A DNA stretch of 43,025 nucleotides, from IMG/VR virus record IMGVR_UViG_3300020185_000097, positions 1 to 43,025 of that record, one strand, 5' to 3'. This document shows, piece by piece, positions 1 to 43,025 of this stretch. The position numbers and the translations under genes were made by a program. The notes under the pieces are model-generated. The model was not told where the DNA came from. It was given only the letters and a program-made list of their open reading frames with translations, and did no database searches. Source of the DNA: a virus. Every line of letters begins with the position of its first letter. Within the stretch, counting starts at the first letter, position 1.

Positions 1-327
1 ATACAGTGCTATGTAGTGGGATGAATTACTTGGTGCGTAATTCTCTAGTGCTGTGGAGGATGAGTCTGTGTAGTTCGTTAAAAATGCAAACAACCTATCG
101 TTAGTGGTATCTACATAAAAACCAATAATTTTAAGGTTGCTGTCTGTAAGTCCGAAGGTGGTTAGCTCGCTGTTACCAAAAACATTTTCCAATACCCCTG
201 AGTCTCCACCAGCTGAATCAGTGACGGATGCGTTTCTAGCCTCAATATACTCTCTATTGGATATTAATCTTGGGTCAAGATCTTTATTCATCTTAGCCCC
301 AAGAAAAACATTTTTAGTTTCTGCCAT
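1..327 (-). CDS. crAss-like tail stabilisation/muzzle-type protein, N-terminal part
   Basis: Only the first 109 codons are present and the gene runs off the left edge. The ATG at 327 gives a protein that begins with a short lead and then an MNKDLDPRLI motif followed by EYIEARN. This pattern is familiar from the N terminus of the large tail-end ('stabilisation' or muzzle-like) proteins of crAss-like podoviruses. It starts 6 nt after the upstream ring-protein gene and so belongs to the same structural operon. The family assignment rests on recalled motif similarity. The function as part of the tail nozzle is inferred from gene order, after capsid and ring proteins. Confidence 0.55.
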   Translation of the reverse strand, partial: MAETKNVFLGAKMNKDLDPRLISNREYIEARNASVTDSAGGDSGVLENVFGNSELTTFGLTDSNLKIIGFYVDTTNDRLFAFLTNYTDSSSTALENYAPSNSSHYIALY

Positions 328-333
328 TTAATT

Positions 334-1539
334 CTAGTTTTTAATCATCTTAGATTTACCCCTCATAACCTGAGTGAGTTCGTCTAATTTGAGATTTGAA
401 AGCCTAATCTTAGCGTTCCTAAGTTTAGCGTATCTCTCTTGCTTCCATCGTCTTACAGCATACTCTGGTTGGTTTGCTCTTGTACTCATAATTGAATACA
501 CCAGATGTGCATACATAGCGTCTTCTGCAAGCTTTGGTACCCGTGAGTTTTCACCGTAAGCCAGACCATCAGATACATACTCTATGACAACTAATTGGTT
601 TGCTAAGTTGCTAGAAAATGCAAATGAGTTTGTTCTTTCACTAATGGTAAACCATCCATTTCCTTGTGTTATTGTTGGGTCAAGCCCATATCGCTGACCA
701 AAGTACCCACCATAACCCCAAGCATAACCCTGACCATATCCCCACCAATCATATCCTTGATTGACTTGGTTACTATTAAAGATACCTGTAATGTTGTTGG
801 TGTTGTTAGTGTTCCATTGACTCTCAGTCTGAGAATCTAGTTGTATGTTTGTACCATTACCATCCTGAGTTAATTCACCAGTAGAGTCCTGCTGTGGACT
901 TTGTACTGGGTTGATTGTTAGGTTGTTAGCTGGATATATGATGTGCTTAACACCAAGACTATCAATCCAAGACATCCTTACATAGTTTACATAATCTTGT
1001 GGGATAGGTAAACTAAGACTGCCTGGTATTGTAAGTTCTATAGAGTTAACGCTTTTTAGCGTGTCGTAACTAAACTCTTGTAAACCTCTTTTAGCGTGGA
1101 ATATTACGTCTGTTCTTTTTACGCTTGATATAAGCTTACCAGCCCCAACGTAAGCCACTAAAAAGTTATTTACAATATCCGATATGGTAATGTATTGATA
1201 CCCACCGTAATTGTTCTGTGCTGCTGTAACAAACAACGCAACCCTAACCATTATGCTTGGGCCAAGTGGTACTGGAACCGCATTAGTTCCACTAATAACT
1301 TGATTTGTTGTTGCTGTAATCACCTCAGATGCTACGGTTACCCATGTTACACCATTATCGTTACTTGTTTGAAGGTAGTAGTTTCGTGGGTATTCTCCTG
1401 CAACCCCATCCGTTAGATTAGTATTGAACGATGTAGGAAACCTAGTTAGCGTTTCAGCTGCACCAAGGTCATAAACTTTTTGACCTACATAATATTCCTC
1501 ATTTGTTTCGGTAATTAAACCTCCGTTTGGTACTGCCAT
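334..1539 (-). CDS. crAss-like ring/tail adaptor structural protein
   Basis: A 401-residue protein. The central part (about residues 120-215) carries ISDIVNNFLVAYVG, FHAKRGLQEFSYD and a DYVNYVRMSW motif, which recur in a structural protein encoded just before the tail-end protein in crAss-like phages, thought to form one of the rings between portal and tail. Residues about 220-300 are low-complexity and rich in Asn, Gln, Gly, Tyr and Trp. The C terminus (about 340-401) is basic and helical. It lies between two other structural genes with gaps of only 6 nt. Identity as a ring/adaptor is inferred from position and recalled motifs; no enzymatic signature is visible. Confidence 0.6.
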   Translation of the reverse strand: MAVPNGGLITETNEEYYVGQKVYDLGAAETLTRFPTSFNTNLTDGVAGEYPRNYYLQTSNDNGVTWVTVASEVITATTNQVISGTNAVPVPLGPSIMVRVALFVTAAQNNYGGYQYITISDIVNNFLVAYVGAGKLISSVKRTDVIFHAKRGLQEFSYDTLKSVNSIELTIPGSLSLPIPQDYVNYVRMSWIDSLGVKHIIYPANNLTINPVQSPQQDSTGELTQDGNGTNIQLDSQTESQWNTNNTNNITGIFNSNQVNQGYDWWGYGQGYAWGYGGYFGQRYGLDPTITQGNGWFTISERTNSFAFSSNLANQLVVIEYVSDGLAYGENSRVPKLAEDAMYAHLVYSIMSTRANQPEYAVRRWKQERYAKLRNAKIRLSNLKLDELTQVMRGKSKMIKN

Positions 1540-1545
1540 CTCTTA

Positions 1546-2643
1546 TTAGCTTTTTTCGTTTATCTCATCAGCTCTAGACTCTTGAACAGCAGCCTGAATT
1601 ATGTTAGGATCATTTATAATCACACCAAAGTAGAATAAAAGCTTAATGATAAAGTCAGTTTGTTCTGACACATGAAGCTCAATATCTGTAGACCCATATG
1701 TGCTGTTTGCGTTAAAGTTCGCAACGGTAAGTGTTATAGTCAAATCATCACCAACACCACCACCAAAGCTTGCTCCAGAGAACGTGATAGTATCACCTGA
1801 TACATAACCAGATCCTGCGTCAGTAACTGATACACTTGTTACAGTGGCAGATCCAGGACTACCAATAGTTGTTATTGTTACTTCTATACCAGTACCAGAA
1901 CCAGATGTAGCGGATTGATTAACACCTGTAGTAACTGCGGCATTTTTGTTTGTTGGGTTAGTGCTTATGCTGGATGTCAATGTTCCAGTTCCTGTGTTTA
2001 TTAGTGAAGCCCCATATGTTGTTGAATCGTAGATATACTGACCTAAAGATCCTTCACTGTATCCCCATCTACAATTTTTTGGTTTGCGTAGGTAGCTTAC
2101 AGATATGTTATTGTAAACTGGGAATGCATTATACTGCCCATTAATTGTCGATGGACTTATGTAAATTTTATCGCTCTCATATAAGTATGAAGGGAAACTT
2201 GTTGTCGATGCTGTTAGTGGTGAGTTTTGAATATTGTAAAAATCAAACCTTTGTAGTCTTTGTGCCTCTAACTGCTTGCCATTCAGTCCGTTATAAACTA
2301 TAGCACCTAGTCTATAGAAGGTGTCTGTGTTCCCAGTAGGTGACGTACCAGTAGATGGGTCGATCCATCCAGGAAGCTCATAGTGATCAGTATTGTAGTA
2401 AGGCTTATCAATCTCCTTAAATACAGAAAGCTTCTCATCCGTATTCATGACTCGATCAGAATAATCTGCATCGGCCTGTGGGATTCGAAGTTGTTGGTTT
2501 AGTTCCTCTGCATAGTTCTCAAACATCTGCAACTGAACCTGTGTGGCTATTTTATTAAACTCATTAGGAGTAACATAACCCCTCTGCTCCTTGTTAAGAA
2601 TCAGTAATGCGGTCTTATATACCTCGTTAACATTTATAGCCAT
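1546..2643 (-). CDS. crAss-like ring/tail structural protein with inserted beta domain
   Basis: A 365-residue virion protein. The N-terminal half (about 1-200) holds conserved stretches such as NEVYKTALLILNKEQRGYVT and SVSYLRKPKNCRWGY. The C terminus has an ELHVSEQTDFIIKLLFYFG element characteristic of a crAss-like ring protein encoded after the capsid gene. Between them, about residues 215-315, is a Ser/Thr/Gly-rich beta stretch with a GSGYVSGDTITFSG-type repeat. This looks like a grafted beta domain rather than part of the core fold. The gene starts after a 70-nt gap containing a hairpin. The role as a neck/tail ring is inferred from order and motifs. Confidence 0.6.
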   Translation of the reverse strand: MAINVNEVYKTALLILNKEQRGYVTPNEFNKIATQVQLQMFENYAEELNQQLRIPQADADYSDRVMNTDEKLSVFKEIDKPYYNTDHYELPGWIDPSTGTSPTGNTDTFYRLGAIVYNGLNGKQLEAQRLQRFDFYNIQNSPLTASTTSFPSYLYESDKIYISPSTINGQYNAFPVYNNISVSYLRKPKNCRWGYSEGSLGQYIYDSTTYGASLINTGTGTLTSSISTNPTNKNAAVTTGVNQSATSGSGTGIEVTITTIGSPGSATVTSVSVTDAGSGYVSGDTITFSGASFGGGVGDDLTITLTVANFNANSTYGSTDIELHVSEQTDFIIKLLFYFGVIINDPNIIQAAVQESRADEINEKS

Positions 2644-2665
2644 AGTTTTTTTATTATTTATAGAA

Positions 2666-2692
2666 GCTAGGCCAGGATAAACCTGACCTAAC
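2666..2692 (-). other. hairpin in the gap between two structural genes
   Basis: The minus strand can form an imperfect stem of about 11 bp (arms 2666-2676 and 2682-2692, with G-U pairs) and a 5-nt loop. No U tract follows, so it is a poor intrinsic terminator. It may be a processing or mRNA-stabilising hairpin between the 286-aa and 365-aa genes. Confidence 0.35.
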
Positions 2693-2713
2693 CCTATAAT
2701 ATATATTACGTTG

Positions 2714-3574
2714 TTACATTAATTTTTTCTCGATAGATGAAAATATTTCCATACCCTCGTCTGTCTTGAAAAATGAAGCCATAGCTGAGTATGGGTGTTC
2801 ATCAAATGGAACGGTCATTAACTTTCTACCGTTACTAGCCCAAGTAAATGTACGCTGGTCTTGAGATAGTCTAATGATACCTTGTTCAGATGCCTTAACT
2901 GCAAAGTTTCTAAGCTGAATGTTTTCATCCATTGCTAGACTAATAAACAGTCTTGGATTACTTTTAGCAAGTATCATAAGATCTCTTCTTATCTCCTTGC
3001 TTGTCATCTTAGAAACACTTGAACCCTTTTCAGATCTAAGTATAGCCTCTGCATGGTCGATATCAATCTCCCTTGCGGCTGTCAGTGCCTCTAACTCAGT
3101 CTCTAAGTCCTCTAGTCCGTACTCAGCCTCCTGTACAGGGTCAAACTCTCTATATAGCTTATCCTTGTGTGGGTGATATAAAGACAGTAACCTTTGTAGT
3201 GACTGCTTTTCTTTAGGTACATTTAACACGCCATCCTTAAACACAATGTGTTCCATTGTTGCAGTTCCATTCTGCTCATCCACAAAACAACTCTTCTGAT
3301 TTGTTGCGTAGCGTATCTCCCTCTGAGTATTTATCTCAGGGTCAAACCACATCAGTGGATGCCTTGGGGTATGCTTACTTGCCAATGTATAAGTTAGTGG
3401 TGACTTACCCCCTGTCAAATAATATTGACGGGCCTTAATCTCCCACTCGTCTTTCTTTTTAGTTTCTTTTTTTACCTCAACTGGCTCATGAGCTACTGGA
3501 GCTTCAATTACAGTTTCAGTTTCTTGTACAACCTCCTCTACTTGAGGTGTTGTTATTTTTCTAGGTCTAGCCAT
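2714..3574 (-). CDS. conserved crAss-like protein encoded after the capsid gene
   Basis: A 286-residue protein. The first 45 residues are low-complexity, rich in Glu, Val, Thr and Lys, and probably disordered. The body carries KSPLTYTLASKHTPRHPLMW and FVDEQNGTATMEHIVF motifs, then an acidic helical region (about 145-190). I recognise it as the kind of protein that follows the major capsid gene in crAss-like phages, but I do not know its biochemical role; a minor head or neck protein is the natural guess. It lies downstream of the capsid terminator, with an AT-rich leader and no Shine-Dalgarno sequence, so it may have its own promoter or depend on read-through. Confidence 0.5.
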   Translation of the reverse strand: MARPRKITTPQVEEVVQETETVIEAPVAHEPVEVKKETKKKDEWEIKARQYYLTGGKSPLTYTLASKHTPRHPLMWFDPEINTQREIRYATNQKSCFVDEQNGTATMEHIVFKDGVLNVPKEKQSLQRLLSLYHPHKDKLYREFDPVQEAEYGLEDLETELEALTAAREIDIDHAEAILRSEKGSSVSKMTSKEIRRDLMILAKSNPRLFISLAMDENIQLRNFAVKASEQGIIRLSQDQRTFTWASNGRKLMTVPFDEHPYSAMASFFKTDEGMEIFSSIEKKLM

Positions 3575-3596
3575 GATATAATATAATTAAATAATT

Positions 3597-3639
3597 AAAA
3601 AAAATAAAACTTGGGGCCACATAATATGACCCCAAGTTT
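3597..3639 (-). terminator. intrinsic terminator after the crAss-like capsid gene
   Basis: On the minus strand a perfect 10-bp stem (3630-3639 with 3607-3616, AAACTTGGGG/CCCCAAGTTT) and a 13-nt loop are followed by a U-rich tract (about 3597-3606). It starts 14 nt after the capsid stop codon. It would attenuate transcription into the downstream ring-protein genes, giving more capsid than tail message. Confidence 0.85.
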
Positions 3640-3652
3640 ATAAGATTAATGC

Positions 3653-5182
3653 TTACGCAGTAGCCTTGAACAACACGAAGTTGTTAGCAGCTTGAGTAAC
3701 CAAGCAACGCTCAGAAAGGAAATGAACCTTCATTAGGTCTTCTCCTGAAGTAGCAGCGCCACCTACAGAACCTGTAATCCAAGACTTCATTCTTCGGTCA
3801 TCAGCTTCAGAAGCACGATAACGAGCGTGAAGGAATGGTCTACGAATGTTAGTACCTAACATCTGGTCGTAAACAGTAGTTGTTCCAGCAGGAACCAATA
3901 CACCCTCTATGTCTCCTGTAAGACCACGAGTAGAAGCATCGTTAAGATATTTCCAATCAGTCTTGTAGAAGTCATAAGAACCTCTTCTAAATCCAGAGAA
4001 TCCTAAGTTCAGAGCCATTTCAGAGCTGTTCTCGAATACTCCGTAAGAAGTACCACCAGCACCGTAAGAGTTCTGAGCAGCAAGCATATCATCCATGTCT
4101 AGTGACGTAGCACGATTAAAGAAAAGCATGTTCTCCTCAATAGCACCCTGCTTGTCAAGGTTAGCTAGAATCTTATCGAAGTCAGCTAAACCAGTTGCGG
4201 CAGAAAAGTTGTTGTAAACATTTCCTCTTGCCTCAATAGCAGAAAAAAGACCCTGTGTACCCTTCACGTTAGCAGCAGAGTTCAAACCTCCAGCTAGTTG
4301 TCCGATAGCAGCAGAAGTTGCGGTTGCAAGCTCACCCTCTACAGAAACCATCTCTAGGTAATCCTGAAAACGTAGACGAGTTTCGCCTTCAGCCTTCAAG
4401 TACCATAGGTATCCAGAAAGTCCAGCCTCGTCAGTAACTTCAACCCAACCAATTTGAGCAGCGTCAGAACCTGAAACCTCATACTGGTCCTTGATGATTA
4501 CTGGGCTATTGCTGTACTGAGTGAATGATGGTGTAATAGAACCAGCCATAGAGTCAGTACCCTTACCAAATTCAGAGCCGTACACGAAGATTTTAATCTC
4601 TCCACCATTAACATCGTTACGAACATCCTCTAAGTCAGGGGCAGTATAAGGAAAAGCATTAACCTTCCAGTTATTTCCTGGACTGTTACTTACAGGCTCG
4701 GCATCAACAAAACACTTAACAGAGTTTAGGCTTACTGTGTTGTAAACAACAATAGTAGAACCAGCTCTAATGATAGGTTGAATAGAATTTCCAGCAGAGT
4801 CTTGTCCAGCTATGTCTGTAATTAATGTTGCACTACCACCAATAGCAGGAGCAGAAACTGCTTTTGTTACACCTGGAATTGCCGCTCCTCCAGCTCCACC
4901 CATACCACCTTCAAAAGAAAGGTGTAGACGGTTTTGCTCAGACCAAACAACTTGGTCAGAAGTCATTGGCATCTCAGCGCCAACCATACGAAGGAATCCA
5001 GAGATTGTACGGTTACCGTAACGCTCTACTTCAGCTTCATAGATTTCAGGTAGATACTGCTGTGCGAAATCGTTTCCGCTACCATCAGTAAAGTTTAAAT
5101 AAGAACCTTGAGTAATACTCTTAAATGGAGTAGGTACCAAGGAAAACGAACCCAACGGGTCGTTAGTTGCAAATTGTCCCAT
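3653..5182 (-). CDS. major capsid protein, crAss-like
   Basis: A 509-residue protein. The N-terminal region (about 40-95) reads LPEIYEAEVERYGNRTISGF, then DQVVWSEQNRLHLSFEG, the hallmark start of crAss-like major capsid proteins (HK97 fold). A long beta-rich middle section and a helical stretch with MLFFNRATSLDMDDM follow. Length (about 500 residues) and order (terminase, portal, scaffold-like, capsid) fit the family. A strong terminator follows directly. It is unrelated in sequence to the 316-residue capsid protein at 40485-41435, showing that two different virions are represented in this window. Confidence 0.88.
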   Translation of the reverse strand: MGQFATNDPLGSFSLVPTPFKSITQGSYLNFTDGSGNDFAQQYLPEIYEAEVERYGNRTISGFLRMVGAEMPMTSDQVVWSEQNRLHLSFEGGMGGAGGAAIPGVTKAVSAPAIGGSATLITDIAGQDSAGNSIQPIIRAGSTIVVYNTVSLNSVKCFVDAEPVSNSPGNNWKVNAFPYTAPDLEDVRNDVNGGEIKIFVYGSEFGKGTDSMAGSITPSFTQYSNSPVIIKDQYEVSGSDAAQIGWVEVTDEAGLSGYLWYLKAEGETRLRFQDYLEMVSVEGELATATSAAIGQLAGGLNSAANVKGTQGLFSAIEARGNVYNNFSAATGLADFDKILANLDKQGAIEENMLFFNRATSLDMDDMLAAQNSYGAGGTSYGVFENSSEMALNLGFSGFRRGSYDFYKTDWKYLNDASTRGLTGDIEGVLVPAGTTTVYDQMLGTNIRRPFLHARYRASEADDRRMKSWITGSVGGAATSGEDLMKVHFLSERCLVTQAANNFVLFKATA

Positions 5183-5187
5183 AATTT

Positions 5188-6342
5188 TTAATTTTTAGGT
5201 TTTTTATTAATTTTCAGTCTTGAAGTATCAACACCATTGACAGCCTTGACTTTCAAACCATTAATGAACAGGCTATCGTTAGATGTTTGTCTAGGGGCAT
5301 CATTAGTAATGTTTTTAGAATTACTAACCACCTCCTTAACAGCATCAGCTTTACCCTGATCATAAAAGTGAGAGACAATTTTGTCAACATTCTGGGCTGC
5401 ATACATCGCCTTGTGATACTCACTAAAGTTTTTAATATTGCCTTTTTCATCGAGAAACTTTCCCAATATATTGTCAATATTAGATTGAGTATCAGCGATA
5501 GAGTCAGTGTTATTTAATGCGTACCTAAACTTCTTTTCTCCAAGGTTGAAATCAAAACCTTTGAAATCGCTTTGGAAAAACTTTTTTGTTTCGGACTTAA
5601 ACAACTTACTGGACTCATCAGCCGCCTGTTGATTCTTCTTATATCGATTAAAAAAGTCCACTGCTTTCCTTTGCTCGTTGGATACCGTGGGCCTCGACTT
5701 GATTTCCTCGTAATATTTATCCTTTAAGTTATCAAGAAAGGAGCGTGCTTTTACAATCTCTTCTTTTTTAGCGAGTTTTTTTATTTTGATGTCTCGCTCG
5801 TCATCAAGGTCTTCATCGTAATGAAAGTTTTCTTCCATTACAAAATCTATTTCTTCTTGGTCTAAATGTGATTTTGTCTTGTTATAGTATTCCCGTAACA
5901 GCGTATCTTCATCCACATTAGAGTAGTCGGCATTCAATCGAACATAATCTTCTACCGTGCCTCCAGTATCATTTATAAACTGAACCAATTTATCAACGCC
6001 CTCTGGTAACCGTGCTGTGTCTTGCACATCCTCTTGTACATTTTCTTGTATAGGCTCCTCAGTAATTTCTTCAATTACTACCGCTTCTTCTCCGCTACCC
6101 CCATCATCTCCACTGGAGACTTCTTTGGTAGCTTCGACAGGTGTTGGTTCGGATGCTCGTTCCTCCACTTCTTGTACATTTGTGGCTTGTTTATCTTCAT
6201 CCACATTGCTTGGCTCTGGCTCTTGAATGGCATTCTCTTCTGTTTTTACTTCTTCTTTTTTCTTCGATAGGTCCAACTTGGTTACCGTATCTTTACCCTT
6301 CTTGGGCTTTACATTAGATAGATCTAATTTGGTTTCTGACAT
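5188..6342 (-). CDS. scaffold-like acidic protein between portal and capsid
   Basis: A 384-residue, highly charged protein. Residues 1-110 are repetitive and acidic (Glu/Val/Thr rich) with a duplicated TKLDLSK/KLDLSNVK lead. Residues 115-250 are predicted helical with many Glu/Lys pairs. The C terminus holds a conserved GLKVKAVNGVDTSRLKI tail. It lies 6 nt before the capsid start and 32 nt after the portal stop, where crAss-like and many other phages encode a head scaffold or assembly protein. The scaffold role is inferred from charge, coiled-coil character and position. Confidence 0.55.
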   Translation of the reverse strand: MSETKLDLSNVKPKKGKDTVTKLDLSKKKEEVKTEENAIQEPEPSNVDEDKQATNVQEVEERASEPTPVEATKEVSSGDDGGSGEEAVVIEEITEEPIQENVQEDVQDTARLPEGVDKLVQFINDTGGTVEDYVRLNADYSNVDEDTLLREYYNKTKSHLDQEEIDFVMEENFHYDEDLDDERDIKIKKLAKKEEIVKARSFLDNLKDKYYEEIKSRPTVSNEQRKAVDFFNRYKKNQQAADESSKLFKSETKKFFQSDFKGFDFNLGEKKFRYALNNTDSIADTQSNIDNILGKFLDEKGNIKNFSEYHKAMYAAQNVDKIVSHFYDQGKADAVKEVVSNSKNITNDAPRQTSNDSLFINGLKVKAVNGVDTSRLKINKKPKN

Positions 6343-6361
6343 AATAATATAAAATATAATT

Positions 6362-6369
6362 GTTTAAAC
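6362..6369. promoter_or_regulatory. GTTTAAAC palindrome before the scaffold-like gene
   Basis: Second copy of the palindrome, placed 20 nt before the start codon at 6342 and followed on the minus strand by ATATTTTATATT-type sequence. See the copy at 12300-12307. Confidence 0.28.
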
Positions 6370-6373
6370 ATGA

Positions 6374-8776
6374 TTATCGTGGCTCAAACTGTTCTAGTCC
6401 AATACCACCTAAAACATCATTCCCAGATGACTCAAAGTCTTTTGGGAGTAGATTATTTTTTCTTTGGTTAATCAGCTCACTTTGCTGAGTACCCTGCATT
6501 TTTATGCGTTTATCTTTTCTATCCTCAATCTCCATCTCTTTCTGAGAACCTGCATTAGCCTGTATTTGAGCTAATTGCATATTGAAATCAAACTCTAACT
6601 GCATAAGACCTCTCTTAATCTGAGCCTCCATTTCAAGTCTTTGAATCTCGAACTGAGATTTAGCTTGTTCAATACTAATCTTCTCTTGTGTTAACACCTG
6701 CTGCTTTTGAGTTTCAGCTAACGCAGCTTGTTCTGCTGCTTGTGCGTTTGATTGAGCCTGTACCTGATACATCTGCTGCTGACGTTGCTGCTCCATTTCA
6801 ACCTTCTTAGCTCTTTTCTGCTTTAGGATTTCATTAGCCAGCTTAATGTTGTTTATTTGACGTATGTCAATAGCGTCTTCAATGTCGATGCCACCAGTTT
6901 TAAGTGAAACCTGAATGTTCTGCTCTAATTGAGCCTTCTCCTCATCCTCTGGCTCTAACTCTAAGTAGATACCAAAATCATGCAGAGGTAAATTCATAAT
7001 CTCTTCTAGTGTACCCACGTTAAACGCACTAATAGAGTTTTGTAGTGAATTTTTAGTTAAAGCAAACTCAATAGAGTCAGAAATCCTCAGAGAGACGTTT
7101 TCACAGGCTCTAGCGATGAGATATAGGCTAGACTGTAGGATATGCCTAGTTGCTACATTCGATGCGTTAGCGGCAAGCTTTTGAAGTCCTACAAGTGAGT
7201 CCTCCATTGGTAAGCTACCATCCCTAGCCTCATTTAGACCCGTTACATCACGAATCATTTGTAGGTAGTACTGGTATGTATTAATTAACGCACCGAGCTT
7301 TGCTTGCCCATTAGATGAGTTTAGTTCTTGTATTGGAACCTTTCCCCTATTCATATCACCCTCCTGAGTCAAAGACCTGCCAAGTATACTACCAGTCTGG
7401 AAGTACATGTTTAGTGCTTCTTGTGGGTTGTAGTTAGTTCCGTTACCCAAGTCAACCTCCGCTAGTCCATCTATATCTAAGTATACACCGTCTGGAACAA
7501 GCTTAGATATAACCTGCTGCATCTTTAGGTTTGTGATATTAATCATGTCAGCAAAACCAGTGATCTTACTAACAACAGACTCAATCCTACCCTTATACAT
7601 TCTTGGGGCAGTAATAGCATAATTCATTACAATCCTAGTGGTATCTGACTTTGGTCGGGTCATATTCTCACACAACTTCCATTCTAGCATTTCATCATAC
7701 CCAAGAATCTTAGCTCCCTGAAATAACACCTCTATTGATCTAGATACTTTATCGAATGAATCTGACGGTGGTGGGTTAAATAAATCTGTTTTTTGAATAG
7801 CCTTCTCAAGGCCATTGCTTGTGCGTTTTAATTTAAACACTTGGTTCATATATGTCTTATACTCGAAGTATAAAACCTGAACCGTGTTCTCATCATAGTC
7901 ATTCCAACCAACTACATCACCCCTGTTACCACGCTTAGAAATTCTATCAAGCTCTTGATCAGAGATGTGTGGATACTGCTTCTTTAGCTCAGGGATGGTG
8001 ATTGACTTTACCTCACCAACATAATAAACATCCTCAAAGTTTGGGTCCTCTGTGTATGACCAAACCATTTTAGCTGGGTCGCAGTAATCTATAACTACCC
8101 CATTAGCCTTGTTCCAGCTAGTTTTTAAAGCACCAATACCAAGAACAGTTAAGTCATAATTAACTCTACGTCTTGTTAATTCAAATTTATTTTTAGCTAA
8201 AGTGTTGTTAATTGCCTCTTCCTCAGCTATTTCTATAGATGGCTTGTACTTAAGCTGCATGTATATAGAAACCTCGTCTGGAGTTTCAGGTAAGTCAGTT
8301 TTACCAGGGAAGTTAGATACATCAATTCCAATGTCTTGCTTTAGTTTTGCAATCTGATCCTTAGCTATAATCTCTCTTAATAGATTACTAGCATAATTAG
8401 TTCTTTCTTTTAGTGAGTCTGGATCTTGTGCGTATGCATTGATATTATACTTTTTCTCAGACATACCGTTGACCGTGATGTCGACAAACTTAGATATAAC
8501 TGGAACTGGTTTCCAATCTAGGTTTAAATAAGACAGATCACCATTGATGGAAATCTCGTCTTTATACTTCTGTACGGGTTGCTCTCCTCTTGCATAAAGT
8601 CTAAGGCTGTGGTATTTGTTCCAGTTTGTGGTAAATCTATTACCAGTCCTGCCACCATAGAACCACTCACCCTCTATAGCTCTACCAACCTGCTTACCAT
8701 AGTCGTAACTCTGTTTTTCCTCGTCACTAACGACCTGGCTCGGAAAAGAACTATTTGGATTTGTGCTTATATTCAT
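6374..8776 (-). CDS. portal protein, crAss-like
   Basis: An 800-residue protein encoded directly after terminase (ATGA overlap, 8773-8776) and before the scaffold-like and capsid genes. The N-terminal 600 residues have portal-like organisation, with a beta/helical wing, YDLTVLGIGALKTSWNKANG and a later INITNLKMQQVISKLVPDG helical segment. Residues about 640-760 form a long Gln-rich coiled coil (QQRQQQMYQVQAQ and related heptads), a feature of crAss-like portals whose C-terminal barrel extends into the capsid. The length is typical of that family and larger than the 590-residue portal of the second phage at 37660-39432. Confidence 0.85.
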   Translation of the reverse strand: MNISTNPNSSFPSQVVSDEEKQSYDYGKQVGRAIEGEWFYGGRTGNRFTTNWNKYHSLRLYARGEQPVQKYKDEISINGDLSYLNLDWKPVPVISKFVDITVNGMSEKKYNINAYAQDPDSLKERTNYASNLLREIIAKDQIAKLKQDIGIDVSNFPGKTDLPETPDEVSIYMQLKYKPSIEIAEEEAINNTLAKNKFELTRRRVNYDLTVLGIGALKTSWNKANGVVIDYCDPAKMVWSYTEDPNFEDVYYVGEVKSITIPELKKQYPHISDQELDRISKRGNRGDVVGWNDYDENTVQVLYFEYKTYMNQVFKLKRTSNGLEKAIQKTDLFNPPPSDSFDKVSRSIEVLFQGAKILGYDEMLEWKLCENMTRPKSDTTRIVMNYAITAPRMYKGRIESVVSKITGFADMINITNLKMQQVISKLVPDGVYLDIDGLAEVDLGNGTNYNPQEALNMYFQTGSILGRSLTQEGDMNRGKVPIQELNSSNGQAKLGALINTYQYYLQMIRDVTGLNEARDGSLPMEDSLVGLQKLAANASNVATRHILQSSLYLIARACENVSLRISDSIEFALTKNSLQNSISAFNVGTLEEIMNLPLHDFGIYLELEPEDEEKAQLEQNIQVSLKTGGIDIEDAIDIRQINNIKLANEILKQKRAKKVEMEQQRQQQMYQVQAQSNAQAAEQAALAETQKQQVLTQEKISIEQAKSQFEIQRLEMEAQIKRGLMQLEFDFNMQLAQIQANAGSQKEMEIEDRKDKRIKMQGTQQSELINQRKNNLLPKDFESSGNDVLGGIGLEQFEPR

Positions 8777-10989
8777 TTATCTATCAATTTAGAAACACTA
8801 CCAGTGTTATCATATTTTTTAAATGCAAGGGCTATATTATTTCTGACAACTTTATTTATAGGTGCGTATCTGTTTTTATTACACGCCATTATTGCCAATC
8901 CTGAACTTATAGACGCATCAAATTTTGTTCTGTTGTTTATATCAAACCTTGCCCAGTCATTTAATGTTCTGTCGAAATACATATCCCCGTAATGGTCATC
9001 ACCTATGACACCAACACACTCGTCTATGTAAGTTTCTATTGCGGCTGCATGAGCCTGCTTAATGTCCTCGCTTGAGTTGGGTATACCACCTATCTCCTTT
9101 TCTGTCAGTGATAGATTATTCCAGACTCTATCTGGTCGGTTCATTGAATAACCCCTATACCCCCTACGCTTTATGTGATACAACAATCTAGGCTTATTAT
9201 TCTCACAAAGAATTGGCATTCCGTAAAACACAATTGCCATTAAAATGTCTTCAAAGAATATCTCAGCAGTCTGTGGCCTAGATATATACTCTAAAAAGAA
9301 ATGATTCGCTGGAGCCTCCTCCATTGAAAACTTTGTTAATCCGTGTAGTGATCCATTTGATCCTGTGCCACTTACGGTTCCTGAGATATCGTAACTATCG
9401 CAGCCAAAGGCTCCTAAATGCTCATTACCAGGATACTTAATCCCATTCTTTAATATTACTCTATTTTGCAGATTTATAGGTGGAACCCAAGAAATTAAAA
9501 ATCTACCATTATTATTAGGCATGAATATTACTTTGCTGTCTTTAATTCCATGCTCCCATTGAAAACTACCTTTAGTTATAATATTGGTATTTCTTAGGTC
9601 CTGATTGTAATCTATCTGCTGATATATCTTAGTTAAATTAAACAGTGCATTCTTTGCCTCATCCCTAAAAGCGTGTTCAACTGTCCTTGGGAATTGACGA
9701 TAAAATTCATTCAACCCCTCTTGGTCATTTTTTAGACCATCAACTTCGTTTTGCCAGTAGTCTACAACACCAATCCTTATTTGATTACCATATGGATCAT
9801 AAACCTTATCTTTTGGTGTTTCAAAAACTGGCGATCCATATTCATCAATATACCCCTCGTAGTTCCATTCCATTGGGATAAATAAAGAATACAAACCAGA
9901 TGCTGTTTGTCCGTTGGCATTTCTTTTAGTTACATCAGAGTTCTCATAAAGCTTTTTAAAGCTCTCTCCTCCCTTATCTAATGAGTTGGAGGTGCTACCC
10001 ATCATACACTTACCGATAATGCGGCTACCAAGCCTTAAACAGGTCTTAGTGACCCTCCAATTGTTTAGGATGTTATTTGGCCTCTCCCACTTACCAGATT
10101 CATCGTGAATTAATAGCGATAGCTTTTCACCATCGTAAGAGTTGTCCCCAGTATTTTTCCAGTCAATTGTTGTGTCGAGACCAGTGATCTCTTCAACTGT
10201 AGATTTTGCGTCCAACTTCTTCCTTGTAAACTTAGAGGCTGGGACTCGATACGCTAGTTCTGTCTTTGGTCTATCCATACCATCCTGTATCGGCTTAAAG
10301 AAGAACGGATAGTTTACTGAAATAGGTACTACTTTATCCGTGAACATCTTCTTAGCATCTGGACCAGTCTTAGATAGGATACCAAACCTAGAGTCACTAG
10401 ATAGGGTAGCCATGTTTACTGTCTCAGCGGATGACATAAATGAAAAACCAGATCGTCTGTTTTTTAAATAGCACATCCCGTAACTCCTATAGTCTGCCTT
10501 ACACGCCTCCCAGAATATAAAGAACAATCTATTAGATTCTCTAAAATTTGGCTTACCGACATCAATCTTTGACCACTGTAGGTATGTGTAGTGTGAGCCA
10601 GTTATGTACGTTGGTTTCTTATTATTTACAAACCAAAAACCATCCTCTCTTCTTGTAAACTCAGTGTCGATGTAATCAAACCACCTGTTCTTGAACTCCT
10701 CTGGGGCATCGTTCCACTCAAATACATTCTTAAACCTTGACAGCTCTTTGGGGTATTGTGTATACTCCCACTTGTTGCCATTAAACTTGACCACATCACT
10801 TTCCAGTGGTAGGGCTATTTTTAGGTTTTGTATTTCGTAAATCTCACCTATCTGTCCAGTACGACTAATAACCACAATGTCGTGGTCTTCATTGTAACCA
10901 TACTTCCACTTCTTAGCCTTGTTCATTCTTTTCAGAACGTGCGGCTTTATGTGGCCGTCTAATATTTTTAATAATGTCTGGTCGTACAT
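8773..10989 (-). CDS. terL: terminase large subunit, crAss-like
   Basis: A 738-residue packaging ATPase/nuclease. A modified P-loop lies near residue 178 in YLKNRRSGFSFMSSAETVN, and the Walker B-like segment is LSLLIHDESGKW (acidic DE pair), followed by the ATPase coupling region GKCMMGSTSNSLDKGGESF. The C-terminal half contains GAFGCDSYD and GDDHYGDMYFDR acidic patches expected of the RNase H-like nuclease. The P-loop lacks the usual GK(T/S), reading RRSGFS instead, a divergent form consistent with large crAss-like terminases. It overlaps the portal start by 4 nt and abuts the small upstream gene. Length and order fit the family well. Confidence 0.87.
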   Translation of the reverse strand: MYDQTLLKILDGHIKPHVLKRMNKAKKWKYGYNEDHDIVVISRTGQIGEIYEIQNLKIALPLESDVVKFNGNKWEYTQYPKELSRFKNVFEWNDAPEEFKNRWFDYIDTEFTRREDGFWFVNNKKPTYITGSHYTYLQWSKIDVGKPNFRESNRLFFIFWEACKADYRSYGMCYLKNRRSGFSFMSSAETVNMATLSSDSRFGILSKTGPDAKKMFTDKVVPISVNYPFFFKPIQDGMDRPKTELAYRVPASKFTRKKLDAKSTVEEITGLDTTIDWKNTGDNSYDGEKLSLLIHDESGKWERPNNILNNWRVTKTCLRLGSRIIGKCMMGSTSNSLDKGGESFKKLYENSDVTKRNANGQTASGLYSLFIPMEWNYEGYIDEYGSPVFETPKDKVYDPYGNQIRIGVVDYWQNEVDGLKNDQEGLNEFYRQFPRTVEHAFRDEAKNALFNLTKIYQQIDYNQDLRNTNIITKGSFQWEHGIKDSKVIFMPNNNGRFLISWVPPINLQNRVILKNGIKYPGNEHLGAFGCDSYDISGTVSGTGSNGSLHGLTKFSMEEAPANHFFLEYISRPQTAEIFFEDILMAIVFYGMPILCENNKPRLLYHIKRRGYRGYSMNRPDRVWNNLSLTEKEIGGIPNSSEDIKQAHAAAIETYIDECVGVIGDDHYGDMYFDRTLNDWARFDINNRTKFDASISSGLAIMACNKNRYAPINKVVRNNIALAFKKYDNTGSVSKLIDK

Positions 10990-11270
10990 TATTTTTTAGA
11001 TCTATTTTCTGCAAATCCACTAAAGGACTTTTTTGGTTCCTCTTTCTCTGTTTTACCATCTAGCATATTCTGCTCCTCATTTATTCTATTTAGAATCTCA
11101 AAGGCATCGAATATCGCAAGCTTTTTAGTGGCCGCTGCGTTCTTTAATCTATCCGCTGAAACATCATCCTCACCCCCAGTTACAATTGGCTCTCTAGCCA
11201 CCTTAATTAACTCCTCAACGGCTGATTGTCCAGCTTGGATTATACTCAGTTTGGTTTCCTTGGTTGTCAT
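10989..11270 (-). CDS. small conserved protein before terminase (possible small terminase subunit)
   Basis: The ATG at 11270 gives a 93-residue protein starting MTTKETKLS. An upstream GTG at 11291 is open but deepens the overlap with the preceding gene, so I prefer the ATG. The sequence is helical (AGQSAVEELIKVAREP, then SADRLKNAAATKKLAIFDAF) with a charged tail. The stop codon overlaps the terminase start by one base. A small helical protein immediately before terL suggests a small terminase subunit, but no helix-turn-helix is obvious, so this is positional inference. Confidence 0.5.
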   Translation of the reverse strand: MTTKETKLSIIQAGQSAVEELIKVAREPIVTGGEDDVSADRLKNAAATKKLAIFDAFEILNRINEEQNMLDGKTEKEEPKKSFSGFAENRSKK

Positions 11271-11811
11271 AAGCCAAAACAATATTTTCACATTTCATAC
11301 AATATAATAATTCACTATCTACCACAAACTCAAACTCTGACTCTGGTGTAAACCCCACTACCATTCCAGGTATTACGTTTTCTTTTTCCAGTAACTCATT
11401 ACCGTACTTAAGTATACCAGTCAATGGCCTATCTTTTTGAGTTGACCACTGGTCATCGTTAGTGACTGGCTGCACAAAGCAGTAATCTAAATGCGATACG
11501 TTGTCACCGTAAAGATATATCTGTTCTGGTGAGCAGGCATACATGTCATCCTGTATGTGACTCCTACTATTTTTTTCATTACCCCGTATATCATAAAATC
11601 TTCTGAATACGTTGTGATGAACCTTAACTATATCACCCTCCTTAATCTTTGTATCAAAAGCTAATGGAGTAGCAACAACCACCCCATTTTTACTTACACT
11701 TTTGTAGTCTTCTATTTTAGTATTGGTAATGAATGTTACATCACCAATTTTCTTCTTGTTATTGTACCTACCATCAAGTGGCTTTACAATAAAGTCATAA
11801 ATGCTGTTCAT
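11215..11811 (-). CDS. possible phage co-chaperonin (GroES-like), crAss-like arm
   Basis: A 198-residue protein. Residues 8-70 follow the GroES layout: a KPLDGR start, a variable stretch where the mobile loop would be, SKNGVVVATPL, then IKEGDIVKVHHNVFRR, matching the 'G-x-V-V-A ... V-K-x-G-D-x-V' pattern. The remaining residues extend well beyond a normal 95-residue GroES and contain CSPEQIYLY and FVQPV segments. Phage GroES analogues such as T4 gp31 help fold capsid protein, which would suit its place next to head genes. The match is to a general pattern by eye, so confidence is modest. It overlaps the next gene by 56 nt. Confidence 0.42.
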   Translation of the reverse strand: MNSIYDFIVKPLDGRYNNKKKIGDVTFITNTKIEDYKSVSKNGVVVATPLAFDTKIKEGDIVKVHHNVFRRFYDIRGNEKNSRSHIQDDMYACSPEQIYLYGDNVSHLDYCFVQPVTNDDQWSTQKDRPLTGILKYGNELLEKENVIPGMVVGFTPESEFEFVVDSELLYCMKCENIVLAYDNQGNQTEYNPSWTISR

Positions 11812-11817
11812 AAACCA

Positions 11818-12042
11818 TTAGTAAGACAGATCATACTCAACAGAGATGGCCATGTTTTTATTGAACTTCTTCCACGGCAAAACTTCATCGTCTTTTGTTA
11901 TGTATATGTTGTATGAGCTTTCTTCTTCATTAAAAAGAATGTCACATATATCATGACCACCGTAGACTAACTGACCAACTGAATAATGCATAGCGTCATT
12001 CTTGTAATCCGAACCTATACTTATTTTTCTAATTATAGGCAT
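11818..12042 (-). CDS. conserved small phage protein, unknown function
   Basis: A 74-residue protein with SIGSDYKNDAMHYSVGQLV and a C-terminal WKKFNKNMAISVEYDL motif. I recognise this layout from small conserved proteins of crAss-like and other Bacteroidetes phages, but no function is known to me. It is probably beta-rich, with no membrane segment. It is separated from neighbours by 2 and 6 nt, so it is in the same operon as the terminase. Confidence 0.6.
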   Translation of the reverse strand: MPIIRKISIGSDYKNDAMHYSVGQLVYGGHDICDILFNEEESSYNIYITKDDEVLPWKKFNKNMAISVEYDLSY

Positions 12043-12044
12043 CG

Positions 12045-12275
12045 TTAATCTTTTTTCTCGATGGGCTTATAGGAACCATCTGATAAATCAATATTTACTG
12101 CCCCGTACTTCTCCTCAAGACCCTTCTTAGTCTTGTTAGAATCAGTTAATAGATTTGAATAAGACGTTAATACCTTACTCTTTTCACTTTCTAACAACCC
12201 AACTTGTTTTAGCATGTTGTTCATTTTCATCTGCTGATCCACAATAAGATCAAGCTCTTCTTTTTCTATTTTCAT
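12045..12275 (-). CDS. small coiled-coil phage protein
   Basis: A 76-residue, almost wholly helical protein with heptad-like spacing (MKMNNMLKQVGLLESEKSKV) and a conserved end, EEKYGAVNIDLSDGSYKPI. Proteins of this pattern are common near structural genes of Bacteroidetes phages; the function is not known to me. It is preceded by a 51-nt AT-rich gap with a GTTTAAAC palindrome at 12300-12307. Confidence 0.58.
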   Translation of the reverse strand: MKIEKEELDLIVDQQMKMNNMLKQVGLLESEKSKVLTSYSNLLTDSNKTKKGLEEKYGAVNIDLSDGSYKPIEKKD

Positions 12276-12299
12276 TTAATTAAATTTAATTATATATAT

Positions 12300-12307
12300 G
12301 TTTAAAC
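12300..12307. promoter_or_regulatory. GTTTAAAC palindrome in AT-rich leader
   Basis: A GTTTAAAC palindrome followed on the minus strand by a long AT stretch up to the start codon at 12275. The same palindrome and AT-rich leader precede the scaffold-like gene (6362-6369). It may mark a promoter or operator of the crAss-like phage. Two copies alone are weak evidence. Confidence 0.28.
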
Positions 12308-12326
12308 CCCCTCAATTATCTACATT

Positions 12327-12551
12327 TTATTCTTCTATTAATGGTATAGGTGGATACCAGTTCTCAGGTAATACTTCTACTTCTTCCATATCGCTAGAGT
12401 AGTTATCGTGCTTTACAATAGCGTATTGAACTTGTGTTGGGTTTTCAATAATATCTGACCAGCGAGTAGTAGTGCCATGATAGTTTTCTCCAACAGTAAC
12501 CTCTTGGTTGTAATCTACGCATTCTTGATTTGTTCCTATGTAGTATGCCAT
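12327..12551 (-). CDS. small protein downstream of the LamG adhesin
   Basis: A 74-residue acidic protein (YYIGTNQECVDYNQEV at the N terminus, a Pro-rich WYPPIPLIEE end). It starts 2 nt after the adhesin stop. A different 75-residue protein occupies the same position after the second adhesin (42317-42544), so small genes of this kind may be swapped together with the adhesin, for example as assembly chaperones or capping proteins. No family is recognised. Confidence 0.55.
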   Translation of the reverse strand: MAYYIGTNQECVDYNQEVTVGENYHGTTTRWSDIIENPTQVQYAIVKHDNYSSDMEEVEVLPENWYPPIPLIEE

Positions 12552-12553
12552 TT

Positions 12554-14230
12554 TTATGGATTGTAAAGTGAATCTAATATTGTTTCAATACCAACTCTGT
12601 TTGCGCTCTGGTCTGATGTGTAAGCTACAAGAGCTGACAATTTGCCACCAAAGTTTAAAATTCCTGCTGACCAAAATCCAAATCTATACTCTGCCCAAAT
12701 AGATGTGACTGCATCAATATGTGAAATCACCTTGCGTCCATTCGTGTCAGTGTACACAGTACCTCTGTTTGTCACATTAATAGGTACACCATTTTGATAT
12801 AAACTAGGAGAACCATAAGAAGGAGACGTTGTGACTGTGCTTGTATTACCACTATATGCAATCATCCCATAATAAGAAGTGATATTGCTGTTTGGGAATA
12901 TGTAGGCAGTGTCTCCATCCGTATCTGTTAAAAAGAATTGGTCTAGTCTAGCCTCACCAAATAAATCAACAGTATTACTTAAATACTCGTTAATACCGTC
13001 AAATTTAACAGCAGGAACGCCTCCGCTAGTAACTACCACACCAGCGTTCACTATCATAGGTTGATTAGCCGCACTTGCTTGAATAAAGTTTGATGAGTTA
13101 CCACTTTGGTCGTAGTAAGTAGTTACAAAAGCATCATAGTTACCGCCTGGATGGCTAACCCACATACCACTAGCTGGGAAATTATTTAATGTTCCGTTAT
13201 TGCTATTTCCACTAGCATCAACAGCGGTAGTGTCTGTACCCGACTCATTAAATTTATAATATACATTTGGAGACGCTATTACACTTGTTGCAGTTGCGCC
13301 TAGTCCACCGTTATATAAGTCATCAACATTTTGTTGAGTTAATGAAGATTCTGTCTTAACAAATAGCTCATCAAGAATAAATTGCCCATAAGCACCACTA
13401 CCTTCACCTATTCGATCAAAACTTATATTTTCGTTATCGTAGTTATCGGTATCACCTGTGTATTTTGTTCCATTAATCCACATTTCATTTACTCCTCCAT
13501 TTAACGAAACAGCAATGTAATACCAAGTACTTGTGGAAATGGCTGGAAATGAAAATGTAGTAGTTGCAGCACCAGCAGATCTACTTCTAAATGTAGCAGA
13601 GGTGCTATTGTTCCACCTAAACCATTGATTTCCATTAGTTGAATCGCCTAAAATATATTCAAAATTGGGCGTTGATGAAAAGTTTACCCAAAATCCAAAG
13701 CATAAACCATTTGAAGGTGGTTTGTTAATTGAGGTAAATGAAACATTGTCATTTACACCATCAAAACTAAGTGCATTGCCAAAAGAGAACACATCCGCTA
13801 TCTGCGCACTTGCTAAACTATTTGCTGAATCACTACCTGATGCGTTAGTTTCAGTTTGTACTGCTCTTATATAATTTGCATCATCCGCTGCTACCAATGT
13901 ATAAGTGATTGAATTAGCACCAATGATGTCCGCCCATCCTGTAGAACCATCAGCACTTCGTTGCCATGTCCATGAAGTTGTCGGTGTAGGATCACCTGTT
14001 GCACTTGCAGCCGTTGCCGTAATTGTTTCACCTACTTGACTCTCCGCGCTAATAGTTGGAACACCGCTAATGACTGGAATCGTTCCTCCTCCTGCACCTT
14101 CTAAAGCAGTTAATCCAGCTTCACTATCACCGTAAACTGAACCCCAGCCAATAGTATTGTTATCAGCTCCTTTACCCCAGCCTATATTGTTATTTAGGAC
14201 ACCATCTCCCCAGCCGTTATCGTTTGCCAT
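12554..14230 (-). CDS. LamG/concanavalin-like phage adhesin (possible assembly hybrid)
   Basis: A 558-residue surface protein. Residues 5-35 contain GWG-type repeats (NGWGDG, IGWGKG, IGWGSV). About 50-140 is an Ig-like domain (SWTWQRSADGSTGW ... YTLVAADDANYIRAVQ). About 150-330 is a LamG/concanavalin-like domain with SFDGVNDNVSF and MWINGTKYTGDTDNYD. About 365-558 is a second jelly-roll-like domain with FVTTYYDQSGN and KFDGINEYLS. Such proteins serve as receptor-binding fibres or spikes. The segment 13506-13632 is identical to the end of the window, so the 5' part may come from the siphovirus and the 3' part from the crAss-like phage. The whole ORF may therefore not exist in one genome. Confidence 0.7.
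   Translation of the reverse strand: MANDNGWGDGVLNNNIGWGKGADNNTIGWGSVYGDSEAGLTALEGAGGGTIPVISGVPTISAESQVGETITATAASATGDPTPTTSWTWQRSADGSTGWADIIGANSITYTLVAADDANYIRAVQTETNASGSDSANSLASAQIADVFSFGNALSFDGVNDNVSFTSINKPPSNGLCFGFWVNFSSTPNFEYILGDSTNGNQWFRWNNSTSATFRSRSAGAATTTFSFPAISTSTWYYIAVSLNGGVNEMWINGTKYTGDTDNYDNENISFDRIGEGSGAYGQFILDELFVKTESSLTQQNVDDLYNGGLGATATSVIASPNVYYKFNESGTDTTAVDASGNSNNGTLNNFPASGMWVSHPGGNYDAFVTTYYDQSGNSSNFIQASAANQPMIVNAGVVVTSGGVPAVKFDGINEYLSNTVDLFGEARLDQFFLTDTDGDTAYIFPNSNITSYYGMIAYSGNTSTVTTSPSYGSPSLYQNGVPINVTNRGTVYTDTNGRKVISHIDAVTSIWAEYRFGFWSAGILNFGGKLSALVAYTSDQSANRVGIETILDSLYNP
13506..13632 (-). repeat. 127-bp exact direct repeat, internal copy
   Basis: Identical over 127 bases to 42899-43025 (offset 29,393). 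The base before it differs (C at 13505, T at 42898). On that side the two copies remain similar but diverged for several hundred bases. The other copy is cut exactly at the window end. It lies within the LamG domain coding sequence. Confidence 0.95.
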
Positions 14231-14232
14231 TT

Positions 14233-14391
14233 TTATTCTTGTATTATAACACTATTACCTTGACCAGTTAGCGAGCCTATGCCTTGAGCTTGTAAGCTGC
14301 CGTCACAGCAATCTTTGTGATATGTTCCGTTAGCACACAAACAACCTCTCTTGCCACTTGTAGGACTTGTTGATGATTCTGTCTTATGCAT
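14233..14391 (-). CDS. small cysteine-rich protein before the adhesin
   Basis: A 52-residue ORF: Ser/Thr-rich start, then GKRGCLCANGTYHKDCCDG and LQAQGIGSLTGQG. Four cysteines and a histidine within 20 residues suggest a small metal-binding or disulfide knot. I recall near-identical peptides just before tail-fibre genes in Bacteroidetes siphoviruses, where they may be fused to or associated with the fibre. It overlaps the protease stop by 8 nt and ends 2 nt before the adhesin start, so translation is coupled. Confidence 0.6.
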   Translation of the reverse strand: MHKTESSTSPTSGKRGCLCANGTYHKDCCDGSLQAQGIGSLTGQGNSVIIQE

Positions 14392-14974
14392 CTTTTAAAA
14401 GTTCTTTGATTGCCTCAATTTTCTTTTCATTTTCTGTCGGCTCTTCTACTTTACTCATCTCGGTTCGATCAGCGAAGTATCCTTCTATGCTAAATCCTTT
14501 GACCTTTCCAGTTTTTACAAAATCACGCCATACGTCTTCGTTATCAACTTTGACGGATACCATCCAAGTGCCAACAGGCATTGATAAATTATAAAACGCA
14601 CTCTTGTCTTTTTCTTGATCATCAACCAGCCATGACTCAACCACCGTCAAACCTTCTAACTTTAGATTGTGTTCTAAAGTACTTTTAGATTGTGAGCCGT
14701 TTTTTAGGAATAACTGACTGGCCTTTTTAATAGTGTCCTGTGAGAAATAAACATAGTATGGCTCTTCTCTATCGTTTCTGTAAATAGTCTTATTAGGGAT
14801 AAGCGCAGCACCCATAAGTATTCGTTTCTCTGTATCTATTGCTGCAAGTTTAATCTCTTGATCTTTCGACAGGGCAATGAAATCTGATTCAATTGCAGGA
14901 TGCTCAACAATACTGATGGCGTTTACACCAGCTTCTATATTATTCTCATCCAAAAGAAGTTCTATTATTCGCAT
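14384..14974 (-). CDS. prohead protease, XkdF-like
   Basis: A 196-residue protein matching the XkdF-like (S78-type) phage serine protease layout: AGVNAISIVEHPAIESDF near the N terminus, VVESWLVDDQEKDKSA, PVGTWMVSVKVDNEDVW and GKVKGFSIEGYF. The central SWLVDD and late GFSIEGYF motifs are the usual family markers. It cleaves scaffold and capsid N termini during head maturation. It has its own late promoter-like site immediately before the ATG (14976-15005). In the closed circle the scaffold and capsid genes follow shortly after. Confidence 0.82.
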   Translation of the reverse strand: MRIIELLLDENNIEAGVNAISIVEHPAIESDFIALSKDQEIKLAAIDTEKRILMGAALIPNKTIYRNDREEPYYVYFSQDTIKKASQLFLKNGSQSKSTLEHNLKLEGLTVVESWLVDDQEKDKSAFYNLSMPVGTWMVSVKVDNEDVWRDFVKTGKVKGFSIEGYFADRTEMSKVEEPTENEKKIEAIKELLKDA

Positions 14975-14975
14975 A

Positions 14976-15005
14976 CTTATATAACTTGAAAATTAAAATT
15001 TGTCA
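14976..15005 (-). promoter_or_regulatory. late promoter-like element, copy 1 (protease)
   Basis: Minus strand: TGACA at 15005-15001 (hexamer ATGACA), a 17-nt spacer ending TTTTCAAGT, then TATATAAG at 14983-14976, one base before the ATG. The distance and hexamers resemble a sigma-70 -35/-10 pair rather than the Bacteroidetes TTTG/TAnnTTTG type. A transcript would begin at or next to the start codon. Shared with sites at 22906, 39778 and 42131. Confidence 0.7.
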
Positions 15006-15007
15006 TA

Positions 15008-16840
15008 TTAAGGGAAGGTCGCTTCTTTGATTCTGTTGCGATCTAAACTTTGAGCAGAGCTAACTTCACCTGATACCACATAGGCTTTAGTAGGATTTCT
15101 GTTGTTGTTATTTAGTGATTCGTTTATCTGATTAAATCCACTTGTTCCAACGGTATTGAATTGTGGTGCAGATGGTGTTCCACCTGATAATGATCCGCCT
15201 CCGCCTCCGCCTCCGCCTCCGCCTGATGCTCCTCCGCCTTCAAACTTTGTCGTTGCAATTTTTGCTATATTTGCTGCTGCTGTAATACCTATTGCTGCTG
15301 CTGCAATAACATTTGCAGGAAAAGGTAACGCAGGTTCAGATAGTGTTTTTTGAACGGATACAACTCCTTGAATTGTGGCTTGAGTAATTGAAATTGCTTT
15401 GTTTATTTGGAACGCTTTTTTAGCGGATATTAATCCTTTCTTTTCAGCTATTGATGCTAAAACATTTATGCCATCAAGCGTAGCCATTGCAAGTTGAAGT
15501 TTCGCTTCTTTTATTTTTTCGGCTGTTTCAATATCTGAATCCTCTTTTGCCTTATTTGCTTTATCGTTTATATCTTTTATTTCCGCTGCTTGCATTGCCT
15601 CAATGGCAGCTTTGTCTTCACCGTATAATTCAGCTTCCTCAATTAATCTGAAGTACTTCTCTTGAACCATTCGGATTTCCCAATCCTGATCAGATAAAAG
15701 TTTTTCAAAAGCCTCATCTTGAAGTTCAGAAAGTTGATTTCTATACTCCTGTTCTGCTTGTATTTCTGAATCTCCTTGTGCTTTTAGAGCTGCATCTAAT
15801 CTGTCTTTTTTTTCCGCTTCGTCTGCATCGCTCCATTCATTTTCAAGTTGTGTTTTTTTATCAAGCCATTGAATCTCATAAGATTCTTTTAATGCTCTTT
15901 TTTGTTTTTCGGTAAATTCAGATTCTTCAATTGACCTCCTATTGTTTTCAAGTTCAAATTCAAGTGCTTTTAATTGCCTTTCTCTATCATCTTCAATTAG
16001 TGAAAGTGAATGCGCTTGCTCTAAACTTAATTTTAAGTCAAGATATTTTTTAGTTAAATCAATTCTTTTTTCTTGTTCTGCTTCTGTTTTTTCCGTTACT
16101 TCTTCCTGTAATTTCTTCTCAAGCTCTTTTTGTTGAAATATTAAATCTTTTACGTTTTCATTGTATCCCTCATATACTTTAAACGATTCATCAAATATTT
16201 CTTTAGCTTTTGTTATGTCTTCTTCACTAACACCTAAACCAAACAATTTGTCAAGTTTTGATAATTTTTTTCGTTCTTGAACAAGTTTGTCGAATGTTTT
16301 AAAAGCCTCGCGTGAGGCTTTATCTGCAATCGCTGTCAGTTCCTTTTGTTGGCTTATTCTATTTTTTAGTTGATCTAATTCACTTGCCCCATTTCTTTTT
16401 AACGCTGCGCTTACTTTTTTATTTAAATCTTCTGACTTTTGCAACTCTTTATTATAAGCCTCTTGTGAATCAATAAGGTTTTGCATTTCATCATCTCCAT
16501 CGCCAATAAAATCAACAATTTCATCCCAATATGCTACCACTAAACCAAGTCCTACCACCAACGCACCGATACCCGTAGAAATTAAACCAGCTTTCATTCC
16601 TGTAAGTGCTGTAGCGGCACTTTTACCCATCTTAAACCATCCTTGAGCAGATGACGCTAACCCACCTGTGAACTTATCAATTAAACCAACCGCATTATTT
16701 GTAGTTTCATTTGATGCTTCTTGCTGGTTATTTAGTTCTTTTCTTGTGCCAATGATTTTATTTAAATCCGCATCAAGTTTTTTAACATCACCACTATCAA
16801 CATCTATCTCTAATTCTAATACTTTTTTAGTTGTTGCCAT
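15008..16840 (-). CDS. tail tape measure protein (short)
   Basis: A 610-residue protein with typical tape-measure architecture: a hydrophobic segment (about 78-108, AGLISTGIGALVVGLGLVVA), a long charged coiled coil (about 125-440), a second Ala/Ile-rich hydrophobic stretch (about 505-535), then a poly-Gly run and a Gln/Asn-rich tail. At about 0.15 nm per residue it would specify a tail near 90 nm, short for a siphovirus. It lies after other tail genes rather than before them, which is an unusual order. The poly-Gly run is coded by a hexanucleotide repeat (15195-15224). Confidence 0.78.
   Translation of the reverse strand: MATTKKVLELEIDVDSGDVKKLDADLNKIIGTRKELNNQQEASNETTNNAVGLIDKFTGGLASSAQGWFKMGKSAATALTGMKAGLISTGIGALVVGLGLVVAYWDEIVDFIGDGDDEMQNLIDSQEAYNKELQKSEDLNKKVSAALKRNGASELDQLKNRISQQKELTAIADKASREAFKTFDKLVQERKKLSKLDKLFGLGVSEEDITKAKEIFDESFKVYEGYNENVKDLIFQQKELEKKLQEEVTEKTEAEQEKRIDLTKKYLDLKLSLEQAHSLSLIEDDRERQLKALEFELENNRRSIEESEFTEKQKRALKESYEIQWLDKKTQLENEWSDADEAEKKDRLDAALKAQGDSEIQAEQEYRNQLSELQDEAFEKLLSDQDWEIRMVQEKYFRLIEEAELYGEDKAAIEAMQAAEIKDINDKANKAKEDSDIETAEKIKEAKLQLAMATLDGINVLASIAEKKGLISAKKAFQINKAISITQATIQGVVSVQKTLSEPALPFPANVIAAAAIGITAAANIAKIATTKFEGGGASGGGGGGGGGGSLSGGTPSAPQFNTVGTSGFNQINESLNNNNRNPTKAYVVSGEVSSAQSLDRNRIKEATFP
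15195..15224. repeat. (CCGCCT)5 hexanucleotide repeat in the tape measure gene
   Basis: Five perfect copies of a 6-bp unit, coding for a Gly run on the minus strand. Its GC content is far above the surroundings. Changes in copy number would lengthen or shorten the Gly linker in pairs of residues without breaking the frame. Confidence 0.9.
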
Positions 16841-16976
16841 TGGTTCTTCTCTTTATGTAGTTAATACACTCCTTGAATGATTGCGGTGATTTGTATTTAC
16901 CTTTTGCTATCTGAATCGCCTCAGAAGCATTAAAGTAATCATCCGTCTTTAGTAGGTCTATGATGTCTTTTATCAT
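16827..16976 (-). CDS. small protein before the tape measure gene
   Basis: A 49-residue ORF (MIKDIIDLLKTDDYFNASEA ... FKECINYIKRR). It starts in an ATGA overlap with the upstream 836-residue tail gene and ends 14 nt inside the tape-measure start, so it is tightly packed and likely translated. It looks like a small helical domain, perhaps a tail chaperone-like protein. No family is recognised. Confidence 0.55.
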   Translation of the reverse strand: MIKDIIDLLKTDDYFNASEAIQIAKGKYKSPQSFKECINYIKRRTNGNN

Positions 16977-19483
16977 TCTATCAATGTTAATAGTTCAAAT
17001 TTTGTTTCTCCCGTAATCATATTCATACTCATATCGTTAATGCGATAGCTCTTTGTTTTGATTACAATCGTATCATTTACCTTTAATGTTAAGATCACAC
17101 CTAACGGAAGGATCGTTTTCACAATTGTCCTTCTCATTCTGTTGTTGTAGATGTCGGAGATGTAATCCTCCCAATAAGTATTATATATTGAAGGTGATGA
17201 CGCTGATCCATCGTTTAAAGTAAGCGGATTGATTTCACTTCCAAAACATAATGAATTAGTAAACGAATCATCATCAGTATTGAATTGATAGCAAAGGTTA
17301 TAAACCTCGTATTTATCTGCAATCGTTGGCGGAGTTGAATAGAATTTTCTTACACTATAAGCTGTGTTCGCGCTAATATCCTTTTGCCCTGCGTAATAAA
17401 ATATGAAAGGTTTATCGTTGATAGGTTTTAACTCTGAATCAACCATAAGACAAACCAAAAGCTCACTTAGAAATGGAGCAATGCTAGCAGTACTCGCGGT
17501 GTTTGTCAAGCGATTCCAAGAAGGATTCACGAAAGGCACTTTTACCTCGAAAGTGTCTGAGCCTAATGGATCGCCGAAGCTATCTATCAATGAAGTTTTA
17601 AGATCACCGTATCCGACACCTGTATTATTGTCGCTGAACTCTTTACCTATCAACTGGGTTGTCGGTTCATATTTAAAATTAATCTCATTAAACAAGGAAA
17701 TCGTCATAACTTCCTCTTCTGACTGATCTGTGTATTTAGTTAAGTCTACCGTATCGCCATTGGAATACCAATCTTCCAGCGTTAGTACTTCAAAGATGTT
17801 GTTATCATTATCGTCTGGAACGATAACAAGATTGAACATTTTTATGATTGAACTAAAAAAGTCATAAACTTTCATCGCAGGCAATCCTCCGTTAACGCTT
17901 TTTGTCAAGCCTGTTACATCATCAATGTATGTGGAGTTAAAAAAGTGAAATCTGCAACTTCCATCATTGTCAAATTCCCTATCTCTACCTACAAGCGTAA
18001 AATCTAAATAAGTGCTTGTGCTTCGCAACGTCCATTCATAAACTTCAGGAAACGAAGATTTGACATAGAATTTTATGTATTGAACGTTTCCGCTACTTGG
18101 TCGCGTGAAGTTTAATGCTATTCTGTAATAAGTTTCCTCGTCCTCCAATTCATATTCAGTAGTATTTGTAACTGCACCGTTTAACCATTCCTCAACCAAT
18201 AACGTTGGTAATGGTATTGGAAAATTTGACCCTGTTACCCTTGACGTTTTTGTTCCAATTCTAAATTCAATTTGATTAATTACATCTCCATCGGTTGGCG
18301 TTACTCGAAGCCTACTGCTCGCGTTTTGCCAAATACCGTTTGGATCAATAGTTGTGTCTGGCGAATTGATTAAACTCCAATTACTTTCAAAATGATTGCC
18401 GACACCAATTTCTCTATTTGTCCACATAAAGAGATCGGTGAATGCGGATGTTCCTAAAAAGTCAGAGCTGAAAGTTAAGCCGTATTTTGATTCAATATTC
18501 TCAACTATTTTACTAAGTGCAAGCGCAGGTTTAAACTCGTATAGCAAAGCACCGTTGACTCCATATTCAAATCGCCAGATAACCAACTCGCCATTAAATA
18601 TCGCGCCATTAAGTATTGCAAACTCGCAAATTGGCGAGTAAATAAATTCATATACTAATTCTTTTTGCCCCGATTGTTGCTGAAGTATATTTGCTTGAAT
18701 ATTAGCATTACCAGTAATAGAACCACTTGCATACTCTAAATTAAAATTGTTAGCCCTGTCATAAATATTAATTTCCCAAGAAGTTGTCTGATCGCTAACT
18801 CCAACACCTATACCAATAGGCAAATAATATTGCCCCGCATTATCTGTACTTCTATAAATTACAGCACTATTTAGTAAGTCTAAATTATCGTTTGCGTCAG
18901 TATTTGCGGTGAACCTTAAATATTTGTTTTCGTTATCTGCACCCGCGAATCCGTTATAATTTATTGTACCAATATCAGGCAGGCTGTTTAGAGTCCAATT
19001 ACGAGATGGGCTGATCATTGGAAGTAATACCTCGTTTTGTTGTATTCTATTATCTAGCGCAGACGCATATGTGTTATATGGAATTACATTTGTAGAAGGT
19101 AAATCAGTCAATACATCATCAGCAAATATCTGCTTTAAATTTACAAGCGCAGTAAAGAAGGTGATTGAGTAGCTATCTATTTCACCGTCTTTTATTTGAG
19201 AGCTTTCGTATTTAATAAACCCTTTTTTAAAGAGGTGTTTGTTGATTTCAAGTCTTGCGCTCTTTTTTGAGGAAGGATTAAAAGTTTGTTGCACATCGGA
19301 ATCATACCAATGCTCCATAATCACATTGTTGTTTTTTGATGCTGGAATGCTAAAAGTTTGCGAGTAATCACTAAAGAGCTTATCTATTTCTCTGTAATTC
19401 TTAACGGATCGTTGAAGCGTTACGTTTTCATCATCAAACAAGTCCAGCTTGCTATTTCCAATATAAACCTCTAAATCTATCAT
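16973..19483 (-). CDS. large tail protein (distal tail/hub type)
   Basis: An 836-residue protein beginning IDLEVYIGNSKLDLFDDENV, followed by KLFSDYSQTFSIPASKNN and ARLEINKHLFKKGFIKY. This start is familiar from a large, conserved tail protein of Bacteroidetes siphoviruses. The rest is beta-rich with many aromatic residues and no coiled coil. It probably forms part of the tail tip or baseplate hub. It follows the 548-residue tail gene without a gap and is followed by an ATGA overlap to the next ORF. The exact tail position is inferred. Confidence 0.62.
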   Translation of the reverse strand: MIDLEVYIGNSKLDLFDDENVTLQRSVKNYREIDKLFSDYSQTFSIPASKNNNVIMEHWYDSDVQQTFNPSSKKSARLEINKHLFKKGFIKYESSQIKDGEIDSYSITFFTALVNLKQIFADDVLTDLPSTNVIPYNTYASALDNRIQQNEVLLPMISPSRNWTLNSLPDIGTINYNGFAGADNENKYLRFTANTDANDNLDLLNSAVIYRSTDNAGQYYLPIGIGVGVSDQTTSWEINIYDRANNFNLEYASGSITGNANIQANILQQQSGQKELVYEFIYSPICEFAILNGAIFNGELVIWRFEYGVNGALLYEFKPALALSKIVENIESKYGLTFSSDFLGTSAFTDLFMWTNREIGVGNHFESNWSLINSPDTTIDPNGIWQNASSRLRVTPTDGDVINQIEFRIGTKTSRVTGSNFPIPLPTLLVEEWLNGAVTNTTEYELEDEETYYRIALNFTRPSSGNVQYIKFYVKSSFPEVYEWTLRSTSTYLDFTLVGRDREFDNDGSCRFHFFNSTYIDDVTGLTKSVNGGLPAMKVYDFFSSIIKMFNLVIVPDDNDNNIFEVLTLEDWYSNGDTVDLTKYTDQSEEEVMTISLFNEINFKYEPTTQLIGKEFSDNNTGVGYGDLKTSLIDSFGDPLGSDTFEVKVPFVNPSWNRLTNTASTASIAPFLSELLVCLMVDSELKPINDKPFIFYYAGQKDISANTAYSVRKFYSTPPTIADKYEVYNLCYQFNTDDDSFTNSLCFGSEINPLTLNDGSASSPSIYNTYWEDYISDIYNNRMRRTIVKTILPLGVILTLKVNDTIVIKTKSYRINDMSMNMITGETKFELLTLIE

Positions 19484-21130
19484 TTATAAGCTGTTGTTAA
19501 TTGCATTGTAAGCAAAATTGAACTCAACCTCATAATTAATCAGCTTGTCATTTACGCTCGTTTTAAAATCAACGTTTTGCGTGTTTAAGACAACTGGCTC
19601 AACAACATCGTCAATGATCAGATAAACTCTTTCACTAAGCATCATTTCCTCAAGTAACAGATTGAAAGACTCATCCACAAATCCTGTGTTGACCGTTATC
19701 CTTTTGATGCCGTTCTTATTGTATTGCACATTTTGATGATCAGTCAATGAATAGCTATATTTCGGAGTACTAGTTCCTAGCGGCCCCCTATCAACGAAAC
19801 CAATATTTCTTTTATATTGACTTGATGTTATGGCTAGTTTCTGCATTGACTTTTTGATGAAGCTGAATGAATCCCAGCATCCCCATTTGTTTATAAAAAG
19901 ACAATCAATCACGTTATACTTAGGCTCGCAAATGATTTCGTAGCGCAAAACGGGTTGTTTGTTAATCGATAGCATTTCATTTGAAACCTCATTTCTTTGA
20001 TAAGTTAAAATGCCATAATTTATTAACTCTAACTGAGTTGCTTGTAAGCAATCTACTTGCTCTCCTGCTGAAGCATCTGGTTTAATACACGTTATGCTGT
20101 TTGTTCCGATGCTTGAAACATCCCAAGAATCTGTTCTGCTCACCCAACTAACTCCGCAATCTGTAAACGCTGGAAGCTGAAGTGTTACACTTGTTTGTGT
20201 GATTGGTTGAAATTGTGTAGAAATGGTAAGCAATCCTGTGCCTGAATTATAGTTTAAAAATCCTGCTTCAGTAATCGTTTCAATCTCACTAACAACAGGT
20301 AAGATTTCGGAGGCAGTTACAAAATGACCAACTCTTAAATATTCAAACCCACTAATCCAGTTGTTAAGTAAATTGACCTTTCCAAGCGGCGTGTAAAGTA
20401 AAGAATCCTCTACCTCTCCATATCTAGAAGAAGAAGATTCAGCGGCAGCAATATTAATGTCCTTGCAATTCGTATTTGAAGTTACGTCTGTTTTCCAGTT
20501 CTCGCCAGCTCCAAACTTAATTCTTGCAAAAGATGCGCTTTCACTATTATGCCGATCAAACTCACCTGTGTTGATTCCTAAGATAGCGTAACTATTTTGC
20601 CCGATTTGACGATAGCAATTGGTTGCCATTATTGTGACATCAGTACCATACGCTGCTGTGCCTGAATACGAACCTTCAAAGATGTAATTGCCAGTTGCGC
20701 CAGTAGATGGTAGATAGTTTACACCGTCTTTAAAACTACCATAGCCATCCTTAATTGTGTAGTATGTAGTTTCATCAGGCGGATTAGGGGCCATTGTATT
20801 TACTATCGACTTCACAACTTTGACAAAATAAACCTGACCTTCATTTGACGTTTTAGTTACAGCCTGAAGAGCTAAAAACGTTAAATACTCATGCTTAAAA
20901 AAATCTTTAATGATTGCCGCAATATCAAATACAATGATACCATCAACAGCATCAGTTTTAGATAATGTGTAGCTTTTCACATCTGTCATTGATGTGACAG
21001 AGGAACGCCTATCACCCAACTGAACCGTTACCGATAGTGAAGCACTTACAATAGTTCCAGCAGAAGGCTCGCAGTTTATAAAATAGGGCGATCTTGTTGA
21101 TATCGGTGTGTGATTTTTAAGTGCTAGCAT
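19484..21130 (-). CDS. tail-associated protein, beta-rich
   Basis: A 548-residue protein with many short beta strands, several Cys residues (for example CEPKYNVIDCLFINKWGCWD) and a C-terminal VNYEVEFNF-like strand. The KYNVIDCLFINKWGCWDSFS segment is a recurring motif in tail proteins of Bacteroidetes phages. It is probably a tail-tip or distal tail protein working with the 836-residue product encoded immediately downstream. It overlaps the upstream gene by 14 nt. No enzymatic motif was seen. Confidence 0.55.
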   Translation of the reverse strand: MLALKNHTPISTRSPYFINCEPSAGTIVSASLSVTVQLGDRRSSVTSMTDVKSYTLSKTDAVDGIIVFDIAAIIKDFFKHEYLTFLALQAVTKTSNEGQVYFVKVVKSIVNTMAPNPPDETTYYTIKDGYGSFKDGVNYLPSTGATGNYIFEGSYSGTAAYGTDVTIMATNCYRQIGQNSYAILGINTGEFDRHNSESASFARIKFGAGENWKTDVTSNTNCKDINIAAAESSSSRYGEVEDSLLYTPLGKVNLLNNWISGFEYLRVGHFVTASEILPVVSEIETITEAGFLNYNSGTGLLTISTQFQPITQTSVTLQLPAFTDCGVSWVSRTDSWDVSSIGTNSITCIKPDASAGEQVDCLQATQLELINYGILTYQRNEVSNEMLSINKQPVLRYEIICEPKYNVIDCLFINKWGCWDSFSFIKKSMQKLAITSSQYKRNIGFVDRGPLGTSTPKYSYSLTDHQNVQYNKNGIKRITVNTGFVDESFNLLLEEMMLSERVYLIIDDVVEPVVLNTQNVDFKTSVNDKLINYEVEFNFAYNAINNSL

Positions 21131-21683
21131 TTGATATTGTGTCTAGTTGTGTGTCTATGTAATCAATTTGATCTTGAGCTATTGCTTCTTGAATGTCGTT
21201 GTAGTATTTTTCTTGCTGGCTTTCAAAAGCATCTGTGAAAAAGTTAGTAGGTGCAATTCCATTCTCCTTTGCGTTCCTGCTTATAACGTATGCTAAACCC
21301 CTTACCCTTGAAGCGGTTTTCTTAATAAATGAACCAGTTTCTAGGTCGCGTATTTTAAGCGGCTTCTTATTGATCCAATCTATCAAAGGCTGCATTGGTA
21401 TACCCTTGCCTGCTTTGCGCCCTTTATCAACTGTTAAACCATAATCCAGCATCGACCAAACAATGTTCGCTTTTTCAAATCTGCCAGTCTTATCGTTCCG
21501 TTGCTTTACTTTTGCTTTGATTGAATTGCGAAGGTTTCCGCTATTGTCAATTCTTTTTTTATAACTTTTACCGCGTGAATTTTTAGCTGTGTAAGTTTTA
21601 CCCAAATTAATTTTTGATAGCCTCACAACGTTGTCTGCAAAATCAGCCAACACTTTACCTCGCATAGATTGTTTAACGGGCAT
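21117..21683 (-). CDS. HK97 gp10-like head-tail/tail completion protein
   Basis: A 188-residue basic protein. The N-terminal half carries RGKVLADFADNVVRLSKINL and SGNLRNSIKAKV. The LRNSI motif with the following basic strand is the signature of the HK97 gp10 / tail completion family (minor tail or stopper). The C-terminal third is helical and acidic (EKYYNDIQEAIAQDQIDYID). It shares one base with the upstream gene and overlaps the downstream one by 14 nt, consistent with a head-tail connector and tail operon. Confidence 0.62.
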   Translation of the reverse strand: MPVKQSMRGKVLADFADNVVRLSKINLGKTYTAKNSRGKSYKKRIDNSGNLRNSIKAKVKQRNDKTGRFEKANIVWSMLDYGLTVDKGRKAGKGIPMQPLIDWINKKPLKIRDLETGSFIKKTASRVRGLAYVISRNAKENGIAPTNFFTDAFESQQEKYYNDIQEAIAQDQIDYIDTQLDTISNAST

Positions 21684-22147
21684 TATACGCAGATTTCGGT
21701 GTTAGGTACTTCGATAGCAATATCAATTGCCCATCCAGCTAAAAGGTTCTCAAACCTATCCTTAAAGGAAGTGGCGTTTATCGATCCTGTTAATTGATAA
21801 AAGTTGTCAAACGCATCTCCTCTTCTTAATTGCTCAACCAATCTATTACAAACTTGAAGCTGAGTATTCCAAATATCTTGAAGGTCTGTTGTTCCGTAGA
21901 ATGGCTCTGACTCGTTTCTAGAATCAACTTTATTAACGTCAACTATGTCCATACATACTATTGTAAAGTTCATAGTCATTGTCGATCCGTTCAATGAAGT
22001 ATCTCCTACTACTATATGCGACAACGGAAAGATAGATTTTTTTGCCAAATCAACTTCGCTAATATCACCGATGCTAACTGTGTTTACGTTATCATCAGCA
22101 ATAAGTAGGTCATGAAGTTTTTCGGTTACTGTATAAAATTGCCTCAT
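21683..22147 (-). CDS. tail terminator-like protein
   Basis: A 154-residue protein (FYTVTEKLHDLLIADDNVNT ... FPLSHIVVGD ... MNFTIVCMDIVD ... LLAGWAIDIAIEVPN). The size, alternating beta pattern and place next to the gp10-like protein fit the tail-terminator/neck proteins that Bacteroidetes siphoviruses encode here. It overlaps the chaperone extension frame (22144) by 4 nt. The role is inferred from recalled family appearance and context. Confidence 0.5.
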   Translation of the reverse strand: MRQFYTVTEKLHDLLIADDNVNTVSIGDISEVDLAKKSIFPLSHIVVGDTSLNGSTMTMNFTIVCMDIVDVNKVDSRNESEPFYGTTDLQDIWNTQLQVCNRLVEQLRRGDAFDNFYQLTGSINATSFKDRFENLLAGWAIDIAIEVPNTEICV

Positions 22148-22407
22148 TGTCTTTGTCTTTGTCTTTTTAATTCTTGCGCTTCAATCTCAGCTTTCTCTTT
22201 ATCAAAACTTAATTTGCGCAAACATTGATGAACATTAGTTCCTGTGACTTCATCGAGCTTAGTAACATCTCCATTTGCGAGATGTACAATTGATTGATAC
22301 CATCCCCATTTTGCTGCGAACTGAGATCTTCCTCCGAAGTCATTGTCTTTGATTCCTTCACCAAAGAGGCTATCGTATGTTCCACCAATTCTCTTCCTAA
22401 AGTCCAA
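22144..22407 (-). CDS. tail assembly chaperone, -1 frame extension (T-like)
   Basis: An open frame of 87 codons whose only possible independent start is a TTG just after a T9 run. It reads DFRKRIGGTYDSLFGEGIKD, then FAAKWGWYQSIVHLANGDVT and a helical, basic end. The WGWYxxIxxLAxGD motif is common in small proteins encoded next to tail chaperones in Bacteroidetes siphoviruses. It overlaps the upstream gene by 199 nt in the -1 frame. By analogy with lambda G/GT it is likely made mainly as a -1 frameshift fusion from the slippery run at 22406-22414. Confidence 0.6.
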   Translation of the reverse strand: MDFRKRIGGTYDSLFGEGIKDNDFGGRSQFAAKWGWYQSIVHLANGDVTKLDEVTGTNVHQCLRKLSFDKEKAEIEAQELKRQRQRQ

Positions 22408-22904
22408 AAAAAAAGCATTGCACCTAACGCATCCGATAGTCCAACTTCCTTCATCGCTTCGGCATATTGATCAGAGCCTTTGTATGGTTCAATCAAATAT
22501 GTGTCCTTAACTTCCATCGTAATAGGTCGGTAAAGAATAGTCAACGCCTTGTGAAATGTAAGCGGATCAGATATGTAACTTTCTAAGTCTACATATTCTC
22601 CCAATGTCATCGCGTCTATTTTAGGAATGAAGCCAAACTTTTTCCCGTCTAACTCAATTATTTTATTATACGAAGGCTTACGCTCTAATATTTTAGCTAG
22701 TTCATCAACCGCAAAACTAAATACGCTAATATCTGCCTGTCTGAGTTTGTCTGGATCGGCCTTGCAGAATATCTCCAGCATTTTCATTTGAACAAATGTC
22801 GAATCTTCTTGACCTTCGTTTGCTTTAAGTATCTTTTGAAACTCTTGATAATCACCTAAAGCGATATCGTTTAGCGAAGCTGGTATTTGAAACTTTACTT
22901 TCAT
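22209..22904 (-). CDS. tail assembly chaperone (G-like)
   Basis: A 231-residue protein beginning VKFQIPASLNDIALGDYQEF, with GFIPKIDAMTLGEYVDLESY in the middle and GAMLFFWTLGRELVEHTI near residue 170. I recognise this as the conserved protein preceding tail genes in Bacteroidetes siphoviruses. The zero frame continues 68 residues beyond the T9 run (GDGINQLYISQMEMLL), so unlike lambda G it does not stop near the slip site. A late promoter-like element abuts its start (22906-22935), in the 32-nt gap after terL. Confidence 0.65.
   Translation of the reverse strand: MKVKFQIPASLNDIALGDYQEFQKILKANEGQEDSTFVQMKMLEIFCKADPDKLRQADISVFSFAVDELAKILERKPSYNKIIELDGKKFGFIPKIDAMTLGEYVDLESYISDPLTFHKALTILYRPITMEVKDTYLIEPYKGSDQYAEAMKEVGLSDALGAMLFFWTLGRELVEHTIASLVKESKTMTSEEDLSSQQNGDGINQLYISQMEMLLSSMKSQELMFINVCAN
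22406..22414 (-). promoter_or_regulatory. putative -1 ribosomal frameshift site (T9)
   Basis: The minus strand reads C-T9-GGAC. In the zero frame it is CTT TTT TTT TGG. Slippage by -1 gives TTT TTG GAC, entering an open frame of 87 codons. A heptamer of identical bases fits the X XXY YYZ rule. No downstream stimulatory structure has been established by eye. Confidence 0.55.
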
Positions 22905-22905
22905 A

Positions 22906-22935
22906 CTTATATAACTTGATTTTTGATTTTTGTCA
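22906..22935 (-). promoter_or_regulatory. late promoter-like element, copy 2 (tail chaperone)
   Basis: Minus strand TGACA at 22935-22931, a 17-nt spacer ending AATCAAGT, then TATATAAG at 22913-22906, one base before the ATG at 22904. It occupies nearly the whole gap between the terminase stop and this gene. Confidence 0.7.
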
Positions 22936-22936
22936 C

Positions 22937-24100
22937 TTAACGAATAGCGTAAACTCCGTAGTTTGGTTTACTTAACTTATTCCATACAGCGTATCTGGTC
23001 GCGTCAATAGCATGGTTAAAATTGTCTATTGGCTTGTTCAGTAGATTGCCGTTTTTATCTTCTTGCCATTTATAGTTTTGAAGTTCCTTGATGATGTTGA
23101 GGCTTGACTTAGTTACATGAATCTTGTATCGCTTGAGCATATCAATGCCAGCCATAACACTATCCGCACCTTTAGCCGTTGGCTTTACATTCCACCTCAT
23201 ACGATATAGTTCTTCGATTGATTTAGGCTCTGCGCTGTCTGCAAATATTTCGTCTTGTCTAGTTAGCTGAAGCTCCGCAAACTTATCTGATATGTCAGGG
23301 TTGGTTAAATTGGTGTGATAAAGTAACTCATCTAAATAAAGGTTTTCTCCATCTTTATAAACGGCAACCATAGAAGTAGGATCGTTGGTAAATCCAAAGT
23401 CTAAACCATACGATAGTATCTTAACATCAGCAGGTACTTCATCAACTACTGAGAATTGAAATATAGTGGCTCTTGATGAACCACGCTCACCAAGTCCATA
23501 TATACGCCAGTAATCATTATCAGTAAATTGAAGTCGCTCAATCTCCATCTTGATACTTTTATCAAGAAACTTATTATCCTTATAAGTGGTTTGTAAGAAG
23601 TCGCAATCATCTCTTGGCACTACTTTATCATAAATCCAATGAAAGCTATCAGAAGGATTGTAATCAAGTATTATACGGCCTGTGGTTCTGAATACAATTT
23701 GTTGCCAATCTTCCCAATAAAATTCATTGGCTTCGTTAAGAAATGCTAAATCTCTTTTTCGGCCTCTGACTTTTTGCGGTTGATCTAAGCTAATAAACTC
23801 AATTAGGTTGCCGTTAAGAATATATTCGCTATTGCTTTTGTTGTGGTAGTCTTCGTTGTATATTTCGTGCTTCCTCAGTATGTCAAAGAAGTCACGCATT
23901 ACAGATGAACGCAATGCAGGAAAAGTCTTTCTAGCAATTGTAACTGTTTTACCTGTGTTTTTGTTGCAATAGTAAAAGATAATCCAAAGCAGAATGTTGT
24001 ATGTTTTACCAGACCTTGTACCGCCTTGCTCAACAATTATCTTCTTCTCTGAATACTTGAGATGATGGTAGACTCTATTCGTTTCTATCTTTCCCGTCAT
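22937..24100 (-). CDS. terL: terminase large subunit, siphovirus
   Basis: A 387-residue packaging motor. Walker A is GGTRSGKT at residues 26-33. Walker B with the catalytic Glu is LAFLNEAN (118-125). The coupling/nuclease domain has Asp residues in GLDFGF (D234), IFADSAEP (D288) and NHAIDATRYA (D366), the RNase H-like catalytic set. Length and layout match PBSX/Terminase_3-type enzymes. It overlaps the small terminase by 26 nt. It is unrelated to the 738-residue terminase at 8773-10989, so the window has two packaging systems. Confidence 0.93.
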   Translation of the reverse strand: MTGKIETNRVYHHLKYSEKKIIVEQGGTRSGKTYNILLWIIFYYCNKNTGKTVTIARKTFPALRSSVMRDFFDILRKHEIYNEDYHNKSNSEYILNGNLIEFISLDQPQKVRGRKRDLAFLNEANEFYWEDWQQIVFRTTGRIILDYNPSDSFHWIYDKVVPRDDCDFLQTTYKDNKFLDKSIKMEIERLQFTDNDYWRIYGLGERGSSRATIFQFSVVDEVPADVKILSYGLDFGFTNDPTSMVAVYKDGENLYLDELLYHTNLTNPDISDKFAELQLTRQDEIFADSAEPKSIEELYRMRWNVKPTAKGADSVMAGIDMLKRYKIHVTKSSLNIIKELQNYKWQEDKNGNLLNKPIDNFNHAIDATRYAVWNKLSKPNYGVYAIR

Positions 24101-24428
24101 CTTCTATAATCTCAAAGGTTTTAATTCCTTCGTGTGCTATTTCTTGACGTTCAATGTAACCTCTTCTCTTTCCTTTGGTCTTTAAATAAAAAATAGTTGA
24201 CGTTGGATTACCGTCTTGAATTTGTTTGTGCAAACTACTTTCGGCAAAGTCAATAGCAAGGTCTGCAATACTTTCAACTGAGGCGCGATATTCTTCATCC
24301 TCCTTCATCCAATTGTAATGTGAACCCCTATCTATACCAACCGTCTTGCAAGCCGTTGTAACGATGCCTAATGATTTTTCAAGCGCAACTATCATCGCCT
24401 TTTTTAGTGTTGAATTTTGTTTGTTCAT
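24075..24428 (-). CDS. terS: terminase small subunit
   Basis: A 117-residue protein. Residues about 8-45 form a helix-turn-helix (ALEKSLGIVTTACKTVGIDR then HYNWMKEDEEYR), followed by a helical oligomerisation region and a segment TIFYLKTKGKRRGY typical of phage small terminases (and of phBC6A51-like HTH proteins). The acidic C terminus overlaps the large subunit gene by 26 nt. It recognises the packaging site and recruits the motor. Confidence 0.85.
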   Translation of the reverse strand: MNKQNSTLKKAMIVALEKSLGIVTTACKTVGIDRGSHYNWMKEDEEYRASVESIADLAIDFAESSLHKQIQDGNPTSTIFYLKTKGKRRGYIERQEIAHEGIKTFEIIEDDGKDRNE

Positions 24429-24429
24429 A

Positions 24430-25239
24430 TTAAATTCCTTTGAATGCTTTTAATGGATAAAATATTAGACTATTTCTATAACCTCCTTCGTGAGTTGGTA
24501 TTATTGGCGTTACTCCGTGAACGTTTCTCCAAGCTGGGTAAACTAATATAGAGTTATCCTTTTGTCCTATCGTGGCATCATAGTCTGGTATGTGCAAATC
24601 TCCGCCTTTAGAATTATGTTTCTTGCAAATGATTACGTTTACTGCTCCCACTATATTGCCACTATCTCTGTGAAATGGAGCTGAAATATTAAAATTTGAA
24701 ATTGAACCTGTAAACAAATTAGAAAATTTCCATTTGTCGTTTATTTCCGTAAACAATTCTGTTTGAAGTTTGTGTTGTTCTGGCAATATTTGTCTAATAA
24801 GTTCTTCGCTCTCTTTAGCTAACAGCAACATTGCTTTAACAAAAATCTCAGCTGATTTTACAGAATGAACGCTTGACCTTGAGGCGTAAGGTCTTCTTAC
24901 CATAGGCTTTGGAGGTATAGATCCAAGTATAACCGACATCTGAGATACTTCACCGCCTTTTTTGTTTTTATATTTTTCAATTATATCTGGTCTTGCAGAT
25001 TGTTGATTAATAGCAGACGCCCTGTTCATTATTGATTTCGGCACTCTTTTTGAATTAAATTCTGCGTCTGCTAAGTCTGCTAACTTGCACATCTTTTCAG
25101 GCATTTTAGTAAGGTAAAACCCTATTGCCTCTCTATCTGCATAAAATATACAGTCTTCAGTTACATTAGGTTCTATATATTCGCAAGCCTCTCCTATCTT
25201 TCTGCTATGCTCTACTTTTATTAAATCAACTCTTTTCAT
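24430..25239 (-). CDS. TET/JBP-family DNA base dioxygenase
   Basis: A 269-residue protein whose C-terminal half carries the full Fe(II)/2-oxoglutarate dioxygenase set: H190-x-D192 in APFHRDSGN, H241 in WRNVHGVTP, and R255 in GGYRNSLIFY. The surrounding pattern (a strand leading to H-x-D-x-G-N, then VGAVNVIICKK and GGDLHIPDYD) is that of the TET/JBP family, which hydroxylates methyl groups of 5-methylcytosine or thymine in DNA. The ATGA overlap with the glycosyltransferase upstream indicates joint action. The small terminase starts 2 nt downstream. Family confidence is high. The substrate (5mC or T) is not determined by the sequence. Confidence 0.8.
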   Translation of the reverse strand: MKRVDLIKVEHSRKIGEACEYIEPNVTEDCIFYADREAIGFYLTKMPEKMCKLADLADAEFNSKRVPKSIMNRASAINQQSARPDIIEKYKNKKGGEVSQMSVILGSIPPKPMVRRPYASRSSVHSVKSAEIFVKAMLLLAKESEELIRQILPEQHKLQTELFTEINDKWKFSNLFTGSISNFNISAPFHRDSGNIVGAVNVIICKKHNSKGGDLHIPDYDATIGQKDNSILVYPAWRNVHGVTPIIPTHEGGYRNSLIFYPLKAFKGI

Positions 25240-25967
25240 TTTACTGTTTTGTTATAATGCATAGCTAGTTCTTTTATCTTTGTTTTCATGTCAACTCTAT
25301 CTCCTTTGTTTTTTAAGGTTACAAATGGATGCCACTCATAGCACATTTTTTTAGCAGTTTCCTCATCCTTTTTTGCTTTGTACTCAGACTGAAGACCTCC
25401 AGCGTTTGAACCAACATCAGGGCAAGCAAACCAAAAGTGATTAAACCTTAAAACTCCATTACCTTTTTTTATAGTTTGCAATGCAAAATCTCTATCCTCT
25501 TTTAAATTAAACTCTGGTCGGTAATCCCATTTTATTTTACTTACGTTCATTAAGACGCAGACTTCCGCAAACTTTCTATTTATAGAGTAACTTGTTTTCT
25601 CGTGCCAAGCGTGTTGAGTATAATTTATACCAACCAGTTCAAAAGGTAATTTTTTTGCTTTTTCTAATATATTAAACCATATAGATGCGTCTTTTTTTAC
25701 CGTTTTACCATTGTAAATACCAAAAGAAGTTACATCATCATCGCATATTATAACCCATTCAAAACTATTCTGCCTAGCATAGTTTAACATAAAATTACGA
25801 ACGTATCCAATGCCTTTGTCATTATCTAATATAGAAACTTTATTAGGCACATTGTAATCATCAAACTCTTGAGGCTCAATAAAATGAAAAACTTTTATAC
25901 CAACGTCTTGAAAAAGTTTGTACGTTTTTGTGTTTAACCTTCCTTTTGTGGGTATAAAGCAAATCAT
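25236..25967 (-). CDS. TET-associated DNA glycosyltransferase
   Basis: A 243-residue GT-A fold enzyme. PTKGR at residues 6-10 begins the nucleotide-sugar site. IICDDDVTSFG (D76-D78) is the metal-binding DxD. NLKEDRDFAL (E157-D160) supplies the catalytic acid region, followed by FNHFWF. This combination (P-[ST]-x-G-R, DDD, ED-x-DF) matches the glycosyltransferases found beside TET/JBP dioxygenases in phages, related to the base J glucosyltransferase. It would attach a sugar to hydroxymethyl bases. It overlaps the dioxygenase and ParB-like genes by 4 nt each. The sugar is unknown. Confidence 0.78.
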   Translation of the reverse strand: MICFIPTKGRLNTKTYKLFQDVGIKVFHFIEPQEFDDYNVPNKVSILDNDKGIGYVRNFMLNYARQNSFEWVIICDDDVTSFGIYNGKTVKKDASIWFNILEKAKKLPFELVGINYTQHAWHEKTSYSINRKFAEVCVLMNVSKIKWDYRPEFNLKEDRDFALQTIKKGNGVLRFNHFWFACPDVGSNAGGLQSEYKAKKDEETAKKMCYEWHPFVTLKNKGDRVDMKTKIKELAMHYNKTVK

Positions 25968-26533
25968 AACTTATTTTTTTGATCCTTTAAATATTCCATT
26001 ATCATACCTCCAACATACGCTTCACGTTCGCGCCAAAACTTGACCAGCTCATACGCTTCCTCATAGTGCTCTGCTTCAAATTCTATTTGAATGGCTTTCT
26101 TAACCCCATTGGTCATATCGGAAAGCTGCTCAGAAACGTCATCCTCGTCAAGAATTGAATAGTCTACGTCTGCTGGCTGTTGCCAAACATCCAATCCCCA
26201 CTCCTCAAGCTGAAAAGAATCCCACTCGTTTGCTAAAATATCCCAATCCCATTCTCCAAAGCCTACATTGTCTTTTACTATAAACTCCTTCTGTTGCTCT
26301 TTCGTTAATTGTTCAGCAATTATAATAGGAACTTCTTTTAATCCAGCTTCTTTGCAAGCCTTTAAACGCATATTACCACCAAGAACTACCATATCATTAT
26401 TGACAACAATAGGTCGCAATTCCAGCATCTGAGGAAATTCATTTATTGATTTGACCAGCTTCTTAAACTTGTCATCCTTTATAATTCTAGGATTTTTAGG
26501 ATTTGCCTTTAAAGTGTTAATCTTAACTTTCAT
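25964..26533 (-). CDS. ParB-like nuclease/partition-domain protein
   Basis: A 189-residue protein. Residues 1-95 are a ParB/sulfiredoxin-type domain: LKANPKNPR, RPIVVNNDMVVLGGNMRLKA and VPIIIAEQLTKEQQKEF. The remainder is an acidic linker (VDYSILDEDDVSEQL) and a conserved VKKAIQIEFEAEHYEEAYEL end. In phages such domains often precede or are fused to DNA methyltransferases; here no methyltransferase follows and a glycosyltransferase does instead. It may target the modification enzymes to DNA or act as a CTP-dependent DNA binder. Confidence 0.72.
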   Translation of the reverse strand: MKVKINTLKANPKNPRIIKDDKFKKLVKSINEFPQMLELRPIVVNNDMVVLGGNMRLKACKEAGLKEVPIIIAEQLTKEQQKEFIVKDNVGFGEWDWDILANEWDSFQLEEWGLDVWQQPADVDYSILDEDDVSEQLSDMTNGVKKAIQIEFEAEHYEEAYELVKFWREREAYVGGMIMEYLKDQKNKL

Positions 26534-26534
26534 A

Positions 26535-26999
26535 TTATATTTTTTTAAGTTCTAAATGCTTTATATCTGAATATCTTACTTTAGTTATTAAATCCTTTTT
26601 ACCCCACTTTTCTCTTGTGTAGAATTTTAAATACTCTTTCTTATCTGTTGTTTTTTCTTTAACGTTTGATTCTACAAATTTCAATAAATCTGCTCTATCA
26701 TAAATAGAGAAAGAATCAAGTTCAGATATGTGCATAGCAATGTACTTTGCATCTCCTCTTAACCAACCCTTATTTCCGTTCACGTTAGAATATTCCAGCC
26801 ATATAGTTTCTAAATGACGGTTTCCTTTTACGTCAACACCAAAACCATTAACGTAACAATCAATATGTTTATACCAATCATCTTCATTTGTTCCATCTCT
26901 AAATTTCAGACCTCTTGCAATAACCTTTTTCATAAATAGCGACTCAAACTTATCCCCATATACGGAACATCTATTTAGTCTACTTTTAGAAACCTCCAT
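26535..26999 (-). CDS. putative PD-(D/E)xK-fold nuclease
   Basis: A 154-residue protein. E19 (GDKFESLF), D47 (KHIDCYV) and D56-x-K58 (GVDVKGNR) are spaced as in the PD-(D/E)xK nuclease core, and WLEYSNVNGNKGWLRG provides the following strand, as in phage nucleases that act on virion or host DNA. It lies at the head of the modification block, so a nuclease that distinguishes modified phage DNA from unmodified host DNA is an attractive idea. The fold assignment is by motif only. Confidence 0.5.
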   Translation of the reverse strand: MEVSKSRLNRCSVYGDKFESLFMKKVIARGLKFRDGTNEDDWYKHIDCYVNGFGVDVKGNRHLETIWLEYSNVNGNKGWLRGDAKYIAMHISELDSFSIYDRADLLKFVESNVKEKTTDKKEYLKFYTREKWGKKDLITKVRYSDIKHLELKKI

Positions 27000-27016
27000 T
27001 TTTTAATCGTTATAAA
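26998..27016. repeat. 19-bp direct repeat, copy 1
   Basis: Identical to 27188-27206. On the minus strand it covers the end of a vestigial peptide (MVVIVFYND) that mirrors the real C terminus DIVLVVYND encoded at copy 2. The two copies flank the 48-residue ORF. Confidence 0.85.
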
Positions 27017-27034
27017 ATACTATAACTACCATTT

Positions 27035-27181
27035 CTATTTAATATCTGAAGGTTCTTTTATTCTATCAATCATAAATGACATTTTCAACATCCTTAAGAC
27101 GTTTATATGATTTAGCTTGTAAAGATCTCTAACTTGTTTTTTCAATTCCTTATTCTCTTTCTCTAGTTCTTTTTGGTTCAT
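27035..27181 (-). CDS. small coiled-coil peptide
   Basis: A 48-residue ORF (MNQKELEKENKELKKQVRDL ... MLKMSFMIDRIKE). The N-terminal half is a charged heptad coiled coil. It lies between two copies of a 19-bp direct repeat, suggesting it was inserted as a unit. It starts 12 nt after the stop of the 44-residue ORF. Function unknown. Confidence 0.5.
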   Translation of the reverse strand: MNQKELEKENKELKKQVRDLYKLNHINVLRMLKMSFMIDRIKEPSDIK

Positions 27182-27187
27182 GGCTTT

Positions 27188-27206
27188 ATTTTTTAATCGT
27201 TATAAA
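27188..27206. repeat. 19-bp direct repeat, copy 2
   Basis: Second copy of the repeat at 26998-27016. It contains the last codons and stop of the 44-residue ORF on the minus strand. Confidence 0.85.
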
Positions 27207-27327
27207 CTACCAGCACTATATCAAAAACACCAATATATAAAACGTGTTCAGTAAATTCTTCTTGATGATAGCTTCTATATCCAAACAGAAAGCCATTTAT
27301 TATTCCTACTAATAGTTCCCAATTCAT
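27193..27327 (-). CDS. tiny conserved phage protein
   Basis: A 44-residue ORF reading MNWELLVGIINGFLFGYRSY at the start and YIGVFDIVLVVYND at the end. I recall very similar tiny proteins (WELLxGIINGFLFGYR) in many Bacteroidetes phages; their function is unknown to me. The Gly/Phe/Leu/Ile content suggests membrane association. It overlaps the upstream gene by 4 nt (ATGA), which supports translation. Confidence 0.62.
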   Translation of the reverse strand: MNWELLVGIINGFLFGYRSYHQEEFTEHVLYIGVFDIVLVVYND

Positions 27328-27506
27328 TGTGCTGCTTTTATTACTTCCTTATAAAACTTAGGGTCAATCTCTCTTATCCATCGATCGGTGCGAGAATAGT
27401 TTTTAGCAAAAGCAGTCTTAGAATATTTAGGCTTGTTGGCTACTAAGTAAACTTGTGTCTTAATTGCTCTGTCTAGTAGGTGCTTTGTCAGTTGTTCTGG
27501 TGTCAT
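27324..27506 (-). CDS. small conserved basic protein
   Basis: A 60-residue protein (LTKHLLDRAIKTQVYLVANK ... YSRTDRWIREIDPKFYKEV). It is helical and basic, with no membrane segment. It overlaps both neighbours by 4 nt in a tightly coupled small-gene cluster downstream of the sigma factor. Possibly DNA-binding; no family is assigned. Confidence 0.55.
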   Translation of the reverse strand: MTPEQLTKHLLDRAIKTQVYLVANKPKYSKTAFAKNYSRTDRWIREIDPKFYKEVIKAAQ

Positions 27507-27940
27507 TGTTCTTCGTATGTTGAATAAGTTAGTTCAATGTCAGCGCGCCAGTTATCCCATTGCTTGGGTGAGCAAGTACACGGCTCGTGATATTTATGTC
27601 CGTATATCTCTGAATGAATCTTGGCGATTGCTGGGTATGTCTTTGTGATATACTCGTTTTTTTCATACTTCTTGATGTCTTTTACGCTTGTCCAAAGATC
27701 ATGATGTTCTTTCGACATACATTCTACTGGCTTATGGCGGCCGTTCATTGAGAATAAGACGTTGAGTTTCTCTTTGCGTGCATCACAACCGCAATCTATA
27801 CCTGTGAGTTTGCTAAATAATTCAACAGCTTTTTTTATTCCTGTGGCTTCCGTAATGTTTTCAACTACATCACCAAGTCCTTTTGGTTTAGGCTTGCGGC
27901 CTCTTTTCTTCGGCAGCGGCTTTGATTCTTTCTTTAGCAT
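27503..27940 (-). CDS. conserved protein coupled to the sigma factor gene, metal-site candidate
   Basis: A 145-residue protein. Residues 10-20 (KKRGRKPKPKG) resemble an AT-hook. About 45-60 reads LTGIDCGCDARKEKLN, and near the C terminus is HEPCTCSPKQWDNW, together giving a possible four-Cys metal site. It overlaps the sigma-factor gene by 53 nt. The pairing next to a sigma factor and the AT-hook-like basic patch suggest a transcription cofactor. I recognise the family as recurrent in Bacteroidetes phages but know no function. Confidence 0.55.
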   Translation of the reverse strand: MLKKESKPLPKKRGRKPKPKGLGDVVENITEATGIKKAVELFSKLTGIDCGCDARKEKLNVLFSMNGRHKPVECMSKEHHDLWTSVKDIKKYEKNEYITKTYPAIAKIHSEIYGHKYHEPCTCSPKQWDNWRADIELTYSTYEEQ

Positions 27941-28397
27941 TTTTTATAGTGTTATGTATTGATGAAAGGCTTATAGTGCTATCTCTGGCCATCTCCCTTT
28001 GCCCAATACCATGTTTGTAAACGTATTCAAAAAGCGTGCGATCATACCAATACCAATCTTTCATCTCTTCTAACACAATAGAGTTTAGTTCATCTATTGT
28101 TTCATCAAATGGTTCATCGGCTATTTCTAGAGTTTCGTAATCAATATTCGTATCAATTAACTCTTGAGATTTCTTTTGGGCGCGGTTAAAGTCGTAAACT
28201 AAATTACGGAGCGTTATGTAAACAAAGCTCTTATTAATTTCATCACCGTACATAACTTTTTCAACGCTGTCAATGTATTTGTGCAGTCTTAAATACATTT
28301 CTTGAACTATATCTTCGCTGAAGTTACCGCAACCTAAAGACTTAGCCATTGCTATCCATTCTTTGTGTTTTGTAGTCGCGAGTTCCAGTATGTTCAC
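27888..28397 (-). CDS. phage-encoded RNA polymerase sigma factor
   Basis: A 169-residue sigma-70-like protein. Region 2 is about 25-75 (FSEDIVQEMYLRLHKYIDS ... ITLRNLVYDFNR). Region 4 is about 120-162, with an HTH in REMARDSTISLSSIHNTIKN followed by a basic helix. Regions 1.1 and 3 are absent, as in small ECF-type or phage sigma factors. It starts at GTG 28397, about 10 nt after a TAnnTTTG -7 element (28403-28410), so the message is nearly leaderless. It is a good candidate to read the repeated late promoters in front of structural genes. The C terminus overlaps the next gene. Confidence 0.8.
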   Translation of the reverse strand: MNILELATTKHKEWIAMAKSLGCGNFSEDIVQEMYLRLHKYIDSVEKVMYGDEINKSFVYITLRNLVYDFNRAQKKSQELIDTNIDYETLEIADEPFDETIDELNSIVLEEMKDWYWYDRTLFEYVYKHGIGQREMARDSTISLSSIHNTIKNAKERIKAAAEEKRPQA

Positions 28398-28402
28398 AAA
28401 TA

Positions 28403-28410
28403 CAAAGCTA
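28403..28410 (-). promoter_or_regulatory. possible -7 element of a host-type promoter (sigma gene)
   Basis: The minus strand reads TAGCTTTG, a match to TAnnTTTG. No TTG is found at the expected -33 spacing, so the promoter is incomplete on sequence alone. Confidence 0.35.
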
Positions 28411-28419
28411 TATAATTAT

Positions 28420-28563
28420 TTAATCATTCTGACTGTCTGCTAATTTTTGAAATAAAAAAGGTATGAAATAGTACATCAACACTACTATCATTAACGCTGT
28501 AATCATACCACCAACAAAGAATCCTCGCGCTTCTGCAACTGTAAATAATATTTCATATTTCAT
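28420..28563 (-). CDS. small single-pass membrane protein
   Basis: A 47-residue ORF. Residues 15-40 form one transmembrane helix (FFVGGMITALMIVVLMYYFI), with a short charged tail LADSQND. It starts one nucleotide after the stop of the 111-residue gene, and its end overlaps the region holding the sigma-factor -7 element. Early small membrane proteins of phages often alter the host envelope or block superinfection; that role is speculation here. Confidence 0.55.
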   Translation of the reverse strand: MKYEILFTVAEARGFFVGGMITALMIVVLMYYFIPFLFQKLADSQND

Positions 28564-28564
28564 A

Positions 28565-28900
28565 TTAAAAAGGTGTTTCGTTAAACTGTTTACTTATTAA
28601 AGGCTTGGTCATATATTCAGCCTCGTTAAATGGTTCGTTAGGTTTAGTGTCCAATGATTCTAAATGCTCTTCAAAATCATCTTCAACAGTTCCTAGTTTG
28701 CTAATCGAATGTTCTAGCGATCTTATCTCGCCTAACATCTTAAGATTCCTTTCGCGCATCTGACGAATTACAACCTCAACTTTATTGAAGTACTCAACAA
28801 ACTCATGGTCTGGCTTTTTCGTTAGCGTTTCATTACGCATGATCGTTATCATTGTGAGTGCGTTAGTAGCCTCATCCATTATATCTAAACTTTCGGCCAT
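28565..28900 (-). CDS. unknown replication-block protein
   Basis: A 111-residue, acidic, helical protein (LDIMDEATNALTMITIMRNE, then FVEYFNKVEVVIRQMRERNL) with a probable coiled coil from about 40 to 80. It overlaps the ATPase gene by 16 nt, which suggests joint expression and perhaps a partner of the helicase-like ATPase, such as a loader or regulator. No family is recognised. Confidence 0.5.
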   Translation of the reverse strand: MAESLDIMDEATNALTMITIMRNETLTKKPDHEFVEYFNKVEVVIRQMRERNLKMLGEIRSLEHSISKLGTVEDDFEEHLESLDTKPNEPFNEAEYMTKPLISKQFNETPF

Positions 28901-29907
28901 AGTATTCCTTTTTTAGTTTCGTTTAACAAGTCTAGTGAATAATATCTATTCAGATTTCTATCAAAAAACATTCTACACTTACCCGTCTTGCCACTTCCTT
29001 TTGGCTTAGACTTCTGAACAATCACCTCTCGCACGTTATTATAATTTTCTACGCTGTGTTTCATTTCAATATCTCCTGATTGCGCGCCCATCGTTTGATG
29101 CGTTTTATGAGGATTGTAAACTAAAATTATTTGATAGCCTTTACGATCGAACTGCTGGCCATAAGCAAGCTCCTCTTTCTTTGTTGGTGGAGTCCAAAAG
29201 AATAGTTCATTGTCATTATCCTTAGACGTTATTTCACGCTTATCCTTAACGTGGTTCGTTAGTATCGTGCAGTAGGATTTCTTCTTTGTCCATGCGATTA
29301 GCACGTTAAGCTCTTCTTTAACTGCATTCATAATATTTGACCAATCGATATCTAGTTCATTAAACGGATCAATACACACACCATCAAACTTCTTGCCTAG
29401 TCGATTCTCTTCTTCGCCTACTTGCTCAAAAAAGTTCTTTAAATTAAGGTTTAAGTTCTCAAAGTTCTCCGTCCAATTCTCCATCGGATCAAGTATCCTA
29501 AAATACTTATTGATCCAGTTTATGCAGTTGTTAAATGTATCGTTTGACATTGGTAAGTGGTTTGGGTCGGCTTCTTCAGAAGGAGATAAAATGTCAACAA
29601 TCTGGCCTTTACTTACCTTTTCTATAAGTTGCTCAATGATCTCATCTCTATCGCCCATCTCTGGTGACATCACTATCCAAACCCATTTATGCATAAGCGA
29701 GGCATTTATCATGATGTCTAAAATTAATTCAGTCTTTCCAACTCCTCCTTCTCCAGCTATAACAATTGGATAACCTTTTTTTAGTGAAGCAAGTTCATTT
29801 AGGTTAGGCCAAGCAAAGTCTAAACCTCTTCTCCTGTTTGATAGCCTTCTCTTTTCAATAGCTGACTTTCGTTCTAGTGGTGCTGTTGTTAGTTTTTTAG
29901 TAACCAT
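28885..29907 (-). CDS. RecA/DnaB-fold ATPase, replicative helicase-like
   Basis: A 340-residue protein with Walker A GEGGVGKT at residues 52-59, VWIVMSPEMGDRDEIIEQL after the next strand, a Walker B-like FDGVCIDPFNE near residue 175, and YCTILTNHVKD as the following strand with a sensor-like Asn-His. The fold is that of DnaB/RadA-type RecA ATPases lacking an N-terminal DnaB domain. It overlaps the DUF6291-type initiator gene by 11 nt, forming an initiator-helicase pair as in small phages. It acts on phage DNA in the cytoplasm. Confidence 0.7.
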   Translation of the reverse strand: MVTKKLTTAPLERKSAIEKRRLSNRRRGLDFAWPNLNELASLKKGYPIVIAGEGGVGKTELILDIMINASLMHKWVWIVMSPEMGDRDEIIEQLIEKVSKGQIVDILSPSEEADPNHLPMSNDTFNNCINWINKYFRILDPMENWTENFENLNLNLKNFFEQVGEEENRLGKKFDGVCIDPFNELDIDWSNIMNAVKEELNVLIAWTKKKSYCTILTNHVKDKREITSKDNDNELFFWTPPTKKEELAYGQQFDRKGYQIILVYNPHKTHQTMGAQSGDIEMKHSVENYNNVREVIVQKSKPKGSGKTGKCRMFFDRNLNRYYSLDLLNETKKGILWPKV

Positions 29908-30526
29908 AATTTGGTGCTTTAATTTTTTTATGTTCTGTTGTTTTATCCTTTAACCATTCAGCATTAAAACCACTCCAAGACATTTCAACGCATTTAGTTA
30001 TTACTTCATTTGCTGATAAGGTAGTTTTTTCTATTTGGTTTTTAAGTGAGTTAAAAGCTGTTTCGGTATTTACAGCCTTCTTTGTTTTCCTGACCTTCAT
30101 GTATTCAGTTGCAATCTTATTATCTACCTCTAAAGCACATAAAGACTTTTTAAAAGAAAAGGCGACTGTATTATTAATAACATTCTCATTATCATTTACA
30201 TTCTCATTATCATTTACAGCCATTTTTGCCATAGCGTTTATGCGTTTGCCATCATTTGCTATGTTTTGCCATCTGGCATCAGCTCCTCTTTTACCAGCTT
30301 CAGACCTGTTTTCCTTAGTTTTTTCAAACTTTTTCAAATCTCTTTTAAGCTGTTGCTTTATAGGTTCAAATACAAGGTTGATTATTTGATCATCTATTGA
30401 CGGGTTTTCGTCATTGACATACCTATAAATATGTTTAAGTAATTTACCAGCTTGATCGTCAGTCAGTAAATCAATCGTTGTCTTTTGATCGGCGTAAAGA
30501 ATAAATGATTTCTTGTCTTTTGCCAT
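29897..30526 (-). CDS. replication initiator-like protein, DUF6291-type N-terminal domain
   Basis: A 209-residue protein. Residues 5-85 (SFILYADQKTTIDLLTDDQA ... KHIYRYVNDENP ... FEPIKQQLKRDLKKFE) match the DUF6291 domain found in Bacteroidetes mobile-element replication proteins. RSEAGKRGADARWQN follows, then a short Asn/Asp/Glu repeat (VNDNENVNDNENV), then a C-terminal helical domain. It is followed by the helicase-like ATPase. A role in origin binding or helicase loading is inferred from gene order. Its leader contains a terminator-like structured RNA (30541-30630). Confidence 0.62.
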   Translation of the reverse strand: MAKDKKSFILYADQKTTIDLLTDDQAGKLLKHIYRYVNDENPSIDDQIINLVFEPIKQQLKRDLKKFEKTKENRSEAGKRGADARWQNIANDGKRINAMAKMAVNDNENVNDNENVINNTVAFSFKKSLCALEVDNKIATEYMKVRKTKKAVNTETAFNSLKNQIEKTTLSANEVITKCVEMSWSGFNAEWLKDKTTEHKKIKAPNYGY

Positions 30527-30540
30527 TAAAAATTAGTTAT

Positions 30541-30630
30541 AAAAAAACCCCTGTACCGATAGCCACGACCAAGAGGCGTTTCGAGTACAGAGGTTTAAAA
30601 TGTATATTCTTGTCATTTGGTCGTAATTTA
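30541..30630 (-). ncRNA. structured short RNA or attenuator ending in an intrinsic terminator
   Basis: Downstream of a TTG-N20-TATCTTTG promoter, about 90 nt of minus-strand RNA would end in a 12-bp stem with one mismatch (30585-30596 with 30545-30556), extended by CGA/UCG and GCC/GGC helices, followed by seven U (30547-30541). The apical loop UCUUGGUCGU (30574-30565) contains UUGGUCGU, complementary over 8 nt to ACGACCAA at 30624-30617 near the RNA 5' end. This allows a pseudoknot. It could be a free small RNA or control entry into the replication genes downstream. Confidence 0.6.
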
Positions 30631-30635
30631 AAAAG

Positions 30636-30666
30636 CAAAGATAAATTTATTTTAGATACCAGTCAA
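30636..30666 (-). promoter_or_regulatory. host-type promoter upstream of the structured RNA
   Basis: Minus strand: TTG at 30666-30664, a 20-nt spacer, TATCTTTG at 30643-30636, which fits the Bacteroidetes sigma-A consensus. It overlaps the last codons and stop of the VRR-NUC gene. The predicted start is near 30629. Confidence 0.6.
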
Positions 30667-31048
30667 TTATTTCTTTTGCTTCATCGAATCCAGTAGCGAA
30701 TGTCGCATAGTAACCAGCATCTCTTAGTCGTTTATGAACTTCGTTTTGATTCTCGGTGTGTTCATTCTTGCGAAGCTCACCATCTTTTTTAAACAATACA
30801 TATCCATCAGGTTTTAATTCAAGCATCAATGCACCATATTCTATTAAATTAGTTGCTTCGTGATCTATCTTAGTCTGAAATATTATTAGATCAGGCCAGC
30901 CTCTTGATGGATTCTGATTTCTTTTAAGGTTCTTAGCTTGCCCCATCGTCAATTTGATTCCCGATGGTGACACCATAAACATAGTCGATGCATATTGTAG
31001 TCTTAGATAGTCGCAAACAGCGTTCTGAAGCTGTTGTTCTGGCTTCAT
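30647..31048 (-). CDS. VRR-NUC domain nuclease
   Basis: A 133-residue protein with the full VRR-NUC core: an N-terminal EQQLQNAVCDYLRLQY helix, RGWPDLIIF (D53), LMLELKPDG (E77, K79), and NEVHKRLRDAGYYATFATGF. This is a PD-(D/E)xK-superfamily nuclease often found in phages, where it may act as a structure-specific (Holliday junction or flap) nuclease. The whole-domain length is typical. It overlaps its upstream neighbour by 4 nt in the replication block. Confidence 0.82.
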   Translation of the reverse strand: MKPEQQLQNAVCDYLRLQYASTMFMVSPSGIKLTMGQAKNLKRNQNPSRGWPDLIIFQTKIDHEATNLIEYGALMLELKPDGYVLFKKDGELRKNEHTENQNEVHKRLRDAGYYATFATGFDEAKEIIDWYLK

Positions 31049-31296
31049 ACTTCGTTTGCTTTTCTGATTTCGTGAACAGCGTTCTCTATGATCTCGGTAA
31101 CGGCCTCTAGTTTTTGAGGATCGCTATGTTTTTCAACAAGTTTCACCATCCTATCACCTTCCTTCTGCCATCGGTTAAATATCATCTTAGCCTCGTATTT
31201 CGTGCGACCAATTAGCATTGACATCTGTTGAACCGTTGCTCTAAATAGTGCTATTAAAATCACCCATTCGATATATGATTTATCTTCTTTATTCAT
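31045..31296 (-). CDS. small helical protein of the replication block
   Basis: An 83-residue protein (YIEWVILIALFRATVQQMSM ... IGRTKYEAKMIFNRWQKEGD). The middle could be a compact helix-turn-helix (VQQMSMLIGRTKYEAKMIFN), with a charged C-terminal helix. It overlaps both neighbours by 4 nt. A DNA-binding accessory role is plausible but unproven. Confidence 0.5.
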   Translation of the reverse strand: MNKEDKSYIEWVILIALFRATVQQMSMLIGRTKYEAKMIFNRWQKEGDRMVKLVEKHSDPQKLEAVTEIIENAVHEIRKANEV

Positions 31297-31718
31297 AAGT
31301 GTAATTTATTTTTTTCGTGTCCGTAAATGTAACCTGCCTGTTTAGCTTCTTGTTCTATATCAACCCACAACCATTTTTTGCCATCTTTTCCATAGTGCAA
31401 TTCATTTGTACTAAAAGGTTTTTCAACGTGTGGTATATACACCTGTTTTGCAAATCCTCTATGGCGATAAACTGACAATTCCTTGTATTGACTTGGCATT
31501 GCTTTAACATAAAGACTAACAGCTCGCTGAGTTCCATACTTAATCTCGCCATTAACTTTTACCCAACCCCTGTCCATCATTGAACTAATTGCTGTGCTGA
31601 CTTGTTTTAAGGTTAAATCTGTTCCGTCTTGAATATCAATAATAGACTTTGGATTTCCATTAAGTCTTTTATAAACTTTTTGCTGAATAGTTTCATCTTT
31701 ATTTGGATCTACTTTCAT
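31293..31718 (-). CDS. winged-helix-like DNA-binding protein
   Basis: A 141-residue protein. Residues about 10-55 form a winged helix (IIDIQDGTDLTLKQVSTAIS then MMDRGWVKVNG). The C-terminal half has aromatic motifs (KKWLWVDIEQEAKQAGY). Genes like this in phage replication blocks act as transcriptional or replication regulators. It overlaps adjacent genes by 4 nt on both sides. Confidence 0.52.
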   Translation of the reverse strand: MKVDPNKDETIQQKVYKRLNGNPKSIIDIQDGTDLTLKQVSTAISSMMDRGWVKVNGEIKYGTQRAVSLYVKAMPSQYKELSVYRHRGFAKQVYIPHVEKPFSTNELHYGKDGKKWLWVDIEQEAKQAGYIYGHEKNKLHL

Positions 31719-31999
31719 AATCCGCAGATGTTTTTAACGTGCTTAGATGTTTGAAACTGGCTAGGAAGGTGTGAGCCATGCGTTACTTGGTTAGGCATCG
31801 TTTCGTACAGCCAACAGATTAAATGGTGCGCTTCTTCTTCGCTAGGTGATTGAGCAATCATTATTCTAATACCTCTTAAAGTATCATCGTCAAGCCTCAT
31901 ATCATTTAACAAGTCGGCTATCGCCCATTGCTGCTCTTGCGTCATAGCAGATGGAGAACTTTGCTCCACCTGCTGCCAAAATTGTTCGAAATCCTGCAT
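31715..31999 (-). CDS. conserved protein of the replication block
   Basis: I place the start at ATG 31999 (MQDFEQFWQQVEQSSPSAMT), 94 residues, because the longer frame to 32059 only adds sequence overlapping the upstream gene. It is a helical protein with MTQEQQWAIADLLNDMRLDD and HHLICWLYETMPN. The start lies just after the upstream stop at 32004. Function unknown; possibly a helicase-loader or recombination accessory. Confidence 0.5.
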   Translation of the reverse strand: MQDFEQFWQQVEQSSPSAMTQEQQWAIADLLNDMRLDDDTLRGIRIMIAQSPSEEEAHHLICWLYETMPNQVTHGSHLPSQFQTSKHVKNICGL

Positions 32000-32003
32000 C
32001 TTA

Positions 32004-32384
32004 TTACTTTTTAAAATCATCAGATTCATCCTCCGAATATAGATACCCATGTGCATCAATAGCGATTAGTATTGCTCTGGCCTTCGCGCGCTTCTCAGCC
32101 ATTTCTAGGTAATACTTCTGAGCGTTCTTTACGTTTGACTTTTCCGCAGATCCAAATGAAATAGATAGAACTTCATCGTCAAAACTAGACACAGTGCATT
32201 TTACCGCGCAATAATCTGGATCGCAATTGATAACATCAAAGCTGTATTTGAATTTCTCAGCAGATGCAATCTTTTGAATGCCTGTCTTGGTGATGATAGC
32301 AGTTCCATGCAAAGCAAAAATGTCTTCATCTTTGCTTAGATTGTATTTCTCAAACGTGCTTCTTAAAAAATCTTTCTTGTTCAT
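32004..32384 (-). CDS. phage recombination-type protein (single-strand annealing candidate)
   Basis: A 126-residue protein with ALHGTAIITKTGIQKIASAE, a central beta strand set, and a conserved end AEKRAKARAILIAIDAHGYL followed by an acidic SEDESDDFKK tail. The 'AEKRAxxRAxL ... YSEDExDDF' ending is one I recall from many Bacteroidetes phages next to an SSB-like protein, and it resembles the end of small Erf/Sak annealing proteins. The partner gene upstream encodes the SSB-like protein. Annealing activity is inferred, not proven. Confidence 0.48.
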   Translation of the reverse strand: MNKKDFLRSTFEKYNLSKDEDIFALHGTAIITKTGIQKIASAEKFKYSFDVINCDPDYCAVKCTVSSFDDEVLSISFGSAEKSNVKNAQKYYLEMAEKRAKARAILIAIDAHGYLYSEDESDDFKK

Positions 32385-32401
32385 ATTGTTTGTTTTTTAG
32401 A

Positions 32402-32713
32402 TTAAAATGGAAGTGAATCGTTGCTGTTTTCTGATTGGGCTACTTTAGGCGCATCATCAAAGTTCTTCTTGCATAAGGTTATCTTGCCGTCAGTCCATAC
32501 GGTGTTGCCGTTTCCAACAAAGAAGCGCGGCTTTTTATCTTCTCGCTGCTCTTTGTTTTGACTTACCCACGCGGACACATTTTGCTGCCACTGATTAGGC
32601 TCATCGTTTAGACTTACAGTTATTTCGATGCCTTTGTTATCCGTAACGTTTAACGTCTTTAGGATTGTTTCAAGAGTATCTTTCTTGATGTAAAGTGTAT
32701 TAATTGAACTCAT
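32402..32713 (-). CDS. small ssDNA-binding-like protein
   Basis: A 103-residue protein with NVSAWVSQNKEQREDKKPRF and FVGNGNTVWTDGKI strands and an acidic, aromatic C terminus ending DSLPF, like the D-D-x-P-F tip of bacterial SSB that recruits partners. The length is shorter than SSB and the core is not a clear OB fold by eye. It lies in a block of replication/recombination genes, which supports the idea. Confidence 0.5.
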   Translation of the reverse strand: MSSINTLYIKKDTLETILKTLNVTDNKGIEITVSLNDEPNQWQQNVSAWVSQNKEQREDKKPRFFVGNGNTVWTDGKITLCKKNFDDAPKVAQSENSNDSLPF

Positions 32714-32946
32714 ACTTTATCTATTAATTGATTTATTTTTTTAAGAATTGTTAGCTTTAATTTCTCAGCTTCATACAAATATTCATTAGCTTGATCTGTG
32801 TAACTGTCTAGTTGTTCTATTTGACCACAATCGTATGCTAATTTGCTAAGATTAGTAAATGTTTTATAGAGCTTCTCTTGACTTTGCAATTCAATGTCCA
32901 GTAGGAATATTTCTTTCGTTAGTTTGCTTCGTTCGTATGGCTGCAT
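32710..32946 (-). CDS. small coiled-coil protein
   Basis: A 78-residue, entirely helical protein (LLDIELQSQEKLYKTFTNLS ... QANEYLYEAEKLKLTILKKI). It overlaps the downstream SSB-like gene by 4 nt. No family is recognised; perhaps an oligomerisation partner or regulator in the replication block. Confidence 0.5.
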   Translation of the reverse strand: MQPYERSKLTKEIFLLDIELQSQEKLYKTFTNLSKLAYDCGQIEQLDSYTDQANEYLYEAEKLKLTILKKINQLIDKV

Positions 32947-32947
32947 C

Positions 32948-33364
32948 TTACTTAATTTTTATTGTTTTTAGGATTGCTTTCTCTAGCAATTTACGCATTT
33001 TAGATGAAACTTTAACAAAGTATTCGTTTGCGTTCGAGTCTATTAAAGAAATTTGATTTGATGAAAAGTCAACGTGAACATCAACGTTTTTATCATCGCT
33101 ATTGATTAGCGGTAAGTATTTATGGATGTAAATGTTGCAGTCAATAATTACGGCATAACTTAAATCATATGCCAACACCCTAATTGTAACGTCTTGGTCT
33201 ATAATATCAACATCTCTATTTTTAAATTTAAAATTGAGAGGCTTATAAATGCCATCCGTTTTAAAATTAATTTCATCTTTTCTCGCTTCCGTGATTATTG
33301 ATTCGCATAAAATTGTATTTTTGCTTTTCAATAGTTCAATTGCTTTTCTTACTAATTGTTTCAT
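32948..33364 (-). CDS. unknown early protein
   Basis: A 138-residue protein, helical at both ends with a beta-rich centre (VTIRVLAYDLSYAVIIDCNI, then DVHVDFSSNQISLI). It is the first gene after the Cro-like regulator, preceded by an A-rich leader AAACAAACAACATG that resembles the leader of the 126-residue gene (AAACAAACAATATG). The hairpin at 33379-33405 precedes it. Function unknown. Confidence 0.5.
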   Translation of the reverse strand: MKQLVRKAIELLKSKNTILCESIITEARKDEINFKTDGIYKPLNFKFKNRDVDIIDQDVTIRVLAYDLSYAVIIDCNIYIHKYLPLINSDDKNVDVHVDFSSNQISLIDSNANEYFVKVSSKMRKLLEKAILKTIKIK

Positions 33365-33378
33365 GTTGTTTGTTTTAG

Positions 33379-33405
33379 GCCTCTCAGAAATGGGAGGCTT
33401 TTTTT
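33379..33405 (+). terminator. intrinsic terminator reading in the plus direction
   Basis: The plus strand has GCCTCTC at 33379-33385, a 6-nt loop, GGGAGGC at 33392-33398 and seven T. On the minus strand the same hairpin is flanked by A, so it does not terminate the operon it sits in. The T run overlaps the stop codon of the Cro-like gene. Confidence 0.65.
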
Positions 33406-33586
33406 ATTTAAAATTAAATGTTTCAAAGTAGATTTCTTTAATAGCTTCTGATTCGCTGAGTTTAAACTCTGAATTTCCAGATATTTTAGCTTTCAATGTT
33501 GCTGGATTAATGCCTAGCTTTTTAGCTAACCATGTTGAGCTTTTAAACCCGATAATCATAAACGCTTGTTGTGTTGTGTGATTCAT
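33404..33586 (-). CDS. Cro-like helix-turn-helix regulator
   Basis: A 60-residue protein with a helix-turn-helix around residues 17-45 (STWLAKKLGINPATLKAKIS). It is the first gene of the long minus-strand operon, opposite the early plus-strand genes, with a near-perfect host promoter 20-50 nt upstream (33607-33637). That position is typical of a Cro/early repressor that controls both directions from the shared 126-bp intergenic region. Confidence 0.68.
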   Translation of the reverse strand: MNHTTQQAFMIIGFKSSTWLAKKLGINPATLKAKISGNSEFKLSESEAIKEIYFETFNFK

Positions 33587-33606
33587 TGTATTTCTTTTTA
33601 GTTTTT

Positions 33607-33637
33607 CAAAGATAAAAAAATCTATTGAAAGCGCAAA
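33607..33637 (-). promoter_or_regulatory. host sigma-A promoter of the minus-strand operon
   Basis: Minus strand: TTTG at 33637-33634, a 19-nt spacer, TATCTTTG at 33614-33607. This is an exact match to the Bacteroidetes consensus TTTG-N19-TAnnTTTG, placed about 20 nt before the Cro-like start codon. Confidence 0.85.
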
Positions 33638-33664
33638 TTTATTTTACTTTTTAATTAATTTTCT

Positions 33665-33691
33665 TTTGTATTCAATTAATTTCTATCTTCG
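33665..33691 (+). promoter_or_regulatory. weak plus-strand promoter of the early genes
   Basis: TTTG at 33665-33668 and TATCTTCG at 33684-33691 (one mismatch) precede the start codon at 33713. The 15-nt spacer is shorter than the usual 19, which suggests a weak or regulated promoter. Confidence 0.4.
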
Positions 33692-33712
33692 CTGAAACTA
33701 AAACAAATAGAC

Positions 33713-34069
33713 ATGAAAAACTCAATAAAAATAGAGCTAACAAGCTACCTTTTAGACCTTGCTAATGAAGGTGTGCTAACAAATAATAACCGAGAAGATT
33801 GGCACTTTCAAGCGTTTAACGAGGATTACTATATTATAGGCTACTACCAATGTAATATGTGGCTTCAAAAGCATGATATAGATCCTTTTGAAGCGGTAAG
33901 TATTTGCCAACAGTATGAAATAGACAATTTTGGTGAAGCAAGTAGTGTTTATGACAATAGCGAAAAGGTTGTTAATATGTTAGTTTACATATGTGGCGAA
34001 AAACTTTTAAACGAGCTTAACGTTGAAACAGTTGAAGAATTAAAGTCTGAACTTTTAGAATTAGTTTAA
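33713..34069 (+). CDS. early protein, unknown
   Basis: A 118-residue acidic protein (IELTSYLLDLANEGVLTNNN ... DYYIIGYYQCNMWLQKHDID ... EKLLNELNVETVEELKSELL). It is the first of three plus-strand genes diverging from the main operon. The layout resembles small early proteins of Bacteroidetes phages that are expressed first and modify the host or phage regulation, but I cannot assign a function. The A-rich leader has no Shine-Dalgarno sequence. Confidence 0.6.
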   Translation: MKNSIKIELTSYLLDLANEGVLTNNNREDWHFQAFNEDYYIIGYYQCNMWLQKHDIDPFEAVSICQQYEIDNFGEASSVYDNSEKVVNMLVYICGEKLLNELNVETVEELKSELLELV

Positions 34070-34071
34070 AC

Positions 34072-34272
34072 ATGAGAGAAGTCAAAACAAAACGCAACAC
34101 TATTAGCCAAAGGACATTTAAGATAGGTGATCGGGTAACGTACCTTGATAACTATCAGCTAGGAACTGTTTATGATTTTCATGAAGATGATGATGGCTTT
34201 AATAGGATGGAAGTTGAACTAGATAATGGTGAGGCTGTATGCAAAATGTTTCACTGGTTTGTTAAATTATAA
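34072..34272 (+). CDS. small SH3/KOW-like early protein
   Basis: A 66-residue protein. The pattern FKIGDRVTYLDNYQLGTVYD, then FNRMEVELDNGEAV, is a small SH3-like barrel (G-D-x-V ... G-T-V ... V-x-L-D-x-G) as in KOW-type domains that bind nucleic acid or RNA polymerase factors. It starts 2 nt after the upstream gene. Role unknown. Confidence 0.55.
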   Translation: MREVKTKRNTISQRTFKIGDRVTYLDNYQLGTVYDFHEDDDGFNRMEVELDNGEAVCKMFHWFVKL

Positions 34273-34278
34273 ATTAAC

Positions 34279-34470
34279 ATGAAAATGGATTATACGAAAA
34301 TTGAAAACGTAGAAGTAGATGGGATAGATACAAAAGACTATCCAGACTTTTGCGATGCGTTTATAGCAAGTGCTGATTATAATGGCGAGCCAATGACTGA
34401 CGATCAGTTAGATAAACTCAACGATGATGGTGACTTCGTTCATGAATGCGTACAAAATCAATTGTTTTAA
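34279..34470 (+). CDS. small acidic early protein, conserved
   Basis: A 63-residue, strongly acidic protein with GIDTKDYPDFCDAFIASADY and MTDDQLDKLNDDGDFVHE. I recognise this motif as widespread among phages and plasmids, without known function. The high acidity and early position would suit a DNA mimic or inhibitor of a host enzyme. The gene ends only 20 nt from the convergent end of the lysis operon. Confidence 0.62.
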   Translation: MKMDYTKIENVEVDGIDTKDYPDFCDAFIASADYNGEPMTDDQLDKLNDDGDFVHECVQNQLF

Positions 34471-34490
34471 TTGCGCATAATTGGTAAGAC

Positions 34491-34889
34491 TTACAACTGA
34501 TAACGAATAGCCATTAATGAACCAACTACAAAAGCTACTGGAATAGTGACCACAGCACCTAATGTTATGGTTCTCCAAAATTTAGTCTTTTTTTTCTCGG
34601 AATCTAGGTTGATCATTAGCTGATCATTAGTCGATCTTTGACTTTCAATTATTAAGCTATCGCCTTTTGAAATAATAATGTAGTTTTTAATCGTTTTATT
34701 GCAGTCTAAAATCTGATTTTCATACTCTGACATTAACACCTTTAATGATTTATTTTCCTTGTGAAAGGCGTTTAAATCATTGTTCATTTTAATGACTTCG
34801 CGTTGCAGTTTAATTGGTATCTCTTGCGAGGAGGCGGTTTGTAAGGATAGCAATAACGCTATCAGTAACATCATTATGTTCAATCTCAT
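34491..34889 (-). CDS. spanin-like membrane protein (second of an overlapping pair)
   Basis: A 132-residue protein with an N-terminal hydrophobic signal-like segment (MRLNIMMLLIALLLSLQ, residues 1-17, then TASSQ), a central coiled coil (about 25-95, KMNNDLNAFHKENKSLKVLM), and a C-terminal transmembrane helix (about 103-130, TITLGAVVTIPVAFVVGSLM). No lipobox Cys is present, so it is not an Rz1-type lipoprotein. The overlap of 80 nt with the upstream coiled-coil membrane gene is like Rz/Rz1. It is the last gene of the operon and probably takes part in final disruption of the envelope. Confidence 0.5.
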   Translation of the reverse strand: MRLNIMMLLIALLLSLQTASSQEIPIKLQREVIKMNNDLNAFHKENKSLKVLMSEYENQILDCNKTIKNYIIISKGDSLIIESQRSTNDQLMINLDSEKKKTKFWRTITLGAVVTIPVAFVVGSLMAIRYQL

Positions 34890-35151
34890 CTACTTTATTA
34901 TTTAGTTGTTTGTTTTCTGGTTTAATAACAGCTATTGATTTCTTCATTGAATCAATGCGCATAAGCCTGCGATGTGACACAACCTTTATATAGTCGTTTT
35001 CCTTTATTAAGGTTGACTTTTGATGCTCAAGTAGTGTTATAATACCCTCATCATTTTTAACGGCCTTAGAAGGGCTTAAAATGATTGAAGATAAAATCAC
35101 TATTGCGACAATTGTAATTGTGTGAACGATGTAGTGTTGTGATGCGGTCAT
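34810..35151 (-). CDS. Rz-like inner-membrane spanin candidate
   Basis: A 113-residue protein: one N-terminal transmembrane helix (residues 10-26, TITIVAIVILSSIILSP), then a periplasmic charged helix (about 30-100, KENDYIKVVSHRRLMRIDSM). This N-in/C-out layout matches an i-spanin. It overlaps the next gene by 80 nt in another frame. It begins one nucleotide after the metallophosphoesterase stop, at the end of the lysis region. Confidence 0.52.
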   Translation of the reverse strand: MTASQHYIVHTITIVAIVILSSIILSPSKAVKNDEGIITLLEHQKSTLIKENDYIKVVSHRRLMRIDSMKKSIAVIKPENKQLNNKVDEIEHNDVTDSVIAILTNRLLARDTN

Positions 35152-35152
35152 A

Positions 35153-36214
35153 TTAAAATAGATGAGTTATCCTTGCCACTTGTCCAGACTCAAAAGAATG
35201 AATGAAACCTTCAATAGCAACCTTTGAACCTTTGTAGCCATTTCTATCGTGCCAGCTATCAGCCTCAGAAGGGCTGCGTAAGTATTCAACCGTCACACCA
35301 ATGTAATCTTTACCGTTCATGAACTTCGTTGACTGCTTGTGATGGATATGGTGAAGATAGATATAGCGATATTTACATTCATTCCACATCAGCGGATTTT
35401 CGGTTGCCATTAATAAAGGCATATCAGCCATCTTAGCACCATCACCATGACTTGTGCCAATCATACTTTTTCCGTACTGCGTGACTTTACGATGTGATAT
35501 GTCAACGTTAAAGGAAACGTTATTAGACTTTCTAAAATACGCGCGTATCGTTTGGGCTAACATAAAACCGCTGGCGTAATCATGGTTTGATGGATTGTAA
35601 ACGACTTCAACATCGCAAATAGGTATTAGCTTTTCAATGATAGCAACATACATCTGCTCGGCAGCTAAATACATTTCGTGCCACATTGCTGAAGTGTCTT
35701 GCCTTGTTCCGCTTGTTGTAGTTCCGTGAGGATTATCTATATGCAATACATCGTTACCAATAATAAGGATAACCTTATCTAAATTAAAGCCGTAGGACTT
35801 GTCTAAAACGCCCTGAACGCCTTCATCTACTCTGGCCAATGCTGTTTCGATATCGTACTTGCCGCCCGTTTCAACGAATGAAGCAAGTTTACCGATGTGA
35901 ATATCCGCTGGATCAAGAACGAGGCAATGCGGATCTTTTGATTTAGTACGTTTAAATGTTTTGAATGAAGGGCTATATTCCTTTAATCTATCAAAGGCAT
36001 TGTCTATTAGACCATTCCAGTCTTTATCTGATCCTTTTACTTGTATTGAATAGCGTTTGTCTTTATCCCAATACTGCGCAACGTCTTGTGGGTTGATGCC
36101 TTTTTCTTGGCATATGGTTAAGAAGTCCTCTGAGTTAGGGTTGCTTCTTATGTTTTCAATTAATCTATATTCTGCTTCGGATAATCTTGGTCTGTAAGAT
36201 TTTTTCCTTCCCAT
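35153..36214 (-). CDS. calcineurin-like metallophosphoesterase with N-terminal HTH-like segment
   Basis: I choose ATG 36214 (MGRKKSYRPRLS, 353 residues); the longer frame reads through a promoter-like site. Residues 104-106 D-I-H, 153-155 G-N-D, 210-212 N-H-D, 256 His in TSHGDG and HHIHH at 288-292 form the metallophosphoesterase two-metal site. The first 60 residues (LSEAEYRLIENIRSNPNSED) resemble a small DNA-binding segment. Such enzymes are common in Bacteroidetes phages and may be SbcD-like nucleases or DNA-end processing enzymes. It lies unexpectedly among lysis genes and has its own promoter (36232-36259). Confidence 0.72.
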   Translation of the reverse strand: MGRKKSYRPRLSEAEYRLIENIRSNPNSEDFLTICQEKGINPQDVAQYWDKDKRYSIQVKGSDKDWNGLIDNAFDRLKEYSPSFKTFKRTKSKDPHCLVLDPADIHIGKLASFVETGGKYDIETALARVDEGVQGVLDKSYGFNLDKVILIIGNDVLHIDNPHGTTTSGTRQDTSAMWHEMYLAAEQMYVAIIEKLIPICDVEVVYNPSNHDYASGFMLAQTIRAYFRKSNNVSFNVDISHRKVTQYGKSMIGTSHGDGAKMADMPLLMATENPLMWNECKYRYIYLHHIHHKQSTKFMNGKDYIGVTVEYLRSPSEADSWHDRNGYKGSKVAIEGFIHSFESGQVARITHLF

Positions 36215-36231
36215 GTTTTTTTGTTTAGTGT

Positions 36232-36259
36232 CAAAGTTAAGTGAAAAACAATTATCAAA
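36232..36259 (-). promoter_or_regulatory. host-type promoter before the metallophosphoesterase
   Basis: Minus strand: TTTG at 36259-36256, a 16-nt spacer (shorter than the usual 19), TAACTTTG at 36239-36232. The predicted start lies about 10 nt before the ATG at 36214. Confidence 0.45.
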
Positions 36260-36282
36260 GGTAAAAAACACTTACACAGCCA

Positions 36283-36771
36283 TTAGCACAAAAGGTAAAC
36301 AGTTTTTCCACCTTGCTTAACCGCCTTTAAAACTTGTCCTCTATTATTGACCTCATCTTTGTAAGAAACATGAACCCACGATGGGTTCTCTTCCGTTCCA
36401 AATTCCCAGATGAGTTGATCAAAGTTAAGATTATCTTTAATGTAGTCGAATATTTGCTTATTTGTCGGATATTCAACCGCGTCATTATCTAAATCTAATG
36501 CTTGCCCTTTGCAATGCTGTGAGGTTGCTACATATTCTCCTTTGATAATCTTATGCGCTCCTCCTATTGCCTTGTTTAATTCCTCTGACCTGTAACCACT
36601 ACTGACAAAGATAGGCGCACCAAAATGCTCTCTAATTCGCTCGAATATGTTTTGAGCGGTAGATATCAGATTATTTAAATGCTCACCATGTGGCGTGTTA
36701 TCAATACCCTTTCTACTTGCCGTGTTTGATTTGCTAACCTCTAATAGTGATAAGTGATTGCTAATTTTCAT
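36283..36771 (-). CDS. endolysin, peptidase M15 family
   Basis: A 162-residue D-Ala-D-Ala/L-Ala-D-Glu-type peptidase. The M15 zinc site is H86 (SQHCKGQALD, the S-x-H-x-x-G-x-A-x-D motif with D93) and H134 (WVHVSY), with the catalytic Glu near E123 (LIWEFG). SGYRSEELNKAIGG precedes it. The length is typical of single-domain phage endolysins. There is no signal peptide, so it needs a holin, which is encoded just upstream with an 11-nt overlap. It cleaves the peptide stems of host peptidoglycan. Confidence 0.85.
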   Translation of the reverse strand: MKISNHLSLLEVSKSNTASRKGIDNTPHGEHLNNLISTAQNIFERIREHFGAPIFVSSGYRSEELNKAIGGAHKIIKGEYVATSQHCKGQALDLDNDAVEYPTNKQIFDYIKDNLNFDQLIWEFGTEENPSWVHVSYKDEVNNRGQVLKAVKQGGKTVYLLC

Positions 36772-37087
36772 TTGTTGGTCTTTTTTTAGAAACCCTAGTT
36801 TTGGCGGTTTGGACTATTCTTTCCTCAAGTCTTGCAATAGTTGCGGTTTGTTCTGTGAGCAAAGCGTTGTATGTTTCTAATTTTTCACGCAATTCCTGAA
36901 TTTCAGCCCGAAGCAAAGCAATGGTTTCTTCGTTCTTTTTAACCAGCGCACTAGCTTGCAGCATCGTTACTAGATAAGCTCCAATTTCTTTTCCTTTCCA
37001 AATCAAAACGCCTACCAAAACTGCTGACAAAACCGTAAATAGTCCATGCGTAGCTATCAGATCAGTTATCTTTTCAATTATCTCCAT
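36761..37087 (-). CDS. holin-like membrane protein with coiled-coil tail
   Basis: A 108-residue protein: one hydrophobic segment (about 13-43, HGLFTVLSAVLVGVLIWKG and a following weaker one) and a long coiled coil (about 48-92, NEETIALLRAEIQELREKLE) ending in a basic tail. The place directly before the endolysin supports a holin role. The single clear membrane segment with a long coiled coil could also be a class III-like holin or an envelope anchor. Confidence 0.55.
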   Translation of the reverse strand: MEIIEKITDLIATHGLFTVLSAVLVGVLIWKGKEIGAYLVTMLQASALVKKNEETIALLRAEIQELREKLETYNALLTEQTATIARLEERIVQTAKTRVSKKRPTNEN

Positions 37088-37172
37088 TTTTCTCTATCTT
37101 TTTTTCTATAAACTTTTGCAGTTTAATTATATTCTCTTTTTTTGGTTTTGATTTTCTCTTTACAGCACCCAT
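37074..37172 (-). CDS. tiny Lys-rich peptide before the holin
   Basis: A 32-residue ORF, extremely basic (GAVKRKSKPKKENIIKLQKF ... IEKKIEKNGDN). It overlaps the upstream connector gene by 13 nt and the holin start by 14 nt, filling what would otherwise be a gap. Similar short basic peptides before holins are seen in Bacteroidetes phages, so I list it, but coding status is uncertain. Confidence 0.38.
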   Translation of the reverse strand: MGAVKRKSKPKKENIIKLQKFIEKKIEKNGDN

Positions 37173-37660
37173 GAACAAAAGTTATTATCAGTTGAAGGAT
37201 TAACGTCTTCGTTGGTATTTGAATTGTATTCTGGAAATAGCGTTGAGTTATTACATAAATAATCAACTAAACGATTTGAGTAGTAAACCGCAAAGTCACG
37301 CTCTTGGCTAACTAATGAATCAACTTCTTCGCTGCTTAGTGTATTAGCGTTTTCAGGCGCGTGACGATAAATCCCACCGTTACCAATTGTAACTGAAATC
37401 ATCGGAAGTAATTCTACCAATGTCCAATGGATCAAAGCAGGCTTAACCCAATTTGTAACTAATGAAAGGTAGTTACCACTCAAAGTGCTGCCAATGATGT
37501 CGGATTGAATTTTCTCAAGGAGATCAGTACCTAACAATCGCTGGACATGAATGTCTTGAGAAATGCTAACATACTGAATTGCCTTATCGCTGTCAACATT
37601 GCCGCTCATATTAGAGTACCTAAGTAAATCATCGTAGGTTATTAATAGTGCTTTTGCCAT
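37160..37660 (-). CDS. head-tail connector (gp6-like)
   Basis: A 166-residue, mainly helical protein (LITYDDLLRYSNMSGNVDSD, KAIQYVSISQDIHVQRLLGT, LVTNWVKPALIHWTLVELLP). This pattern is that of the connector/adaptor family encoded next to portals in Bacteroidetes siphoviruses (analogous to HK97 gp6). It directly follows the portal (one shared base). It would form the ring below the portal to which the tail attaches. Confidence 0.62.
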   Translation of the reverse strand: MAKALLITYDDLLRYSNMSGNVDSDKAIQYVSISQDIHVQRLLGTDLLEKIQSDIIGSTLSGNYLSLVTNWVKPALIHWTLVELLPMISVTIGNGGIYRHAPENANTLSSEEVDSLVSQERDFAVYYSNRLVDYLCNNSTLFPEYNSNTNEDVNPSTDNNFCSWVL

Positions 37661-39432
37661 TATCCTCTAGGTTTTAAAAATCCGTTATTCTCCATGTCAG
37701 TTGGTAGCTTGGCAACCTTTGCGTCATTCTTTTTTAATGGAACACCTGCCTTTCTTGCTTCGTTTACGCTAACTGGTTTATCATTTGAAAGTCCTTCGTT
37801 TGGCAGAAACACACCCGATGAATTTCTCTTTCTCATATAAACTTTTCGCATCCAGTAGTGGTGGCAGTCACCGCCACCTTTGTAAAACCAAATGCTGTAA
37901 GTGTCAGCTCCATTTGGCCCCCAACCTGCATTGACAACTTTATTGTCCATCGCGATAATATCTTCTTTTCGATAAATTTTACTAGCAGAAACCATTTTCT
38001 TGCAAAAATCTCTACTATTTCCACTTGTCTTGTCAGGCGCGTACTGATAGCGTACCTTAAAAAGTCCTGTGTCTTGTTCGCTTTTTTGGTTTGGTCTAGC
38101 CGTTCCTGTGCTGACAAAATTCCATACTTTAGATAAAAGGCTTTGCTCTTGTTCTTTTTCGTCATCTGTTAAATAATCAACAGCTTCTGAACTTATTAAA
38201 TCCCAATCTTCTAAATCTTCATCTTCGCCTAAATCAATAAGTTTATCAACCATTTGATCAAGCCCGTCATCTTGATTTGAACAGCATATTTGTTTAGACA
38301 TTTCAATGCCTGTTTGCTCCTCTATGGCTTCTACACCTACATCTTCATTCTTCATCTCCGTAAAGTCTAAAGGTTGTGAGGTAATCATATAAAGGTTTAA
38401 AGAAATCTGATTAAAGTTTAGGATCTTGTTTACGCCCTCAATAATCACTCGTTGCATTGGCTTGATCACCGTGTTGTCAAATAACATTGCTGCCATCTTA
38501 ATCTCTTCCGCGTTTGAACCTAAACCACCGTTTTGTGGTAATCCAAATAATAGCGGAGATGTAACTCTGTGAGAAACCATTAACTTTCTACTTGCCTCTT
38601 CTGCAATAAACTGATACTGATTGTGAGCATCGTTAAGTTGAGGTGTTTGTATGTCGGCCGCGCTTTCTTTGTTATCATTGAATGATACTATTACGCTTTC
38701 ACCTTCTGTACCTGTGTACTTGTCTTTTATTTTATTTTCAATCGCTCTTTGCTGCTCATCATTGGGCTGTCCATTATTAAAATTAATAATCATATTCGCG
38801 CTAAACCTATTATAAATATTGTTTAGGTGAAACTTTGCAAGCTCAATTTCTACAAAAGCATAATCTAAACCGCTTTGATATTCGACTGGCGAGAAATAAT
38901 GAAAGCCTGATTTGTATGGCTTTAAAACCAACACCTCTAAACCTTCTTTGCTCATCCCAAATGATGGTATTCTTTCAAGCGTTTCGTTTCTTTTAACTTT
39001 TGTCCAATCGTCTGAATAGTAGTAAGCCTCAATATCACCCTCTTCATTGCATCGCTCTGGTCGCAAGTTTTGAATTGGAATATGCTCAACGCTTGTAATA
39101 GTTGTATGGCTTTGATCATATACAACTTGAATAGAAGCCTCACCTAATGTGTAATAGTCATCAACGATTTTTCTCATTAAGTCTTCGCTAAACATCTGAA
39201 CTAATGCAGCCCATTCATCAGGCTTCCGAGATGCATCTGTCGCGCCCAAACCTTTACCATAGATCATATCCGATATGCTATTGATCAATGCGCTATTTGT
39301 TGGTGATTCCTTAGAATCTAGTAGTGTTTGATAATAGTTATTATCGTCACCATAACTAACCCATTTATCCTTTTTAGTTTCGGATATTTTAGGCGTAGTG
39401 TATTTACCTAATTCAACTATTTTTATGCTCAT
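37660..39432 (-). CDS. portal protein, siphovirus, with C-terminal extension
   Basis: A 590-residue protein. The first 390 residues are portal-like: WVSYGDDNNYYQTLLDSKES at the start, NSALINSISDMIYGKGLG, IELAKFHLNNIYNRFSANMI and TSPLLFGLPQNGGLGSNAEE, typical of PBSX-type portals of Bacteroidetes phages. Residues about 400-590 are an extra domain with paired Cys/His residues (ICCSNQDDGL, GGGDCHHYWMRKVY) and NSRDFCKKMVSASKIYRKED, which may act in head morphogenesis. It is transcribed after capsid and tail tube genes rather than before them, an unusual order. Confidence 0.8.
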   Translation of the reverse strand: MSIKIVELGKYTTPKISETKKDKWVSYGDDNNYYQTLLDSKESPTNSALINSISDMIYGKGLGATDASRKPDEWAALVQMFSEDLMRKIVDDYYTLGEASIQVVYDQSHTTITSVEHIPIQNLRPERCNEEGDIEAYYYSDDWTKVKRNETLERIPSFGMSKEGLEVLVLKPYKSGFHYFSPVEYQSGLDYAFVEIELAKFHLNNIYNRFSANMIINFNNGQPNDEQQRAIENKIKDKYTGTEGESVIVSFNDNKESAADIQTPQLNDAHNQYQFIAEEASRKLMVSHRVTSPLLFGLPQNGGLGSNAEEIKMAAMLFDNTVIKPMQRVIIEGVNKILNFNQISLNLYMITSQPLDFTEMKNEDVGVEAIEEQTGIEMSKQICCSNQDDGLDQMVDKLIDLGEDEDLEDWDLISSEAVDYLTDDEKEQEQSLLSKVWNFVSTGTARPNQKSEQDTGLFKVRYQYAPDKTSGNSRDFCKKMVSASKIYRKEDIIAMDNKVVNAGWGPNGADTYSIWFYKGGGDCHHYWMRKVYMRKRNSSGVFLPNEGLSNDKPVSVNEARKAGVPLKKNDAKVAKLPTDMENNGFLKPRG

Positions 39433-39776
39433 ATAATGATGAATGAATTGTCTGTTTGTGTTGGCTCTGTATATACACCTTCGTTAATAGTGAATTGTGG
39501 CAAGTCTGTTTGATTTGTCACAAAGATCTTACCTCTCCAACAAAGCTCTAATCCGTCTTTTACCTCTAATCTGTAATTTTGATTCAAAACTAGAACTGGG
39601 CTAAACGCGCTTGACAAAGATAAATATCCATTTGAATACACTCCCGTTATTGTCAGCGTGTGAGTTAACTTGTTTTGTTGTTCTGAATACATTGTTACCG
39701 TCACATCACCCGTAGGCTCAAAGCGAGGAATTATTGAGAATGTTTGAGAATCAGAAGTGTTTGATAGAATTACCAT
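39429..39776 (-). CDS. small beta-rich virion protein
   Basis: The start is set at ATG 39776 (MVILSNTSDSQTF, 115 residues) because it directly abuts a late promoter-like element. A longer frame to 39821 would translate a terminator and the promoter. The protein is beta-rich with no helix (VTVTMYSEQQNKLTHTLTIT, YRLEVKDGLELCWRGKIFVT). It overlaps the portal start by 4 nt. It is perhaps a head decoration or completion protein; no family is recognised. Confidence 0.6.
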   Translation of the reverse strand: MVILSNTSDSQTFSIIPRFEPTGDVTVTMYSEQQNKLTHTLTITGVYSNGYLSLSSAFSPVLVLNQNYRLEVKDGLELCWRGKIFVTNQTDLPQFTINEGVYTEPTQTDNSFIII

Positions 39777-39777
39777 A

Positions 39778-39807
39778 CTTATATAACTTGAAAATATTTT
39801 TTTGTCA
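39778..39807 (-). promoter_or_regulatory. late promoter-like element, copy 3 (portal operon)
   Basis: Minus strand TGACA at 39807-39803, a 17-nt spacer ending TTTTCAAGT, then TATATAAG at 39785-39778, one base before the ATG at 39776. It immediately follows a terminator, making a clean stop-and-restart between two transcription units. Confidence 0.72.
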
Positions 39808-39840
39808 TAAAAAAGCCCCAATCAAACGACTGAGGCTTTT
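39808..39840 (-). terminator. intrinsic terminator after the tail tube gene
   Basis: Minus strand: a 9-bp stem with one G-U pair (39831-39839 with 39812-39820), a 10-nt loop and six U. It ends directly at the late promoter of the next gene. Confidence 0.82.
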
Positions 39841-39861
39841 ATCTATATAAGTTAAGGAATA

Positions 39862-40413
39862 TTAAACTCCAACCGTTACATTTACTCCAAGTGCCGTAAG
39901 TTGAGCGGCAATAGTTGAGCCAGCAGCAACACAGAAATTAGCTGGAACTTTTTCAGAACCAGTTAATGTCAAAGTATAGCCAACAAGTTCACTTAACGCT
40001 GCGCCACTAACAATAGTGCCTCCTGTTACATCCATTCCGTGTTGATTGCCAGCATAGAATAGATCACCGTTGTTAGTCTCCACGATAACGTGAGGTCTGC
40101 CATAGCAAAGAAGTTTTATCTCTTTGTGGTCTTCCTTTGTCAACTTAGTAAAAGTAACTGCAAGCGTTTGATCAAATGCAGTAGTGCCGTTAGCAGCAGA
40201 TGAGGTAATTGCTTCAGAATATGTTGAAGCTCCTTTTAGATCGTATCTAAAGGCGGCAACAGCAGTTCCAAGAGAATCAATCACATCGGTGTCTGTTACG
40301 TCATAAGTAACCTCCAAACCGCTGTCCTCATAGTTTATAAAGTAGATTGCCTTCAGGCCACCTACCGAGTCTTTACATGGAACTAATCTTCCAAGTGTTA
40401 AATCACAAGCCAT
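39862..40413 (-). CDS. major tail tube protein candidate
   Basis: A 183-residue protein beginning ACDLTLGRLVPCKDSVGGLK, a start I recall from tail tube proteins of Bacteroidetes siphoviruses, followed by alternating beta strands (AIYFINYEDSGLEVTYDVTD, VIVETNNGDLFYAGNQHGMD). It has its own terminators on both sides (40428-40463 upstream, 39808-39840 downstream), as expected for an abundantly made single-gene unit. It comes directly after the major capsid gene. Confidence 0.65.
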   Translation of the reverse strand: MACDLTLGRLVPCKDSVGGLKAIYFINYEDSGLEVTYDVTDTDVIDSLGTAVAAFRYDLKGASTYSEAITSSAANGTTAFDQTLAVTFTKLTKEDHKEIKLLCYGRPHVIVETNNGDLFYAGNQHGMDVTGGTIVSGAALSELVGYTLTLTGSEKVPANFCVAAGSTIAAQLTALGVNVTVGV

Positions 40414-40427
40414 ATTTTTTATGTATT

Positions 40428-40463
40428 AAAAAAGGGCGAACGAACAACTGCTCATCCGCCCTT
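40428..40463 (-). terminator. intrinsic terminator after the siphovirus capsid gene
   Basis: Minus strand: AAGGGCG (40463-40457) pairs with CGCCCTT (40438-40432), with an inner 5-bp helix in the loop, followed by six U. It starts about 20 nt after the capsid stop codon. Confidence 0.85.
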
Positions 40464-40484
40464 CTTGTTATTATTAAGTATTAA

Positions 40485-41435
40485 TTAATTCGCAGCGTTT
40501 GTCACTCCGTAAGTTACAATCTCCTCAGCATAACCATAGTTAGCGGCAGCGGTAAAACGCATTACAAAACGGATATTTTGTGATCCGTCAATTGGAGAGA
40601 GGTCAATCAACTGAACTTCGTTGTAATCGCTCATCAAACCAGTAGCAAAATACAAGTTAGATTTTTGAGTACAGATAGCTTGATCGGCAGTAAGACCTTC
40701 AGCAACGAATAATGGAATGCCATCAAACATAACATCACCCAATTGTTGATTGTTGCCTTCTCCTCTGTAACCATTAGCACCTAATCCAGCAGCACCAAAA
40801 CCTCCCAAAGCTCTTTTGTAAAGTTTGTAGATATTTTGTGATACATAGATATGAAGATCAGGTAGGCCATAAAGACGAGGAGGCAGCGCGTCTACGATTT
40901 TTCCAAGCTCTCCAACCACATTTTCTGCGGTAACAACCGTTCCTGCAACTTCTTGAGCAGGTGGCAAAGCAGCATCAACAGCTATTTGAGTCATGATACC
41001 ATCGTACTGACCGCTAGTTCCTGTTGCTCCATTCCAAAAAGAAACCTCATTTGCAGATGCAACCTCTTCAGCCATACGAGCTAAAAAGAAATCTCTGAAA
41101 GATGCAGGTACTTCGTTAAAAGCAGAGTATCCAAGCTCAATAGCCTCCCAAGTCTGAACAAAAGAAGTCTTGCAGATTTGTACGTTTACTTGAAGCTCCT
41201 TTGGAGAAAGTGTTCTTTCAGTCAAAGCAACAGTACCCGTAGCTGTAAAATCACATGAACCGTCTGCGATAATAGCAGATGTGTCAATCTTTTGGATAGT
41301 AGCCGATTTTTTTACGTTAGGCATAATCTCAACGCCACCTCTATCTAAAGTAGGTGACATCAATAACGCTGGAGCAATAATTTTGCCTGCCGACTCGCCC
41401 GCGTATGTAGAATTTATAGTAAGTGTAGTAGCCAT
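40485..41435 (-). CDS. major capsid protein, HK97 fold
   Basis: A 316-residue protein with the HK97-type layout: ALLMSPTLDRGGVEIMPNVK and a beta-rich N-terminal arm, a spine helix (about 118-135, FRDFFLARMAEEVASANEVS), FWNGATGTSGQYDGIM, a P-domain with LPDLHIYVSQNIYKLYKRAL, and a C-terminal IRFVMRFTAAANYGYAEEIV strand. Scaffold upstream and terminator downstream are as expected. It is unrelated to the crAss-like capsid protein at 3653-5182. Confidence 0.85.
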   Translation of the reverse strand: MATTLTINSTYAGESAGKIIAPALLMSPTLDRGGVEIMPNVKKSATIQKIDTSAIIADGSCDFTATGTVALTERTLSPKELQVNVQICKTSFVQTWEAIELGYSAFNEVPASFRDFFLARMAEEVASANEVSFWNGATGTSGQYDGIMTQIAVDAALPPAQEVAGTVVTAENVVGELGKIVDALPPRLYGLPDLHIYVSQNIYKLYKRALGGFGAAGLGANGYRGEGNNQQLGDVMFDGIPLFVAEGLTADQAICTQKSNLYFATGLMSDYNEVQLIDLSPIDGSQNIRFVMRFTAAANYGYAEEIVTYGVTNAAN

Positions 41436-41436
41436 T

Positions 41437-42129
41437 TTAAGAAATATTTATATTGGAAAACTTCGCCATCATTTTGTCGCGTAGTGTGTCCTTTTTGTTA
41501 TTTGAAAACTTGAAATTGTCAGCCTTTTTAGATTCCCTTTCAGGATTAGGCTTAATTGCTTTGGCTGCTGGCATCGCGGCCATTTGGCTTTTCTTAACTC
41601 TGTTTTTCTTTTTTGAGTTAAGATTTGCTTTTAATTGCGCCATCATTGCTGTTGGCACGTTTGCCTCAACCACCGAAATAATTTCAGCAATCACATCCTC
41701 TGCGATTGTTGCTGAATCTTCCGTTGTTACTTCCGTTGGTGTAGCTTCGTTGATAATATCTGCAACTTGGCTCACTACTTGAGTTTGAACCTCTTCAATT
41801 GCAACAACAACTTCTTCAGCAATTACCTCTGGGGCAATTTCTTCAGCAGCTTCGACTTCAACTTCCGCTTCAGCAGCAGGAGCTTCAGCATCTTTCATTT
41901 CTGAAATAACACCTTCCTCCACAACTACAAGAACGCGACCATCTTCCAAAGTATAATCTCCAACAGGCAAAGGAACTTGACCGTCTTCGGTAACTATGAA
42001 AACTGGTGAACCAGCTTCGAAAGCATCTGCTTCGATAACTGTACCATTATCAAGCGGCATCTGCTCAAGGTTAACTTCTTGACCTAGCAGTCGCTTGACT
42101 CCATTTAAAATTAATTTGTAATCTTTCAT
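41437..42129 (-). CDS. scaffolding protein, siphovirus
   Basis: A 230-residue protein. The first 80 residues are beta-rich (VKRLLGQEVNLEQMPLDNGT, PVFIVTEDGQVPLPVGDYTL). The middle (about 80-170) is a long Ala/Glu/Val-rich acidic helix. The C terminus is Lys/Asn-rich and probably binds the capsid shell. It lies 2 nt before the capsid gene, the standard scaffold position. It is preceded by a late promoter-like element. Confidence 0.7.
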   Translation of the reverse strand: MKDYKLILNGVKRLLGQEVNLEQMPLDNGTVIEADAFEAGSPVFIVTEDGQVPLPVGDYTLEDGRVLVVVEEGVISEMKDAEAPAAEAEVEVEAAEEIAPEVIAEEVVVAIEEVQTQVVSQVADIINEATPTEVTTEDSATIAEDVIAEIISVVEANVPTAMMAQLKANLNSKKKNRVKKSQMAAMPAAKAIKPNPERESKKADNFKFSNNKKDTLRDKMMAKFSNINIS

Positions 42130-42130
42130 A

Positions 42131-42161
42131 CATATATAACTAATGCATGATTAATCTGTCA
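42131..42161 (-). promoter_or_regulatory. late promoter-like element, copy 4 (scaffold/capsid)
   Basis: Minus strand TGACA at 42161-42157, an 18-nt spacer, TATATATG at 42138-42131, one base before the ATG at 42129. It is the most divergent of the four copies. Confidence 0.6.
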
Positions 42162-42180
42162 CATTTAAGCTAGTTTTTCA

Positions 42181-42315
42181 TTAGCTACCGCACGCCTCAC
42201 ATTCAGCGTCATCTATATCGCATACTTGTGGCTTGACAACCTTTGTCTTGTCCTGATTCTCAGCGGCTCGCATTAATGCCTCTAAGCCGTTTGCTTCTTC
42301 CGTAATGTTCGCCAT
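42181..42315 (-). CDS. small protein with Cys motif before the scaffold gene
   Basis: A 44-residue ORF (MANITEEANGLEALMRAAEN ... VCDIDDAECEACGS). The C-terminal CDIDDAECEACGS could bind a metal ion. It starts one nucleotide after the upstream stop, so it is likely translated. It resembles small acidic peptides adjacent to fibre genes. No family is recognised. Confidence 0.5.
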   Translation of the reverse strand: MANITEEANGLEALMRAAENQDKTKVVKPQVCDIDDAECEACGS

Positions 42316-42316
42316 T

Positions 42317-42544
42317 TTAATCTTCTGTTTCTATAGGGTTAAATTCATTCTTCCAATTAATGAATGTATTCGCATTACCAATAATTGTGACAGAGGTGTC
42401 TGTGCTTAGATCTCTAATGGTTTCAATACCATCATACGAAGTCACCGATCCATCTGCGTTTGTTTTAACAAAATCCCAAATTACATCACCATCTCCTTTA
42501 GTAAAGGATTCTTGGTTAATTATATATCCGTATTTATTTTCCAT
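42317..42544 (-). CDS. small protein downstream of the second adhesin
   Basis: The start is set at ATG 42544 (MENKYGYIINQ, 75 residues), which shares the TAATG with the adhesin stop; five further codons upstream are open but overlap the adhesin. It is beta-rich with KGDGDVIWDFVKTNADGSVT and FINWKNEFNP. It occupies the same place as the 74-residue gene after the other adhesin but is unrelated, so each adhesin carries its own partner. Confidence 0.55.
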   Translation of the reverse strand: MENKYGYIINQESFTKGDGDVIWDFVKTNADGSVTSYDGIETIRDLSTDTSVTIIGNANTFINWKNEFNPIETED

Positions 42545-43025
42545 TAGTGTGCTATCCAATAAGTTCCTGTAAAATTATTTAATGTTCCTGTGTTACTATT
42601 ACCGCTATCATCAATAGCTGTTATATCTGTTCCTGAGCCATTCAACCTATAATAAATATTTGGGTCTGTTACAACGTCAGTAGCAAATTGCCCCAGTCCA
42701 CCATTATATAAGTCATCAACATTTTGTTGAGTTAATGAGGACGCTACCTTAACAAATAGCTCATCAAGAATGAATTGCGCATAAGTACCAACACGTTCGC
42801 CTATTCGATCAAAACTTATAGTTTCGGGATCGTAATTATCGGTATCTCCTGTATATTTTGTCCCATTAATCCACATTTCATTTACTCCTCCATTTAATGA
42901 AACAGCAATGTAATACCAAGTACTTGTGGAAATGGCTGGAAATGAAAATGTAGTAGTTGCAGCACCAGCAGATCTACTTCTAAATGTAGCAGAGGTGCTA
43001 TTGTTCCACCTAAACCATTGATTTC
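42544..43025 (-). CDS. LamG adhesin, C-terminal part (cut by the window end)
   Basis: The frame is open to the window end at 43025. It encodes the LamG-domain segment MWINGTKYTGDTDNYDPETI and a short ending (YYRLNGSGTDITAIDDSGNS ... YWIAH) without the second jelly-roll of the paralogue at 12554-14230. Closing the 127-bp repeat joins it in frame to 13506-14230, giving 360 codons including stop. It is about 85-90% identical in DNA to the paralogue just beyond the exact repeat and lower further on. It is probably a receptor-binding fibre or spike of the siphovirus. Confidence 0.68.
   Translation of the reverse strand, partial: NQWFRWNNSTSATFRSRSAGAATTTFSFPAISTSTWYYIAVSLNGGVNEMWINGTKYTGDTDNYDPETISFDRIGERVGTYAQFILDELFVKVASSLTQQNVDDLYNGGLGQFATDVVTDPNIYYRLNGSGTDITAIDDSGNSNTGTLNNFTGTYWIAH
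42899..43025 (-). repeat. 127-bp exact direct repeat, terminal copy
   Basis: Identical to 13506-13632 and ending at the last base of the window. The repeat length equals a common assembler k-mer (127), which strongly suggests a branch point in a de Bruijn graph. Confidence 0.95.

Follow-up and report, generated by a model that had tools for sequence, protein, structure and literature searches.

A candidate DNA-hypermodification cassette of ParB, TAGT and TET with an exchangeable decorator slot in aquatic phages

In the window (the whole stretch that we analysed, the 43,025-bp IMG/VR record IMGVR_UViG_3300020185_000097), we identified three overlapping genes that probably form a DNA-hypermodification cassette. 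A TET/JBP-like dioxygenase would hydroxylate the phage DNA, a TET-associated glycosyltransferase (TAGT) would glycosylate it, and a ParB-domain protein would direct the modification. In related phages, ParB and TET are the constant frame of a slot in which recombination exchanges the decorating gene. Systems of TET and TAGT in phages, and their prediction, are already known, and annotators have proposed that distant mycobacteriophages hydroxylate thymine. Our additions are an aquatic clade that is mostly free of methyltransferases, the slot for exchangeable decorators, a recombination event caught in the act, and the correction of misleading annotations.

The cassette and its phage

The features that we discuss are:

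13179-42572: phage unit of ~29.4 kb that carries the cassette, supported by the independent contig G051
22937-24100, minus strand: terminase large subunit, TerL (Pfam PF04466 and PF17288)
24075-24428, minus strand: terminase small subunit, TerS (PHROGs), with a 1-nt gap to TET
24430-25239, minus strand: TET/JBP-like Fe(II)/2-oxoglutarate dioxygenase, 269 aa (ORF list, Pfam, residue conservation)
25236-25967, minus strand: TAGT (PF20691) with a GT-A fold, 243 aa (Pfam, PHROGs, fold model)
25964-26533, minus strand: ParB_N-domain protein, 189 aa (Pfam, PHROGs)
25178-26108: 931-nt block identical to contig L018, comprising the whole TAGT and reaching into ParB (3' end) and TET (5' end)

The ORF coordinates agree with the sequence-only reading that ParB, TAGT and TET lie on the minus strand directly upstream of the terminase genes, with 4-nt overlaps between TET and TAGT (25236-25239) and between TAGT and ParB (25964-25967).

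The record contains two large terminases and two portals. It is a chimeric contig, with the left ~12.3 kb from a different phage and a join near a LamG-like gene. The left part (1-12300) includes a large terminase (8773-10989), a portal (6374-8776), and structural genes of the other phage. We assigned the cassette to the ~29.4-kb phage because a contig from another sample independently matches that unit. This contig, G051 (30,190 bp; found by a portal search), is 99.7% identical to 13179-42329 and 100% identical to 42055-43025, and its TET is 100% identical to the window's. The unit had been described as a closed 29.4-kb genome. This description holds in essence, and G051 supports the size, but the evidence for closure within the window is inexact: the record is chimeric, and its end repeats (13179-13632 and 42572-43025, 454 bp) are only 87.6% identical. 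The ends of G051 also overlap each other imperfectly (93-94%). In our reading, the mismatching overlap lies within the LamG-like structural gene and is probably strain variation.

An HMM search had been proposed as a check on both enzymes. The TAGT matches PF20691 with 58.3 bits, above the cut-off of 27.5. The dioxygenase is a close miss: it matches Tet_JBP (PF12851) with 31.6 bits (E = 1.2e-7), under the curated cut-off of 34.9, so it is TET/JBP-like by profile and fold context and is not a formal member of the Pfam family. In PHROGs, it belongs to phrog_6059 (E = 1.2e-52). The dioxygenase residues picked out earlier (H190-x-D192, H241, and R255) are the iron ligands and the 2-oxoglutarate-binding arginine; they do not vary in any of the 130 relatives compared and are also found in distant phage TETs. 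The structural model of TET is weak (pLDDT 62, and under 50 in the active-site strands). Its best match in the PDB is CcTET, with NgTET1, TET2, and CMD1 further down, and searches of PDB sequences with TET gave weak matches to TET2 only.

The TAGT is a member of phrog_842, the T6-type glucosyltransferase family. The motifs PTKGR, DDD, and EDxDF are all present, as had been reported, and even TAGTs of only 22-28% identity keep D76-D78, D160, and F161 without change. The fold model has a pLDDT of 80 and its structure matches are GT-A enzymes, among them glycosyltransferases for polysaccharide, teichoic acid, and collagen.

ParB matches ParB_N (PF02195) with 36.1 bits, above the cut-off of 26.3. 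Its GxxR motif reads GNMR, and KDNVG replaces the ENxxR box. The subfamily is that of the ParB domains that are fused to phage DNA methyltransferases (phrog_498), which supports a role in DNA targeting. We propose that the stand-alone ParB is a DNA-binding or targeting partner.

Directly upstream of ParB is a gene for a 154-aa protein (26535-26999) that has no family match and no orthologue in any of 80 TET loci. A DVKG motif, read by eye, hints at a possible PD-(D/E)XK nuclease. Just upstream of this gene is a 31-nt direct repeat (26998-27028 and 27188-27218, 87%), which might be a regulatory or binding site. An element of ~41 nt, sigma-70-like when read on the minus strand, is found three times upstream of phage genes (14967-15007, 22897-22937, and 39769-39809); these are likely phage promoters.

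The slot between ParB and TET

We found 224 viral stretches that encode relatives of the TET, and the 80 that we kept were 70-81% identical. A second TET query gave at least 597 confirmed metagenomic stretches. A scan of genome contigs found no TET relatives in bacterial genomes or prophages. For the census of the slot, we used unique contigs that extend 1.8 kb or more upstream of TET (n = 88). ParB is upstream of TET in 87 of these 88 testable metagenomic loci. Terminase genes were identified downstream by BLAST in 55 of 84 loci, and the rest may be too diverged to score. The contents of the slot were:

FkbM methyltransferase (Pfam PF05050): 30 loci
TAGT: 23 loci
second TAGT clade: 11 loci
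other GT-A types: 9 loci
301-aa glycosyltransferase-like family: 6 loci
GATase-GNAT-ADDT-kinase: 4 loci
one GT-A type with a sulfotransferase: 1 locus
ADDT-like gene with a kinase: 1 locus
further multi-gene sets: 2

Hypermodification is supported by this list, because the slot holds known or plausible hydroxymethyl-decorating enzymes. The 301-aa family has no match in Pfam or PHROGs and is a probable glycosyltransferase. The slot of contig L024 (947-2247) encodes a TAGT-like enzyme and a sulfotransferase (PF03567), which suggests a sulfated sugar on phage DNA.

TET and ParB are ~70% identical between phages whose terminases are 24-71% identical. The 931-nt block that the window shares with L018 is also present, with one mismatch, in L025, which is from another sample. 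L018 and the window are 77.9% identical in the DNA of TET and 81.5% identical in the DNA of ParB. The identity of the TAGT block, against only ~80% in the genes on either side, shows a recent swap of the decorator. Another pair of contigs, L023 and L026, has TETs that are 91.7% identical and decorators that differ.

We also considered if conserved anchors at the end of ParB and the start of TET could be the cause of the exchange, and rejected this. Synonymous conservation is only mildly raised (0.63 in the last 9 codons of ParB versus a mean of 0.49; 0.59 in the first 10 codons of TET versus 0.53), 30-codon windows at these ends come 23rd among 160 and 83rd among 240, and we found no special nucleotide anchor.

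By exchanging the decorator, phages would be able to change how their DNA is chemically coated, as a defence against restriction nucleases and nucleases that depend on modification. Exchange of the slot fits with selection by host nucleases against any single decoration.

Related cassettes in cultured phages

The Prochlorococcus siphophages MED4-184, P-HS2, and MED4-117 share the order ParB–decorator–TET, possibly followed by a terminase small subunit, and then TerL. Their TET is 49% identical to the window's across its full length, but their decorator is a FkbM methyltransferase instead of a TAGT.

More distant cassettes lie at the left end of actinophage genomes, in the order ParB–TET–decorator(s)–terminase. 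These include the Mycobacterium phages Nigel, Zemanar, Prince, and Acadian, the Gordonia phage Wooper, the Rhodococcus phage Tonitrus, and the Microbacterium phage MementoMori. The TET is homologous to the window family (E = 6.4e-22 for the profile match with hhalign; ~28% identity), C5-methyltransferases are absent, and Acadian also has a TAGT. Unlike the window, the actinophages that we checked encode a P-loop kinase after TET (Ploopntkinase3, PF18751; E down to 1.3e-110), often with ADDT, TAGT, or PIG-L; two ParB-annotated proteins that we tested lack a Pfam match to ParB_N; and the hosts are Actinobacteria. In a profile comparison with hhalign, a kinase of the aquatic type matches the one from actinophages (E = 1.4e-12). 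A kinase and an amino-acid transferase form the known route from 5-hydroxymethyluracil (5hmU) to hypermodified thymidine, as reportedly described by Lee et al. in 2018 and in later work. Prince gp2 was named "thymidine hydroxylase" by its depositors, and Wooper gp4 was named "5-hmU DNA kinase".

The actinophage TETs are also under the Tet_JBP cut-off, and the depositors of Tonitrus and Wooper describe theirs as Tet-like. Phage TETs (phrog_6059; such as NC_042035 gp2, NC_011044 gp2, and NC_047987 gp2) are annotated in many RefSeq records as queuine tRNA-ribosyltransferase or as DpdA-like. These names look wrong: Pfam gives Tet_JBP alone in those that we tested. Similarly, the "terminase small subunit" genes beside TET in NC_011044 (gp3), NC_022061 (gp3), and NC_047987 (gp3), which belong to phrog_800, encode Ploopntkinase3 proteins (PF18751). 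These are probable DNA hydroxymethyl-pyrimidine kinases. Nigel, KayaCho, and MementoMori had seemed to have ParB, TET, and terminase without a decorator, but we rejected this arrangement because the annotated TerS is the Ploopntkinase3 protein.

The substrate of the TET

We propose that TET places a hydroxyl on the 5-methyl of a pyrimidine in replicated phage DNA, most likely converting thymine to 5hmU, and that TAGT adds a sugar to this hydroxyl, which would give a base-J-like product. ParB would bind DNA and direct or load the modifying enzymes. The cassette constantly adjoins the terminase, which suggests that the modification may occur before or during packaging.

The sequence-only reading had offered two substrates, thymine or 5-methylcytosine (5mC) made by the host. 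On the comparative data, we consider thymine the likelier of the two. In line with the earlier remark that no DNA methyltransferase is recognisable, the C5-methyltransferase domain (PF00145) is absent from the whole record and from the complete-looking contig G051. Of the IMG/VR records that carry TET and are 19 kb or longer, 22 of 25 lack PF00145. It is present in the other 3 of 25 and, for comparison, in 1 of 10 portal-related records in the same size range that lack TET, so in this small sample there is no enrichment with TET. The 16 cultured phages in which we examined a homologous TET, among them mycobacteriophages grown on M. smegmatis, all lack a C5-methyltransferase. Cytosine methylation in M. 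smegmatis is without confirmation (older papers did report 5mC). We favour thymine because of these absences, because 5mC in M. smegmatis is unconfirmed, and because the kinase and transferase partners are of the 5hmU type. Hydroxymethylation of nucleotides, as in T4 or SPO1, would involve a dCMP or dUMP hydroxymethylase from the thymidylate-synthase family (PF00303), and we found none in 20 records (G051 and 19 others).

An alignment to human TET2 pairs R255 with R1896, Y261 with Y1902, and L263 with H1904. H1904 and its equivalent in NgTET1 contact the cytosine. Position 263 is leucine in 129 of 130 relatives and in the actinophage TETs, except for one isoleucine. Leucine at this site fits a base other than 5mC; it is an indirect argument and does not prove thymine. 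A second clade of phage TETs (P12024L, HTVC112P, DLP_6, Cr30, and S-CBWM1) has arginine at this position. We considered this clade as a methyltransferase-linked calibrator, but it also lacks C5-methyltransferases.

The cytosine hypermodification that was reportedly described by Burke et al. in 2021, and that PMC12730594 summarises, relies on a phage TET and a C5-methyltransferase. The window is similar in combining TET with a glycosyltransferase that is predicted to act on DNA, but it and G051 lack the co-occurring C5-methyltransferase that defines that system. To our knowledge, the only biochemically studied phage TETs (Burke et al. 2021) act on 5mC, and we know of experiments on thymine hydroxylation in DNA for eukaryotic JBPs only. 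If the substrate is thymine, then the cassette would resemble the kinetoplastid base J pathway (JBP1/2 and a glucosyltransferase), with hydroxylation after replication, then glycosylation, and no methyltransferase. The differences are that base J is found in other organisms, that its glycosyltransferase may be of another family, and that the thymine step in the window is predicted. The T6-type TAGT (beta-glucosyl-HMC-alpha-glucosyltransferase) is from the same family (PF20691/phrog_842) and has the same GT-A fold. T6 differs in that it forms 5hmC at the nucleotide level. Also, the T6 TAGT adds the second sugar, on glucosylated 5hmC (PMC13216743; PMC13390438).

Some observations count against thymine. 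The best structural matches of the TET are 5mC oxidases, and the M. smegmatis phages, from a host with older reports of 5mC, are distant (~28% identity in TET). Besides the 3 of 25 long relatives, the shorter kinase-type contigs L006 and L055 encode genuine C5-methyltransferases, of two unrelated types. It is conceivable, if unlikely, that TET hydroxylates 5mC from host methyltransferases and that TAGT glucosylates 5hmC at sparse, host-defined sites. This would agree with the TETs that were characterised with solved DNA complexes, which act on 5mC and which the fold of the window TET matches, and with the use of glucosylated 5hmC by the T6 TAGT. C5-methyltransferases are encoded by some aquatic bacteria and by 2 of 6 Prochlorococcus genomes (MED4 is not among these six). 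But the modification would then hinge on the genotype of the host, over many unrelated hosts. Cytosine methylation is unconfirmed in M. smegmatis, yet ~55 Mycobacterium phage records, nearly all from phages grown on it, keep TET. The actinophage TETs are also coupled to kinase and ADDT enzymes, a type known from thymidine hypermodification. (Restriction-modification systems are missing from many Prochlorococcus [PMC8262939]; neither this nor the count of 2 of 6 serves as proof of the methylation state of MED4.)

It is still less probable that the phages encode an enzyme that forms 5mC and that we did not recognise it, whether a diverged methyltransferase or, in other members of the family, FkbM in that role. 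In favour of this, the C5-methyltransferases that some relatives encode are of several unrelated types, and a few ORFs in the window have no family match. Within the 29.4-kb unit, though, every methyltransferase match from Pfam or PHROGs is better explained by another phage role, and searches of G051 for PF00145 and PF00303 were empty. The slot in the window is occupied by a glycosyltransferase, not FkbM, and FkbM enzymes are O-methyltransferases, which fit better as decorators of a hydroxyl. We consider it very improbable that proteins or surface polymers are what the dioxygenase and the glycosyltransferase modify, as the broad GT-A fold matches might allow: the best sequence matches are to the Tet_JBP and TAGT families, the slot elsewhere holds amino acid:DNA transferases and kinases, and ParB is DNA-associated and is fused to DNA methyltransferases elsewhere. 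Family assignments, conservation, and gene context give good support to the original proposal of a module for hydroxylation and glycosylation of DNA bases.

More tentatively, the cassettes may belong to a large phage family in which a ParB-guided, thymine-specific TET forms 5hmU after replication, and in which decorators (sugar, methyl, amino-acid, or sulfated-sugar) are traded via the slot between ParB and TET, beside the packaging genes. This would be a modular prokaryotic counterpart of base J. If TET does act on thymine, then many phages would hydroxylate thymine in DNA (one query alone gave at least 597 metagenomic matches), the TETs could be useful to detect or make 5hmU, and a range of decorated thymines is predicted. 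As homologues are found in cultured mycobacteriophages that grow on a standard laboratory strain, the substrate of a phage TET is directly testable.

Another C5-methyltransferase-like family in aquatic phages consists of small proteins (215-230 aa) that carry PPC and ENV motifs (L086, L167, and matches in L016, L017, and L069). PF00145 matches these proteins only across its first ~90 positions.

Follow-up and report, generated by a model that had tools for sequence, protein, structure and literature searches.

The phage P4 CI and P1 C4 RNAs are short, same-strand RNAs located upstream of replication or antirepressor genes and complementary to the downstream start regions. They are processed rather than ended by terminators of their own and, like plasmid copy-control RNAs, lower synthesis of their target, Rep in the case of the plasmids, by antisense. 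In the pseudoknot-bearing leaders of plasmid replication initiators (IncI/IncB repY-repZ, ColIb-P9), loop pairing occurs before the initiator and a leader ORF is coupled to rep; these systems act at the level of translation, with an antisense RNA transcribed from the opposite strand. The put RNA of phage HK022 is not known to carry a terminator T-run of its own, and its defining activity is antitermination at downstream terminators by way of the RNAP beta-prime zinc domain. It is a cis element of ~70 nt with two stem-loops, located downstream of early phage promoters, and suppresses termination (PMC9378689). The element characterized here appears to resemble all of these (plasmid rep leaders, HK022 put, C4/CI RNAs) in function. 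Compared with the repY-repZ leaders, it has an intrinsic terminator within the leader and the predicted pairing is with the 5' end; compared with put, its 3' hairpin is the terminator and the two loops are predicted to pair together; and the start-region complementarity typical of CI and C4 is matched in a minority of its relatives.

The window, that is, the whole stretch of DNA analysed, is a virus record of 43,025 bases (IMGVR_UViG_3300020185_000097). On the minus strand, a nuclease-like gene is followed by the element, then by a DUF6291/O-like replication gene (hereafter rep) and a DnaB-like ATPase gene (Table 1). A sequence-only reading had proposed a promoter, TTG-N20-TATCTTTG, followed by a terminator hairpin and U7 ahead of rep, and these parts lie exactly where it placed them, with the TTG inside the 3' end of the nuclease-like gene. 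The terminator stem comprises 13 bp, including two G-U pairs, closes a 26-nt loop that contains UUGGUCGU, and ends 18 nt before rep. Segment B lies 28 nt from the terminator arm, and the order of the parts, their spacing and the loop size are as in the wider family described below. The window copy, however, is an atypical form as judged from its sequence: it lacks a convincing 5' hairpin, and immediately after B comes the ATG of a possible 27-codon leader ORF, whose frame extends across the terminator and closes 6 nt short of the rep start codon.

Table 1. Features of the element and its neighbours in the window, in minus-strand order.
Feature	Position	Strand	Basis or remark
Nuclease-like gene, upstream	31048-30647	(-)	PHROGs 93, 5702
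TTG, possible -33 element	30664..30666	(-)	20 nt before TATCTTTG
TATCTTTG, Bacteroidota-type -7 box (TAnnTTTG)	30636..30643	(-)	sequence and comparison with relatives
Predicted leader RNA, ~90 nt	30541..30630	(-)	start predicted 5-8 nt after the -7 box
Segment B, ACGACCAA	30617..30624	(-)	perfect 8-nt complement of B'
Possible 27-codon leader ORF	30533..30616	(-)	sequence only
Terminator stem, 5' arm	30584..30596	(-)	folding and detector
Inner stem GCC/GGC presenting the loop	30562..30577 (30577-30575 with 30564-30562)	(-)	covaries in relatives
Segment B', UUGGUCGU, complementary to B	30565..30572	(-)	within the terminator loop
Terminator stem, 3' arm	30545..30557	(-)	folding and detector
U7 tract	30541..30547	(-)	sequence; overlaps the last stem pairs
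rep: DUF6291/replication initiation O-like protein, 209 aa, ATG at 30526	29897..30526	(-)	Pfam PF19808 E=3.4e-25; PHROGs 6451, 12556, 678
DnaB-like ATPase gene	29907-28885	(-)	protein-family matches

The predicted fold and the match between loop and 5' region both exceed what is expected by chance. In a program that cannot represent a pseudoknot, the predicted folding energy of the 92-nt RNA is -24.6 kcal/mol (z = -3.3). The 8-nt complement is perfect, as had been claimed, and none of 300 loop shuffles equalled it in locus L004, a close relative with the identical element sequence. The exact ACGACCAA recurs once more on the same strand of the window, at 13113-13106, inside a long ORF. A simple sigma-70/terminator scanner accepts loops of at most 8 nt and for that reason missed the window terminator. 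When the -7 box, the B:B' helix and the terminator were required together, the resulting combined detector found one place in the 43 kb, 30545-30643 (-), which is the element, and none in five Markov copies. L004, the one close relative found, adds no sequence variation to the window copy, and covariance models built from relatives matched this copy weakly: searched in the genome that carries it, R1 gave E=0.047 and R2 no match.

Relatives of the replication locus were collected by a replication-protein search of IMG/VR, from which the best 80 of 294 loci were taken, and by a DNA-pattern search that returned at least 119 stretches, chosen for having a T-run ahead of the gene. Once loci with under 130 nt of upstream sequence had been removed, the matches listed yielded 190 upstream regions in 94 clusters, and in 71 of these 94 a terminator precedes the gene. 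Among the 43 clusters with a member in the best 80 of 294, which were not selected for a T-run, a terminator stands before rep in 29, compared to 82 of 940 shuffled upstream regions, and is absent from 14. Scored as contiguous Watson-Crick helices against loop shuffles, pairing between the terminator loop and the 5' region reached p<=0.05 in 56 and p<=0.01 in 35 of the 71 terminators from the matches listed; for the 29 unselected terminators, the corresponding numbers were 25 and 20. Bulged-duplex energies, with the loops of other loci as the null, were replaced as a pairing metric, being noisy (5' pairing in 7/71 at p<=0.02) and set against loops that share sequence. The sequence-only reading had named loss of the complementarity without compensating changes in homologues as grounds for abandoning it; it withstood this comparison, since most relatives keep the pairing and their sequences differ.

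Of the two halves of the proposed promoter, the comparison supports only the -7 box, which occurs upstream of B in 45 of the 56 pairing relatives, against about 2.4 expected (roughly 4% each), whereas the TTG at -33 is present in only 12 of the 45 relatives having the box. The distance from the box to B is usually 7–15 nt, and the terminator arm frequently lies 28–32 nt from B. With the upstream nuclease-like protein as the query, we recovered only two loci, the near-identical relative and L085, and in the latter the element is absent.

In most relatives, a short 5'-terminal hairpin carries B in its loop, and a 3–4 bp inner stem atop the terminator carries B' in its own, so that the element usually presents two apical loops predicted to kiss. 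At a lenient threshold applied without shuffle comparison, 68 of 74 clusters scored for the 5' hairpin and 70 for the inner stem. The earlier suggestion of a pseudoknot-capable RNA thus stands with respect to the pairing, but the form predicted for most relatives is that of two kissing loops, not a simple pseudoknot. An alignment of 21 sequences including the window aligned badly. We picked 13 of its rows as alignable, leaving out eight, the window among them, and aligned these with plain MAFFT using a structure taken from L013. In this alignment, every one of the 351 cells pairs and both partners have changed in 22 of the 27 pairs, a result that none of 500 shuffles reached; the kissing helix alone has changes on both sides at six of eight pairs and the inner stem at four of four, the T-run contains five invariant Ts, and sliding the partner by one column reduces pairing to 48–49%. 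A second group of 11 sequences paired in 88.6% of 264 cells (73–75% in its two short stems), with both-side changes at 7 of 24 pairs, a number that 7 of 500 shuffles reached, and a covariation score that none of 500 did. By eye, we saw no conserved antiterminator, an alternative stem that would draw on the 5' arm of the terminator.

Applied in strict form to 291 phage loci (2,170,291 bases, counting overlapping loci of one contig and excluding loci from bacterial genomes), the detector found 163 places in 74 clusters and none in one Markov copy. The window observation is confirmed and is one case of an element widespread among phages of Bacteroidota. Among cultured phages scanned whole, Harreka_1, 11b and elemoA_7-9A each carry one element and tooticki6-1 and phi19:3 two each; Riemerella phage PJA1 carries none by the strict detector, and controls on the six cultured phages gave 0–0.2 per genome. 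In the elemo phage (MT497017.1), an annotated tRNA-Ala gene lies shortly upstream of the element (L003 1804-1879). Bacterial chromosomes gave few signals: R2 had no match in 395 Bacteroidota genomes and R1 one match in 397 genomes of one family, but the filter becomes strict above 40 genomes, so that absence of the element from bacterial chromosomes is only suggested. Among DUF6291 loci from bacterial genomes, pairing was found in 3 of 21, and most lack the element.

An ATG-initiated ORF follows in 73 of the 74 clusters, with a median of 20 nt from the end of the stem to the ATG. Of these 73 genes, 48 resemble the replication protein. Ten of the other 25 were scanned, and four proved homing-endonuclease-like (three HNH/NUMOD4, one T5orf172/MUG113), the remaining six being a helicase, a DNA methylase, a ParB-like protein, a YopX-like protein and two without a named family. 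Thus, from the genes that follow it, the element is not confined to replication genes. Rep does not always follow immediately: one or two small genes intervene between it and the element in Harreka_1, the elemo phage and others.

Two variant forms were seen. A leader ORF runs through the terminator in 8 of the 74 clusters, too few for a codon-pattern test. Short leader ORFs at or just after B, as in the window, occur in phi19:3 (L288), L183, L268, L113, L139 and L150 and end near or beyond the rep start; seven B-adjacent cases in 74 clusters are no more than suggestive. The other form, seen ahead of rep in L164, L130, L132, L170, L172, L190, L184, L121 and L134, lacks the customary 5' partner: its terminator loop has its complement instead in a motif that follows the T-run and precedes the rep ATG. 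In L164, this motif is AATACACAATA and is present twice.

Taken together, the sequence comparisons argue for a cis-acting, RNA-only kissing-loop or pseudoknot attenuator of replication and other DNA-metabolism genes, to which we assign a probability of about 0.58. Transcription would start at the -7 box or enter from the upstream gene, and, in the nascent RNA, the 5' segment B would pair with B' in the terminator loop, forming a kissing-loop complex in most relatives and an H-type pseudoknot in the window. RNA polymerase would then either terminate at U7, releasing the leader RNA, or read through into rep. Since transcription reaches B' ahead of the 3' arm of the terminator, the pairing could set the speed or efficiency of terminator formation, raising or lowering termination, possibly in response to a signal. 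In the window sub-form, where B abuts the start codon of the leader ORF, a ribosome on this ORF and B:B' pairing would be mutually exclusive. As far as the sequence can tell, the arrangement is that of an attenuator leader: a promoter, an intrinsic terminator and a gene start directly after it, with no space for another promoter between the last two. The mRNA of a gene that starts some 20 nt after the stem must pass the terminator, which makes attenuation the economical reading. The sequence-only interpretation is thus partly supported: an attenuator fits best, but would act, by position, on other genes besides those of replication.

The loops within individual phages bear on whether the RNA acts in cis or in trans. 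Two or more elements occur on 11 of 109 contigs, two of which (L150 and L173) carry the same pair, and no loop match of at least 6 nt was found between different elements of one contig in 26 ordered pairs from the 11 contigs, which favours action in cis. Contigs with such non-cross-matching loops include L254, L064, L199, L202, L093, L289 (tooticki6-1), phi19:3 (L288/L322), L060 and L150, and the gene after some of their elements encodes an HNH homing endonuclease, a helicase or a methylase.

Antisense feedback in trans, in which loop B' of the terminated same-strand leader RNA would bind around the start of either rep or the leader ORF and lower Rep synthesis, we consider unlikely as a general account. 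It draws on a third copy of B immediately upstream of the rep start codon, which matches over at least 7 nt in 10 of 71 cases (1.3 expected from swapped loops) and over at least 8 nt in 5 of 71 (0.34 expected). These copies comprise several unrelated sequences (L035, L012, L007, L006, L139, L164), and further ones occur in L268, from the detector set, and L281, from the bacterial-genome DUF6291 loci. Most relatives, however, have none (61 of 71 below 7 nt), no copy for control of the C4/P4 CI kind precedes the rep ATG of the window, and B' is already taken up by B within the molecule. The third copy may leave room for action in trans in a minority of relatives, not in the window.

A stable stand-alone small RNA with another host or phage target, the downstream gene being coincidental, appears quite improbable. 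Its own -7 box and terminator, with hairpins at both ends in most relatives, would suit such an RNA, but a gene start lies close behind in 73 of 74 clusters, and the loops differ between copies in one phage, leaving no common target sequence.

At the gathering cut-off, Rfam 15 had no match in the window or in 20 related loci (103,782 bases), and for the window region up to E=10 the only match was the trpB motif (E=4.1). C4 antisense RNA appeared neither in these scans nor in the sub-threshold scans of L035 and L013. Sub-threshold matches look like chance, except perhaps that of L035 to RT-14 RNA (RF02921), one of the RT motifs that reportedly stem from a 2017 survey. This match spans only positions 89-144 of 144 and scores 28 bits (E=0.026; gathering 48.1), short of the full-length match above 48.1 bits that marks RT-14 membership, and the window and L013 have no match. 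The 3' part of RT-14 and L035 (2918-2978) share an A/U-rich linker and, in the terminator hairpin, an AGUA/GAA internal loop, which in L035 we take to be sarcin-ricin-like; this internal loop was scored in only 13 of 74 clusters. A short A/U-rich linker recurs among the elements by eye. In the titles and abstract openings of the papers listed on phage small, immunity and antisense RNAs, RT-14, noncoding RNA of Cellulophaga phages, kissing-loop attenuators and candidate-RNA surveys, we found no description of the element, and its novelty in print is judged from these and from Rfam.

An antitermination RNA binding RNA polymerase from the nascent chain, in the manner of put, seems very unlikely: the two hairpins just after phage-gene promoters recall HK022 (PMC9378689), as might the recurring linker, but a conserved T-run comes directly after the 3' hairpin of the present element, and no family reached its Rfam cut-off. 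A DNA-level feature, such as initiator binding sites or an origin hairpin, is highly improbable, since the proximity to rep and the iteron-like B, B' and occasional third copy are outweighed by the fixed orientation with the -7 box and T-run, the G-U pairs in the stems of the covariation alignment, and the occurrence before endonuclease, helicase and methyltransferase genes.

Beyond the attenuator reading itself, a speculative and rather doubtful extension is a phage-wide class of RNA-only switches with operon-private loop pairs, in which several mutually insulated attenuators per phage would count their own transcripts, the released leader RNA capturing nascent B and restoring termination, across several early operons of many Bacteroidota phages. 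The presence of the element in cultured phages (Cellulophaga phi19:3, Olleya Harreka_1, Flavobacterium 11b, tooticki6-1 and elemoA_7-9A) makes these predictions directly testable. The element represents a covariation-supported structured RNA class in the little-studied Bacteroidota phages, offers a predicted set of naturally non-cross-matching kissing-loop terminators, and would show how these phages gate their replication, helicase, methylase and homing-endonuclease genes.
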